Of a stretch of DNA of 43,378 nucleotides, positions 1-43,378 are shown piece by piece. The translations under genes were made by a program, and so were the position numbers. Positions within the stretch are counted from its first letter, which is position 1. Each line of letters starts with the position of its first letter. The DNA is taken from IMG/VR virus record IMGVR_UViG_3300026457_000028, positions 1-43,378 of that record; one strand, given 5' to 3'. Under the pieces are notes generated by a model that worked only from the letters and a program-made list of their open reading frames with translations, was not told the DNA's origin and searched no databases. Origin of the DNA: a virus.

Positions 1-1
1 G

Positions 2-388
2 ACTGCCTATTTGATCAATCAAGTAGTCAAAGAAGATCCTCGCTTTGCTCGAATCAAGACAGAGTGTGAAGCAGAAGTCTTGGCGCTATATATGGATGTA
101 ATACGTGAAGAAAAAGCATGGGCCGACTACTTGTTCCAAAAAGGACCAGTGATTGGATTAAACGCTAACATTCTTAAAGACTTTGTAGATTACACCGCAT
201 ATAACGCACTCAAGGAGATTGGCATTAAGTACACTAACCCTGCACCTAAGACAACTCCTATTCCTTGGTTTAACAAGCACAGCGATACTAGTAAAAAACA
301 AACTGCTCTACAAGAGAATGAAAGCACTAACTACGTTATTGGCGTTATGAGCGATGCAATCGATTATGACGCATTACCAAATTTATAA
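2..388 (+). CDS. nrdB: Ribonucleotide reductase class Ia, small (beta) subunit, C-terminal part (5' truncated by window)
   Basis: The frame is open from base 2, so the start lies outside the window. The visible ~128 residues match the end of class I RNR radical subunits: a YLFQKGPVIGLN helix segment, an NPIPWF-like stretch (TTPIPWFNKH) and an acidic tail, YVIGVMSDAIDYDALPNL. In this family the C-terminal peptide docks the beta subunit onto NrdA. The iron ligands and radical tyrosine would lie upstream and cannot be seen. Glutaredoxin follows 9 bases downstream, a usual phage dNTP-synthesis pairing because glutaredoxin re-reduces NrdA. Confidence 0.88.
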   Translation, partial: TAYLINQVVKEDPRFARIKTECEAEVLALYMDVIREEKAWADYLFQKGPVIGLNANILKDFVDYTAYNALKEIGIKYTNPAPKTTPIPWFNKHSDTSKKQTALQENESTNYVIGVMSDAIDYDALPNL

Positions 389-397
389 GAGAGAAGT

Positions 398-640
398 ATG
401 ATTACAGTATATTCAAAACAAAACTGTCCGTTTTGTGACAGAGCAAAAGCATTGTTAGAAAGCAAAGGTATTCCATTTAAAACAATTATGATGGAAGATG
501 AACCAGATGCACGTGAGTTCCTTATGGATCAAGGCTTGCGTAGTGTTCCACAAATTTTTAAGGATGGCGTTCTCCTTCCTGGTGGCTATCAGGGCCTAGC
601 AGGTAAAGACGAAGCATTTTTTGAAACATTAAAGGGATAA
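398..640 (+). CDS. Glutaredoxin (dithiol, CPFC)
   Basis: This 80-residue protein has a whole-length glutaredoxin fold: an N-terminal ITVYSKQNCPFC strand and active site (C10, C13), the SVPQIF cis-proline segment and a GGYQGLAGKD glutathione-binding turn. It probably delivers electrons to the ribonucleotide reductase encoded just upstream, as T4 NrdC does. A GAGAAG ribosome binding site precedes the ATG. Length and motifs are complete, with no sign of damage. Confidence 0.93.
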   Translation: MITVYSKQNCPFCDRAKALLESKGIPFKTIMMEDEPDAREFLMDQGLRSVPQIFKDGVLLPGGYQGLAGKDEAFFETLKG

Positions 641-641
641 T

Positions 642-935
642 ATGTTAATTGACAAAGGCGTATCAGTAGGCGAAGTAATTACACTTAAACTAACTTCAGG
701 AGAAGAATTAGTAGCCAAACTTACAGAGGAAACAGCAACTTACTATAAGTTGAGTAAGCCAATGGTTATTGGTATGGGTGCAAAAGGACCAGGACTTATG
801 CCGTATTTGTTTACAGTAAGTCCCGACAAAGAAGTTAAACTACTTAAGACTACTGTAACTGTAGCAGAAGCAACAGACAAACAGTTTGCAGATCAGTTCA
901 TTCAAACAACAACTGGGATCACGTTAGCGTCTTAA
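642..935 (+). CDS. Small conserved-looking protein of unknown function, beta-rich
   Basis: 97 residues, starting one base after the glutaredoxin stop, so co-transcribed with nrdB and the glutaredoxin gene. The first half (GEVITLKLTSGEELVAKLTE) reads as alternating beta strands with a glycine turn, resembling the small barrel of Sm/SH3-like proteins. That is only a pattern impression. There are no cysteines, signal peptide or membrane segment. Its stop abuts the stop of the convergent gene on the other strand (933-935 against 936-938). Confidence 0.7.
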   Translation: MLIDKGVSVGEVITLKLTSGEELVAKLTEETATYYKLSKPMVIGMGAKGPGLMPYLFTVSPDKEVKLLKTTVTVAEATDKQFADQFIQTTTGITLAS

Positions 936-2597
936 TTACGCTGAAAACGGTTGATCTAAACTACTAGGCAAGGCCGCTTCAGGCTTTGCCTTTATCAAAT
1001 CCGCATACGTTTTAAAATATTTTGCTTCCTCTTCATCGGATAATACAGCCGATGTTTTAATAGCAGTTTCAATACTCAACGGTGCTTCGCCGTATGTTTT
1101 ATTTTCGTCAAATAACTTTTTAAGCAATTGCCACTGACGTGCTCTCTCATTAGTTTGAGCTTGAGTACGACTAGCACCTTTCCAAAAAACAGAATATTCT
1201 TGGAAGTTTGCGTTAAGTTTATCACGCTTATCTGAGTAATACGTTTCTTCGGCTGTTCTAGTAGCAGGATCTGGTTTGTCTTTTACTACTTGTCTTCCTT
1301 TATCTCGTATAGCAACATATCCAGGGTACCAAGCATTAAGATTTTTTTCAAAATTATCTTTGGCAGTAATAGTCTCGAAGTAAGTCCTAATTTGTCTCCA
1401 TTTTATTGCATAGGCTTCAACAAATGCCTCTGAAATTTTTTCATTAGGATCTTTGCCAAAGATTCCTGTTTTAGGTGTAGTTGTAGTAGTAGTTTCAGGT
1501 TCTTTAATTTTTGTTTCTTTAATCTCAGACTCTGGAGACTTAGGCGGTTGTGCTGGATTGCTGGCAGCGGCCTGTGCAACAACTTTATTAATTTGTGCGG
1601 CACTAACTTGACTAGCATCAATCGTAGCGGCCCTGGCCGTGGCCATAATGCCACCTGCAGGTTGAGCCAATTGATTAGCAAATGCAAATGCCTTTAAATC
1701 TGCAACACCTGCACTAACAGCCGTATTGGCTTTAGTTTCGATTGCACCAAATGCCGCAGTAAGACCAGCACCCGCAGTAGTCATAGCAGTTTTTAAATTT
1801 GCTAGACTACTTAACTTACTGGCATTATCAGGATTAGCGGCAAATGTAGTATATGCCGGATTAGTAATAGGAGGACCACTGGGATTCTGTGGATCCGGGA
1901 TAGTCTGCGGAGGTACACTATTAGCAAACGAAGTAATTGATGCGCCTGCGCCGGTGGCAAGACTTGATACTTTATCTAAACCTGCCTTAGCAAAATTAGA
2001 TGCGGTGTTTAATGCCGCAGGAAGTTTTGCACCAAAGTCTGCTCCTGCCTGTGCTACAGTTTTACTAACAGCCTCTGCCTGTGCTTTTAGAGCGGCAGGT
2101 CCATCTTGAAATATAGCCAATGCACCGCTGGCGGCTTTTAGTTGTTCTTCAGTTGGTGGTGCACCGGCTGCTAATGCTTTCTTAGTTGTTAGATCCATAT
2201 TAGCCTGTGCTACTGCCATTAATTTAGGAAGTTGCGCCTGCGCCGCGGCCATCTTTGCGGCTACTGCGGCCTGTGCAGAAGCAAGTCCTTCGCTGACATC
2301 AGAAGGCAATGATCCAGCAACGTCGCCGATTTTATTAATCGAAGCGGTAATACTTTTATTAATAGATCCATTTTTAATAGCATCTATAGTAGCATTTAAA
2401 CTAGGACCATTAGAATCTGCCGGGGGAGTAAATGTGCCTGCATCTGCAGGAGGCTTAGGAAATGAACTGGCTATCTTCTTTGCCGCATCATTAACTATAC
2501 TAGCCGCAGATTTGATTAATGTACCGGTTTGTTGACCAAATCCATTAGTAGCAAAATCAAACCCATCTGGTGGGCTAGGTAAATTTAGTAAAGGCAT
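936..2597 (-). CDS. Large Ala-rich protein, probably virion/tail-spike associated
   Basis: 553 residues. Residues ~90-330 are extremely rich in Ala, Gln, Asn and Lys, with helical low-complexity repeats (AQAAVAAKMAAAQAQL). A Pro/Thr/Glu linker follows (~355-385) and then a more ordinary charged C-terminal domain. Its start follows the stop of the PAAR gene by 2 bases on the same strand, with GGAGCG upstream as binding site. That pairing suggests a structural or spike-associated protein. I recognise no enzyme motif. An opposite-strand open frame at 1726-2109 is a shadow of its biased codons. Confidence 0.75.
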   Translation of the reverse strand: MPLLNLPSPPDGFDFATNGFGQQTGTLIKSAASIVNDAAKKIASSFPKPPADAGTFTPPADSNGPSLNATIDAIKNGSINKSITASINKIGDVAGSLPSDVSEGLASAQAAVAAKMAAAQAQLPKLMAVAQANMDLTTKKALAAGAPPTEEQLKAASGALAIFQDGPAALKAQAEAVSKTVAQAGADFGAKLPAALNTASNFAKAGLDKVSSLATGAGASITSFANSVPPQTIPDPQNPSGPPITNPAYTTFAANPDNASKLSSLANLKTAMTTAGAGLTAAFGAIETKANTAVSAGVADLKAFAFANQLAQPAGGIMATARAATIDASQVSAAQINKVVAQAAASNPAQPPKSPESEIKETKIKEPETTTTTTPKTGIFGKDPNEKISEAFVEAYAIKWRQIRTYFETITAKDNFEKNLNAWYPGYVAIRDKGRQVVKDKPDPATRTAEETYYSDKRDKLNANFQEYSVFWKGASRTQAQTNERARQWQLLKKLFDENKTYGEAPLSIETAIKTSAVLSDEEEAKYFKTYADLIKAKPEAALPSSLDQPFSA

Positions 2598-2599
2598 TG

Positions 2600-2923
2600 T
2601 TACGCTCCGTCATTAAACACATTAGAACTTCCGGTGATAGTTGTATATGTATCTCCGCCTTGTCCAAGGCCTGTATCTCCAATACGATGCACAGGCAAGT
2701 TTTCTGCAAACACAGTAGCAGATCCAGTAAGTGTTTGGCTAGTATGTCCGCAGGATTGTTCGCCAGGATCTCTAGTGGCTACTAGTTGTGCTAGGTTGTT
2801 TGTAAACACAGTACTGCATCCGGCAATGTGTGTGGTAGTATAATCTACCGGTGGGCTAGGGGAGTGCAAAGGACATTTTCCTTCTCCCAAATCTGTTAAT
2901 CTTGCTAGTGCTGGCATATTCAT
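2600..2923 (-). CDS. PAAR-domain protein (membrane-piercing spike tip)
   Basis: 107 residues with repeated short beta/turn units and the conserved features of PAAR proteins: an N-terminal MPALARLTDLGEG segment, CPLHSP, GCSTVF, a CGHTSQTLTGS segment and VHRIGDTG, with paired Cys/His residues suitable for metal binding. In T4-like phages a PAAR protein (gp5.4) caps the central spike. A second in-frame ATG lies two codons later (2915-2917). A GATAAATA late-promoter-like box sits directly before the first ATG. Confidence 0.85.
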   Translation of the reverse strand: MNMPALARLTDLGEGKCPLHSPSPPVDYTTTHIAGCSTVFTNNLAQLVATRDPGEQSCGHTSQTLTGSATVFAENLPVHRIGDTGLGQGGDTYTTITGSSNVFNDGA

Positions 2924-2932
2924 ATTTATCGG

Positions 2933-2961
2933 TTGACAACTACCAAAAATAATACTAAACT
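2933..2961 (+). promoter_or_regulatory. Sigma70 promoter for the Fe-S cassette
   Basis: TTGACA at 2933-2938, a 17-base spacer and TAAACT at 2956-2961. It lies 43 bases before the first iscA-like gene and points towards it. A late-promoter-like GATAAATA (2975-2982) follows, so early and late transcription may both reach the cassette. Confidence 0.7.
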
Positions 2962-2974
2962 ACGATAATTGTGC

Positions 2975-2982
2975 GATAAATA
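2975..2982 (+). promoter_or_regulatory. Late-promoter-like box GATAAATA
   Basis: Matches the NATAAATA consensus used by T4-like cyanophages (T4: TATAAATA). It sits 21 bases before the first ATG of the IscA-IscU-IscA genes, with an ACGGAG binding site between. Confidence 0.5.
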
Positions 2983-3003
2983 TTACTACAACGGAGACAC
3001 GAC

Positions 3004-3309
3004 ATGATTACAATAACAGAAACCGCTGAAAAAGAAATTCAAATGGTGCTGGATGAAAGCAAAGAAAAATACCTTAGAATTGCAATAGAAGGTGGAGGAT
3101 GTTCGGGATTTAATTACGTGTTCGATTTTGCAAAAAACAAAGAAGAAGACGACTTTGAATTTGGTAGAATATTAATAGATTCAATGAGCATGAACTATTT
3201 GCAAGGAGCCAAAGTCGACTTTATCGATGACTTAATGGGCTCTAGTTTTAATATTGAAAATCCAAATGCACAAACAACTTGTGGATGTGGAAGTTCGTTT
3301 TCAGTTTAA
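3004..3309 (+). CDS. A-type iron-sulfur carrier (IscA/ErpA/SufA family), copy 1
   Basis: 101 residues. It carries the three family cysteines: C33 in GGGCSGFNY and C93/C95 in the C-terminal TTCGCGSSF. A-type proteins bind iron or an Fe-S cluster and pass it to target enzymes. It is the first gene of an IscA-IscU-IscA cassette, 9 bases before iscU, with an ACGGAG binding site. It is not a duplicate of the third gene at sequence level: the two differ along most of their length. Confidence 0.92.
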   Translation: MITITETAEKEIQMVLDESKEKYLRIAIEGGGCSGFNYVFDFAKNKEEDDFEFGRILIDSMSMNYLQGAKVDFIDDLMGSSFNIENPNAQTTCGCGSSFSV

Positions 3310-3318
3310 GGAGATTAA

Positions 3319-3708
3319 ATGGCTTATTCCGATAGAGTTATAGATCACTACGAAAATCCTCGCAACGTAGGTAGTTTCCCTAAAGACGAGGAAGGCGTTG
3401 GCACAGGCATGGTGGGAGCACCTGCTTGCGGCGACGTGATGAAGTTACAAATTAAAGTTAATAACGAGGGCATTATTGAGGATGCGAAATTCAAGACATA
3501 CGGATGCGGAAGTGCTATTGCTAGTTCATCGTTGGTCACCGAGTGGCTCAAAGGAAAAACGTTGGATCAAGCGGGAGAGATTAAGAACAGCGCGATTGCC
3601 GAAGAACTTGCACTTCCACCCGTTAAAATCCATTGTTCAATTCTTGCGGAAGATGCTATCAAAGCCGCAGTAGCAGACTACAAGGCAAAAAATGATATCA
3701 CTGTCTGA
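3319..3708 (+). CDS. iscU: Fe-S cluster scaffold protein IscU
   Basis: 129 residues, the full usual IscU length. The opening [19 protein letters not shown] is characteristic. All ligands are present: C37 and D39 (APACGD), C63 (YGCGSA), H105 and C106 ([10 protein letters not shown]). The LPPVK motif at 99-103, which HscA-type Hsp70 chaperones recognise, is retained. It builds [2Fe-2S]/[4Fe-4S] clusters using sulfur from a cysteine desulfurase, which is not in this window and may come from the host. Its end overlaps the next gene by 17 bases. Confidence 0.95.
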
Positions 3709-4012
3709 GAAAGCCGCAGAGCGAGTAAAGATTACACTAGACCGTAGGGGCAAAGGGCTAGGCATTCGATTAGGTGTTAAAACTACAGGCTGTAGTGGAA
3801 TGGCTTATATGATTGAATTTGTTGACGAGCCCACAAAAGAAGATATGAGTTTTGTTAGTCACGGTGTACACGTATTTGTTGATCCAAAAAGTCTAGCATA
3901 CCTGGACGGTGTACAAGTTGAATGGGTAAAGAAAGGTCTTAACGAAGGATTTGACTTTACCAATCCAAATGAACGTGACCGTTGTGGCTGTGGCGAGTCA
4001 TTTCGAGTATAA
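3692..4012 (+). CDS. A-type iron-sulfur carrier (IscA family), copy 2
   Basis: 106 residues with the three cysteines C34 (TTGCSGMAY) and C98/C100 (RCGCGESF), plus a typical IscA core ([13 protein letters not shown]...[11 protein letters not shown]). It starts inside the end of iscU, suggesting translational coupling. Having two different A-type carriers around one scaffold suggests delivery to different targets; this is inference. It matches canonical IscA more closely than the first copy. Confidence 0.93.
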
Positions 4013-4022
4013 ACCAAAACAC

Positions 4023-4051
4023 TTGACAGTTACCAAAAGTTGTTATATAAT
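4023..4051 (+). promoter_or_regulatory. Perfect-consensus sigma70 promoter
   Basis: TTGACA (4023-4028), 17-base spacer, TATAAT (4046-4051). It lies directly after the iscA copy 2 stop and drives the next gene. Confidence 0.85.
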
Positions 4052-4082
4052 AATCCTATAGTAACAATATTTGGAGGTAACT

Positions 4083-4472
4083 TTGAGTATGCACTTAGAA
4101 GGCCCGTGGCTTAGTACCACTGGCAAAAAGAAAGGCAAACAAAAGTTTCGTTCTGCTGAACATGCCAAAAAGGCTAGAGAGTTAGACGAAAGTTGGAAGG
4201 CACTTCAAAAGAAGTGGGCCATCGAAGCCGAAGATAAAAAACGTAAGCGTGGACTAGCGGCACCGACGATGAATCCGGTAGTCAACAAGCCATTCGTTAG
4301 AGAAACACCAAAGATTGCTAGTTTACCATTTACTGGCGGTCCTTGTTTAAAAGCACCAGATAAAGTTTATACAGGCACAATGATCAAAGGCATCGGTACT
4401 ATGCACAAGAGTAATGCAGTTCCAATTTTTAGTAATGAAGAAGCCGTAGAAATCTCCAAAATGAGAAGATAG
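4083..4472 (+). CDS. Conserved phage protein, basic, unknown function
   Basis: About 130 residues. The N-terminal half is highly charged (LEGPWLSTTGKKKGKQKF, then a Lys/Glu-rich helix KKARELDESWKALQKKW). The second half is Pro-rich with KPFVRETPKI and a glycine-rich FTGGPCLKAPDKVYTGTMIKG segment. I recall similar proteins in environmental phages but know no function. GGAGG at 4073-4077 fits the TTG at 4083 (5-base spacing) better than the TTG at 4071, which overlaps it; ATG 4089 is also possible. It stops with TAG. Confidence 0.75.
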   Translation: MSMHLEGPWLSTTGKKKGKQKFRSAEHAKKARELDESWKALQKKWAIEAEDKKRKRGLAAPTMNPVVNKPFVRETPKIASLPFTGGPCLKAPDKVYTGTMIKGIGTMHKSNAVPIFSNEEAVEISKMRR

Positions 4473-4781
4473 GGCCTATTTAACTAGTGATTTTGGAATT
4501 ATGAACTATATATTTGTACGTTTCGCAAAGAAACTAAGATAGTTGGATTAAAGTATGTCACAAGCAGAAACAATCCTGCGAGTCTTGGCCAATTGGAAAC
4601 CCGTGAGATTCGGGCGGTCAAGTTCGCCAAAGGCACACAAGTTATGAGATTGTGCGTCCAATGGAGACAACTACACGAACCCAGGGTTCTTTAATTGAGC
4701 CTCGTGAAGTTAACTCCCTTAATGTAATGTTGTTGCGGTGCAATATTATGCCCAAAATAACACTAAGTGAAAGGAGGACTT
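4473..4781 (+). ncRNA. Long gene-free leader; possible structured RNA
   Basis: About 300 bases with no convincing gene. Four hairpins can be drawn in a row: CCCG/CGGG around 4599-4613, GGCG/CGCC around 4615-4630, CACAA/TTGTG around 4637-4655 and GAACC/GGTTC around 4677-4689. A 30-codon frame starting at the ATG at 4555 and an overlapping frame without a good start are open here, but neither has a clear binding site. Could be a regulatory RNA or a leader for the wall hydrolase. Confidence 0.3.
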
Positions 4782-5336
4782 ATGGAAAAGTCATTTAGAT
4801 TAGTATCCTATTTTTTAGGATTAGTTATGGTTGCCGTTTTGGTTCAAACTGTAACGACTACAAAGTTTCAGTCGTTGCGTGAACGAGGCGGGCTATACTC
4901 ACAGGACGTAGTGTCTATCAAGACACGAGAGCGTCAATTAGATTGTTTGGCAATCAACATTTATCGCGAAGCAGGTTATGAGCCATTCGAAGGTAAGGTT
5001 GCTGTTGCCCAAGTAACAATGAACCGTGTTGCATCAGGCAAATTTGGACAAGATGTCTGCGGTGTCGTTTACCAAAAGAACGTAATTATGGAAAAAGTTG
5101 TGTGCCAATTTTCATGGGCATGTGACTCTGCGGCAAAAACTAAACCTGTAAACAAGGAGGCTTATAATGAAAGTTACGAAGTTGCTAAGAAGGTTTTACT
5201 TGAGAATTTCAGATTGGACGTTCTCAAAGATGCTTTATACTATCATGCCTCCTACGTCAACCCAAGATGGAATTTGGAAAAAATAGGCAAAATTGGACAA
5301 CACATTTTTTATAAAGGCAAGGAAACCAAAATATGA
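4782..5336 (+). CDS. Cell-wall hydrolase, SleB/Hydrolase_2 family, membrane-anchored
   Basis: 184 residues from ATG 4782, chosen because AAGGAGG (4771-4777) is correctly spaced; the GTG at 4767 lies upstream of that site. An N-terminal hydrophobic segment (~6-24) acts as anchor or signal. The catalytic domain shows LDCLAINIYREAGYEPFEGK with the family's catalytic glutamate, VAQVTMNRV, and a later FSWACD. These enzymes cleave peptidoglycan. With the small membrane protein that overlaps it by an ATGA, it may form a lysis or wall-remodelling pair. Confidence 0.85.
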   Translation: MEKSFRLVSYFLGLVMVAVLVQTVTTTKFQSLRERGGLYSQDVVSIKTRERQLDCLAINIYREAGYEPFEGKVAVAQVTMNRVASGKFGQDVCGVVYQKNVIMEKVVCQFSWACDSAAKTKPVNKEAYNESYEVAKKVLLENFRLDVLKDALYYHASYVNPRWNLEKIGKIGQHIFYKGKETKI

Positions 5337-5635
5337 TTAATAATATTGATCAACTCAAAGAGTTTGTTACTACCAAAGTATCTCAAATTTCCGCAGAAAC
5401 ATTTGGTTGGTTAGCAGTCATTGTATTACACGCTAGTACCATTCCAAGTTTGTTAGCAGTAATGAGTGGACTTACAGATAGACTACCAGCAGTTGATTTG
5501 GTACTGTTAGTTTGGTCCGGACTTGCGCTGTTGTTTGTCAAAGCCGCTGTCCAAAAGGATATGCTAAATGTAGTTACAATTGGCTTTGGTTTTATTGTTC
5601 AAGCCGTTTTAATGGCATTGATATTCTTTAAGTAA
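5333..5635 (+). CDS. Small membrane protein, three hydrophobic segments (holin candidate)
   Basis: 100 residues starting in an ATGA overlap with the wall hydrolase gene. After a short amphipathic N-terminus come three hydrophobic stretches (~24-46, ~53-70, ~78-99) and a C-terminal FFK. Small multi-pass proteins next to an endolysin gene are often holins, but I recognise no specific holin family. Function is inferred from position only. Confidence 0.65.
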   Translation: MINNIDQLKEFVTTKVSQISAETFGWLAVIVLHASTIPSLLAVMSGLTDRLPAVDLVLLVWSGLALLFVKAAVQKDMLNVVTIGFGFIVQAVLMALIFFK

Positions 5636-5652
5636 TTCGATTACCAAACCAG

Positions 5653-5681
5653 TTGACACCACCTTCGGGTGGTGTTATACT
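5653..5681 (+). promoter_or_regulatory. Sigma70 promoter whose spacer is a hairpin
   Basis: TTGACA (5653-5658), 17-base spacer, TATACT (5676-5681). An 8-bp inverted repeat, ACACCACC/GGTGGTGT with a TTCG loop (5656-5675), starts in the -35 box and fills the spacer. As RNA from upstream it would make a stable UUCG hairpin, so the site may both end one transcript and start the next. Confidence 0.75.
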
Positions 5682-5722
5682 TTTAACTGTCGTAAATTGT
5701 TTCACACACAGAAAGGCACATT

Positions 5723-6187
5723 ATGAAAAAGGCACTTTTGGCAATATCTATGGTAAGTATTCTTTCTGCTTGTTCAAGCATGAAGGAAATTGAAGTCCGT
5801 AAAACTGCGGCACACCCAAGTTGGTATGCTGATTGCGAACAACGAGGCAAAGAAGGCTGGTTTTGGGCACGTGAGGGTTATGTCTATTCTTGCGGTATGG
5901 GCGAAAGTCGTTACCAGCAAGCATCAGAAGCACAAGCAGATGCCTTTGCATTAGACGGCTTTGCCAAACGCTTAGGTAGTCGAGTCAATTCTTTGACTAA
6001 AGTAGAAATTATCGACGAACGAAAGGCTACTCAGACCCGAGTAGAAACATCTACTGGTAACCAATTGATACAAGATCAATTAGAGTCTAAGAAACATCAG
6101 TACTCGTTAAACGGACAATATTACACTTATGTTCGTTTGAAAATGACTGAAGATACTTTCAATCGTCTTAAGGCAAAGGCTCAGTAA
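5723..6187 (+). CDS. Lipoprotein of unknown function
   Basis: 154 residues. It has a signal peptide with lipobox (VSILSAC, acylated Cys at ~17). The mature part resembles the general LPP20/small envelope lipoprotein type: a W-rich YADCEQRGKEGWFWAREG segment with cysteines, CGMGESRYQQASEAQADA, then an alpha/beta C-terminus. No enzyme motif is visible. It is the first gene of an envelope trio (5723-6904) behind its own promoter, AGAAAGG binding site present. Confidence 0.8.
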   Translation: MKKALLAISMVSILSACSSMKEIEVRKTAAHPSWYADCEQRGKEGWFWAREGYVYSCGMGESRYQQASEAQADAFALDGFAKRLGSRVNSLTKVEIIDERKATQTRVETSTGNQLIQDQLESKKHQYSLNGQYYTYVRLKMTEDTFNRLKAKAQ

Positions 6188-6525
6188 TGACACACCCTTA
6201 TACAGTTAAGAACTATCTGTGGTTAGCAATAATTGTAATGTTTGTGATTATTGCTCTACTCTCGGGCTGTAGTTCTGCTCCTACTAAAACGGCACAGTTT
6301 TGTAACACATCAAAAACTATCGAAGTAGTCGATGGAGCCAATGTGTCTAGCAAAACTACTGTAAGATGCTCCGATGATTTTATTGAACGTCATGTTCCTG
6401 CAAGAATTGGCGTAGATCAAAATTGTCGTCCTGTAGTTACACAATATGGAAGAAACTATGTTTGCGAAACACATCGTCAAGGTCATTACGTTTACATTTC
6501 TGACCCTGCTAATCTGTCAAACTAG
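6187..6525 (+). CDS. Small lipoprotein / membrane-anchored envelope protein
   Basis: 112 residues. A hydrophobic segment of about 20 residues ends in ALLSGCSS, a lipobox with the Cys near 28. The mature domain has several cysteines (CNTSK, RCSDDF, QNCRPV, YVCETH) that may form disulfides. Start overlaps the preceding stop. Ends with TAG inside the next gene, which overlaps it by about 70 bases in another frame. Function unknown. Confidence 0.78.
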   Translation: MTHPYTVKNYLWLAIIVMFVIIALLSGCSSAPTKTAQFCNTSKTIEVVDGANVSSKTTVRCSDDFIERHVPARIGVDQNCRPVVTQYGRNYVCETHRQGHYVYISDPANLSN

Positions 6526-6904
6526 TCAGGCTTCAGATCTCCGTGTTCCATTAAGTGCAACCGGAGGTGTGAGAAATGATTACGATTATCCTGGAAGTGC
6601 TGTTAGTGTTTTTGCCAACCTAATTAAAAGTTGGGATGGCGCATTGAGTAAAGAAGATAGACGTAGACACACAAATGCTGTTATACTAACATTAGAATCT
6701 GTACCAGATGGACAGGTTATGGAGTGGTATAACAACACAGAAGAATCGTGGGGTAAAATTAAACCGGTATTGTCTTGGCATGTTCAAGGCGGTGTATGCC
6801 GTAAATTAATTACTCTAGTTTATAAACAAGGCAAAAGTAGAGAATATGAAGAAGTTGGTTGCTATACATTAGATAGTCAGTTTTGGACTTTTGCTCGCCA
6901 ATAA
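6458..6904 (+). CDS. Secreted protein resembling 17-kDa surface-antigen C-terminal domain
   Basis: 148 residues from ATG 6458, preferred because GGAAG lies just before it; ATG 6446 is the alternative. It has a signal peptide (MFAKHIVKVITFTFLTLLIC...TSQA). The mature domain has the layout HTNAVILTLESVPDGQVMEW...KIKPVLSWHVQGGVCRKL...EVGCYTLDSQFW. This resembles the 17-kDa surface-antigen/RT0821-type domain, whose core is a helix, then W, P, two Cys and a final W. Assignment is from memory of the pattern. It overlaps the previous gene. Confidence 0.72.
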   Translation: MFAKHIVKVITFTFLTLLICQTSQASDLRVPLSATGGVRNDYDYPGSAVSVFANLIKSWDGALSKEDRRRHTNAVILTLESVPDGQVMEWYNNTEESWGKIKPVLSWHVQGGVCRKLITLVYKQGKSREYEEVGCYTLDSQFWTFARQ

Positions 6905-6914
6905 ATAATAGATT

Positions 6915-8282
6915 ATGCGATATCAAACTAGTGACAAACTAATTGCTTGGCTAACATTGTTCAGCGGATTAACCATATCCGCTGTAGCCATTTATTACAG
7001 CGTAGCGGGCCTAATGGCCATTTTCTCTGCGGCTGTTATTCCTATCATTGTTATGGGTGTAGCCCTAGAAGTTAGTAAGTTAGCCGCAACTGTTTGGCTA
7101 AAACAAAATTGGTCCAGGGCACCTAACTTTATTAGAGGTTATCTATTATCCGCTATTGCTATACTAATGCTTATTACCTCTATGGGTATTTTTGGTTTCT
7201 TATCCAAAGCACACAGTGACCAAAGTCTAGTAAGCGGCGATGTTCAAAGTAAGATTGCTATCTATGATGAAAAGATCAAAACCGAAAAAGAAAATATTGA
7301 AGCAAACCGTAAAGCACTTAAACAGATGGATGAAGGAGTGGACCAAGTATTGGGTCGCTCAGCAGATGAAAAAGGTGCCGACAAGGCTGTGGCTTTGCGT
7401 AAGTCCCAGCAGAAAGAACGTGCTAGACTTCAAGCAGAAATATCACAGTCGCAGAAGTCTATCGCGGAACTTAATGATGCCCGTGCGCCTATTGCCGCCG
7501 AGGTACGCAAGGTCGAAGCCGAAGTTGGTCCAATTAAGTATATCGCATCGTTTGTCTATGGCGAGACAAATGAAACGATTTTAGAAAAAGCAGTTACCTG
7601 GGTAATCATTATTATTGTTATAGTATTTGACCCATTGGCTGTTATTTTGTTGCTGGCTAGCCAATATAGTTTCCAATGGTTTAGGAAACAAGAAGAGGAA
7701 GAACCTGAGCCAGCGCCAATTGTGCCAACTCCAATTGATGCACAGAATGAACCTAAATACGAAGCAGACGATGGTCCATTAGTCGAAGAGCAAGTCGAAC
7801 AGATTAAAGAAAGTGCTGATCCGCATCCAATTGGTTGGATGTATCCTAAACACGCAGACATCCAAAACTATCAAGTAGAAGATGCCGACGATGAAGATGC
7901 TGAAATAGTAGAACATGCTAGATCTTATATTCCAGAAGAAGAAAAGGACATTGTTGAAGACATTGGACTAGAGCAATGGAATAAAATGATTGAAGAAGCA
8001 GAACGCGAACTTGAAAAAGAAAAAGAAGCCAAGCGCATTTGGAAGGAACAGAATCCAGATGACACTATTAAGCATCAGGAAAAATTAAAAGAATCTGGTG
8101 TAATTGAAGAGTTACCTTGGAAGGAAACTTTGGACGAGCGTCCTGGGGATTATATATCCGAAGTAACAGGAGACAGATACAAGCCCGATCTTACAGAAGT
8201 CATAGAACCTGACAGTTCAAAAAAAAAGACAACCTACATAGTGAAGGAACAGAATCAACAAGTGACCAAGACCAAGGAGTAA
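6915..8282 (+). CDS. Membrane protein with periplasmic/cytosolic coiled coil and long acidic tail
   Basis: 455 residues. Three hydrophobic segments lie near the N-terminus (~10-30, ~32-53, ~72-94), then a Lys/Glu/Gln coiled coil (~105-205), a further strong membrane segment (~225-250, WVIIIIVIVFDPLAVILLLAS) and a very acidic, Pro-containing soluble tail (~255-455). I know this architecture from T4-like environmental phages but no function is established to my knowledge. The start lies 10 bases after the preceding stop. Confidence 0.8.
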   Translation: MRYQTSDKLIAWLTLFSGLTISAVAIYYSVAGLMAIFSAAVIPIIVMGVALEVSKLAATVWLKQNWSRAPNFIRGYLLSAIAILMLITSMGIFGFLSKAHSDQSLVSGDVQSKIAIYDEKIKTEKENIEANRKALKQMDEGVDQVLGRSADEKGADKAVALRKSQQKERARLQAEISQSQKSIAELNDARAPIAAEVRKVEAEVGPIKYIASFVYGETNETILEKAVTWVIIIIVIVFDPLAVILLLASQYSFQWFRKQEEEEPEPAPIVPTPIDAQNEPKYEADDGPLVEEQVEQIKESADPHPIGWMYPKHADIQNYQVEDADDEDAEIVEHARSYIPEEEKDIVEDIGLEQWNKMIEEAERELEKEKEAKRIWKEQNPDDTIKHQEKLKESGVIEELPWKETLDERPGDYISEVTGDRYKPDLTEVIEPDSSKKKTTYIVKEQNQQVTKTKE

Positions 8283-8319
8283 CCTACGTCCAAAACGCTG
8301 AACAAGACACAGAGACATT

Positions 8320-8712
8320 ATGGCAGAGAATACAAAGAAGAAAATCAAAATCATAACCGCTCCGGATCGTATATACGATCAAAGTCAAACAATGCTAGTT
8401 ATTACTCCTAGCGACACACTCAAAGACGCTGTACAGGAATATGCTTTAGACTGTAGTGAACACTTAAACATATATCTGTACACAGGCGACGAAGACAACA
8501 TAGCATGGTTACTCAGCGTAGCCAATTCCGTCGACACTATTCTTATAGATATGGATAATAGTCCTGTAAGTATAAGCCAGTTCTTTGCTTACATTTTGAG
8601 TATTCCTACTACATACTATAGATGCACGAATATGCAAGCACCTTGGGATTTAATAAATAAAAATCGTTTTTACGACTTTCCAAAATTAACAGAGGAAGAT
8701 AATGAGGGATAA
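8320..8712 (+). CDS. Phage protein of unknown function, alpha/beta
   Basis: 130 residues, no signal or membrane segment. Alternating hydrophobic strands (QTMLVITPSD, LNIYLYTGDE, VDTILIDMDNS) suggest a Rossmann-like or receiver-like fold, and the C-terminus is acidic. The gene ends inside the start of the bS21 gene (11-base overlap), so the two are probably co-translated. I do not recognise the family. Confidence 0.7.
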   Translation: MAENTKKKIKIITAPDRIYDQSQTMLVITPSDTLKDAVQEYALDCSEHLNIYLYTGDEDNIAWLLSVANSVDTILIDMDNSPVSISQFFAYILSIPTTYYRCTNMQAPWDLINKNRFYDFPKLTEEDNEG

Positions 8713-8935
8713 ACAACTACGTGGTAGTGGAGTTACTGTAAAAGACGGTGAACCCGTTGAAAGAGCTCTACGCCGTTTCAAAAAGAAAATACAGGATAGC
8801 GGATTATTGCAGGAACTAAGAGATCGCGAGTTCTATGAAAAGCCAACAACTGCTCGTAAGCGAGCAAAGTCTGCGGCTAAGAATCGTTGGCAAAAAGAAC
8901 TGCGTAAACAACAACTACCTAAAAAAATGTATTAA
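8702..8935 (+). CDS. rpsU: Ribosomal protein bS21
   Basis: 77 residues, matching bacterial S21 along its length: VKDGEPVERALRRFKKKIQDSG, then LRDREFYEKPTTARKRAK and a basic C-terminal tail. S21 sits near the anti-Shine-Dalgarno end of 16S rRNA and helps initiation. Phage-encoded bS21 is known from several aquatic phages and is thought to tune host ribosomes to phage messages. Slightly longer at the N-terminus than host S21. It overlaps the preceding gene. Confidence 0.95.
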   Translation: MRDKQLRGSGVTVKDGEPVERALRRFKKKIQDSGLLQELRDREFYEKPTTARKRAKSAAKNRWQKELRKQQLPKKMY

Positions 8936-8937
8936 AA

Positions 8938-9222
8938 ATGGACGAACAAAATAACGAAGTTATGGACATTCTGCAGGAAGAGTGTGCAGAAGTTATTCAA
9001 GCAGTAAGTAAAATTAGGCGTTTTGGCATAGACAATGCTAAACACGGAACAGAGCAGACCAATCGACAGCACCTAGAAGAAGAACTAGGGGATATGCTGG
9101 CTATGATTGATATACTAATGATCAACGAAGTAGTCAGTTGGGGCAAATTGCACGAAGCAAAAAGGGCAAAAGTCGAAAAGTTAAAAAAATGGTCTAAAAT
9201 ACCAAATTTAGATAAAATCTGA
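8938..9222 (+). CDS. MazG-like NTP pyrophosphohydrolase
   Basis: 94 residues, all-alpha. The metal-binding pattern ExxE...ExxD is present: E15-E18 in LQEECAEVIQ and E49-D52 in EEELGDMLAMID. Members hydrolyse (d)NTPs or related nucleotides to monophosphates; phage MazG proteins may affect nucleotide pools or ppGpp. It starts 2 bases after the bS21 stop. A late promoter overlaps its stop codon region. Confidence 0.88.
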   Translation: MDEQNNEVMDILQEECAEVIQAVSKIRRFGIDNAKHGTEQTNRQHLEEELGDMLAMIDILMINEVVSWGKLHEAKRAKVEKLKKWSKIPNLDKI

Positions 9223-9230
9223 TATAAATA
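9223..9230 (+). promoter_or_regulatory. T4-type late promoter TATAAATA for dnaK
   Basis: An exact TATAAATA directly after the mazG-like stop codon, 83 bases before dnaK. The following leader holds a GGGCA/TGCCC hairpin (9264-9275) and the motif TCTTGCTTAATTATAAGGAG (9287-9306), shared with the hsp20 leader. Confidence 0.65.
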
Positions 9231-9312
9231 ATTTTGTAGAACGCCAATAGGGTTTTACGAAACGGGCAGTTGCCCACAATTAAAATCTTGCTTAATTATA
9301 AGGAGAAATGTT

Positions 9313-11178
9313 ATGAGCAAAGTCATCGGTATCGACTTGGGTACTACCAATTCATGCGTAGCAGTCATCGAGTCAGGAAATTCCAAAGTTATTGAAAACA
9401 GCGAAGGTGCAAGAACTACACCTAGTATTGTTGCCTATTCTACAGACGAAGTACTTGTAGGTGCTAGTGCTAAACGTCAAGCAGTAACAAATCCCAAAAA
9501 CACAATCTATGCGGCCAAGCGTCTTATTGGACGTAAGTTCAAAGAACAGGCTGTACAAAAAGATATTGACCTAATGCCTTACGAAATCATGGAATCCAAG
9601 AATGGAGATGCATGGGTTCGCGCACAGGGTAAAGAATTAGCACCTCCGCAGATTAGTGCTGAAGTTCTGCGTAAGATGAAAAAGACAGCAGAGGATTATT
9701 TAGGTGAAAAAGTTACTCAAGCAGTTATCACAGTTCCCGCATACTTTAATGACAGCCAAAGACAGGCAACTAAGGATGCTGGAAAAATCGCAGGCTTGGA
9801 AGTATTGCGTATTATTAACGAGCCTACTGCGGCAGCTCTTGCTTATGGTGTTGATAAAAACGACAAAGCAGATCGCAAAGTTGCTGTTTATGACCTTGGT
9901 GGTGGTACTTTCGATGTATCGATCATTGAAATTGCCAACGTGGATGGCGAAAAACAAATCGAAGTACTAAGCACTAACGGCGACACATTCTTAGGTGGTG
10001 AAGACTTTGACCAACGTATTATGGACTACTTGGTCGACGAGTTTAAGAAAGAGTCAGGCATGAACCTTAAGAAAGACATGTTGGCCTTACAACGTCTAAA
10101 AGAAGCCGCTGAAAAAGCCAAGATTGAGTTATCTAGCAGTGCCAGCACTGATGTTAACTTACCTTACATCACAGCAGACGCAAGTGGTCCTAAGCACATG
10201 AATGTTAAGATTACTCGTGCTAAGTTAGAAGCATTGGTAGAAGAACTAATCCAACGTAGTATCGAACCATGTAAGGTTGCTATGAAGGATGCAGGTGTTA
10301 CTCCATCAGAAATTGACGAAGTTATTCTTGTTGGTGGGCAAACACGTATGCCCAAGGTACAAGAAGCAGTTGAAAAACTATTCGGTAAGGCTCCACGCAA
10401 AGACGTTAACCCAGACGAAGCAGTAGCAGTTGGTGCGGCTATTCAAGGTTCAGTACTAGCAGGTGATCGTACAGACGTTCTATTGTTAGACGTAACACCA
10501 TTGTCACTAGGCATTGAAACTATGGGAGGTGTGTTTACTAAACTTGTACAAAAGAACACAACTATACCTACTAAGGCTAGCCAAGTGTTTAGCACAGCAG
10601 AAGATAATCAACCAGCAGTTGATATCAAAGTAGCACAAGGCGAGCGTGAACTATTCCAATACAACAAACTCCTGGGTGAGTTTAAGTTAGACGGTATTGC
10701 TCCAGCACGTCGTGGCACTCCACAGATTGAAGTTACATTTGACATCGATGCTAACGGCATTATGAAAATTAGTGCTAAAGATAAAAACACCGGCAAAGAA
10801 AATCAAATCACAATTAAGAGTGACAGTGGTCTAAGCAAAGAGCAGATCGAACAAATGGTTCGTGATGCAGAAGTTAATGCCGAATCAGATAAGAAGGCAC
10901 GTGAACTTATCGATGCTAGGAACACAGCCGAGGCGTTGATCAACAATGTTGAAAACGACATGAAAGAAACAACACTTTCAGACACAGATAAAACAAAGAT
11001 CGAAGATGCTGTTAAAGCACTTCAAACAGAATTGACAGGTTCTGACAAAGACGCTATCGTACAAAAGACTAGCGAACTAGCAGTGGCCAGTCAAGCGATT
11101 GCACAGGCCAAACAGGACAAGCCATTTGAACCTGTTCAGGAAGATGCAATCAATGCCGAGTTTAAGGAAACAAACTAA
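9313..11178 (+). CDS. dnaK: Hsp70 chaperone DnaK, full length
   Basis: 621 residues, with nucleotide-binding and substrate-binding domains intact: phosphate loop [13 protein letters not shown] (6-18), [49 protein letters not shown], the linker [15 protein letters not shown], and a helical lid. It differs from most host DnaK in having a short end (EFKETN) without the acidic EEVKD-type terminus. No dnaJ or grpE is visible, so host co-chaperones would be needed. It may fold virion proteins or work with the phage IscU. A complete DnaK is unusual in a phage. Confidence 0.97.
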
Positions 11179-11187
11179 ACTCGTTAT

Positions 11188-11237
11188 GTAGGGTGCCCGG
11201 GTGGGGCCCTACTAAAATTCTTGCTTAATTAAAGGAG
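11188..11237 (+). promoter_or_regulatory. hsp20 leader: hairpin plus TTCTTGCTTAATTAAAGGAG
   Basis: Inverted repeat GTAGGGT/GCCCTAC (11188-11212), then at 11219-11237 a motif nearly identical to that before dnaK. The motif ends in the AAGGAG binding site. CTT of the motif can pair weakly with AAG of the binding site. Confidence 0.45.
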
Positions 11238-11244
11238 ATATAAA

Positions 11245-11691
11245 ATGACACAATTAACACGTTTTGACACAGCCGCTCTAAACAGAGCATTAATCGGTTT
11301 CGACAATCTATTCGATACTTTCGAAACACGCTTTGCACATCAGATTTCGAACAACTATCCTCCATATAATATTGAAAAGTCTGGAGAAAACCAGTATAAT
11401 ATAGTTGTTGCTGTAGCAGGATTCGGTAAAGATGAAGTTGCAGTAGAAGTGGAAGGTGATCAATTAACTATTCGCGGCGAGAAGGCAATCAATGCTAACG
11501 AAGGCGAATACCAAGTTGAGTACTTACACAGAGGTCTTGCTTTCCGTGATTTCGAACGTAGATTTACTCTAGCAGAACACATGGAAATCAAGTCAGCAGA
11601 AATTAAGGATGGTGTGCTTACAATTCAAATCGAGCGCATTGTTCCTGAAGCACTTCTGCCACGTAAGATTGAAGTGAAAGAAGTTAAGTAA
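11245..11691 (+). CDS. Small heat-shock protein, Hsp20/IbpA type
   Basis: 148 residues. The alpha-crystallin domain is clear: YPPYNIEKSGENQYNIVVAVAGFGKDE, EVEGDQLTIRGEK, YLHRGLAFRDFERRFTLAEH and GVLTIQIERIVPE, ending in a KIEV segment like the I-x-I tail. Such holdases keep unfolded proteins soluble for DnaK, encoded directly upstream. Small Hsps are frequent in T4-like marine phages. Confidence 0.95.
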   Translation: MTQLTRFDTAALNRALIGFDNLFDTFETRFAHQISNNYPPYNIEKSGENQYNIVVAVAGFGKDEVAVEVEGDQLTIRGEKAINANEGEYQVEYLHRGLAFRDFERRFTLAEHMEIKSAEIKDGVLTIQIERIVPEALLPRKIEVKEVK

Positions 11692-11697
11692 AAAATC

Positions 11698-11713
11698 GGG
11701 GGCTCCGGCCCCC
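11698..11713 (+). terminator. Strong GC hairpin after hsp20, no U-tract
   Basis: GGGGGC/GCCCCC with a TCCG loop. No T run follows (ACTAATAAATACC), so it may act as an RNA stabiliser or partial terminator. A late-promoter-like AATAAATA (11717-11724) sits just after it. Confidence 0.45.
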
Positions 11714-11716
11714 ACT

Positions 11717-11724
11717 AATAAATA
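11717..11724 (+). promoter_or_regulatory. Late-promoter-like AATAAATA for clpS operon
   Basis: Fits NATAAATA and is followed by CCATTA, then GGAGGG and the clpS ATG at 11747. Confidence 0.45.
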
Positions 11725-11746
11725 CCATTAAGAATGGAGGGCCAAT

Positions 11747-12055
11747 ATGCCAACTGTAGACACCGAAATTAAAATTGACGAAAAGATTAAAATCGATATC
11801 ACTGAACCTAAGCGTTACAAGGTATTGTTTTTAAATGATAACAAAACTCCAATCGACTTTGTTATTGAATTACTAATGACTGTGTTTAAGCACTCCAGAG
11901 AAAATGCTGAACAGATTACATTAACTGTACACAATGAAGGTTCAGCAGTAGTAGGTGTTTATACCTACGAGATCGCCGAGCAGAAAGGTGTTGAGGCAAC
12001 ACACCTTGCACGTCAAGCAGGCTTCCCATTACAAATTAAAGTGGATTCCGAATGA
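11747..12055 (+). CDS. clpS: ClpS-like adaptor (N-degron recognition)
   Basis: 102 residues. After a charged flexible N-terminus the ClpS core is clear: RYKVLFLNDNKTPIDFVIELL, LTVHNEGSAVVGVYTYEIAE and a final hydrophobic strand. N30-D31, T34 and H62 match the residues that bind the alpha-amino group of N-degrons in bacterial ClpS. It would feed N-end-rule substrates to ClpAP. Its end overlaps the heme oxygenase start by 4 bases. Host ClpA is presumably the partner. Confidence 0.93.
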   Translation: MPTVDTEIKIDEKIKIDITEPKRYKVLFLNDNKTPIDFVIELLMTVFKHSRENAEQITLTVHNEGSAVVGVYTYEIAEQKGVEATHLARQAGFPLQIKVDSE

Positions 12056-12606
12056 GTCTAAAAGAACTTACACACGAGCAACATCGCAGAGCAGAAACAA
12101 GGCCTTTTGTTAAAGTCTTATTTTCAGGAAATGTAAATCCTAAACTATACGCAACATATCTAAAAAATCAACATCCAATGTATGAGATTTTAGAAGTCTG
12201 TGCTATGCCACATGGATTACTTTCCGGTCTACCAGAGATACGCAGAGCACCTGCAATTTTATCTGACTTCATAGAACTATGGGGCTCAGACAATCCTGAA
12301 GAACCAAAAATGTGTCCGGTAGTGGATGAATATATCAAATATATTCTCAGCATCAAAGATGATCCTAAAAAGTTGATGGCACACATTTATGTACGTCACA
12401 TGGGAGATTTATCAGGCGGTCAAATGATTGCTAAAAGAGTTCCAGGCAGTGGCAAATACTATCAGTTTGGAGACGAACCTGAAAAGATCAAAGAAGCAAT
12501 TCGTGCAAAACTAGATGATAGTCTAGCAGATGAAGCAAGAGTATGTTTTGATTTTGCGGCAAAATTCTTTGATCAAATGATGGATATAGTTCCACACTAT
12601 GAGTAA
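12052..12606 (+). CDS. ho1: Heme oxygenase
   Basis: 184 residues. The N-terminal LTHEQHRRAETRPF holds the proximal heme-ligand histidine (H11 in this count; H8 less likely), and GDLSGGQ at ~118-124 is the distal-helix signature that contacts bound oxygen. The enzyme opens heme to biliverdin IXa, CO and iron, using reduced ferredoxin. The next gene, overlapping by 8 bases, encodes a bilin reductase that would use the biliverdin. It also releases iron, possibly useful for the Fe-S cassette (inference). Confidence 0.94.
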   Translation: MSLKELTHEQHRRAETRPFVKVLFSGNVNPKLYATYLKNQHPMYEILEVCAMPHGLLSGLPEIRRAPAILSDFIELWGSDNPEEPKMCPVVDEYIKYILSIKDDPKKLMAHIYVRHMGDLSGGQMIAKRVPGSGKYYQFGDEPEKIKEAIRAKLDDSLADEARVCFDFAAKFFDQMMDIVPHYE

Positions 12607-13279
12607 AGTATGGGACACGCTGATTGAAGTTCAGCATCTTTTAGAAAGCAGTTTTAATGAAACAGGAACAGAAATCTTTGAACCGGGCATGGATCGCTTT
12701 AATCAGCCTGGTTGGGTTAATCGTGTTTGGACCAGTGGGTCTTATCGCCGTGCTCACGTTGATGTTGTGGATGCTAGAGAAACCAAAGGACTCTGGATGA
12801 TGCATTGTTGCATCTTCCCACACTTACACAATCCAGCACCAATTTACGGCTTTGACGTTGTAGCAGGCAAGAATAAGATTACTGGCTGTTTTCATGATTA
12901 CAGCAAAGCAGGAGATTCTAATCATCCTATGATGGAATGGTTTGCTGATTATGTTAAACGACTCGAATGGCGCAGAGAACGCCAACTACCAGAATGGGCT
13001 ACCAACATATTCAGCCCTAGCATGGTAGCCGCAGGTAATGTGCAGAGCGAAGAAGAACTAGCGCAGATTATAGAAATGGCTAAAGATACACTGGCACATT
13101 ACTTAGAAACTGTAGCAGAAACTAATAATACTACTGAAAATACCACAGAAGCGCAGAACTACTACGCAATCAATCAAAAATGTAACCCACATACTCCACG
13201 TGTAATGGCTAGTTTAGGCTTAGATGAAGAGGATGTTAGGGTATTCATACAGGAATGTTTGTTCCCAGAAATTCGCTAA
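12599..13279 (+). CDS. Ferredoxin-dependent bilin reductase (PcyA/PebS/PcyX family)
   Basis: 226 residues. The FDBR core is evident: RVWTSGSYRRAHVDVVDARE, then GLWMMHCCIFPHLHNPAP and IYGFDVVAGKNKITG, and the C-terminal helix NYYAINQKCNPHTPRVMASL. H69 and D86 are spaced exactly like the catalytic H88 and D105 of PcyA. The PcyA E76 position is occupied by an Asp-containing segment (D55/D58), as in some PEB-forming reductases. Product cannot be told from sequence; viral PcyX makes phycoerythrobilin. It follows heme oxygenase with overlap. Confidence 0.9.
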   Translation: MSKVWDTLIEVQHLLESSFNETGTEIFEPGMDRFNQPGWVNRVWTSGSYRRAHVDVVDARETKGLWMMHCCIFPHLHNPAPIYGFDVVAGKNKITGCFHDYSKAGDSNHPMMEWFADYVKRLEWRRERQLPEWATNIFSPSMVAAGNVQSEEELAQIIEMAKDTLAHYLETVAETNNTTENTTEAQNYYAINQKCNPHTPRVMASLGLDEEDVRVFIQECLFPEIR

Positions 13280-13302
13280 ATACAGAATAGACGGATTTTA
13301 CC

Positions 13303-14211
13303 ATGAGAGCAAAAGAATTCATCACAGAAGCAACCAATGCCGCACAACAAGCCGCTATCGCTATTGCTAAAAAGAAAAAGCAAAATGTAAAAGAATTTGC
13401 GCCGGATAATAGTGGCGACGAAGAAGAAACATTACTCAAGTACGCTCGTATTTGGTACAATGGCGATGACGACATACAACAAAAAGTTGAAAAACTATTA
13501 AATCGTATGGGTTGGGAAATTGGCGAAATCGAATCAGAAGAAGGCGGCGCATTTGTTGTGCAGTCTGGCGATGAGCATGGTAAGAGTTATATTGGTTTTG
13601 CCCCAGAAGACTTAACTGAAGCCGCCATGGCGGAAGGTGTCGATATTGGCCGAGAGTGGATGAGCGACACTGAATTGGATCAGTATGTGCCAGATCGCTT
13701 ACAACAACAATGGCGTGAATTGTTGGGTTACGATCGCCATGGCAATCCAAGTGCATTGTGGGCAAACTTAACAGGCGGATATGAACCGGATGTTAATGAT
13801 CGTCAACATCGTGCCCTAATGGTTAAAGTGGCTAACAAATGGTTTGCGGCTAAGAAGATTCCTAATGTTAAATTCTTCAGTGTTAGAGATGCAGACGATG
13901 AATTAGAATGGTTAGTTCAAATTGGCCCAGAAGGTATGTCAGAAGATTGGCAGAAGGTTAATAAGAAAGACAAAACCGATGGCATGAGCAGTAAAGCCGT
14001 TAAAGCATATCGTAGAGAACATCCTGGTAGTAAATTAAAAACAGCAGTCACTACACCTCCTAGCAAATTAAAGAAAGGATCTAAGGCAAGTAAGCGTAGA
14101 TCAAGTTTTTGTGCTAGAAGTGATGGCCAAAAGAAAATGCACAATATTGATTGCACTAAGACACCAGACAAGGCAATCTGCAAAGCACGTAAACGTTGGA
14201 ACTGTGAATGA
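13303..14211 (+). CDS. Putative capsid-packaged internal protein with CTS; Cys-rich basic C-terminus
   Basis: 302 residues. It starts MRAKEFITEA, matching T4 capsid-targeting sequences (IPIII: MKTYQEFIAEA), with a predicted gp21-type cleavage after I-T-E. The middle is acidic and mixed; the end is very basic and has SRRSSFCARSDGQKKMHNID, then Cys residues and KARKRWNCE, a C-terminal signature I recall from other T4-like phage proteins. It would be packed in the head and ejected into the host. Its stop overlaps the start of the next CTS gene. A CTAAATA box precedes it. Confidence 0.78.
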   Translation: MRAKEFITEATNAAQQAAIAIAKKKKQNVKEFAPDNSGDEEETLLKYARIWYNGDDDIQQKVEKLLNRMGWEIGEIESEEGGAFVVQSGDEHGKSYIGFAPEDLTEAAMAEGVDIGREWMSDTELDQYVPDRLQQQWRELLGYDRHGNPSALWANLTGGYEPDVNDRQHRALMVKVANKWFAAKKIPNVKFFSVRDADDELEWLVQIGPEGMSEDWQKVNKKDKTDGMSSKAVKAYRREHPGSKLKTAVTTPPSKLKKGSKASKRRSSFCARSDGQKKMHNIDCTKTPDKAICKARKRWNCE

Positions 14212-15761
14212 GAGCAAAAGAATTTATTTTATTTGAATCTGAAGGCGGCATGGCCCGCCGTGCAGAAGAAGCCGGCCGTGGCAAACGTGTAGCATTTAAA
14301 AATGCAGATGGAAATGTTATTCATATGATTGCATCTCAAGTGTTTCCACAAGACGTAGACAAGCGAGACAATTATCAAGAACTAGTTCCAGAGATTATGG
14401 ACTATGTGAAGGCTAACAATGTAGCAGTATCTAACGCACTAACACTTCCGCCAGTGGGCGGACTAAGCATACCTGAAAAAGCAGGTGCCGCATTAGTAAT
14501 GATTTTTAAAGATGAAAAATCTAAAAAGAACATAGCATGGATCGCTCTTAAGCCTGCTAAGAAGCCAGGTGCTTATCCAATCTTCTTACAGACTAAACAG
14601 TTTTCAGACCTAACTGGTTATGTACAACTAAGCGGCAAAGCAGGAGAGGAAGATAAAATTTCTGGAGTACAACAACGTGCTCTAACTAATTTAAAACCTG
14701 TTGGAATTATTCCTACTAATACAACCATTGCTGTAGATGATATTCCTACACAAGTGCAAGGTTCTATTCAAGAGCGTGATGATCTAGCAGATGCTATTAA
14801 ACAACAGGTAGTACAACTATTGCAGGCTGTTGCTTCTGGTAGCAGTAATCCTGTCCCCGGCGCCGGCGACTATGCTAAGAGTTACGAAATTGATTTAGGT
14901 GAAACAGCCGCACCAATTTCATTAATTAAGAAAAAGTTCTTAAGTGGTGCATGGCAACAGGCCGAAGCCGGAATGGGTTTGAAGTTTGAAGAAGCCGTTG
15001 GTGTAGAATTTCCAAACGATCCTGCTGAAAAACTATACGATAGTTATTTGAAGTTTTCAGGTGATGTGAAGATTCGTGTAAGTTCCAAAGACAAGCAAGG
15101 CGGCGCAAAGGCATCTGTATCTGGTGTGGTAGACGATATAGCGGCATACCCGCAACGTTATGAAGGATTGTTTGATCCTAAAGTCAACCCAGGCTTCCAA
15201 GAGCTACTAGACATTGTAAACATTATTAAAGACCCTGACATGAGTTATGTGGCTAAAAGCGCACAATGGAAACGAAATGGTTCTATTGCTGGTGCATTAG
15301 AATTAGGTGTCAAAGTAGGCATCATCGATGGTACACAAGCAGAAAAAATTATGGAAATCATTGACAGCGATCAGCCGCATGTTGATGACGAAACACTAGG
15401 CGACTTAAAAGGATTGTTAGTTTATAAAGGCACAGACGATTCGACAAGACCAGACTACAGAATTGGTTGGCATTTATTAGCCGCAGTAGCAACTGGCACA
15501 GCAAATAAAGTAAACAAGGACTACAAGACAGATGCTTTCTTCAAAGCAGTTCTGGAACGTTCCAATATGTTACAAGTCAAAACTTCATTACAACAGAAGC
15601 CTACTAAGGACGCTGAAGGTAAACCATCAAATGGAGCATACTTCTCCAATTTTGAAGTTATCTATCCTCCAGTATTCACGGGCACAATTAAATTGGATGC
15701 CAGCAGTAACTTCTACGCTACAAGAAGACCAGTTGGTAAAATGGGTTTCGCAATCCGTTAA
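14208..15761 (+). CDS. Putative capsid-packaged internal protein with CTS, possibly nuclease-like
   Basis: 517 residues starting MRAKEFILFESEGG, a second capsid-targeting sequence with an L-F-E cleavage site. It starts in an ATGA overlap with the previous CTS gene. Residues ~262-300 read FEEAVG...SGDVKIRVSSK, a strand pair with D286 and K294 that is compatible with a PD-(D/E)xK nuclease core, though the middle acidic residue is Ser. That is a weak hint. Otherwise I recognise no family. No signal peptide or membrane segment. Confidence 0.72.
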   Translation: MRAKEFILFESEGGMARRAEEAGRGKRVAFKNADGNVIHMIASQVFPQDVDKRDNYQELVPEIMDYVKANNVAVSNALTLPPVGGLSIPEKAGAALVMIFKDEKSKKNIAWIALKPAKKPGAYPIFLQTKQFSDLTGYVQLSGKAGEEDKISGVQQRALTNLKPVGIIPTNTTIAVDDIPTQVQGSIQERDDLADAIKQQVVQLLQAVASGSSNPVPGAGDYAKSYEIDLGETAAPISLIKKKFLSGAWQQAEAGMGLKFEEAVGVEFPNDPAEKLYDSYLKFSGDVKIRVSSKDKQGGAKASVSGVVDDIAAYPQRYEGLFDPKVNPGFQELLDIVNIIKDPDMSYVAKSAQWKRNGSIAGALELGVKVGIIDGTQAEKIMEIIDSDQPHVDDETLGDLKGLLVYKGTDDSTRPDYRIGWHLLAAVATGTANKVNKDYKTDAFFKAVLERSNMLQVKTSLQQKPTKDAEGKPSNGAYFSNFEVIYPPVFTGTIKLDASSNFYATRRPVGKMGFAIR

Positions 15762-15772
15762 GCCAAATCTAG

Positions 15773-15802
15773 TTGACAAATCTTACGAAGTTCATATATA
15801 AT
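15773..15802 (+). promoter_or_regulatory. Sigma70 promoter for tRNA-Thr
   Basis: TTGACA (15773-15778), 18-base spacer, TATAAT (15797-15802), ending 9 bases before the mature tRNA 5' end. Confidence 0.8.
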
Positions 15803-15811
15803 AAAAACATT

Positions 15812-15887
15812 GCCCCTTTAGCTCATCTGGTAGAGCAACTGATTTGTAATCAGTAGGTGGTCTGTTCGAGTCGGACAAGGGGCACCA
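15812..15887 (+). tRNA. tRNA-Thr (anticodon TGT)
   Basis: A 76-base cloverleaf with encoded CCA. Acceptor stem GCCCCTT/AAGGGGC is fully paired. Anticodon stem ACTGA/TCAGT encloses TTTGTAA. The T arm is GTCTG-TTCGAGT-CGGAC with one G-U pair. It is followed 22 bases later by the Bax-inhibitor-like gene, which probably shares its promoter. Confidence 0.97.
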
Positions 15888-15909
15888 TTTTTAACTTCAG
15901 GAGAAATTT

Positions 15910-16599
15910 ATGTTTGGTGCAAGTTACACAGGTACTGGAATTTACCGTTCAGCCGCACAGATCAATGAAGCAATGGGTCGTGTCTATGGACACATGAGCC
16001 TAGCAGTTCTTGTGTCTATGATTGTTAGTTACTTTGTAGGTACTAGCCCAGAATTGTTACAATTCTTCTTTACAGGTGTAATGAAGTGGATTGTAATTTT
16101 TGCACCACTGGTTGCTATCTTTGGTGTTAGCATGGTACTATCTAATAACCCTAGTAAACAAGTCGCCCAACTATGCTTACATGGTTTTGCGGCATTAATG
16201 GGTTTGAGCTTTGCTACAATTTTTGCTATCTTTACCATGGGCAGTATTGTTAGTGCGTTTATGGGTGCGGCGATCTTGTTTGGTACAATGAGCTTCTATG
16301 GATACTTTACAAAACGTAGTTTGGAAAGTCTTGGACAGTTTATGTTCATTGGATTGATTGCTATTGTTATTGCCAGTATTGTTAACATCTTTATTGGTAG
16401 TAGTGTAATGGCCATGGTTATCAGTGCATTAGCAATTATTATCTTTCTAGGATTAACTGCTTACGATACACAGCAAATACGAGAAATGGTTTCAATCGAC
16501 TCTGATCCTGCAACCGAAGTAACAGGTGCATTAACACTATATATGGATTTTATTAATCTGTTCATTAATTTACTACAGTTGTTTGGTGATAGAAAATAA
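15910..16599 (+). CDS. Bax inhibitor-1 / YccA-YbhL family membrane protein
   Basis: 229 residues with about seven hydrophobic helices. The family signature is visible: GRVYGHMSLAVLVSMIVSY near the N-terminus and the conserved end LTAYDTQQIREM plus ALTLYMDFINLFINLLQLFG. In E. coli, YccA binds and inhibits the membrane protease FtsH; other members conduct calcium. The phage copy may modulate FtsH (inference), notably since this window also encodes an SPFH protein like HflK/HflC. A strong terminator follows. Confidence 0.92.
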   Translation: MFGASYTGTGIYRSAAQINEAMGRVYGHMSLAVLVSMIVSYFVGTSPELLQFFFTGVMKWIVIFAPLVAIFGVSMVLSNNPSKQVAQLCLHGFAALMGLSFATIFAIFTMGSIVSAFMGAAILFGTMSFYGYFTKRSLESLGQFMFIGLIAIVIASIVNIFIGSSVMAMVISALAIIIFLGLTAYDTQQIREMVSIDSDPATEVTGALTLYMDFINLFINLLQLFGDRK

Positions 16600-16620
16600 T
16601 TAACTAGTATGTTAATTAAT

Positions 16621-16647
16621 AAAAGGGCTCTTCGGAGCCCTTTTTTA
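16621..16647 (+). terminator. Rho-independent terminator after the Bax-inhibitor gene
   Basis: AAGGGCTC/GAGCCCTT hairpin with TTCG loop and a six-T run. It separates the tRNA-BI-1 unit from the curli operon. Confidence 0.92.
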
Positions 16648-16713
16648 TTATGTGGTAATAGAATCTTTCTTGCTCTAGATTAAATAATAGTGAGATAGCC
16701 GGGAGCGAACCGA

Positions 16714-17253
16714 ATGAAAAAACTATTATCACTTATAGCATTATTGCCTATGATTGTATCGGCAGCACCTTTAGGTGATTACACCTTTAAGAGTCCTGCC
16801 TTTAACGGCGTAGGTTACAGCAGTCATGTATTAACCATTGAGAATCAAGAGCGCACACGTCAGAAAGAACGTGCAGATAAACTACAGGCTGAAATTGACA
16901 AAGCAGCCGCAGATAAGAAAAACACCAACCTTGCTAAGTTTGTTAGTAACTTAGAATCACGTATCTATGCACAGATTAGTCAGAACGTAGCAACCGCTAT
17001 GTTTGCCAATAACAACTGTACAGCAAGTAGCAACACAAACTGTTCTGGCAACATTGACTTCCAGGGCAACTATATTAGTTGGGGCAGAGTTAGTAGTGCT
17101 AACGATGCTAACTGTTCAACAGCCTACGGATACTGCATTATGTTAAAGATTGCAGATCCTACAGCCACTAACCCAAGTACAGCATCATGCACAGACACTG
17201 GAATGAGTTGTGTGTATGTTCCATTAAGTTCATTCCAAATGCCGGGGAACTAA
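16714..17253 (+). CDS. csgF: CsgF-like curli assembly factor
   Basis: 179 residues. The signal peptide (MKKLLSLIALLPMIVSA) is followed by LGDYTFKSPAFNGVGYSSHV, which parallels the start of mature CsgF (TMTFQFRNPNFGG...) that plugs into the CsgG channel. A helical, charged segment follows (~40-85, ending SNLESRIYAQIS), then a Cys-containing C-terminal domain. In E. coli CsgF links curlin nucleation to the CsgG pore. It lies 3 bases upstream of csgG, as expected. It is longer than E. coli CsgF (138 residues). GGGAGCG serves as binding site. Confidence 0.85.
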   Translation: MKKLLSLIALLPMIVSAAPLGDYTFKSPAFNGVGYSSHVLTIENQERTRQKERADKLQAEIDKAAADKKNTNLAKFVSNLESRIYAQISQNVATAMFANNNCTASSNTNCSGNIDFQGNYISWGRVSSANDANCSTAYGYCIMLKIADPTATNPSTASCTDTGMSCVYVPLSSFQMPGN

Positions 17254-17256
17254 GAC

Positions 17257-18426
17257 ATGAAAAAGACAATACTATCCCTAGCAGTTTTAACTATGCTTTC
17301 AGGTTGTGCTGTTATGCAGACAACTGGAGTACTAGACAAGAGTCCTGAAGTTACAGGGCAAATGACTAATGTTAAGAAAGAATTTGATACAATACCTAGT
17401 CCAATCGCTGGAAGACCACTAAGCGTGGCCGTTTATAGTTTTACTGATAAAACAGGTCAACGTAGACCGCAGGCAAACATTGCCAGTTTATCAACAGCAG
17501 TGACACAGGGTGCAGAAACATTCTTAATACAGGCATTACAAAATGTAGGACGCGGTCAATGGTTCGACGTTGTAGAACGTGTGGGCATTGATAACCTAAC
17601 TAAAGAACGTTTAATTATTAGGCAAATGCGCGAAGCATATGAAGGTAAAGATGCTAAACCATTGCTACCAATGCAATTCGCTGGAATTATTGTAGAAGGC
17701 GGAATAGTAGGCTACGATCAAAGCACTACCAGCGGTGGTGTAGGTCAACGTATATTTGGCATAGGCAAAAATACACAGTGGAGCACTGATACAGTAACAG
17801 TAAGTTTACGAGCAGTTAGCGTAAACACTGGTAAGGTATTAGCCACAGTGACAGTACAAAAGACTATCTTAAGTTCAGCAGACAGCGTATCTGCATTAAA
17901 ATTCTTTGACGCAGGCACTAAGGCATTTGAAGCAGAAGCAGGTTTAACTATCAATGAACCTGGCACTTACGCTACAAAGGCAACTATTGAAATGGCAGTC
18001 GTAGAGTTAATTAAGGAAGGACAACGTAAAGGTGTATGGGAGTTTAAACCAGAATCCGCACCAGCGGCCAAGGCACCTGTACCAGCACCAGCGGCCCAGC
18101 CGGTAATTAGCTCTGAGATTAAAGAAGAAGTTAAAGTAGAGGAGAAGAAAGATGTCGTGGTTCAATCACAAACCAAATCCGAAACCGAAACCAAGGCCGT
18201 ACCCAGTACCGCCGCAAAAGAACTAGAGAAGTTACCTACAGAAGCAATTCTAAAGGATGCTCAGTTTATATACAAGGAGCCAAACGAAAAGAGTCAAAGG
18301 ACTTGGCAGTTTAAGCCAAATACACGAGTATTCATAACCGGGAGCGAAGGTGATTGGGTACAAGTGCAGGACGTAGAGAAGCGTAAAGGGTTTGTTAAAA
18401 AAGAAGTAGTTAACAAACAAAAATAA
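17257..18426 (+). CDS. csgG: CsgG curli secretion channel with C-terminal SH3-like extension
   Basis: 389 residues. Lipobox LTMLSGC puts the acylated Cys at 17. Residues ~45-265 follow E. coli CsgG closely: PLSVAVYSFTDKTGQ, STAVTQGAETFLIQAL, WFDVVERVGIDNLTKERLII, IIVEGGIVGYDQSTTSGGVG, RIFGIGKNTQWSTDTVTVSL, VQKTILSSADS and a C-terminal KGVWEFK. CsgG forms the nonameric outer-membrane pore for unfolded curlins. A Pro/Ala/Lys linker (~268-325) and an SH3-like domain (~330-389, ending DWVQVQDVEKRKGFVKKE) are extra relative to E. coli and might bind peptidoglycan. Confidence 0.96.
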   Translation: MKKTILSLAVLTMLSGCAVMQTTGVLDKSPEVTGQMTNVKKEFDTIPSPIAGRPLSVAVYSFTDKTGQRRPQANIASLSTAVTQGAETFLIQALQNVGRGQWFDVVERVGIDNLTKERLIIRQMREAYEGKDAKPLLPMQFAGIIVEGGIVGYDQSTTSGGVGQRIFGIGKNTQWSTDTVTVSLRAVSVNTGKVLATVTVQKTILSSADSVSALKFFDAGTKAFEAEAGLTINEPGTYATKATIEMAVVELIKEGQRKGVWEFKPESAPAAKAPVPAPAAQPVISSEIKEEVKVEEKKDVVVQSQTKSETETKAVPSTAAKELEKLPTEAILKDAQFIYKEPNEKSQRTWQFKPNTRVFITGSEGDWVQVQDVEKRKGFVKKEVVNKQK

Positions 18427-18509
18427 GAAAGAGAGGTAGCACTTTAAATTTTTTAATGGTCTTAGACCAAGGAGCGAGTTAGGGAAGATAACCTAATTCT
18501 GTAAAAACG

Positions 18510-19484
18510 ATGCATAAGAGAATCACAGGCGCTGGTGGGTTGTCGAGAAAATTACTCACAATTCTGGTGTTGTCTGCAATGACAACATTGGGTTATGCGG
18601 CTGACAATAGCATTTACATTGATCAGTCCGGCGATAATAGTACTATTACTATGACTCAAGACGGAGCAGGAAACAAAGTAAAGGGTATATTATTAAATGG
18701 CACAGCAGGTGGAACAACTGATCCTGCTAAACTAACTGGTGCCGCACAGACTATCAACATTGAGCAAACAGGAGCAACTAACGTATTGGCGTTAGGTGTT
18801 AACTCAACACAAGGTGGTACTGTACAAGGTTATGCTAATATTGGTGTGAATTTAAATTACCAAGTAAGTGGTGGTGGAAACACAGGTTACATTAATATTA
18901 ACAATAATGGTACAGGCACAGCCAGTGGTAACGTTGTTAGTTTTGTTCAAAGTGGCGGTAGTGCAACTACAACACTTAACATGACTGGTACAAGTAACCA
19001 ATTAACTGTTGGAACTAGTGGTGGTGCTAACAACACATTTACAGGTACAATCAACGCTGATGAAACTGTAGCAACTGTTAGTCAAACAGGTGGCGGCGGC
19101 AACGCAACTACACTTAACATGACCGGAAACAAAGGTCAAGTTAGTCTAACAACTGTTGGTGCAACTAACACTACATCTGTAACACAGAGTGCATACGGTG
19201 TAACTGGTGCTCAAGCAATTATCAACATCACAGGTTCTGGTAATACTACAGACGTAACACAAACTGGTGCGTACGATCACTATGCTAGTATTACTGTAAC
19301 AGGCGGTAGCAATGGCATTACACTTGCACAAACAGGTGGATCTGCTACTGGACACAGCACAACGTTATCTGTAACAGGTAGTACTAATACTATTGGTATT
19401 ACACAACAAGGATCAGTTAGCAATCTAACTAATCTTGCTATATCAGGAAGTGGCAACACTTACACTATTTTACAGAAAAACTAA
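18510..19484 (+). CDS. Curlin-repeat fibre protein (CsgA-like)
   Basis: 324 residues. A signal peptide ends near LGYAA, followed by about ten imperfect repeats of roughly 22-25 residues of the curlin type (for example NSIYIDQSGDNSTITMTQDG and TINIEQTGATN), rich in Gln, Asn, Gly, Thr and Ser with regular Q-x-G and G-x-x-N pairs. It ends GNTYTILQKN. Such repeats stack into amyloid beta-solenoids. Longer than E. coli CsgA (151 residues). It lies downstream of csgFG and would be their substrate. Binding site before ATG 18510 is weak. Confidence 0.9.
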   Translation: MHKRITGAGGLSRKLLTILVLSAMTTLGYAADNSIYIDQSGDNSTITMTQDGAGNKVKGILLNGTAGGTTDPAKLTGAAQTINIEQTGATNVLALGVNSTQGGTVQGYANIGVNLNYQVSGGGNTGYININNNGTGTASGNVVSFVQSGGSATTTLNMTGTSNQLTVGTSGGANNTFTGTINADETVATVSQTGGGGNATTLNMTGNKGQVSLTTVGATNTTSVTQSAYGVTGAQAIINITGSGNTTDVTQTGAYDHYASITVTGGSNGITLAQTGGSATGHSTTLSVTGSTNTIGITQQGSVSNLTNLAISGSGNTYTILQKN

Positions 19485-19493
19485 GAGGGTTCC

Positions 19494-20600
19494 ATGAAAT
19501 TATGGATGGTAGTATTATGCGTTCCGTTGCTGAGTACATCGTTGGCCTACGCCGCGATAGGCAAAGTAACGGAACAAATCAATACACCCCCGACTATCCA
19601 GAGACAGAATTCGACACTAACGGCGTCGAAAGGGACTGGAGTGGAAATGAACGATGCGATCAAGACCCAGCAGGGCAAGGTGGGGATAACATTTGAGGAC
19701 GATACTAAAGTCCAAGTCAATGAAAATTCTAAACTTGTAATTGATGATTTCGTTTATGATCCAAAAAGTAAGGCGGGTAAACTAGGTGCTAAGATTGCTC
19801 TTGGCACAGTTCGTTATGCGTCTGGACAGATTGCTAAGAATTCGCCTCAGAATGTGGCCCTTTCTACTCCTAGTGCTACTGTTGCTGTACGCGGTACTGA
19901 CTTTACTGCCACTGTAGACGAGCTAGGCGAAAGTACAATTATTCTTTTACCTAGTTGTCCTAATGATAGACCAACACGCTCAGTTAGAGATATTGAAACT
20001 AACTGTAAGACTGGCAGTATTGAAGTTAGCAATGATGTAGGTACTGTAATACTAAATCAACCCTTCCAAGTAACTAAAGTTCAAAGTAGAACACAACCTC
20101 CTACACCGCCTAAAGTATTAAATCTAAGTGAAATGGCCATTGGCAATATGTTAATTGTCAGTCCTCCGCGCGAAGTCAAACAAGCACAACAAGAACAACA
20201 GAGAACATTTAATGCTTTAGACTTTGACTTTTTAAAAGAGAAAGGTTTGGAGAATTATTTAGATATGCAGGCCAATATGATTTATGAAGATAAGTTAGCC
20301 AAAAACTTTTTGTCTAATGATTTCCTTGCTAACTTATTCGACATTGTGGGAAACATACTGGATCAAAAGTTTTTAGATCCTGTAGATCCTGTGCTACCAG
20401 ACTATAAAAAGTCCAGTGGCATTATAGCCTACAAAGATGATATGAGTGTTGAACTCTGTCGCGACAACGGTGCTGACATACAATGTGTTAAAACACCACT
20501 CACACAAAACTCAACAATATTACAAACACAGGGCAATTTAGAATTTAAGAACAGAATAAATCAGGGAGGTAATACTATTATTACCTTGATACAAAAATGA
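19494..20600 (+). CDS. FecR-domain secreted protein with curlin-like C-terminal tail
   Basis: 368 residues. Signal peptide MKLWMVVLCVPLLSTSLAYA. The FecR domain spans ~45-150: VGITFEDDTKVQVNENSKLV, ALGTVRYASGQIAKNSPQN and LSTPSATVAVRGTDFTATV. Here FecR is not linked to a sigma factor gene. The rest is helical and acidic, with two Cys pairs. The last residues, INQGGNTIITLIQK, resemble the end of the curlin protein upstream (GNTYTILQKN), suggesting shared export or fibre docking. It overlaps the next gene by 4 bases. Confidence 0.85.
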   Translation: MKLWMVVLCVPLLSTSLAYAAIGKVTEQINTPPTIQRQNSTLTASKGTGVEMNDAIKTQQGKVGITFEDDTKVQVNENSKLVIDDFVYDPKSKAGKLGAKIALGTVRYASGQIAKNSPQNVALSTPSATVAVRGTDFTATVDELGESTIILLPSCPNDRPTRSVRDIETNCKTGSIEVSNDVGTVILNQPFQVTKVQSRTQPPTPPKVLNLSEMAIGNMLIVSPPREVKQAQQEQQRTFNALDFDFLKEKGLENYLDMQANMIYEDKLAKNFLSNDFLANLFDIVGNILDQKFLDPVDPVLPDYKKSSGIIAYKDDMSVELCRDNGADIQCVKTPLTQNSTILQTQGNLEFKNRINQGGNTIITLIQK

Positions 20601-22990
20601 TAAAACGTTTATTACAGTTCCTTGTGTTTTTAACTGTGTGCATTAGCGCACATAGTCAGGCTGTGACTTATAATGCTATTGCTACTGCTTATGTTACTAC
20701 TACAATTAGTCAACAAGTAGTGTTTGATAGTAATATGCAACAAGGCGGTACATTTACAATGAGTGTACTAGCACACAACGGCGGCGGCCGTGCAGGACAA
20801 AGTGATACGGCTAACGTAAAGATACAGTTCTATAACAGCAGTGGTGGATTAATCACTAGCGTAAACTCAACTAACTCTGCTAACTTACCAAACCCAAATG
20901 CTGTGTGTGGTAATCCTTGTATTGATACTGCGGTACCTTGGACTACAGTAACTATCAGTGCAACGCTTACTGCGGCACAAGCAAGCCAAGTAGCCTATGC
21001 CACAGTCAGTATGTACGGTATTGATGGAAGTTACTGGGCAGGTGATTATGGTCCTTGGTATCGTGCTCCTACATTCCAACTTAATGGCGGCGGCAACTTA
21101 TTGTATAACCCGGAGTTTGGGCCTTATAATAATATAACAGCACAAGGTTGGGTATCAAATCCAGGGTTCGGTGCTTGTCAAGGTGCATGGGGCGGATCAA
21201 ATGCCTGTATCGTTAACAGCGATGGAGTGCCTGGTTCGAGTACAGTTGGCTTAGTTGCTAACGCTAACGGTGGCGGCCCTAGTGCTACTGGTGGTACTAC
21301 TAGTGGTACTGCTGGTGGATATAATAACACAATGTCAGTGACCAATGCTGGCACGGGCGCAACTGCCGGTGCGGCTCCTGCTCCGACTCCTACAGTAACA
21401 GGAACTAGTGTAACTTATACAACTAGAACTGTGGTTAATGGTAATACAACTACTGTTTATCGCACACCTGTAACTACAACAACTTACAGCGACGGAACTA
21501 GCACAAGTACAAATGGTACTGAAGCAGTATATCAAACTAAGGTTGCGTCTAACGTAGTAACTACAAAAATTGTAAACGGTGTTCTGACAACAACTACAAC
21601 ACCAATTAATACAGTTACTACAACCGGCGTTAATGGCAGCACCATAGAAGCAAACGGCACAGCAACAACTACAACACAAAACATACAGCAGGGATTAAAC
21701 TATAAAGTCTACAAATTCGATCCTTACACTTATAACTGCGGTTGGTTAGGTTGTATTAAAAACTGGTTAGGGCCATATCGTGTACCTGATATGCCACCTG
21801 GTGGACAGCCTGTTAGTATTGGTACAACTAGTAACGGAGTTTATGTTCCGACTAACGGCAGTTTTCCAAATATGGACACTGGTACCTTAGTTAGATTCAA
21901 CGGAACGATTACTGCTCCGACGACACAAAATTATCCTGCAGGTACTGTATATAGATTATACTTCTATAGCAACAGCGATGACGGATTTGTTATGAGTGTA
22001 AACGGACAAACAGTTATCAACGATAGATCTACATTCCAACTTCAGAGTATAGGTGGCTATACAGCGTCTGGCTGGATAGACATAGTAGCAGGACAGACTT
22101 ATAATTTTGAAGCATGGTACTGGAACGACACCGGCGGCTATGGACTACGTTTTCAATGGGACTACGGTGCAGGCCGTATGAACGTACCTAACTCTGCATT
22201 TACTACAGGGTGGATTACTGAAACAAATACAATTGACACTAGTGGATTTGTTTATTCTAACAGCGCAGTAGTTGACGTGTCGGGTACAACAGTTTTATTA
22301 GGACCAGTAGTTGAAGGTGGAACAATTACACAAACAAATGCGCCTGGTGATCAAGTTATAGGTAGCGGTGGCTCATACGTTCCTCCAGCAGATATAGATG
22401 TTAAACAAACTAGAATTAATACTTGGAACAACGGTACACAAAACTACAATAACGAATTGTACATCACACAAACATACGGTACTAACAATAATGTAACTAT
22501 TACACAAAGTGGTACTAAGAACAAAATCGAATTTACCTTAGAAGGAAACAACAATATTGTTAATAATACTCAAACTGGCAGTAACTACTTAAAGCAAGAA
22601 GTGCCTGGGTGGGGCAATAACATAACTACTAATCAGTCAAATGCTAGTGGTTCAAATTATGCTGAAACTAAAATACAAGGAAATGGTAATACTGTAAATC
22701 ATACACAAACCGGTAATCACATATTGTTCAGTAAAGTTACAGGCGATATTAATACTGTAAACACTACACAGTCTGGCGGTGCTGGCCATTTCGCTGATAT
22801 TACACTAACAGGAAATAACAACTCAGCACTAGTGACACAAACAGGAAATACTGCTAACAGAGCAGTTATTGATGTAACTAACGCAGGTGGCCCAGCCAGT
22901 GTTGACCTGCAACAAACAGGCGGCAAATCATTTAGCATCATTCAAAGTTGTACAAATCCAGCGGGTTGTAGCACAGTTGTTCGCCAATAA
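20597..22990 (+). CDS. Large surface adhesin: PA14 domain plus C-terminal curlin repeats (CsgB-like)
   Basis: 797 residues. Signal peptide ending SAHSQA; a beta-rich Thr/Asn N-terminal region; a Thr-rich repetitive linker (~255-365); a PA14 domain at ~425-540 (YRLYFYSNSDDGFVMSVNGQ, GYGLRFQWDYGAG), a fold that binds glycans or processes precursors; then curlin repeats from ~595 to the end (ITQTYGTNNNVTITQSGTKN and later NTQTGSN, HTQTGNH, TQSGGAG, VTQTGNT), ending FSIIQSC. Possibly a fibre nucleator or tip adhesin. It starts in an ATGA overlap with the FecR gene. Confidence 0.88.
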   Translation: MIKRLLQFLVFLTVCISAHSQAVTYNAIATAYVTTTISQQVVFDSNMQQGGTFTMSVLAHNGGGRAGQSDTANVKIQFYNSSGGLITSVNSTNSANLPNPNAVCGNPCIDTAVPWTTVTISATLTAAQASQVAYATVSMYGIDGSYWAGDYGPWYRAPTFQLNGGGNLLYNPEFGPYNNITAQGWVSNPGFGACQGAWGGSNACIVNSDGVPGSSTVGLVANANGGGPSATGGTTSGTAGGYNNTMSVTNAGTGATAGAAPAPTPTVTGTSVTYTTRTVVNGNTTTVYRTPVTTTTYSDGTSTSTNGTEAVYQTKVASNVVTTKIVNGVLTTTTTPINTVTTTGVNGSTIEANGTATTTTQNIQQGLNYKVYKFDPYTYNCGWLGCIKNWLGPYRVPDMPPGGQPVSIGTTSNGVYVPTNGSFPNMDTGTLVRFNGTITAPTTQNYPAGTVYRLYFYSNSDDGFVMSVNGQTVINDRSTFQLQSIGGYTASGWIDIVAGQTYNFEAWYWNDTGGYGLRFQWDYGAGRMNVPNSAFTTGWITETNTIDTSGFVYSNSAVVDVSGTTVLLGPVVEGGTITQTNAPGDQVIGSGGSYVPPADIDVKQTRINTWNNGTQNYNNELYITQTYGTNNNVTITQSGTKNKIEFTLEGNNNIVNNTQTGSNYLKQEVPGWGNNITTNQSNASGSNYAETKIQGNGNTVNHTQTGNHILFSKVTGDINTVNTTQSGGAGHFADITLTGNNNSALVTQTGNTANRAVIDVTNAGGPASVDLQQTGGKSFSIIQSCTNPAGCSTVVRQ

Positions 22991-23008
22991 AATCTAACTA
23001 AATATTGG

Positions 23009-23152
23009 ATGCTGAAAAACATCTTAATATTAGCAATTATTACAACCTTAGCAGGCTGCGCCGGAATAGCATTTTGCGACAAAGACGGACGACCCAAGGG
23101 TTGCCACTCATGGGATCCTGCTACTCGAAACGGCGCGGCACCAAGATCATGA
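23009..23152 (+). CDS. Small lipoprotein, 47 residues
   Basis: MLKNILILAIITTLAGCAG has a lipobox with the Cys at 17, followed by a short Cys-containing tail (AFCDKDGRPKGCHSW). It lies between the PA14/curlin gene and the metallopeptidase gene, overlapping the latter by an ATGA. A CTAAATA box lies just upstream. Too short for a known curli part such as CsgE. Function unknown. Confidence 0.7.
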   Translation: MLKNILILAIITTLAGCAGIAFCDKDGRPKGCHSWDPATRNGAAPRS

Positions 23153-23685
23153 GAGCAAAAGAATTTATAAAAGAAGCAGAAGCAAGTGACGCCGATTTAA
23201 AAGCAAGATATGGTGACTTCGATCCTGAAGATAAAATAATGCTTCCAACTACAAAATTAAGCAGAGAACCTGCAGCCACGCTTTGGACAGCATATGATGT
23301 AGTTAGAAATATTCTAGGTAGAGATAGAGTAACTGACGATGATGACGAATTAGGTCCTGGAATGTATTATGTCTACCAGAGTAGCGGAGATCCAATGTTT
23401 AGGGATACAGGCGACGGCGTTGGCAGTATCAACTTACCAAATCTAGACAGCACCGCGGCACGAGACGTTGCTGTTGCGGCCCACGAAGCATATCACGCTT
23501 ATGTACACGCTAAAAGTAAAGGCGGCTTTGCACACGCTAATGAAAAGATTATTAACAACTTAGCAGAAAAATGGTTGCGTAAACATTTATCAGGACAAGC
23601 CTTACATACAGCATTAGAACAAATTATAGGCAGTAGAATTAGTTACGGCCGCAACCACTTACCAAAGCCAGGATTTAAAAAATGA
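23149..23685 (+). CDS. Capsid-targeted HEXXH metallopeptidase (putative internal protein)
   Basis: 178 residues from ATG 23149, set by the MRAKEFIKEA start shared with two other genes here; an upstream in-frame extension (to 23005) would read out of frame through the small lipoprotein gene. The CTS predicts head packaging and cleavage after I-K-E. The sequence AAHEAYHAYVH holds a zinc-binding HEXXH, with a downstream NEKIINNLAE that could supply the third ligand. It probably cleaves a host or virion protein after ejection. It overlaps the cyclase gene by 4 bases. Confidence 0.82.
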   Translation: MRAKEFIKEAEASDADLKARYGDFDPEDKIMLPTTKLSREPAATLWTAYDVVRNILGRDRVTDDDDELGPGMYYVYQSSGDPMFRDTGDGVGSINLPNLDSTAARDVAVAAHEAYHAYVHAKSKGGFAHANEKIINNLAEKWLRKHLSGQALHTALEQIIGSRISYGRNHLPKPGFKK

Positions 23686-25733
23686 AAATACAATTCAAAA
23701 AAATACTAGTAAGTCCATGGACTGCTTTACTAACTCTAGCACTAGTTGTTGGTGTCAGAGTTGCAGATCCTACATTTGTTGAAAGCGTAAGACTACGTTA
23801 TTTTGACACATTAATTACAAGTAAAGAAGTTACAGTTAACAACATAGTTACTGTAAATATCGACGAAGCCACGTTAGACAAATATGGTCAGTGGCCCTTA
23901 CCAAGAGCAGAATATGCTAAACTTGTGAAGGAACTATACCAAAGAAATGCAGGACTTGTTGTACTTAATGTTCTTATGCCAGAGACAGATCGTACTGGTG
24001 GAGATGGTGCGCTAGGACAAACTCTAAAAGAGTTCCCTGTAGTACTAGGAAGTGCGCCAGCACAGAAAACAAAGAATACACCACGTGTTCCAGGATCGGC
24101 TGTACTAGGTCCAGAACATCTAGATCAAATTATTCAATACCCGGGACTAATCGCCAACGTTCCTCAACTAGAACAAAATGCCGCAGGTGTTGGCATTACA
24201 GGAACACTTCCAGAAGTAGATGGTGTTAATCGCCGCATGCCGTTAATTGTTACTGTAGACGGCAAATTATATCCAGCATTGAGTTTAGAGACACTTAGAG
24301 TCGCCGCAGGAGACTCTACCTTCCAAGTAAAACTTTTTGAAGGCGGCGTTGAGAAAATGCGTATTCCAAAGTTTGGTCCTATTGCTACAGATAGTTTAGG
24401 AAGAATTTGGATCGATTGGAGCCAAGAAGCTCATAGCGTTAGTGCTGTTAAACTTCCAAAAGATTTAGGTGGCGCCGTCGTTATTGTAGGTCCTACTGCC
24501 GCTGGTATTAGTAATCCGTTACCGACAAGCAAAGGTGCTGTATTTCCTCACGAAGTGCAGGCCGCAGTAATTGGTACAATGGTTAACGGCATTGTTATTC
24601 AACGTCCCGACTATGCCGACGGGGTTGAAATTTTAGCATTAGTATCACTTGGCATATTATTAATTTTCTTATCGAGGTGGACTTATGTTGGCATTGGTGC
24701 TACTGTGGTTATTGTTGGTGCCATCGTTCCTGGTACTATCTACGCTTTCAATAATTGGCTCGTCTTGGGAGACGCGACTGCGATCGCGTTTGGCCTTATT
24801 ATCGTTGCTCTTCATTGTTATGGCGTTAAGTTTATAAGCGAGTTTTTACAGAAACAGGCAATTAAGAAACAGTTCGCTGGATACTGTAGTAAGGAAGTAG
24901 TAGAAATGCTACAAAAAGATCCAGACCTAATCAAGCGTGGTGTGCGTAAAGACGTATCCGTTATGTTCAGTGACTTGCGTGGCTTTACACCCATTGGAGA
25001 ACACTACGGTGATGATGTTGCTGGATTAGGCAAGTATATGAACGGTTACATGGATGCTATTAGTCAGCCTATCATGGACAACAAGGGTATGGTCATAAAG
25101 TATGTAGGTGACGCAAGTATGCACATACACGGTGCTCCGATTGAAGATCCTAATCATGCCCGTACTATTGTTGCTGTTGGTTTACAGATGTTAGATGCTG
25201 TTGATGAGTATACTAAACTAATGGAAGCACAAGGCTTACCACCAGCCGCAATGGGTTGGGGTTGTAACTCAGGTATTGGCTTTATTGGTGAGATGGGATC
25301 AACTGACAGACATAGTTACGACATCTTAGGTGACATGGTTTCAACCGCCGCTCGTTTAGAAGCACGTTGTAAGGCCTATGGCGTGTTATGTATCATCGGT
25401 GCTGAAACTTACAACCGTACTAAAGATGACTTCTTCTATCTAATGCTAGATAACTTACAACCTAAAGGCAAAACTGTAGCAGACTTAATCTATACAGCAT
25501 TAAGAACCAAAGGTGAAGATTACAGTAAAGATAAAGTACAGCACGAGTTGATGCATGCCTTGTATAAACAAAAGAAGTTCGACGAAGCAGCCGCTATGTG
25601 TAAAAAACTAAAAGGCAACTTTGGTGGACAAATGGACAAGTACTACAAAATCTGGATTGAACGTTGCGAGTTTATGAAAGAACAGAACCTTCCAGATAAT
25701 TGGAATGGTGAATTCATAGCACATGAAAAATAA
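23682..25733 (+). CDS. CHASE2-domain transmembrane adenylate cyclase (class III)
   Basis: 683 residues. One N-terminal membrane segment (~12-30), a periplasmic CHASE2 sensor domain (~30-300; LRYFDTLIT, NIVTVNIDEATLDKYGQWPLPR), three membrane helices (~305-385) and a cyclase domain (~425-610). Metal-binding D431 (FSDLRGFT) and D477 (KYVGDAS) are present, as are K473 and D547, the ATP-selecting pair. The transition-state Arg (R558) is kept but the usual Asn is Ser554 (GDMVSTAAR). It would make cAMP in response to a periplasmic cue. ATGA overlap with the metallopeptidase. Confidence 0.92.
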   Translation: MKIQFKKILVSPWTALLTLALVVGVRVADPTFVESVRLRYFDTLITSKEVTVNNIVTVNIDEATLDKYGQWPLPRAEYAKLVKELYQRNAGLVVLNVLMPETDRTGGDGALGQTLKEFPVVLGSAPAQKTKNTPRVPGSAVLGPEHLDQIIQYPGLIANVPQLEQNAAGVGITGTLPEVDGVNRRMPLIVTVDGKLYPALSLETLRVAAGDSTFQVKLFEGGVEKMRIPKFGPIATDSLGRIWIDWSQEAHSVSAVKLPKDLGGAVVIVGPTAAGISNPLPTSKGAVFPHEVQAAVIGTMVNGIVIQRPDYADGVEILALVSLGILLIFLSRWTYVGIGATVVIVGAIVPGTIYAFNNWLVLGDATAIAFGLIIVALHCYGVKFISEFLQKQAIKKQFAGYCSKEVVEMLQKDPDLIKRGVRKDVSVMFSDLRGFTPIGEHYGDDVAGLGKYMNGYMDAISQPIMDNKGMVIKYVGDASMHIHGAPIEDPNHARTIVAVGLQMLDAVDEYTKLMEAQGLPPAAMGWGCNSGIGFIGEMGSTDRHSYDILGDMVSTAARLEARCKAYGVLCIIGAETYNRTKDDFFYLMLDNLQPKGKTVADLIYTALRTKGEDYSKDKVQHELMHALYKQKKFDEAAAMCKKLKGNFGGQMDKYYKIWIERCEFMKEQNLPDNWNGEFIAHEK

Positions 25734-25734
25734 T

Positions 25735-25763
25735 TTGACAGAGATTATAGCAGAGTGTACAAT
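25735..25763 (+). promoter_or_regulatory. Sigma70-like promoter inside the start of the S11 peptidase region
   Basis: TTGACA (25735-25740), 17-base spacer, TACAAT (25758-25763). If used, transcripts would begin near ATG 25770 and be almost leaderless, so the match may be fortuitous. Confidence 0.4.
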
Positions 25764-25769
25764 AGACAG

Positions 25770-26504
25770 ATGTGTAGAGTTATATCTATATTGGTATTTT
25801 TTGCCTTTTTACATCATGGGCAAACAAGCGCCGCCACTGCCAAACCTCTGTCTATCACCGCTCAGAGCTGGCTCGTGGCCGATGAATCCGGCAGAATTAT
25901 TCAAAGCGAAAACATAGATCAACAGCGTAGTATTGCCAGCATTACTAAACTAATGACGGCAATGGTTGTGTTAGATGCTAATCAAAACTTAGATGAACAA
26001 ATCGGTAAGTATACCCGAGCCGAAACAATACAACTAGCATTAGTACACAGCGACAACAAAGCGGCTGATCTACTGTGTCAATACTATCCTAATGGTAAGG
26101 ATGCCTGTGTTAGAGCAATGAATACTAAAGCACATCTGTTAGGTATGCACGACACAAAGTATGTCGAACCTACAGGGCTTAGTGTGTTTAATGTAAGCAC
26201 AGCCACTGATTTAATTAAACTAGTTCTAGCGGCAAAGAACTACGCAGAGATTATTGAAGCATCACGCACACCGCAGGTTAAAATTAAGATAAAGAAAAAG
26301 TGGTTTATCTTTAATAATACTAATCCAATTATTGGCAAGCGTCATGAATTTATTGTCAGCAAAACTGGCTACATAAGAGCCAGTGGAGGTTGCATAGTAA
26401 TGATGTTGGATACAGAAATAGGACGCAGAATTGTAGTAGTACTAGGAAGTAAGAATACTAAGACACGTATTCCTGAAGCAGAGTTTATTGCTGTTAATTC
26501 CTAA
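25770..26504 (+). CDS. S11-family D-Ala-D-Ala peptidase (PBP5/PBP7-like), periplasmic
   Basis: 244 residues from ATG 25770 (GTG 25755 is an alternative). The signal peptide runs RVISILVFFAFLHHGQTSA. All active-site motifs are present: SITK (acyl-serine and lysine), SDN in VHSDNKAADLL, and KTG in IVSKTGYIRASGG. Such enzymes trim or cleave peptidoglycan cross-links. It lacks the extra C-terminal domain of PBP5, so it is closer to PBP7. It may open the wall for fibre export or lysis (inference). It ends convergent with the desaturase gene, overlapping 11 bases. Confidence 0.9.
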   Translation: MCRVISILVFFAFLHHGQTSAATAKPLSITAQSWLVADESGRIIQSENIDQQRSIASITKLMTAMVVLDANQNLDEQIGKYTRAETIQLALVHSDNKAADLLCQYYPNGKDACVRAMNTKAHLLGMHDTKYVEPTGLSVFNVSTATDLIKLVLAAKNYAEIIEASRTPQVKIKIKKKWFIFNNTNPIIGKRHEFIVSKTGYIRASGGCIVMMLDTEIGRRIVVVLGSKNTKTRIPEAEFIAVNS

Positions 26505-27198
26505 CCTGTGCAAGGTTAAAGAAGCGTAGTACCTTAATATAGATCCAACCGATATCTAATTCAAACCAACGTTGACGGAAACTAGCATTGGCCCCATCGG
26601 CATGATGATTGTTATGTAGTTCCTCACCACCGATCCAAATAGCCCAAGGCCATAAGTTACGGCTAGTGTCTTTGGTGTCAGTATTACGATATCCCCACCA
26701 ATGTGCCAGTCCATTAATAACACCAGCGGCCCAGAATGGAATCCATATCATTTGAATGCCCCACACAAGAATACCCCAAGGACCAAAGAACAATAAGTCT
26801 ATGACTAACATTAAGAGAATTCCAAGGCGGCTGTGTAGGGTGTAAACATTACGCTCTAGCCAATCATCAGGAGTACCTACTCCTAACTTTTCAACCATTG
26901 CGGTATCTTTACTGGCAGAGTGATATAAACTCCAGCCTTTGAATAGCACAGTTTTAATACCGTAAACTTGTGGACTGTGCGGATCTAAATCTGTATCGCT
27001 GGCTTGATGATGTTTGCGATGTATTGCTACCCATTGCTTGGTAACCATACCTGTTGTAAGCCAAAGCCAAAAACGCATGAAGTGATTTACTGCTGGATGG
27101 AATGTTACTGCTCTGTGTGTTTGTCCTCTATGAAGATAAAGGGTAACACAGGCTATGGTGATTTGAACCATCACCAAGGTGGCTATAATTGTTGACAT
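26494..27198 (-). CDS. Acyl-CoA/fatty-acid desaturase (membrane di-iron, delta-9 type)
   Basis: 234 residues. The three histidine boxes are intact: HRGQTH, HRKHH and HNNHH, which bind the di-iron centre, interspersed with four hydrophobic stretches. The NGLAHWWGYRNTDT segment is typical of stearoyl-CoA-type desaturases. It introduces a double bond into acyl chains, raising membrane fluidity. It needs a ferredoxin or similar donor. Short compared with many family members (~280-300) but complete in motifs. It is the last gene of the minus-strand island. Confidence 0.93.
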   Translation of the reverse strand: MSTIIATLVMVQITIACVTLYLHRGQTHRAVTFHPAVNHFMRFWLWLTTGMVTKQWVAIHRKHHQASDTDLDPHSPQVYGIKTVLFKGWSLYHSASKDTAMVEKLGVGTPDDWLERNVYTLHSRLGILLMLVIDLLFFGPWGILVWGIQMIWIPFWAAGVINGLAHWWGYRNTDTKDTSRNLWPWAIWIGGEELHNNHHADGANASFRQRWFELDIGWIYIKVLRFFNLAQVRN

Positions 27199-27200
27199 TA

Positions 27201-27578
27201 TTAACTCTCGCCAGCGGCCGCAGTCTTTTTATCGTCCGGGTCAACTTTCTTTGCGCCAATCTTGTCTGCTTCTTCCATTGCTTCGTGGAACTTCTTGTTA
27301 GCCTGTGCTTCTACAAGTGCAGTTTCCATAACACGATCCGATTCAATCATCTTACCACGTAGGTGTAAGACTGTATTAACTTTTTGGTTAAGACGAATCA
27401 AGTCATTGTCTAGCATACGGATACGGTCGATAAGAGCAATCAACACAGTATTAGCATCGCTGATAACTGGCTTAACTTCTTTTGTGGCCCATTCCCAAAC
27501 GTATTTGATAATGAAACCCATACCAACCGCCATAACGATTGGAAACCCATACTTATTGACTAACTCTACGACATCCAT
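27201..27578 (-). CDS. Membrane-anchored coiled-coil protein (paralogue of 28058-28339)
   Basis: 125 residues from ATG 27578, chosen because MDVVELVNKYGFPIVMAVGM aligns with the start of the paralogue; the longer frame to 27635 overlaps another gene. One membrane segment (~12-30), then a heptad-rich helix (IDRIRMLDNDLIRLNQKVNT) and a charged tail. This N-terminal TM plus coiled-coil type is frequent in T4-like environmental phages and sometimes called holin-like, without proof. Its start shares the A of the preceding TAA stop. Confidence 0.75.
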   Translation of the reverse strand: MDVVELVNKYGFPIVMAVGMGFIIKYVWEWATKEVKPVISDANTVLIALIDRIRMLDNDLIRLNQKVNTVLHLRGKMIESDRVMETALVEAQANKKFHEAMEEADKIGAKKVDPDDKKTAAAGES

Positions 27579-27736
27579 TATATAATCATCCCTATTATTA
27601 AACCAACAACTAATCCAGTAATGCCAGCCTTCCACATATCGCTGTCATACCAAATTGCTCTTGGCTGATCCATCCAATCTTTGATGTGTTGGGGTTGTGC
27701 ATCATACCACAACTGCCATTTATTCTTCTTGAACAT
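27578..27736 (-). CDS. Small single-TM protein, 52 residues
   Basis: Starts MFKKNKWQLWYDAQPQHIKD and is Trp-rich (WQLW, DWMDQPRAIWYDSDMW), then a C-terminal membrane helix (AGITGLVVGLIIGMII). Stop and next start overlap as TAATG on the minus strand, and its own start overlaps the previous gene's end (27720). Codon structure and coupling on both sides support a real gene. Function unknown. Confidence 0.65.
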   Translation of the reverse strand: MFKKNKWQLWYDAQPQHIKDWMDQPRAIWYDSDMWKAGITGLVVGLIIGMII

Positions 27737-27917
27737 TTACTGGGTATCCTTTTACAAATTGCTCTACTGGGTGCATTTTAACCAGCATTGCCTTACCATT
27801 AACGTTGGTAATTCTAAAGCAATCGCCGTGCTTCCAACCTAACTTATCAATATCAAGTTCTTCATCGAATATGATACCGCTAGGATTTAAATCCCAACTG
27901 TAATCAACATACAGCAT
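27720..27917 (-). CDS. Small protein of unknown function, 65 residues
   Basis: Starts MLYVDYSWDLNPSG; a compact, probably beta-rich sequence (GDCFRITNVNGKAMLVKMHP) with no membrane segment. Its ends overlap both neighbours on the minus strand (14 and 17 bases), so it is part of the translationally coupled island. I know related small proteins from T4-like phages but no function. Confidence 0.65.
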   Translation of the reverse strand: MLYVDYSWDLNPSGIIFDEELDIDKLGWKHGDCFRITNVNGKAMLVKMHPVEQFVKGYPVNVQEE

Positions 27918-28086
27918 TTTCGACTCTTTCCTTAATCAATACATTGACTCTATTAGCACAGTTTCTAATATCGTCACTAAGGTTACCTCGGCCAACTTCT
28001 TGTTCAATTAGTCTGGCTATGTCATGCAACGTTATAATTGCATCTTGTAATTTTGTATTAGTCTCGTCTAGCATCGTTCTTACCAT
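27904..28086 (-). CDS. Small helical protein, about 60 residues
   Basis: From ATG 28086 (TTG 28098 is an alternative): MVRTMLDETNTKLQDAIITL, a helical sequence (HDIARLIEQEV) with hydrophobic heptads, ending KERVENAVC. An AGAG site is 4 bases before ATG 28086. Overlaps both neighbours. May interact with the coiled-coil membrane proteins of the same island. Function unknown. Confidence 0.6.
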   Translation of the reverse strand: MVRTMLDETNTKLQDAIITLHDIARLIEQEVGRGNLSDDIRNCANRVNVLIKERVENAVC

Positions 28087-28339
28087 CTGCTCTAGCAATA
28101 CGATCTACGTCAGGGCGTAAACCTAATGCGTTGGACACAATAGTATCAATACGTACAACATCGTGGTTCATTGTTTTTACACGATTGTCTAACGCAGTAA
28201 TAATACCGGCCATACCTTTGATACTTCCCAAAACACCTTGTAGTAGTAATTTGATTGTTAGGTAAACAAAGTATCCACCTGCCAATGCCGCCGCTACCGG
28301 CATACCCAAATCACCAATTATTTTGAATATATCACCCAT
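28058..28339 (-). CDS. Membrane-anchored coiled-coil protein
   Basis: 93 residues: an N-terminal amphipathic start (MGDIFKIIGDLGMPVAAALA), one membrane segment (~12-34) and a helix with LDNRVKTMNHDVVRIDTIVS, then a charged end. It is paralogous in layout to the 125-residue protein at the other end of the island, suggesting an old duplication. A CATAAATA late-promoter-like box (28364-28371, minus) and GGAGCG binding site precede it. Confidence 0.78.
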   Translation of the reverse strand: MGDIFKIIGDLGMPVAAALAGGYFVYLTIKLLLQGVLGSIKGMAGIITALDNRVKTMNHDVVRIDTIVSNALGLRPDVDRIARADGKNDARRD

Positions 28340-28363
28340 TTTACGCTCCGCTCTTTATACGTG

Positions 28364-28371
28364 TATTTATG
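28364..28371 (-). promoter_or_regulatory. Late-promoter-like CATAAATA for the minus-strand island
   Basis: Fits NATAAATA, 25 bases before the first gene of the minus-strand group, while a sigma70 promoter for the plus strand starts at 28392. The intergenic region is therefore divergent. Confidence 0.5.
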
Positions 28372-28391
28372 TTAACTGAGTAGATAAGTAT

Positions 28392-28419
28392 TTGACAGGT
28401 TAAATAAATGTGTTATAAT
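28392..28419 (+). promoter_or_regulatory. Sigma70 promoter for the clpP-like operon
   Basis: TTGACA (28392-28397), 16-base spacer, TATAAT (28414-28419), followed by AAGGA and the ATG at 28446. Confidence 0.82.
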
Positions 28420-28445
28420 AGTAGCACTTAATAAAGTAAGGAATC

Positions 28446-28733
28446 ATGTCACAAGCACACGTTCAGAAGTTCGAAGCATCTATGTTTGAGTATTGCTCGG
28501 ACCATGCCGAAAGGGCATACAAGTTATTTGAAGATGGAGAAGTAGATGTTGGATTGGAAAGATTAGGCCATTTAGCAGATATACTCCAAATGTTAAAAAG
28601 TTCTAAAAGTTCAAACGGAACTATTAACATTAATACATTTGCACAAGAAGTAAAAGCATTAGATGAAATAGATAAAGATGCCGTATACACACACTTCCAA
28701 GAGAACGGCTTTGGACAATATATACCGGAGTGA
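28446..28733 (+). CDS. Small acidic protein of unknown function
   Basis: 95 residues, acidic and mostly helical (FEASMFEYCSDHAERAYKLF, then EVDVGLERLGHLADILQMLK). No signal or membrane segment. First gene behind its own sigma70 promoter, and its stop overlaps the ClpP-like gene by 4 bases, so the two are made together. I do not recognise the family. Confidence 0.72.
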   Translation: MSQAHVQKFEASMFEYCSDHAERAYKLFEDGEVDVGLERLGHLADILQMLKSSKSSNGTININTFAQEVKALDEIDKDAVYTHFQENGFGQYIPE

Positions 28734-29293
28734 AAATGAAAAAAATTGATGAGTTCAATGCGGAAGATAGAATTGATCTTAGATTACTGGAAAATTCTAC
28801 TTTTTATTTGAATGGAGAGATAGATGAAGATACAGTAGGCGAAGCCATCAAATGGATTCTCTATGAAAATTTACAAGGCGAAGGTAGAACTTTGACCTTG
28901 TATATTAACAGCACGGGCGGAGATTTGTATCAGGCTCTAGCGTTAATTGATGTAATGCGTAGCAGTCCACATATTGTAAGAACTATTGGAATTGGTGCTG
29001 TCATGAGTGCGGCATTTTTAATTTTTGCCTGCGGTGATAAAAAGCATCGTTATGCGGCTAGTAATACTAGTTTTATGTGTCACCAATTTACATCCGGAAT
29101 GGATGCTAAGTATCACGACCTAAAAGCAGAAATGAAAGAAACCGAATTGTTAAATGAAAAGATGATAACAATTCTAACCGAAACAACAGGCTTGGTTAAA
29201 AGTAGAGTTAAAGCAAAACTACTACCAGCCAGCGATGTTTACCTAACTGCACAAGAAGTGGTTGACTTTGGGGTAGCGGATCATATAGTATAG
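28730..29293 (+). CDS. ClpP-like serine protease
   Basis: 187 residues. The ClpP fold is evident: LTLYINSTGGDLYQALALID, the nucleophile Ser in GAVMSAAFLIFACG, the catalytic His in FMCHQF and an Asp in ASDVYLTAQEVVDFGVADHI. No propeptide. ClpP forms heptameric chambers fed by ClpX/ClpA; with the phage ClpS and tmRNA tag this could alter host degradation routes. It could also act as a prohead-like or stand-alone protease. Ends TAG followed at once by TGA. Confidence 0.9.
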   Translation: MKMKKIDEFNAEDRIDLRLLENSTFYLNGEIDEDTVGEAIKWILYENLQGEGRTLTLYINSTGGDLYQALALIDVMRSSPHIVRTIGIGAVMSAAFLIFACGDKKHRYAASNTSFMCHQFTSGMDAKYHDLKAEMKETELLNEKMITILTETTGLVKSRVKAKLLPASDVYLTAQEVVDFGVADHIV

Positions 29294-29295
29294 TG

Positions 29296-29430
29296 ATGTA
29301 TAAGGTAAGATACTACATGACTGCTGGAACACTTTCATCGAGAACGTTTGCTACACTAAGTGAGGCAATAGAGTTTTCGGTGTACAAGGTCGGCTTCATG
29401 CAACTCTACGGAATAGATAAGATAGATTAA
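29296..29430 (+). CDS. Short unknown protein, 44 residues
   Basis: MYKVRYYMTAGTLSSRTFAT and a helix (LSEAIEFSVYKVGFMQLYG). It fills the space between the ClpP-like gene and the next gene, ending one base before the next ATG. This compactness and its strand-helix-strand layout support a real gene. Function unknown; binding site is weak. Confidence 0.5.
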   Translation: MYKVRYYMTAGTLSSRTFATLSEAIEFSVYKVGFMQLYGIDKID

Positions 29431-29431
29431 A

Positions 29432-30268
29432 ATGCGTAATCATTATTGGACTTGTTCAAAATTTGCAGATTGGCTTCGTGGTACTACTAAACTAAAGTGT
29501 GGGACTAGCGAAGAGTGGGACGAGTGGGAATCTCGTGCTAAAGCCGCGTATCCTATCCGTTGGTGGTTAGCAGAAGAAGGATTGGATCATTTACAAACAG
29601 TTGTATTTTTTATTCCGGATAAACTACATGCTCTCAAATATTACATTAACAACCGTTGGGTTACTAAAACTCATGCCCTTACCGCTCATCCTCGTGATAT
29701 CAAGCCCGGTGATTGGCACGATGTTGGTAATCGTTTTTTACCTTGTCTCTTTAATGAACTTCAAGATTTTGTCGAGGTTGAACTAGCCTGGTGGCACATA
29801 GCATGGAGTGACAAGAGTGAAAGAGAAAAATACAAAGCACCGTTTTGGGCTACTGGTTGGTTCAGATGGCGCACTTGGCGTTGTCCTCAAGCCGGACTTG
29901 ACAACCTTGAATGGCAACGTAATCTACGTTGGAAAGAAGACGAAGTTGGACCAGACAGTAAGAACCTTGGCGAACTTACTCCGCAGGCAGTCAAAGCGCA
30001 GGAAATCTTAGACTTGTACACATGGTGGACACAGGTATATCGTAATCGTCCAGAGCCGATGGAAGCAAGTGGCTGGACTGCTTACTGTGAAGCCGCACGT
30101 TTAGCCAACGGTGGCAAATTAAGTTTCAGTAATGACAAGACTCCTGAACTTAGAAAGATGAGCGATAAAGCACACAAGTTACTTCGTAAAATCGAAGCAG
30201 ACTATGAAAAAGAAGATGAGGCTATGATGATTCGCCTAATCAAAGTGAGGCACGGATTATGGACATAA
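29432..30268 (+). CDS. Conserved phage protein, Trp-rich, unknown function
   Basis: 278 residues, with 20 or so tryptophans in motifs such as FADWLRG, WDEWESRAKAAYPIRWWLAE and FWATGWFRWRTWRC. A helical C-terminus (KAHKLLRKIEADYEKEDEAM) follows. I recall homologues in cyanophages and other T4-like phages without assigned function. No signal peptide. Its end overlaps a zinc-ribbon mini-gene by 10 bases. Confidence 0.75.
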   Translation: MRNHYWTCSKFADWLRGTTKLKCGTSEEWDEWESRAKAAYPIRWWLAEEGLDHLQTVVFFIPDKLHALKYYINNRWVTKTHALTAHPRDIKPGDWHDVGNRFLPCLFNELQDFVEVELAWWHIAWSDKSEREKYKAPFWATGWFRWRTWRCPQAGLDNLEWQRNLRWKEDEVGPDSKNLGELTPQAVKAQEILDLYTWWTQVYRNRPEPMEASGWTAYCEAARLANGGKLSFSNDKTPELRKMSDKAHKLLRKIEADYEKEDEAMMIRLIKVRHGLWT

Positions 30269-30426
30269 GTTATAAGTGTCCTGTCTGTGAAAGTGAGAAA
30301 CAATATAGCAACAAGTACGATGCGTATTTTTGCGAGTTGTGTAATAAGTGGCTAGAAGAACCGTGCAAGGATCCAGAGTGTCAATTCTGTACTACACGGC
30401 CAGAAAAGCCCAGCCAAGTTGGCTAA
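30259..30426 (+). CDS. Zinc-ribbon mini-protein, 55 residues
   Basis: MDISYKCPVCESEKQY, then YFCELCNKW and CKDPECQFC: two CxxC knuckles and a further CxxxxCxxC. This is a treble-clef or zinc-ribbon pattern binding one or two zinc ions. It starts inside the end of the upstream gene in another frame. Small phage zinc proteins often bind RNA polymerase or nucleic acid, but nothing here proves that. Confidence 0.7.
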   Translation: MDISYKCPVCESEKQYSNKYDAYFCELCNKWLEEPCKDPECQFCTTRPEKPSQVG

Positions 30427-30458
30427 AAGTAATAAACATAATAACAAGGAGAAACATT

Positions 30459-30659
30459 ATGGCAACAAACAGATTTCAAGATTTTTCAAAACTAATCGAA
30501 GCCGCAGAAGGTGACTTTGAAAAGTTCTATGACAAGGGTGTTAATGCCGCAGGTACTCGTGTTCGCAAGCACTTACAAGAGTTAGCCAAACTATGTAAAG
30601 AAGTTCGTAACGATGTAACCGCAGTAAAGAACGAACGTAAAGAATCCGCAGGTAAGTAA
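30459..30659 (+). CDS. Histone H1-like (Hc1-type) DNA-binding protein candidate
   Basis: 66 residues from ATG 30459, which has AAGGAG before it; the longer frame to 30348 lacks a site and overlaps the zinc-ribbon gene. The sequence AAEGDFEKFYDKGVNAAGTR, then VRKHLQELAKLCKEVRNDV, matches the helical repeat of small Hc1/histone H1-like phage proteins as I remember them. Would bind DNA or a coiled-coil partner. Its stop and the next start overlap as TAATG. Confidence 0.6.
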   Translation: MATNRFQDFSKLIEAAEGDFEKFYDKGVNAAGTRVRKHLQELAKLCKEVRNDVTAVKNERKESAGK

Positions 30660-31042
30660 TGGATAAAAAAGAAATCAAACGCGATGTAGCAACATTCGCT
30701 CATATGCTCAAGGAGTTAATGAACGATCCTACACCAGATGTACTAGTAACATTGGATCGCGACATTCAGCATTTCATCTATGGCAGAACCGCAGTATTAG
30801 TAAAACATAATGAAGGCAAGCCAATTGGTACAGTAGCAGATATTGCCGCAGTAGTTGGGGCGGCCTTTGCTGATGTACTAAAAGAATTTACTAGAGGTCG
30901 TGTTAGTGATGCAGAATTAGATACAATAGTCCAAACTGCAAGAGCCAACTTACTCAGTGGATTTGAAGCAAGAGCTCCTAAGCCTGAAGTAAATACAGAA
31001 GCACCGGCAGAAGAGCCAGCAAAAGAGGAAGTAGCACAATGA
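30659..31042 (+). CDS. Phage protein of unknown function
   Basis: 127 residues, helical, with an acidic Ala/Pro/Glu-rich end (EAPAEEPAKEEVAQ). The body carries DIQHFIYGRTAVLVKHNEGK and a hydrophobic VADIAAVVGAAFADVLKEF helix that is not clearly transmembrane. TAATG overlap with the histone-like gene and ATGA overlap with the next gene. No known family recognised. Confidence 0.7.
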   Translation: MDKKEIKRDVATFAHMLKELMNDPTPDVLVTLDRDIQHFIYGRTAVLVKHNEGKPIGTVADIAAVVGAAFADVLKEFTRGRVSDAELDTIVQTARANLLSGFEARAPKPEVNTEAPAEEPAKEEVAQ

Positions 31043-31248
31043 TTCCAGCATACAGTGAAGAAGTAAAGATTCATGTACATGAAAAAGATCCAAATCTTCT
31101 TCCGCTGGAGCAACAGGTTCGACAACTTCAAGAGCAGGTTCGACTGTTACAGGAAAGCGTTGAGTATATAAATCGAGAACGCAGTCGTTTAAAAAGCGAA
31201 CTTGATATAATTAGAAATGCAATGAATAGGAGTAGCAATGGATCGTGA
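31039..31248 (+). CDS. Coiled-coil protein, 69 residues
   Basis: After a beta-like start (MIPAYSEEVKIHVHEKD) the rest is a regular coiled coil (LEQQVRQLQEQVRLLQESVE). Overlaps both neighbours. Probably an oligomeric scaffold or partner for another phage protein; no function known. Confidence 0.7.
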   Translation: MIPAYSEEVKIHVHEKDPNLLPLEQQVRQLQEQVRLLQESVEYINRERSRLKSELDIIRNAMNRSSNGS

Positions 31249-31423
31249 AAAAATTCAACACCACATTAAGCATTTACAAAAGAAGCACGACGAATTGGAT
31301 CGTTTAATTCAAGAAGAGTTTAATAGATACCAAGACGACAAAGCAGTAAGTAATCTTAAAAAAGAAAAATTACATCTTAAAGATGAAATTGAAAAATTTA
31401 AGAAGGACTTAGATTTATTATGA
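31238..31423 (+). CDS. YdcH/DUF465-like helical hairpin protein
   Basis: 61 residues, two helices joined by a turn: MDREKIQHHIKHLQKKHDEL, then DDKAVSNLKKEKLHLKDEIE. The LKKEKLxLKDEI segment is the hallmark of the YdcH (DUF465) family, small helical proteins of unknown function in proteobacteria and phages. Overlaps its neighbours on both sides. Confidence 0.78.
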   Translation: MDREKIQHHIKHLQKKHDELDRLIQEEFNRYQDDKAVSNLKKEKLHLKDEIEKFKKDLDLL

Positions 31424-31515
31424 CGTTGCTGTTCTGGTTAATTATCGCCGCAGTGGTCGGTTGGGTCATTTGGTGGATCATGGACTGGCACGATAAATTT
31501 CCAGATGGCGAATAA
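31420..31515 (+). CDS. Tiny single-TM protein, 31 residues
   Basis: MTLLFWLIIAAVVGWVIWWI, then a short charged tail (MDWHDKFPDGE). It starts in an ATGA overlap with the YdcH-like gene and ends 2 bases before the next ATG, which supports translation. It could anchor a partner at the membrane. Function unknown. Confidence 0.55.
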   Translation: MTLLFWLIIAAVVGWVIWWIMDWHDKFPDGE

Positions 31516-31517
31516 CA

Positions 31518-32096
31518 ATGCAGTACAATGAATTTTTAGATTGGGTAGATATTGACAAGTTTTCAGATGCTTGTAATAACATCTGTCATCAGACAGTATT
31601 AAATGAATCCACAAATCGAATGATGAAAGAAAAATTCATTATTGCGGCAATGCAATTATCTAATCATAAAAAGAACATCGAGTGGACTGACGTTCGCGAT
31701 TACGATATAAAATTTACCGATTGGACCAATGGCGACGTAGAAGTTAAAACTGGCAACGAACCTTTGTTCTACGCAAAGTCAGGAACTCCTAAAAAGACAA
31801 TCAGTCTTAAATTAAAAAATGTTTACGAAAGTAAGAATCAAAGAACTACACTAGACAAAGTTTTTAATCATTTAATGATAGTCCAAATTAAAGGAACATT
31901 CGCTGTTGCCTTTGTAGATTACGCAACAGTTAAGGCTAATCTAAAACAATTAACAGACGGCTTCTTAGTCAAACTAACACACGACCAAATAAATATTGTG
32001 TACAAAAAAGATATGAGAAATGAACCGACATCTTGGACAATTGACTTAGATCCAAAACCTTGGATATTTGGCACATTAGCAAAGGCAGGCGTTTAA
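31518..32096 (+). CDS. Unknown protein with PD-(D/E)xK nuclease-like core
   Basis: 192 residues. Residues 61-80 read DYDIKFTDWTNGDVEVKTGN: D63, then 11 residues to E75-x-K77, the arrangement of PD-(D/E)xK nucleases. The flanking predicted alpha/beta elements agree, but no overall family is recognised. It ends immediately before the tmRNA acceptor piece. It might cut host DNA or RNA; this is inference. Confidence 0.6.
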   Translation: MQYNEFLDWVDIDKFSDACNNICHQTVLNESTNRMMKEKFIIAAMQLSNHKKNIEWTDVRDYDIKFTDWTNGDVEVKTGNEPLFYAKSGTPKKTISLKLKNVYESKNQRTTLDKVFNHLMIVQIKGTFAVAFVDYATVKANLKQLTDGFLVKLTHDQINIVYKKDMRNEPTSWTIDLDPKPWIFGTLAKAGV

Positions 32097-32164
32097 AGAA
32101 TTGTTGTAATCCCTTCAAAGCGAAGGACTTCTGGACGCGGGTTCGACTCCCGCCAGGTCCACCA
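32097..32164 (+). ncRNA. ssrA: Permuted tmRNA, acceptor piece (3' tRNA-like half)
   Basis: Contains a CCTTC/GAAGG hairpin (32112-32126), then GGACGCGGGTTCGACTCCCG and CAGGTCCACCA, which match the 3' end of E. coli ssrA almost base for base. T stem GCGGG/CCCGC (32137-32141, 32149-32153), acceptor strand CAGGTCC (32154-32160), discriminator A and encoded CCA. No 5' acceptor partner lies upstream; it lies downstream at 32227. The 5' boundary is estimated. Confidence 0.9.
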
Positions 32165-32226
32165 TAAGGACATAAATTTACTTTGGTATTCATTGTAAAT
32201 TTACTTTGGTATTGTGTTTTTATGAT

Positions 32227-32425
32227 GGGCCTGCCATGGTTTCGACAGGGGTAGATAGTAGAGACGGCAACACGGTAGGCGATGACCGTAAATCAAGCAA
32301 AACTAGTAAATGCAAACGCATCTACATTTGAGTACTTCACTGTTGAAGGCTTCACAGCCGACAATGGTCTAGTAGCAGCCTAAGAAACTGCAACTCCGGG
32401 GTAGGACTTACCTTGTAACCCAAAC
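32227..32425 (+). ncRNA. ssrA: Permuted tmRNA, coding piece (5' half with tag reading frame)
   Basis: GGGCCTG (32227-32233) pairs with CAGGTCC of the acceptor piece (7 bp, one G-U), followed by the D-loop-like GGTTTCGACAGGG. ACGGT/ACCGT forms a pseudoknot-1-type stem. The tag frame starts at resume codon GCA 32312 in the conserved context TGCAAACGC, and runs 23 codons to TAA 32381-32383, starting ANASTFEY and ending ADNGLVAA. About 62 bases separate the two halves, to be removed by processing. A terminator follows. It rescues stalled ribosomes and tags nascent peptides. Confidence 0.92.
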
Positions 32426-32429
32426 AACC

Positions 32430-32457
32430 AAAGGGCCTTCGGGCCCTTTTTTATTTT
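32430..32457 (+). terminator. Terminator of the tmRNA gene
   Basis: AAGGGCC/GGGCCCTT hairpin with TTC(G) loop and a T6 run; the same core sequence is used after the outer-membrane barrel gene at 40871. Confidence 0.92.
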
Positions 32458-32467
32458 ACCAAACACA

Positions 32468-32496
32468 TTGACAGATGCCCTGTCCGAGCCTATAAT
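32468..32496 (+). promoter_or_regulatory. Perfect-consensus sigma70 promoter for the AAA+ ATPase
   Basis: TTGACA (32468-32473), 17-base spacer, TATAAT (32491-32496), 11 bases after the tmRNA terminator. Confidence 0.88.
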
Positions 32497-32532
32497 ACAC
32501 AGTATCGCAGTTTTATTTCATAGAAAGATCAC

Positions 32533-33612
32533 ATGACCTATTTCCTAAAGCAAGGTAGCACTTACCGAGTATCCAAAAAAGAAGCACTTGATATTCAAGA
32601 GAAGTTGCCGGCTGGTAACTATGTCGTTAAAAAGGACGAGATGTCTGGGCAGTTGTTTCTTGAAACAATTGACAAGTTCGAAATCAAAGGCAAGATTTAC
32701 GGCGATACAAACAAACGTGCCGACCGTATTCTTTATGCGTTTGAGGATCGTCCCAGTACTACTGGCGTAATGCTTACTGGTGAAAAAGGTTCTGGCAAAA
32801 CACTATTGGCTAAGATGCTTTCTGTCAAGGGATATGACAAAGGTATTCCTACTATTGTAATCAATGCTCCTTGGTGTGGAGACCAATTCAATGCGTTCAT
32901 TCAAAGTATTGAACAACCTGTAATTGTAGTGTTTGATGAATTTGAAAAAGTCTATGATGAACACGAGCAAGAACAGATGCTGACTCTGCTGGACGGTGTG
33001 TACCCAACCAAAAAGTTGTTTGTGCTTACTTGTAACGACAAATGGCGTGTTAATAGCCATATGCGTAATCGTCCTGGTCGTGTTTATTACAGCCTTGAGT
33101 ATAAGGGCTTGGATGCAGACTTCATTCGTGAATACTGCATGGACAATCTTCAAAACAAAGAACACATTGAAAAGATTGTAGGTATTGCTGGTACGTTTGA
33201 CCAATTCAACTTTGACATGCTGAAGGCATTGGTTGAAGAAATGAATCGTTTCGACGAAACTCCGCAGGAAGCAATGACTATGCTGAATGCCAAACCAGAA
33301 TACGGTTCGACTTCTCGTTATGCAATCAAGTTGGTTATCAATGGCGAAGAAGTCAAAGAAAACAATTTTGAAGACAAGGAATGGGAAGGCAATCCTCTTA
33401 ACAAGAATGTCAACATTTCTTACAAGGTTATTGAACGTGACGAAGAAACTGGTGACGAAGATTGGGATTGGCAGGGTATCCGATTCACTCCGGACGAGTT
33501 GAAGAAGATTGATGACAATGGTACCAAGTACGTGTTCACTAACAAGGAAGGTGCAAGCCTTATCCTTACCAAAGTTAAAGAGAAGACTTACTCTTACTGG
33601 GACGCTTTTTAA
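32533..33612 (+). CDS. AAA+ ATPase
   Basis: 359 residues. Walker A GEKGSGKT at 83-90 and Walker B VIVVFDEFEK near 137; sensor-1-like LFVLTCNDKW and an arginine-rich MRNRPGRVYYSLEYKG (arginine-finger region). The C-terminal ~110 residues are acidic and beta-rich. It belongs with the small single-domain AAA+ proteins often found in T4-like phages; substrate unknown. It forms its own transcription unit between a consensus promoter and a terminator. Confidence 0.9.
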   Translation: MTYFLKQGSTYRVSKKEALDIQEKLPAGNYVVKKDEMSGQLFLETIDKFEIKGKIYGDTNKRADRILYAFEDRPSTTGVMLTGEKGSGKTLLAKMLSVKGYDKGIPTIVINAPWCGDQFNAFIQSIEQPVIVVFDEFEKVYDEHEQEQMLTLLDGVYPTKKLFVLTCNDKWRVNSHMRNRPGRVYYSLEYKGLDADFIREYCMDNLQNKEHIEKIVGIAGTFDQFNFDMLKALVEEMNRFDETPQEAMTMLNAKPEYGSTSRYAIKLVINGEEVKENNFEDKEWEGNPLNKNVNISYKVIERDEETGDEDWDWQGIRFTPDELKKIDDNGTKYVFTNKEGASLILTKVKEKTYSYWDAF

Positions 33613-33618
33613 GCGCAA

Positions 33619-33648
33619 GGGTGTTGTAGAAATACAACACCTTTTTTA
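33619..33648 (+). terminator. Rho-independent terminator after the AAA+ gene
   Basis: GGTGTTGTA/TACAACACC with GAAA loop and T6 run. Confidence 0.93.
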
Positions 33649-33651
33649 CGA

Positions 33652-33680
33652 TTGACATTTCTTACTAGATCGCTTATACT
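33652..33680 (+). promoter_or_regulatory. Sigma70 promoter for the 63-residue gene
   Basis: TTGACA (33652-33657), 17-base spacer, TATACT (33675-33680), 5 bases after the previous terminator. Confidence 0.85.
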
Positions 33681-33707
33681 AAAAGCCTAGTAAGAAAGGA
33701 GCCCAAA

Positions 33708-33899
33708 ATGTCCGAAGTTAGAGTTAGCACCCTGTACAAAGTCACCGTAACTGAGTACGAAGCAGGATGGGGACAGCGTCCTTGCCCAGAAGAAACCAAA
33801 TTCTTCACTACCCGCGAAGAGGCCGAAACCTACGCAGAAGCCTGTAATCAAGGCACTTATGAGATCTATTGGAGAGCCCGCATAGATCAAATTGGTTAA
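33708..33899 (+). CDS. Small unknown protein, 63 residues, monocistronic
   Basis: MSEVRVSTLYKVTVTEYEAG, then an acidic helix (FFTTREEAETYAEACNQGTY) and EIYWRARIDQIG: a compact strand-helix-strand protein without membrane segment or known motif. It has its own promoter, an AAGGAG binding site and a hairpin after the stop, the layout of an early phage gene that may target a host factor. Confidence 0.72.
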   Translation: MSEVRVSTLYKVTVTEYEAGWGQRPCPEETKFFTTREEAETYAEACNQGTYEIYWRARIDQIG

Positions 33900-33904
33900 T
33901 CTTG

Positions 33905-33937
33905 TGTCGATGGGTTCATATTTTGGACTCATCGACA
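33905..33937 (+). terminator. 13-bp hairpin between two transcription units
   Basis: TGTCGATGGGTTC pairs with GGACTCATCGACA (two G-U pairs) around an ATATTTT loop. No T run follows; the next -35 box begins 2 bases later. It may stop or stabilise upstream RNA. Confidence 0.6.
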
Positions 33938-33938
33938 G

Positions 33939-33967
33939 TTGACAGACCACAGTTCATTTGCTATAAT
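33939..33967 (+). promoter_or_regulatory. Perfect-consensus sigma70 promoter for rIIA-rIIB
   Basis: TTGACA (33939-33944), 17-base spacer, TATAAT (33962-33967). Initial transcribed sequence ATACACATACA is the same as after the ahpC promoter. Confidence 0.9.
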
Positions 33968-34007
33968 ATACACATACAGTAAACAACTAGGCGCAGAAAG
34001 GCTAAAG

Positions 34008-36170
34008 ATGATTATTAACAATGCTCCGCAAAACGAAGCAATTTTGAGTAATGTAAGTGAAGTGGGCGAGTTCCGTATTCGCAACTCTGCTAAGGCATTT
34101 AACATTTTGAGTTCAGGCTTGTATGCTAACAAGATCCGTGCTATCATCCGTGAACTGAGTTGTAACGCAGTAGATAGCCATACTGCCGCAGGCAAACAAG
34201 ATACTCCTTTTGATGTACACTTGCCCAACCAATTGGAACCTTGGTTTAGTATTCGTGACTATGGTACTGGTTTGAGCCACGAACAAGTTACAAACATCTA
34301 TACCACATACTTTGAAAGTACTAAGACCAACAGCAACGATTTTATCGGCGCATTAGGTTTGGGTTCTAAGAGTCCTTTTAGTTATACAGATAACTTCACG
34401 GTAACCGCAATCAAAGACGGCGTTAAAGGTGTTTACTCTGCTTTTATTAACGAAGCAGGTGTGCCTAGTATTGCCAAGATGGGTGAAGAACAAACCAGCG
34501 AACCCGACGGTGTCGAAGTTAAATTCTCAGTCAGTGACCGTTGGGACTTTAGTAAGTTCCAAGAAGAAGCACGATATGTCTACACTTATTTTGCTCTGCG
34601 CCCAGTTATCAGCGGTGTCAGCGACTTCCGTTTCCGTGATGTAGAATATGATGCTAAGGATATCATTCCAGGCGTTCACTCATACACAGACGGACACCGT
34701 CGTGCTGTAGCCATCATGGGCAATATTGCCTATCCTATAGATGTTCCTAACACAGAACAGGCTATGGGCGAATTGCGCCTGTTGTTGAACTGTGGTTTGG
34801 AAATGCACTTTGCTATTGGCGAATTAGACTTCCAAGCAAGCCGTGAAGGTTTGTCATACATTCCTCAGACTGTAGATGCCATCAAGCGCAAGTTAGAGGC
34901 AGTAAATGCTCAGTTGGCTGTTCACGTAGCCAAAGAAGCAGATGCTATTCCTAACCTGTGGGATCGTGCTATCTTCTTGACTAAGAAGTATCATAATGGT
35001 TTGTGGCAAGCGGCGGTTAAGAAGTATGTAGCAGACACTAACCTGTCTACATTCGATGACAGCCGTTACGGCGGTACTAAGACTTTCAAAATGGGTGTTG
35101 AAGATCTTGCTAAGAAATACAACATCGTTATCAGAGGTTTTAACTATGCCAAGCACACTAAGGCATATCCTAACCGTAAGGCTGACACACAATACAGTGA
35201 TAACAAGAACGCTCAAGGGCATTACGATATGTTTGCCTACTGGGGCATTACTGTAGAGGACCGTGTACAGTTTATCGTTAATGATACCAATATCGGTGCC
35301 CTTGAACGTGCCAAGTTCCACTATCGTGAAACTAAGCCAGACAATAGTGCTACAGTCTTTGTCTTAGATAAATTAAACAAAGACAAAGTCATGAACACTA
35401 AGGCGTTCTTTAAGGCTATTGCTAATCCTCCAGAGGATCGTATTGTAAAAGCCAGTTCGTTGTCGAAGAAAGAACGTCAAGTTGGTTTGGCAAAGAACGT
35501 TACAATCTTGTGTTTGCAAGAACGTGGCACAGGTGGCTACTATCGTGAACGCGAAATGGTTTGGCGTGATGCTGGTAAGGCTGACAGTTTTGATGATGCT
35601 ACTACTTACTACTACTTGCCTTTGAGCGGTTTTGAAGTTCAAAGTAAGTATGGTATGAGCAACGTCAAAGAGTTTTACAACGATTTGAAAGACTGTGGTT
35701 TAACTGGTTTGAAGACTACAATCTACGGTGTGCGTAAAGGCGACATTGAGTTTATTAAGACTCAAAAGAATTGGGTCAACATTGAAGAGCACATTGTTAG
35801 TGTTTTGAGCAAGCCAATTGATAATAAACTTGTTATGAGTTTGGTATTGCAGGCTGTTGACAATTTCAACCTGTTGCAGTATAATGAAAGCATCATGTTT
35901 AATGTTACTAACAAAAATAGTCCGTATGTTGAATTGGTAAAACAGTTCAAGGGCTATGAAAAGATTAAGTACAGTGAACAAAGTTTGAAGCGTTTGTGCA
36001 ATCGTTATGCTCCTGGTGTAACCTTTAGTCCAGAAGCTCAAGTGCAGAAGTTTACTGATGAATGTGCAACCATTAGTAAGCGTTATCCGTTGTTGGCATA
36101 CTTGCGTAGTGCGCCAAATCATGAAGTTGCTGAGTACGTTAATTTGATTGACACACAGAAAGGTGTTTAA
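34008..36170 (+). CDS. rIIA: rIIA-like GHKL ATPase-domain protein
   Basis: 720 residues from ATG 34008 (GAAAGG site upstream); the frame extends back to 33939 but that part is the promoter. GHKL ATP-binding motifs: IRELSCNAVDSHTAAG (N-box), RDYGTGLSHEQV (G1) and FIGALGLGSKSPFSYTDNF (G2). rIIA and rIIB of T4 are membrane-associated and prevent exclusion by prophages. The pair arrangement with the next gene, one base apart, supports the name. Confidence 0.9.
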   Translation: MIINNAPQNEAILSNVSEVGEFRIRNSAKAFNILSSGLYANKIRAIIRELSCNAVDSHTAAGKQDTPFDVHLPNQLEPWFSIRDYGTGLSHEQVTNIYTTYFESTKTNSNDFIGALGLGSKSPFSYTDNFTVTAIKDGVKGVYSAFINEAGVPSIAKMGEEQTSEPDGVEVKFSVSDRWDFSKFQEEARYVYTYFALRPVISGVSDFRFRDVEYDAKDIIPGVHSYTDGHRRAVAIMGNIAYPIDVPNTEQAMGELRLLLNCGLEMHFAIGELDFQASREGLSYIPQTVDAIKRKLEAVNAQLAVHVAKEADAIPNLWDRAIFLTKKYHNGLWQAAVKKYVADTNLSTFDDSRYGGTKTFKMGVEDLAKKYNIVIRGFNYAKHTKAYPNRKADTQYSDNKNAQGHYDMFAYWGITVEDRVQFIVNDTNIGALERAKFHYRETKPDNSATVFVLDKLNKDKVMNTKAFFKAIANPPEDRIVKASSLSKKERQVGLAKNVTILCLQERGTGGYYREREMVWRDAGKADSFDDATTYYYLPLSGFEVQSKYGMSNVKEFYNDLKDCGLTGLKTTIYGVRKGDIEFIKTQKNWVNIEEHIVSVLSKPIDNKLVMSLVLQAVDNFNLLQYNESIMFNVTNKNSPYVELVKQFKGYEKIKYSEQSLKRLCNRYAPGVTFSPEAQVQKFTDECATISKRYPLLAYLRSAPNHEVAEYVNLIDTQKGV

Positions 36171-36171
36171 A

Positions 36172-36969
36172 ATGTTTCCATATTTGATTCAAGGCAAAAA
36201 TATTGTTGTTGTAATTAACAACAATCCACATACAATTACTTCTACTCATATTGCCTATGAGAAAGTCAAAGAAGCAATTAAGACAGGTGACTGGGACACA
36301 GTACAGGAAGTAATTGAGCCAAAGAAAATTGTGCTCGAATATGGTGCTGGTAACATCGCTATCCAAGGAGACAAGTTCTACTGGAAGGGACAAGAGTTCC
36401 ACAACACATTGGCAGATAGAATTATTTCTATGTACCAAGATGGTTTCCCAATTGAGCCTATGGTTCAGTTTATGGAGAACTTGATGAGCAACCCAAGTCA
36501 TCGTGCTGTTACAGAACTGTACAAGTTTTTGGAAAAGGGTAATTTGCCAATTACCAATGACGGTCACTTCTTGGCATACAAGAAAGTTCGTAAGGACTAT
36601 AAGGATTGCCACAGTGGTACAATGGATAACTCTGTTGGACAGATTGTTGAAATGGAGCGCAACCAAGTTGACGACAAGGCCGAAAACACTTGTAGTTCTG
36701 GTCTGCACTTCTGCTCACGTGAGTACTTGGACCACTTTGGTGGTGAACGTACAGTGATCCTTAAGATCAATCCACGTGATGTTGTAAGCATTCCTACTGA
36801 CTACAATGCGTCTAAGGGTCGTGCTTGCCGCTACGAAGTTATTGGTGAATTGGGCGTACATCCAGACGATGCTTTCAAAGCACCTGTCCAGGATGAAGCC
36901 TACACACAAGAGCAGTTGGATGCCGCTGTTAAGGCCGCAGTCGATGCCGCTCTTAAGGTAACACAATGA
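36172..36969 (+). CDS. rIIB: rIIB-like protein
   Basis: 265 residues from ATG 36172; the frame start at 36148 lies within rIIA. Typical rIIB core: FLEKGNLPITNDGHFLAYKK, a SGTMDNSVGQ segment, CSSGLHFCSREYL, and VILKINPRDVVSIPTDYN. The C-terminus is an Ala-rich helix. Acts with rIIA at the inner membrane in T4. The end overlaps the start of a small membrane protein gene. Confidence 0.9.
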   Translation: MFPYLIQGKNIVVVINNNPHTITSTHIAYEKVKEAIKTGDWDTVQEVIEPKKIVLEYGAGNIAIQGDKFYWKGQEFHNTLADRIISMYQDGFPIEPMVQFMENLMSNPSHRAVTELYKFLEKGNLPITNDGHFLAYKKVRKDYKDCHSGTMDNSVGQIVEMERNQVDDKAENTCSSGLHFCSREYLDHFGGERTVILKINPRDVVSIPTDYNASKGRACRYEVIGELGVHPDDAFKAPVQDEAYTQEQLDAAVKAAVDAALKVTQ

Positions 36970-37142
36970 TTAGACTTTGGCTAGTCTTTGCAATCCTTGC
37001 CGTCCTGATCCATTTAGGTATTACTACCTGGAGGAAAATGGAGGGCAAGGAGCGTTGGTCATTGACAAAGTCATTGGCCTATAGTATAATTGTTTCACTG
37101 TTAGCACTAATGGTGATGACAGCAATCGTAATTTTATTTTAA
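36966..37142 (+). CDS. Small membrane protein, two TM segments
   Basis: 58 residues starting MIRLWLVFAILAVLIHLGIT, a charged loop (RKMEGKERWSLTK) and a second hydrophobic segment (SIIVSLLALMVMTAIVILF). It overlaps the rIIB stop by 2-4 bases. Its coding sequence contains the complete promoter (37062-37090) for the SPFH gene. Function unknown. Confidence 0.65.
   Translation: MIRLWLVFAILAVLIHLGITTWRKMEGKERWSLTKSLAYSIIVSLLALMVMTAIVILF
37062..37090 (+). promoter_or_regulatory. Perfect-consensus sigma70 promoter inside a gene
   Basis: TTGACA (37062-37067), 17-base spacer, TATAAT (37085-37090). Lies in the 58-residue membrane-protein gene and serves the SPFH lipoprotein gene. Confidence 0.85.
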
Positions 37143-37151
37143 GGAAAAACA

Positions 37152-37952
37152 ATGAAGCGTATTTTAACTCTCTCTATTCTTGCCGCCGCAGTTTTGGCAA
37201 CGGGTTGTACTCGTATCGAAACTGGTGAAGTTGGTCTCCGTGTCGGTTTTGACAAGCAGGTCAAGAATGAGGAATTGCTTCCTGGTTCGTTTAACCAAAC
37301 TATTATCGGCGATGTACTTACATTCCCAACTAAGGAAATTAGTGTCAAAGTTGAAGACATGACTCCATTGGCTAAAGATAATAGCACAATGAAGGACTTT
37401 GATGCGTTGGTTACTTATAATATCAATCAAGCACAAGTGGCCGAGATTTATAATACAAAAAATAAATCATTCCACGCTAGTCATAATGGCGATGTTTACT
37501 TGATGTATAATTACATCTTTAATGCTTCACGTAATGCTATCTACAAAGCCGCACGTAAGTATGAAGCATTGGAAATGGGTGATGCACGTCAAGCAATGGA
37601 AACTGAAATCAAAGAACAAGTTACTCGTACACTGGCTGAAGAAAAGTTGGATGGTACTATTGTAATTGGACAAGTTCTTATTCGTAACATTGTGCCTGCA
37701 GACTCTGTTGTAGCCAGCGCCAACGAATTGGTCAAAGCCAAGAACGAGTACAAGACCGAAGAAGTCAAAGTTGCTACTGCTAAGAAACGTAACGAATCGA
37801 TGCAGGCCAATCCGATGGCAATTCCATTGTTGAAGGCGGAGGCAGAAGCAGAAGCCATGCGTAAGTTGCCCGATGCTATTGCCAACTTCAAAGGTCAAAC
37901 TTTGGTTATCAACGGTGTTGTAACTCCTACTGTTACTACCAACGGTAAGTAA
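37152..37952 (+). CDS. SPFH/prohibitin-domain lipoprotein
   Basis: 266 residues. Lipobox VLATGC (Cys ~17), then the SPFH core (TGEVGLRVGFDKQVKNEELL, KEISVKVEDMTPLAKDNSTM, a helix with RTLAEEKLDGTIVIGQVLIR) and a charged coiled coil (NELVKAKNEYKTEEVKVATA) with the usual LLKAEAEAEAMRKLP. SPFH proteins form cage-like membrane assemblies; HflK/HflC of this group enclose FtsH. As a lipoprotein it faces the periplasm. It may act with the BI-1-like protein on FtsH (inference). Confidence 0.9.
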   Translation: MKRILTLSILAAAVLATGCTRIETGEVGLRVGFDKQVKNEELLPGSFNQTIIGDVLTFPTKEISVKVEDMTPLAKDNSTMKDFDALVTYNINQAQVAEIYNTKNKSFHASHNGDVYLMYNYIFNASRNAIYKAARKYEALEMGDARQAMETEIKEQVTRTLAEEKLDGTIVIGQVLIRNIVPADSVVASANELVKAKNEYKTEEVKVATAKKRNESMQANPMAIPLLKAEAEAEAMRKLPDAIANFKGQTLVINGVVTPTVTTNGK

Positions 37953-37953
37953 T

Positions 37954-38163
37954 ATGTTAAAACGTTTACTTTGGCAACGCAGTGGCGGACATTACCTCTT
38001 TTGGCTGTCCGCCATTTATCTAGTAGTTGGCTTTGCTAACATTGCCTACAAATTTACAGAAGCAGAATACATCCAAATGGTTTGGATTCTTTGCTTAATG
38101 ATTCCGCTGGTAGTTAAACCCGTAGCACGTTGGCTCAACATGACTACAATTTGGGAACGATAA
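37954..38163 (+). CDS. Small membrane protein, two TM segments
   Basis: 69 residues: a basic N-terminus (MLKRLLWQRSGGHYLFWL), hydrophobic segments at ~14-34 and ~42-60, and a WLNMTTIWER end. One base after the SPFH stop, so co-transcribed with it; might be a subunit or adaptor for the SPFH assembly. The tRNA-Arg begins 2 bases after its stop. Confidence 0.68.
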   Translation: MLKRLLWQRSGGHYLFWLSAIYLVVGFANIAYKFTEAEYIQMVWILCLMIPLVVKPVARWLNMTTIWER

Positions 38164-38164
38164 T

Positions 38165-38238
38165 GCGCTTGAAGCTCAATGGATAGGCAGGGACTTCTAA
38201 ACTCCCGATAGCAGGTTCGATTCCTGTCTAGCGCACCA
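38165..38238 (+). tRNA. tRNA-Arg (anticodon TCT)
   Basis: 74 bases with encoded CCA. Acceptor GCGCTTG/CTAGCGC (one T-T mismatch), anticodon loop TTCTAAA with a mismatch at the loop-closing pair of the stem GGGAC/CTCCC, T arm CAGG-TTCGATT-CCTG. It would read AGA codons. Directly follows a protein gene and may be excised from its mRNA. Confidence 0.9.
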
Positions 38239-38259
38239 TTTTTAAGAAAGAGAAGTAGT

Positions 38260-38508
38260 ATGGATATGGATCAGGCGGCAGTATTTTTAGCCGGATCAGT
38301 TTTAACAGTTTTAGGATTCTTGATAATCCTAGGCGGTATTCTTATCGCTAATAACTTAGTTGCCAAATATTGGAAGTCGTGGGGTTGGTCATGGATGCCA
38401 CATTGGGCACATGAACCACAACGGTTTATGACACAAGAAGAATCTGAAAAGATTCCGCCATATATGAAAGACAATCATGGCAAAGAAGAAACAAGCAAAA
38501 CAGTTTAA
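38260..38508 (+). CDS. Small membrane protein with Trp-rich tail
   Basis: 82 residues: MDMDQAAVFLAGSVLTVLGF and a single long membrane segment (~8-33), then KYWKSWGWSWMPHWAHEPQR and a polar tail. A familiar type in T4-like environmental phages, without function. The end overlaps the next gene by 32 bases in another frame. Confidence 0.7.
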   Translation: MDMDQAAVFLAGSVLTVLGFLIILGGILIANNLVAKYWKSWGWSWMPHWAHEPQRFMTQEESEKIPPYMKDNHGKEETSKTV

Positions 38509-38701
38509 CTACGCAGTAGGACATTACTGGGAAGGCGAAACCGGCTCGGTAGGAACTTATGCTTACGGTAATGACATCTTCTACGGTACTATGGAACAGG
38601 CACAGAGCTTCTTGAAGTATGTTCAGGAAGAGAACAAGAAGAAAAAAGTGGCTGATCGCAGAGATTGGAGAATTTTTCAACTGATCGAAGTGCCGATATA
38701 A
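38477..38701 (+). CDS. Small phage protein of unknown function
   Basis: 74 residues, basic: MAKKKQAKQFNYAVGHYWEG, YGTMEQAQSFLKYVQEENKK and a DWRIFQLIEVP end. Strand-helix-strand layout, no membrane segment. The start overlaps the previous gene by 32 bases. A TATAAATA late promoter overlaps its stop codon, as with the mazG-like gene. Confidence 0.7.
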   Translation: MAKKKQAKQFNYAVGHYWEGETGSVGTYAYGNDIFYGTMEQAQSFLKYVQEENKKKKVADRRDWRIFQLIEVPI

Positions 38702-38704
38702 ATA
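38697..38704 (+). promoter_or_regulatory. T4-type late promoter TATAAATA
   Basis: Exact TATAAATA, 77 bases before the gene at 38781. The leader has GTAGG/CCTAC (38710-38724) and ACACTCT/AGAGTGT (38729-38759) hairpins, then AAGGAAG. Confidence 0.65.
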
Positions 38705-38780
38705 AATTTGTAGGGTGGTCCTACACTAACACTCTTTAATAACTAGGCGTTTAGAGTGTACGCCGTAAAAAGGAAGAACC

Positions 38781-39539
38781 ATGATGTATAATCAAAAACT
38801 AGTAGCCTCTATCAAATCAAAAGGCAAAGTGCTCCGTGAATTCAAGGACACAGTCTATATTCCGTTCGCTAGCGAATATAGTATCTTACTCAAAAATCTT
38901 AATACAACTCGTGCTGTCGTAAATGTGTTTATCGACGGAGAGAATGTCGTCCCTGGCGGATTGGTCATTGACCCGGGTCGGACTGTCGACTTAGAGCGTT
39001 GGATTAAAAACGGCAATCTCTCCGAAGGTAACAAGTTTAAGTTTATCGAACGCACAAGTGCAATTGAAGATGGTCCACGTGGTATCAAACTAGAAGACGG
39101 GTTAATCCGTGTTGAATATCAATTTGAAATTCCACGCCCTATTCTAAACATTCCTACTTGGAGCTCAACTACTCTTACTAGGGGTATTAGTGGTAGTACA
39201 GGAGATTGGGCAAGCCCGATGGGTGCTACTTACTCTACCAATGCCAGTCTTAACAGTATGAATGTAACAGCAAGTGCCGCAAGTTTTAAAAATGAAACCG
39301 GCATTACTGTTCCAGGTAGCAAGTCCACTCAGTCATTCCAACATGTCACAGTTGGCGCACTAGAATCTACAGTACACAATATTGTGCTGAGACTAGTAGG
39401 CGACTTGGGAGATAACAAACCTGTTGAAAAGGCAGTGACAGTTAAAGCCAAACCAAAATGCGTAACTTGCGGCAAGCAGAATAAAGCTCACGCTAAGTTC
39501 TGTTCAGAATGCGGTACTGCATTAGAAATATTTGCGTAA
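38781..39539 (+). CDS. Protein with C-terminal zinc ribbon, possibly virion-associated
   Basis: 252 residues. The N-terminal ~120 residues are beta-rich (YIPFASEYSILLKNLNTTRA, VFIDGENVVPGGLVIDPG); a Ser/Thr/Gly-rich linker region follows, and the C-terminus has a zinc ribbon, CVTCGKQNKAHAKFCSECG. Its late promoter suggests a virion or morphogenesis role. I recall similar proteins in large phages. No known enzyme motif. Confidence 0.78.
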   Translation: MMYNQKLVASIKSKGKVLREFKDTVYIPFASEYSILLKNLNTTRAVVNVFIDGENVVPGGLVIDPGRTVDLERWIKNGNLSEGNKFKFIERTSAIEDGPRGIKLEDGLIRVEYQFEIPRPILNIPTWSSTTLTRGISGSTGDWASPMGATYSTNASLNSMNVTASAASFKNETGITVPGSKSTQSFQHVTVGALESTVHNIVLRLVGDLGDNKPVEKAVTVKAKPKCVTCGKQNKAHAKFCSECGTALEIFA

Positions 39540-39549
39540 ATAAAAACAC

Positions 39550-39570
39550 GGGGGGTGAAAGTCCCCCTTT
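39550..39570 (+). other. GC hairpin in leader of the amber-interrupted gene
   Basis: GGGGG/CCCCC around GTGAAAGT, followed by TTTAACTAAAGGAAACG. Could act as weak terminator for the upstream gene or as a leader structure. Confidence 0.45.
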
Positions 39571-39587
39571 AACTAAAGGAAACGAAA

Positions 39588-40160
39588 ATGAAATAGATTG
39601 AATATGCTTGTAAGGACCTAGTGTTCCATTTTAACAAAAAACACTTAGAAGATCAGACCATACCTATGTGGGTCTTAAAATTTCATGGGGAGACATTATA
39701 TGTCAATCACGTAGACTGTACAGTTGCTTGGAGCACCAAGGAAACACCAGACAACAGTCATACAAAAGGTAGCATTAAAGTCAAGAACGTACTATTACGT
39801 GTCGACGATGAAAACAATGCTCAAATCTCCGAACTCACGTTAATAGATAAATTTAGACTACGTAACCAAAAGTTAGGTATTACTAGAATTATGTTTAGAC
39901 CTCATAGCGAAATGCACAAAGCATTGTTGGCTAACGAATACAAGCACGGTCCTATGAAATACATTCAAGGTAGATGTACTAGTACATTTATTATTTGTGA
40001 TCTTTTGGATAGGAAACAAGTAACGTTCGCCCAACTCAAGTATGATGATTGGAGAGAAGTTAAACCAAACGAGTCGTACTACACACAATACGATGACACT
40101 AAAGGATCCAATTTACATGTCGACTATGGACACCCAAGTACACCGTTTGAATATAGTTGA
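39588..40160 (+). CDS. Conserved phage protein with in-frame amber codon at position 3
   Basis: Starting at the ATG at 39588, which has a good AAAGGAAACG site, the third codon is TAG (39594-39596), followed in the same frame by 188 open codons (IEYACKDLVFHFNKKHLEDQ...). An alternative start is GTG 39621, 4 bases after AAGGA (39612-39616), giving 179 residues. I recall phage homologues that include IEYACKDLVFHFNKKHLED, so the natural start is probably upstream of the TAG. Function unknown; beta-rich, no membrane segment. Confidence 0.7.
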
Positions 40161-40177
40161 TTTGGCACTAAAATATA

Positions 40178-40206
40178 TTGACTACTGATTTACACTTATA
40201 TATACT
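40178..40206 (+). promoter_or_regulatory. Sigma70 promoter for the outer-membrane barrel gene
   Basis: TTGACT (40178-40183), 17-base spacer, TATACT (40201-40206). A further TATAAT without good -35 lies at 40223-40228. Confidence 0.7.
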
Positions 40207-40240
40207 ATACAAAGTGATTTAGTATAATCGCTTTTAATTG

Positions 40241-40272
40241 CCGTACGGAAGGTATGTAAATTTGCCGTACGG
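40241..40272 (+). promoter_or_regulatory. Two CCGTACGG palindromes, operator or leader-structure candidate
   Basis: Identical 8-bp palindromes at 40241-40248 and 40265-40272, 24 bp apart, each in the context TTGCCGTACGG. They lie between the promoter and the ATG (40296). As DNA they could bind a dimeric repressor twice; as RNA they could pair. Confidence 0.5.
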
Positions 40273-40295
40273 TTTACACATAAGGAAAATTTAAA

Positions 40296-40856
40296 ATGAA
40301 AAAATTTGTTATTGCAACTCTGTTTGCCGCTGTTGCCGGTGTCGCTTCTGCGGCAGGTAACGTAGTTGGATTGGAATATAAATTCGAAGATCCACGTGGC
40401 ACAGGAGCCAACCAACAAGGTTATGAGTTTACTATCGGTACACAAGCCGCATCAAATGTTGGTGTTGACCTAAAAGGTGAAAACATGTACACAAATGGTA
40501 ACGGTGCAAACTCTAGTAAACTAGAAGTTGGTGTTACTCCAACAGTTGGTATTACAGACAAACTAAGCGGATATGTTCGCGGTGCAGTCGGTGAGAAATG
40601 GCAAGTTGGTAATCGTTTCGATTACTACTCTGTTGAACCAGGTGTTAAGATTGCAGTTAATGATCGTTTTGGTCTAAGAGCTGGTTATCGTTATCGTACT
40701 GGTTTCTCCAGTGGCGACAACTACATGACACGCACTTGGAGAATTGGTGCTGACTACGGTGTTACTAAAAATGGTACAGCCTTTCTTGGATTTGATCGCC
40801 AGGAAGGTGATATCAACAGTAACGTAGTAAGTGTTGGTTACAAGTACGGTTTCTAA
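40296..40856 (+). CDS. Outer-membrane beta-barrel protein (8-strand, OmpA/OmpW-like size)
   Basis: 186 residues. A signal peptide (MKKFVIATLFAAVAGVASAA) and a mature part of alternating amphipathic strands separated by turns (NVGVDLKGENMYTNGN, KLSGYVRGAVGEKWQVG, RFGLRAGYRYRTG), ending SVGYKYGF with the C-terminal Phe that the Bam machinery recognises. It may mask receptors or alter the outer membrane (inference). It has its own promoter, two palindromes and a strong terminator. Confidence 0.88.
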   Translation: MKKFVIATLFAAVAGVASAAGNVVGLEYKFEDPRGTGANQQGYEFTIGTQAASNVGVDLKGENMYTNGNGANSSKLEVGVTPTVGITDKLSGYVRGAVGEKWQVGNRFDYYSVEPGVKIAVNDRFGLRAGYRYRTGFSSGDNYMTRTWRIGADYGVTKNGTAFLGFDRQEGDINSNVVSVGYKYGF

Positions 40857-40870
40857 TCAAACCAAAATTA

Positions 40871-40898
40871 ATAAAGGGCCTTCGGGCCCTTTTGTTAT
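40871..40898 (+). terminator. Terminator after the barrel gene
   Basis: AAAGGGCC/GGCCCTTT with TTCG loop, then TTTGTT; same hairpin core as the tmRNA terminator. Confidence 0.9.
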
Positions 40899-40944
40899 TG
40901 AAAAAACCTATAAGCGTTATTAAAATAATTATTGGAAAAACCTA

Positions 40945-40974
40945 TTGATTTTGCATTTTAATAGGATATATAAT
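40945..40974 (+). promoter_or_regulatory. Sigma70-like promoter for ahpC operon
   Basis: TTGATT (40945-40950), 18-base spacer, TATAAT (40969-40974). The 17 bases from the -10 box on, TATAATATACACATACA, are identical to the rIIA promoter. Confidence 0.72.
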
Positions 40975-41029
40975 ATACACATACAACGAAGAGTTGTTAT
41001 AGTTTTCAAACACACACAAGGAGAAACAA

Positions 41030-41569
41030 ATGAAAACAGTTGGACATAAATTAGAAAAATTCGCAATTACTGGTGTTAAGCCAGGACAACCAGAAGATGC
41101 TTTCTTTGACATTACAGATGAAAGTTTTGCTGGCAAGTGGAAAGTAATCGTTTACTACCCAAAGGACTTCACATTCGTTTGCCCTACAGAGATTGTAGCC
41201 TACGATAAACTAGCAGGTGACTTTGCTGACCGTGACGCAGTATTGCTAACAGGTAGCACAGATAACGAGTTTTGTAAAATCGCATGGCAAAAAGCACACC
41301 CAGACTTACAGAAAATTACACATACACAATTTGCAGACACACAGCGTGGCGAGTTGTCATTGATTGAGCAGTTGGGTGTATTTTATGCTCCAGCAGGTGC
41401 GGCTCTACGTGCTACATTTATTGTTGACCCAGAGAACGTTATCCAGCACGTTACTGTCAACAACTTGAACGTTGGTCGTAGCCCAGAAGAAACTTTACGT
41501 ATTCTTGATGCGCTACAAACTGGTGAGTTGTGCGCTTGTAACCGTACAGTAGGCGGCGAAACTCTTTGA
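41030..41569 (+). CDS. ahpC: Peroxiredoxin AhpC (typical 2-Cys)
   Basis: 179 residues. Peroxidatic C51 in FTFVCPTEI and C-terminal resolving C168 (or C170) in TGELCACNRTVGG; the GSTDNEFCKIAW and GVFYAPAGAALRATFIVDPE segments follow AhpC closely. It reduces hydrogen peroxide, organic peroxides or peroxynitrite. No AhpF is visible, but AhpD, which can serve as reductant of AhpC in some bacteria, is two genes downstream. GGAG site precedes the ATG. Confidence 0.95.
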   Translation: MKTVGHKLEKFAITGVKPGQPEDAFFDITDESFAGKWKVIVYYPKDFTFVCPTEIVAYDKLAGDFADRDAVLLTGSTDNEFCKIAWQKAHPDLQKITHTQFADTQRGELSLIEQLGVFYAPAGAALRATFIVDPENVIQHVTVNNLNVGRSPEETLRILDALQTGELCACNRTVGGETL

Positions 41570-41580
41570 TAGGATCAATT

Positions 41581-42003
41581 ATGCTTGATTGTTTAATCCT
41601 AGGCGATAGCCTAGCAGTAGGAGTAGGACAAGTTCGTACAGAATGTGTTACTCGTGCTAAGAGTGGCATTAACAGTTATGACTATGTTAATCGTCATGTG
41701 TTACACACTCAGGGCACTACACAGGCAAAAAATGTAATCATTAGTCTAGGGTCAAACGATACAGCAAAAATAAACACAGTGGAGGAACTAGACAGTCTAA
41801 GACAACTAGTAGACGCCACTCGTGTTTATTGGATTGTACCTAATATCAAGGACGATAAGAGACGGGCAGTTCTTGCAGTAGCAGAAAAATACAAGGACTT
41901 TGTAATAGATGCTAGAAAGCACGAAACTAGCCCGGATCACGTACACCCAACTTACAAAGGCTATAAAAGCATAGCCAAAGCAACTAAAGGAGACACACTA
42001 TGA
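41581..42003 (+). CDS. SGNH/GDSL-type hydrolase
   Basis: 140 residues from ATG 41581 (AGGA site upstream; the TTG at 41566 is less likely). SGNH blocks: LILGDSLAVG (catalytic Ser10), SLGSNDTAK (block III Asn) and DHVHPTYKGY (catalytic Asp and His). Such enzymes deacylate or deacetylate lipids, sugars or peptidoglycan. Small for the family, but all blocks are present. No signal peptide, so cytoplasmic. Sits between ahpC and ahpD with an ATGA overlap to ahpD. Confidence 0.82.
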   Translation: MLDCLILGDSLAVGVGQVRTECVTRAKSGINSYDYVNRHVLHTQGTTQAKNVIISLGSNDTAKINTVEELDSLRQLVDATRVYWIVPNIKDDKRRAVLAVAEKYKDFVIDARKHETSPDHVHPTYKGYKSIAKATKGDTL

Positions 42004-42518
42004 CACAATGGGTTGATCAATTAAAAGAAGGTTTACCAGAATACGCCAAGGACACAAAACTAAATCTGGATGCAGTAATCAAGCGTAGTACACTATCAGA
42101 TGTTGTAGAAGCAGAAGGTTGTGCATTGGCCGCGGCTATGAGCACCGGCAATGGAAAATTGATTAGTTTCATCATGAGCAACATCACAGACGAAAAAGAA
42201 CGTGATGCCGCGATGACCGCTGGTTCAATTATGGCACAGAACAACGTTTGGTATCCATATGTTGAGATGGCAGACGATGAGCAACTAAAGGGCTTGCCAG
42301 CACAGTTACGCATGAACGCTATCGCAAGCCATGGCGGAACTACCAAGGCTCGCTTTGAAGCATACAGTCTTGCCGCAAGTATTGTTGGCAAGTGTCATTT
42401 CTGTGTTAAGGCGCACTACGAAACATTGAAGAAGGAAGGCTACACCGTAGAACAACTTCGTGACATCGGACGTATTGCCGCAGTGATCAATAGTCTAGCA
42501 AAAGTACTAAACGGTTAA
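42000..42518 (+). CDS. ahpD: AhpD-like alkylhydroperoxidase
   Basis: 172 residues, all-alpha. The CxxC-H centre is C132, C135 and H139 in KCHFCVKAHYETLKKEG, at nearly the same positions as in mycobacterial AhpD (130, 133, 137). A trimeric thiol protein that in actinobacteria re-reduces AhpC using lipoamide. Here it forms an operon with ahpC. A stable stem-loop follows. Confidence 0.92.
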   Translation: MTQWVDQLKEGLPEYAKDTKLNLDAVIKRSTLSDVVEAEGCALAAAMSTGNGKLISFIMSNITDEKERDAAMTAGSIMAQNNVWYPYVEMADDEQLKGLPAQLRMNAIASHGGTTKARFEAYSLAASIVGKCHFCVKAHYETLKKEGYTVEQLRDIGRIAAVINSLAKVLNG

Positions 42519-42526
42519 TACAAAAG

Positions 42527-42561
42527 TGTGGCGGTTTTCAAAATGTTGCAAAATCGCCACA
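42527..42561 (+). terminator. Hairpin after ahpD, weak terminator
   Basis: TGTGGCG-G-TTTT pairs with AAAA-T-CGCCACA (12 bp, one G-T) around CAAAATGTTGC; followed by TTTCAACA, not a full T run. Confidence 0.6.
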
Positions 42562-42575
42562 TTTCAACATAGGTA

Positions 42576-42604
42576 TTGACAAGTTTTATAAATACTCATA
42601 TAAT
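42576..42604 (+). promoter_or_regulatory. Perfect sigma70 promoter with embedded late promoter
   Basis: TTGACA (42576-42581), 17-base spacer, TATAAT (42599-42604). The spacer contains an exact TATAAATA (42587-42594). Confidence 0.85.
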
Positions 42605-42668
42605 ACAAATATTGTAAAGCAATCACTTTCCACAAAACATTAGGTTGTCCAAAAAAGACAAAAAGATG

Positions 42669-42697
42669 TTGACAAAGATGTTGAAAGGCATTACAAT
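42669..42697 (+). promoter_or_regulatory. Second sigma70 promoter of the orphan gene
   Basis: TTGACA (42669-42674), 17-base spacer, TACAAT (42692-42697), 59 bases before ATG 42756; tandem with the promoter at 42576. Confidence 0.78.
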
Positions 42698-42755
42698 ACA
42701 AAGACAGTAGCAATTCCGCTACAACTTTTAAGAAGGTAAGAAAAAGAGAAACAAA

Positions 42756-42917
42756 ATGCAAACGATTAGTTTACATAGACAAACGATATCTAAACAAGCC
42801 AAAGCGCCGGCATGTATGTCCGCCTATTGGTCACAGTTTAGTAATGTCGGGCTAGGTCTAGGTAATGATCGTACACCTGAGATTATCGTAGGGTTCTTGG
42901 AGGATCGTGTAAGTTAA
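42756..42917 (+). CDS. Orphan 53-residue protein under tandem promoters
   Basis: Starts MQTISLHRQTISKQAKAPAC; the remainder contains AYWSQFSNVGLGLGNDRTPE and ends GFLEDRVS. No known motif, no membrane segment. It stands alone between two consensus promoters (one with a late-promoter box) and a strong terminator, so it should be made in large amounts early. GAGAA is a modest binding site. Perhaps a host-takeover inhibitor; this is inference. Confidence 0.65.
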   Translation: MQTISLHRQTISKQAKAPACMSAYWSQFSNVGLGLGNDRTPEIIVGFLEDRVS

Positions 42918-42943
42918 CAGTAACATACACAATAACTTTTAAG

Positions 42944-42978
42944 AACCCTGGACTAAAAACCCAGGGTTTTTTGTTTTG
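42944..42978 (+). terminator. Rho-independent terminator of the orphan gene
   Basis: AACCCTGG/CCAGGGTT, loop ACTAAAAAC, then TTTTGTTTT. Confidence 0.93.
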
Positions 42979-42990
42979 TAAGATTTGGAA

Positions 42991-43161
42991 ATGAAAATGA
43001 ATTTTGAAGATTTTAGAAAACAGAAAAGTGCCAAAGTGCTAAGTGAGCATGAACTGGACGACGATGCTTTTGAAAAACTCATCGAAGAAAAGTTTAATCG
43101 TGCTCGTGCTTATCACACAGCACTTTACAAGAGAGAAGTTGAGCTCGTAGAGCAAGACTAA
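42991..43161 (+). CDS. Small charged helical protein, about 56 residues
   Basis: MKMNFEDFRKQKSAKVLSEH, then DDDAFEKLIEEKFNRARAYH and a helical end. ATG 42997 is an alternative start, better placed after TTGGA. Highly charged, no motif. No clear promoter between it and the terminator upstream, so it may be read through. Function unknown. Confidence 0.6.
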   Translation: MKMNFEDFRKQKSAKVLSEHELDDDAFEKLIEEKFNRARAYHTALYKREVELVEQD

Positions 43162-43378
43162 TCTCAAACGTGTTATAGGGAACGCGACCCTGCCTGCACG
43201 TAAAACATGGGCTTAATGTGGGCGGCCTACCGGATGGTAAGTTCTAGGCGATAACTAGAATGTGTAAAAAGGTAGCGTATTAAAGCATACTGCCGAACAA
43301 TCAAATGGCAGTAGCCGATGAGTAGTATGCTTTAATACACACTTTCGAAAGAGAGTGTTATGTATCCCTAGTGTTAAT
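43162..43378 (+). other. Gene-free, hairpin-rich end of window; structured RNA or DNA site candidate
   Basis: No gene found. Inverted repeats: AGGG/CCCT (43177-43191), TTCTAG/CTAGAA (~43243-43261) and a perfect 15-bp pair GTATTAAAGCATACT/AGTATGCTTTAATAC (~43278 to 43339) that encloses ACTGCC/GGCAGT. The region continues past the window. Confidence 0.4.

Follow-up and report, generated by a model that had tools for sequence, protein, structure and literature searches.

What a bacteriophage gains from genes for a curli-type fibre has been debated since 2020, and capture, shielding, uptake and lysis have each been proposed (PMC7029224, PMC9004378, PMC9599517). As far as the available text of these papers goes, CsgF and CsgG were reported from pelagimyophages and 'sibling capture' was suggested (PMC7029224, 2020), the pore genes were described in the Methylophilales phage Melnitz, in whose cultures neither cytogram nor TEM revealed clumping (PMC9004378, 2022), and a set with CsgA/B-type fibre genes, FecR and a cyclase was described in podo- and myoviruses (pelagiphages; PMC9599517, 2022). 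The same question is raised by IMG/VR virus record IMGVR_UViG_3300026457_000028, positions 1 to 43,378 of which (the window) were analyzed here. The window contains what reads as one operon (16714-25733, plus strand) encoding CsgF, CsgG, a first curlin-repeat protein (curlin 1), a FecR-domain protein, a second curlin-repeat protein (curlin 2), a zincin-like ORF and a CHASE2-cyclase (Table 1).

Table 1. Features of the curli operon and its flanks in the window.
Feature	Position	Strand	Evidence
Terminator-like hairpin, just 5' of csgF; possible upstream operon boundary	16621..16644	+	10-pair stem, T-rich tail
CsgF homologue, signal-peptide-like N-terminus	16714..17253	+	Pfam CsgF 1.8e-7, 31.8 bits (cut-off 25.8); phrog_35372 1.5e-40
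CsgG outer-membrane lipoprotein pore subunit	17257..18426	+	Pfam CsgG 1.2e-46; E. coli CsgG 3x2r 6.4e-42
SH3 domain of CsgG, residues 334-385	18256..18411	+	Pfam SH3_4 1e-7
Curlin 1, putative main fibre subunit, signal peptide and curlin repeats	18510..19484	+	Repeats, homologues, predicted beta-solenoid
Exported FecR-domain protein	19494..20600	+	Pfam FecR 3e-9; phrog_37870 3.2e-121
Curlin 2, with signal peptide, swappable N-terminal modules, a module of predicted PA14 fold and a curlin tail	20597..22990	+	Curlin_rpt, module mosaic
Predicted PA14-fold module of curlin 2, about residues 362-540, Asp-Asp-Gly at 461-463	21680..22216	+	Predicted fold
Curlin tail of curlin 2, residues 619-797	22451..22987	+	6 repeats; tail alignment
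Zincin-like ORF, no signal peptide	23005..23685	+	HExxH motif, spotted by eye in translation
CHASE2 (periplasmic sensor) and class III nucleotide cyclase, final operon gene	23682..25733	+	Pfam CHASE2 7.2e-37, Guanylate_cyc 7.9e-14
Sigma-70-like promoter, 3' of cyclase; possible downstream operon boundary	25735..25763	+	11/12 consensus bases

The operon genes are co-directional and closely packed: FecR and curlin 2 overlap by 4 bases, as do the zincin-like ORF and the cyclase, and the other spacings are, in order, 3, 83, 9 and 14 bases. An earlier note, made from the sequence alone, had recognized the first five genes as a co-directional group at 16714-22990, but the operon extends over the zincin-like ORF and the cyclase, the latter of which the note had missed. 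Neither type of boundary signal in Table 1 is enriched as a class, with 10 terminator-like sites found there versus 11.0 expected from shuffles, and 33 promoter-like sites versus 39.5. Upstream lie a gene for a Bax inhibitor-1 protein, one that Pfam does not match and one for a DUF6321 protein; a histidine kinase directly upstream of the operon, stated for podoviruses in the available text of PMC9599517, is absent in the window.

The identities read by eye for CsgF, CsgG and the FecR protein were borne out by Pfam, and these three proteins and the cyclase also match dedicated phage families (PHROGs). CsgF has a hydrophobic segment at residues 4-22. CsgG has a lipobox (LSGC) whose Cys17 is invariant across 32 aligned rows, and a C-terminal extension ending in the SH3 domain; among 32 phage CsgG rows, 8 have SH3_4 and 6 have SH3_3. 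CsgE, listed as absent by the note, was detected in none of the 18 records searched and was detected in the E. coli control. The available text of PMC9599517 reports CsgE missing from pelagiphage and alphaproteobacterial curli modules, and CsgE is therefore not defining for this branch. CsgC and CsgD had no match among those window proteins that were scanned with Pfam.

The two curlin-repeat proteins proposed in the note were recovered by a repeat pattern (G..N.....Q) that occurs five times in curlin 1 and six times in curlin 2, counts reached by 0 of 2000 shuffles in either case, and that is missing from CsgF, CsgG, the FecR protein and the cyclase. The counts of another pattern ([QN].G..N) did not reach significance, being equalled in 110 (curlin 1) and 969 (curlin 2) of 2000 shuffles. 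The Pfam Curlin_rpt model (cut-off 20.7 bits) scores just below threshold in curlin 1 (20.4 bits) and just above it in curlin 2 (21.5 bits), and it is found at an E-value of 0.01 or better in 34 of 39 aligned curlin 1 homologues. The NCBIfam models of CsgA (2e-5) and CsgB (3.4e-5) match curlin 1 far under their cut-offs. The AlphaFold2 model of curlin 1 is a beta-solenoid (pLDDT 81.6), for which the top VIA-align row is curli CsgA (8c50; Z 26.6, rmsd 8.5, 262 aligned; next row Z 18.4). Foldseek gave no significant structure match to this model (best E 0.088; 8c50 at rank 8, E 0.77).

The segment had to be contiguous with phage genes for the note's reading to hold, and longer contigs support this. 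Three viral contigs of 212.5, 104.9 and 67.8 kb encode a CsgG 100% identical to that of the window, and the neighboring operon genes are also 100% identical there; in one of them (L005) the cyclase match starts no earlier than residue 99. A relative, G002, combines the same cluster with T4-type capsid and portal genes in one genome, and its RIIA is 64% identical to that of the window. The gp23 capsid and gp20 portal are present in G002 and not in G001, the 212.5-kb linear record, which may be a fragment. A tail sheath Pfam model was matched in 2 of 18 records, Pelagibacter phage HTVC008M and Melnitz only.

A synteny survey, which the note had suggested, located csgG loci on 98 IMG/VR contigs, 60 of which carry the complete core of five genes in order. 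CsgF lies upstream of CsgG in 97 of the 98, the order CsgF-CsgG-curlin-FecR is kept in 82, and, of the 62 contigs that extend over 6 kb past FecR, 56 have a cyclase downstream on the same strand; the CsgG and FecR frequencies are inflated, because contigs were retrieved through one or the other. The zincin-like ORF is found on 8 of the 98. Across six curli-operon genes, 48 dN/dS comparisons were made, of which two were saturated (pN/pS 0.32 and 0.38); 45 of the 46 computable values fall between 0.05 and 0.33 and the remaining one is 0.49, all of them rough since dS is near or above 1. For curlin 1 the ratio is 0.07-0.27 in seven of eight pairs and 0.49 in the eighth. These six genes are under purifying selection. 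Judged by homology, all genes that would be needed for export and a fibre are present, as close homologues in conserved order.

This is not the first phage curli set. The note knew of no described complete fibre set, a claim refuted by PMC9599517 in its available text and by the gene order of two phages. HTVC008M (KC465899) carries, like the window, CsgF, CsgG, curlin, FecR, curlin and cyclase genes on one strand, with CsgG 47% and CsgF about 38-41% identical. Its second curlin likewise combines PA14 (2.7e-6, over cut-off) with curlin repeats, in a gene (AGE60352.1) annotated 'hypothetical'. However, its CsgG (280 aa) lacks the SH3 tail, its curlin 2 has 441 aa versus 797 aa with further N-terminal modules in the window, the zincin-like ORF is extra in the window, and HTVC008M belongs to a different phage lineage, as it has no RIIA match. 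Melnitz (MZ577097) has the same gene order, with CsgG 44.5% and cyclase 45.7% identical; both curlins are annotated in its record as curlin associated repeat proteins, and its curlin 2, unlike that of the window, has 338 aa and only Curlin_rpt in Pfam, without PA14.

Among bacterial systems, E. coli curli (csgBAC-csgDEFG) share CsgG (residues 8-265), the CsgF family and CsgA/CsgB-like repeats with the window, which differs in the absence of CsgE, the SH3 tail of CsgG, the FecR and CHASE2-cyclase genes within the operon and the PA14-headed curlin. A locus of Hyphomonas sp. TMED17 (L077, on a 705-kb contig) is closer in layout, with its CsgF, CsgG, curlin, FecR and CHASE2-cyclase genes side by side in the same direction, but has bacterial flanks, a single 504-aa curlin ORF and no PA14. 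Its placement in the CsgG tree is unsure because of a long branch (2.52). FecR and cyclase have been described in print as lying outside bacterial curli operons, but in this bacterial operon both are included.

The remark that the second curlin also carries PA14 proved to be the most informative part of the note, and was not found in print. Pfam PA14 is undetected in the window curlin 2 and detected in its relatives; support in the window comes from the predicted fold. The whole curlin 2 model is of low confidence (pLDDT 68.9, pTM 0.38). The PA14 module model has 44 Foldseek matches in the PDB at an E-value of 0.001 or better, with PA14 proteins on top. The module is predicted to fold like the PA14 domains of the Marinomonas RTX adhesin MpAFP and of yeast flocculins/Epa adhesins (Foldseek E 6.9e-6 and 3.2e-5; Z in VIA-align up to 14.9, against sugar-bound MpAFP, and 12-13.9), at 12-20% sequence identity. 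These domains also have in common with the module an Asp-Asp-Gly motif, which is present in 12 of 12 PA14 rows and whose adjacent Asp pair belongs to the calcium/sugar site of lectin-type domains. Non-lectin PA14 proteins match as well (Z up to 12.6), so the fold need not mean sugar binding. The models support the assignment of this module as a predicted PA14 fold of the adhesin/flocculin type, with putative sugar binding. In the window it is fused to curlin repeats, in place of the RTX or yeast wall stalks that carry PA14 in MpAFP and flocculins.

The second curlin is built from modules. The curlin tail is kept in all 31 relatives (193-199 of 199 positions aligned), while the N-terminal modules come and go independently between phages. 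Relative to the window, L022 has a first module at 94% identity and a tail at 37%; L007 has a tail at 61% and an unrelated head; L167 has an unrelated first module followed by regions at 83% and, for PA14, 78%. The exchange is visible at the DNA level too. Heads across phages have PA14 or F5/8C folds. PA14-curlin ORFs are present in 23 of 108 viral loci and in none of 80 bacterial-genome loci, and every PA14 ORF in the viral loci (23 of 23) is a curlin. Curlin 2 is unmatched in at least 45 of the 98 viral contigs, many of which are short, or whose heads have possibly diverged. Independent exchange of this kind would be the pattern of surface-binding proteins under ligand selection, and a curlin fused to a flocculin-like head that is exchanged between phages points to binding of a cell-surface ligand. 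We found no published description of a modular curlin 2 with a PA14 head; it seems to have been overlooked in phage curli sets that were themselves already known.

These observations lead to the same reading as in the note, that infected cells display a phage-encoded fibre; the gene identities behind it were right and its claim to novelty was not. We consider the chances about even that infected cells export a curli-type fibre with a lectin-like head that tethers them to glycans, with the FecR protein and cyclase as an envelope sensor. The Sec pathway would bring CsgF, CsgG, both curlins and the FecR protein to the envelope, where CsgG would form the outer-membrane channel and CsgF its cap and anchor. 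Curlin 1 would exit through this channel and polymerize, and curlin 2 would enter the fibre by its curlin tail and show its N-terminal modules, including the PA14-type lectin-like domain. The fibre, made by the host during infection, could then tie the infected cell to glycans on neighboring cells or particles, and progeny would therefore be released among hosts ('sibling capture', PMC7029224, in its available text). The lack of clumping in Melnitz cultures speaks against this reading, although Melnitz curlin 2 shows no PA14 in Pfam; the low confidence of the whole curlin 2 model, the missing CsgE and the absence of a significant Foldseek match for curlin 1 also count against it. We extend this only tentatively, and with some doubt, to aquatic phages at large: these may build lectin-tipped amyloid fibres on infected cells, with curlin 1 as the shaft and, as the head, a curlin 2 whose PA14, F5/8C and unassigned modules come from a common pool and are traded between phages like tail-fibre tips, making the cell a glycan-specific host trap or a particle-attachment device. 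If true, host-range evolution would have in such fibres an extended phenotype beyond the virion. What phage curli are for can now be tested with one purified domain and an existing isolate, HTVC008M (on Candidatus Pelagibacter HTCC1062).

The same gene evidence would also suit a shield against superinfection or competitors, as proposed in PMC9599517, in which a coat of fibres over the infected cell would mask receptors or keep other phages from adsorbing, with no need for tethering; a shield alone leaves the phage-exchanged ligand-binding folds of the curlin 2 heads unexplained, and we regard it as unlikely. Less probable still is a lysis timer, in which CsgG and CsgF, as a gated pore or a channel of the pinholin kind, would trigger lysis and the fibre genes would be secondary. 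This was proposed for Melnitz (PMC9004378), according to the available text partly because csgA and csgB were not seen, but the stretch from CsgG to the cyclase includes two curlin genes in the window, HTVC008M and Melnitz, curlin 1 is conserved in position and under purifying selection, and a lysis pore does not need exchangeable lectin-like heads. An ungated CsgG channel admitting nutrients, siderophores or cofactors during infection, as suggested in PMC7029224 and PMC9599517, would fit the absent CsgE gate but gives CsgF, two curlins and the conserved order no purpose, and is very improbable. That the segment is a bacterial or decayed passenger and not working phage equipment is scarcely credible: alphaproteobacterial CsgG relatives reach 37-51% identity (the best 80 loci kept), but phage CsgG rows group together apart from 74 bacterial rows (SH-aLRT 93), the PHROG matches and purifying selection speak for phage genes, and the same set occurs in sequenced phage isolates and on 98 viral contigs.

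For the tethering fibre, the exported FecR protein and the CHASE2-cyclase would together sense fibre secretion or the state of the envelope and report it as a cyclic nucleotide signal. The FecR protein has a sole hydrophobic segment (residues 5-23) and no transmembrane segment past the signal peptide; its nearest NCBIfam models, both below cut-off, are the surface proteins Lsa33 and LipL45. The zincin-like ORF matches neither Pfam nor NCBIfam. The cyclase has hydrophobic segments at residues 7-25, 312-330, 338-356 and 359-377. In class III cyclases the Asp pair binds metal, the Lys the purine, and the Asn and Arg stabilize the transition state. The window cyclase retains both Asp, the Lys and the Arg; its activity is unsure because the catalytic Asn position is Ser, as in 34 of 55 cyclases, the window included (20 have Asn and one a gap). 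The Melnitz cyclase, like that of the window, has Ser in place of Asn.

Seven co-directional ORFs make up the curli operon of the 43,378-base window; the first three gaps between them measure 3, 83 and 9 bases, followed by an overlap of 4, a gap of 14 and another overlap of 4 bases. The curli gene set that the earlier note had read from the sequence is borne out by Pfam, which recognizes CsgF (1.8e-7), CsgG (1.2e-46), whose C-terminus carries an SH3 domain (1e-7), FecR (3e-9), CHASE2 with the cyclase (7.2e-37 and 7.9e-14), and curlin repeats in two proteins, at 20.4 bits in curlin 1 and 21.5 bits in curlin 2 (Curlin_rpt cut-off 20.7). Additionally, phage-specific PHROGs whose function is not known match CsgF, CsgG, FecR and the cyclase (1.5e-40 to 2.5e-185); the PHROG search gave no matches for curlin 1 or curlin 2. 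CsgF, CsgG, FecR and curlin 2 each have a single N-terminal hydrophobic segment and none later. That of curlin 1 lies under the threshold used, and its AlphaFold2 model has a helix at residues 13-25. The hydrophobic segments of the cyclase follow the four-segment layout of CHASE2 receptors. In two related loci (L037 and L038), the start regions of the csgG ORFs have another hydrophobic N-terminus without the lipobox cysteine, possibly reflecting diverged starts. A hairpin and a promoter-like site flank the operon ORFs; neither sigma-70-like promoters nor terminators are enriched over shuffles in the window. A link between csgF and the T4-type late promoter TATAAATA was rejected, with 3 occurrences in the window against 3.41 expected and 0 upstream of csgF.

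Positions of the curli operon and of other features in the window
Feature	Position	Strand	Remark
Cell wall hydrolase (Hydrolase_2 family)	4767-5336		
Hsp70/DnaK	9313-11178		full-length, phage-encoded; 2.4e-257
Hsp20	11245-11691		
Heme oxygenase and adjoining ferredoxin-dependent bilin reductase	12052-13279		for the reductase, nearest NCBIfam model PcyA, under cut-off
Bax inhibitor-1 / YccA-like membrane protein	15910-16599		directly 5' of the operon; 1.4e-53; in 7/98 curli contigs
Hairpin	16621-16644		5' of the operon ORFs
Curli operon (CsgF, CsgG, curlin 1, FecR protein, curlin 2, zincin-like ORF, CHASE2-cyclase)	16714-25733	+	seven ORFs
Curlin 1	18510-19484	+	putative main fibre subunit
Curlin 2	20597-22990	+	PA14-fold module and curlin tail
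CHASE2-cyclase	23682-25733	+	
Promoter-like site	from 25735		3' of the operon ORFs
D-alanyl-D-alanine carboxypeptidase (S11)	25755-26504		3' of the operon; in 22/98 curli contigs
Fatty acid desaturase	26494-27198		3' of the operon
Permuted (two-piece) tmRNA	32011-32453		
tRNA, anticodon CUA	38165-38238		ARAGORN call tRNA-Pyl

IMG/VR scans with CsgG (63 loci) and FecR (44 loci) yielded 98 distinct contigs besides the window, 8 loci that repeated a contig having been dropped from 106 before contigs were counted. CsgF lies 5' of CsgG in 97 of the 98, and the order CsgF-CsgG-curlin-FecR is found in 82; this survey of phage genomes for curli synteny, which the same note had called for, finds the five core genes in order in 60 contigs. 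The cyclase follows downstream on the same strand in 56 of the 62 contigs with more than 6 kb beyond FecR, and is on the opposite strand in two contigs. The longest contig carrying the cluster measures 329 kb. dN/dS was computed for CsgF, CsgG, curlin 1, FecR, curlin 2 and the cyclase with eight chosen relatives, open-ended ORFs being skipped. The values are rough because dS is ~1 or more; 45 of the 46 computable ones fall between 0.05 and 0.33, the remaining value is 0.49, and another two comparisons were saturated. By this sequence comparison, none of the six genes looks to be decaying.

The phage curli set is confirmed to be of a kind already known. A tblastn search of 50,697 phage records with CsgG matched 11, including Pelagibacter phage HTVC008M (KC465899) and, with four strains, the Methylophilales phage Melnitz (MZ577097), all at 44-47% identity; phages of Brevundimonas and Caulobacter matched only weakly. 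HTVC008M and Melnitz share the curli gene order of the window. Phage curli are treated in PMC7029224 (2020), PMC9004378 (2022) and PMC9599517 (2022), the last of which explicitly assigns CsgA/B-type fibre genes, together with FecR and the cyclase, to podoviruses and myoviruses among the pelagiphages. Since three papers and cultured phages already show the set, the claim that no complete phage fibre set had been described fails. For freshwater pelagimyophages, PMC7029224 reports no curli operon. Also among the 11 is a 1,499-base record named Salmonella phage S.Kent 1-2-1 (OR851715.1; CsgG 38.5%), probably a piece of host DNA filed under a phage name.

For neither curlin did any of 2000 shuffles attain the observed number of curlin repeats; a looser second repeat pattern is not significant against shuffles. 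Curlin_rpt is detected at E ≤0.01 in 34 of 39 aligned curlin 1 homologues. The AlphaFold2 model of curlin 1 is a beta-solenoid (pLDDT 81.6), for which Foldseek gave no matches at E ≤0.001. In a VIA-align comparison with the 193 top Foldseek chains, the solved curli subunit 8c50 ranked first with a Z of 26.6 (next row 18.4) and an rmsd of 8.5 for 262 residues (22% identity).

The last 199 residues of curlin 2 align nearly in full in all 31 relatives, and the first 600 do not. Six relatives share the first module (residues 27-165) at 82-94% identity, the others mostly at less than 25%. The PA14 region (residues 401-540) is 58-80% identical in eight relatives, partly other ones than those sharing the first module; most of the remainder lack it or have an unrelated sequence there. 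Among the related loci, L022 shares 94% identity in the first module and 37% in the tail, L007 has a 61% identical tail with an unrelated head, and L167 and L169, without the first module, retain a PA14 region of 78-79% identity. DNA identities give the same mosaic (82% for the first module and 48% for the tail of L022).

Pfam assigns PA14 to 4 of 34 curlin 2 proteins, F5/8 type C to 3 and GLEYA to 2; its models do not reach the type of PA14 that the window has. Foldseek with the AlphaFold2 model of curlin 2 (pLDDT 68.9, pTM 0.38) gave 44 PDB matches at E ≤0.001, with PA14 proteins on top (6qe7/6qdi), including the sugar-bound PA14 of a Marinomonas adhesin (E 6.9e-6, target TM 0.66) and Epa1 and Flo5 (E ~3e-5). 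The VIA-align Z is 17.9 for 6qdi, 14.9 for MpAFP, 13.9 for Lg-Flo1 and 13.3 for Flo5, in rows that cover only residues 359-553 well, not the first module (27-165) or residues 266-360. Non-lectin PA14 proteins are also among the rows, with Z up to 12.6, and the PA14 fold alone is therefore no proof of sugar binding. All 12 PA14 rows have an Asp-Asp-Gly motif; in flocculins, this Asp pair holds calcium and sugar.

The second curlin of HTVC008M (AGE60352.1), annotated as a hypothetical protein, likewise contains PA14 (2.7e-6, over the cut-off) and curlin repeats. A PA14 model built from phage rows, and thus biased toward phage-like PA14, detected the domain in 23 ORFs from 108 viral loci (several from one contig, and three identical contigs, among them), all 23 being curlins, and in none of 80 loci from bacterial genomes, which include six with a phage-type neighbourhood, five of these inside the phage side of the CsgG tree. 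The main texts of PMC7029224 and PMC9004378 nowhere use the terms PA14, lectin or flocculin, and neither does PMC9599517. A literature search for curlin together with the PA14 domain found one paper, PMC8398270, which, going by its listing, concerns bonds that adhesins form between cells. Among the matches listed in a wider literature search, phage curli appear, by title, only in two papers, both already known. The PA14 head and modularity of curlin 2 were not found in the literature searched, which excludes preprints and most subscription papers, so the absence is unproven.

The best-supported prediction of function is an exported fibre with a swappable ligand-binding head, through which the infected cell would attach. 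With a modular curlin 2 bearing a PA14-type head, the open question of phage curli function becomes testable. Melnitz cultures showed no clumping (PMC9004378), which argues against capture by the fibre; PA14 was not seen by Pfam in the Melnitz curlin 2, which tempers this argument. The idea that CsgG/CsgF of Melnitz form a lysis pore is argued in PMC9004378 partly from missing csgA and csgB, but in the phage's own record two genes are annotated as curlin associated repeat proteins.

The FecR protein is of an export type without a second membrane segment, classical FecR having a further one, and its closest NCBIfam models are surface proteins. No sigma-factor gene was found among the window proteins scanned with Pfam, a subset of the ORFs. 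Because neither such a gene nor a membrane segment past the signal peptide was seen, the role of iron regulator, in which FecR is seen in PMC9599517, is doubted here. FecR and the CHASE2-cyclase may together form an envelope sensor. The cyclase retains the metal-binding Asp pair, the purine Lys and the Arg; residue 554, where class III cyclases usually have their catalytic Asn, is Ser in the window. Among 55 aligned phage-type cyclases, this position is Ser in 34 (window and Melnitz included) and Asn in 20 (HTVC008M included).

A single-sequence scan for a bacterial source gave 18 stretches, none of them a relative; an alignment scan of bacterial genomes found 256, of which the best 80 were taken on. 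The CsgG tree (160 rows, without identical proteins and, among phage rows, those of ≤240 aa) places 74 bacterial rows on one side (SH-aLRT 93), and the phage rows with six MAG loci on the other. Hyphomonas sp. TMED17 (L077) takes a basal position on the phage side, with a long branch of 2.52. Its CsgF, CsgG, curlin, FecR and CHASE2-cyclase genes adjoin (7477-13500 of that locus); the contig around them is 705 kb long, and their neighbours are bacterial genes for a TonB receptor, an FAA hydrolase, a racemase and an oxidase. This bacterial-looking sequence is one counter-example to the statement in PMC9599517 that FecR and the cyclase lie outside bacterial curli operons. The Hyphomonas-type FecR is found in 1 of 105 genomes of the family (its own) and, at E 1e-15, in 15 of 385 genomes of the class, all but its own at 25-32% identity and mostly within longer ORFs; this form of the operon is therefore rare. 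A transfer of the curli operon from phage to Hyphomonas sp. TMED17 is possible. Five other MAG loci (L075, L076, L078, L079 and L080), from bins of Rhodobacteraceae, Flavobacteriaceae, Pirellulales and Pelagibacter, have CsgG inside the phage side and are probably phage contigs in bacterial bins.

T4-type gp23 and portal proteins were found in 5 of 19 viral records (G002, G005 and G006 among the carriers), and not in G001, the 212.5-kb contig of the window's own phage, identical to the window in the curli region. RIIA is present in 6 of 18 records and links the window to G002, G003, G004 and G009 at 58-64% identity, with no such link to HTVC008M or Melnitz; a tail sheath is present in 2 of 18. 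The tmRNA of the window, with a predicted tag ending in LVAA, reaches 138.4 bits against the permuted model and 129.4 bits against the betaproteobacterial one; the cut-off of the latter is exceeded in 6 of 15 curli-phage records, two of them (G001 and G010) the window's own phage. These scores hint at a betaproteobacterial host.

The tRNA with anticodon CUA is a possible amber suppressor; TAG is the stop codon in 2 of the 51 window ORFs listed. Besides the heme oxygenase and bilin reductase, no other photosynthesis genes were found among the window proteins scanned. Melnitz has a gene annotated as cell wall hydrolase ~8 kb 5' of its curli genes.
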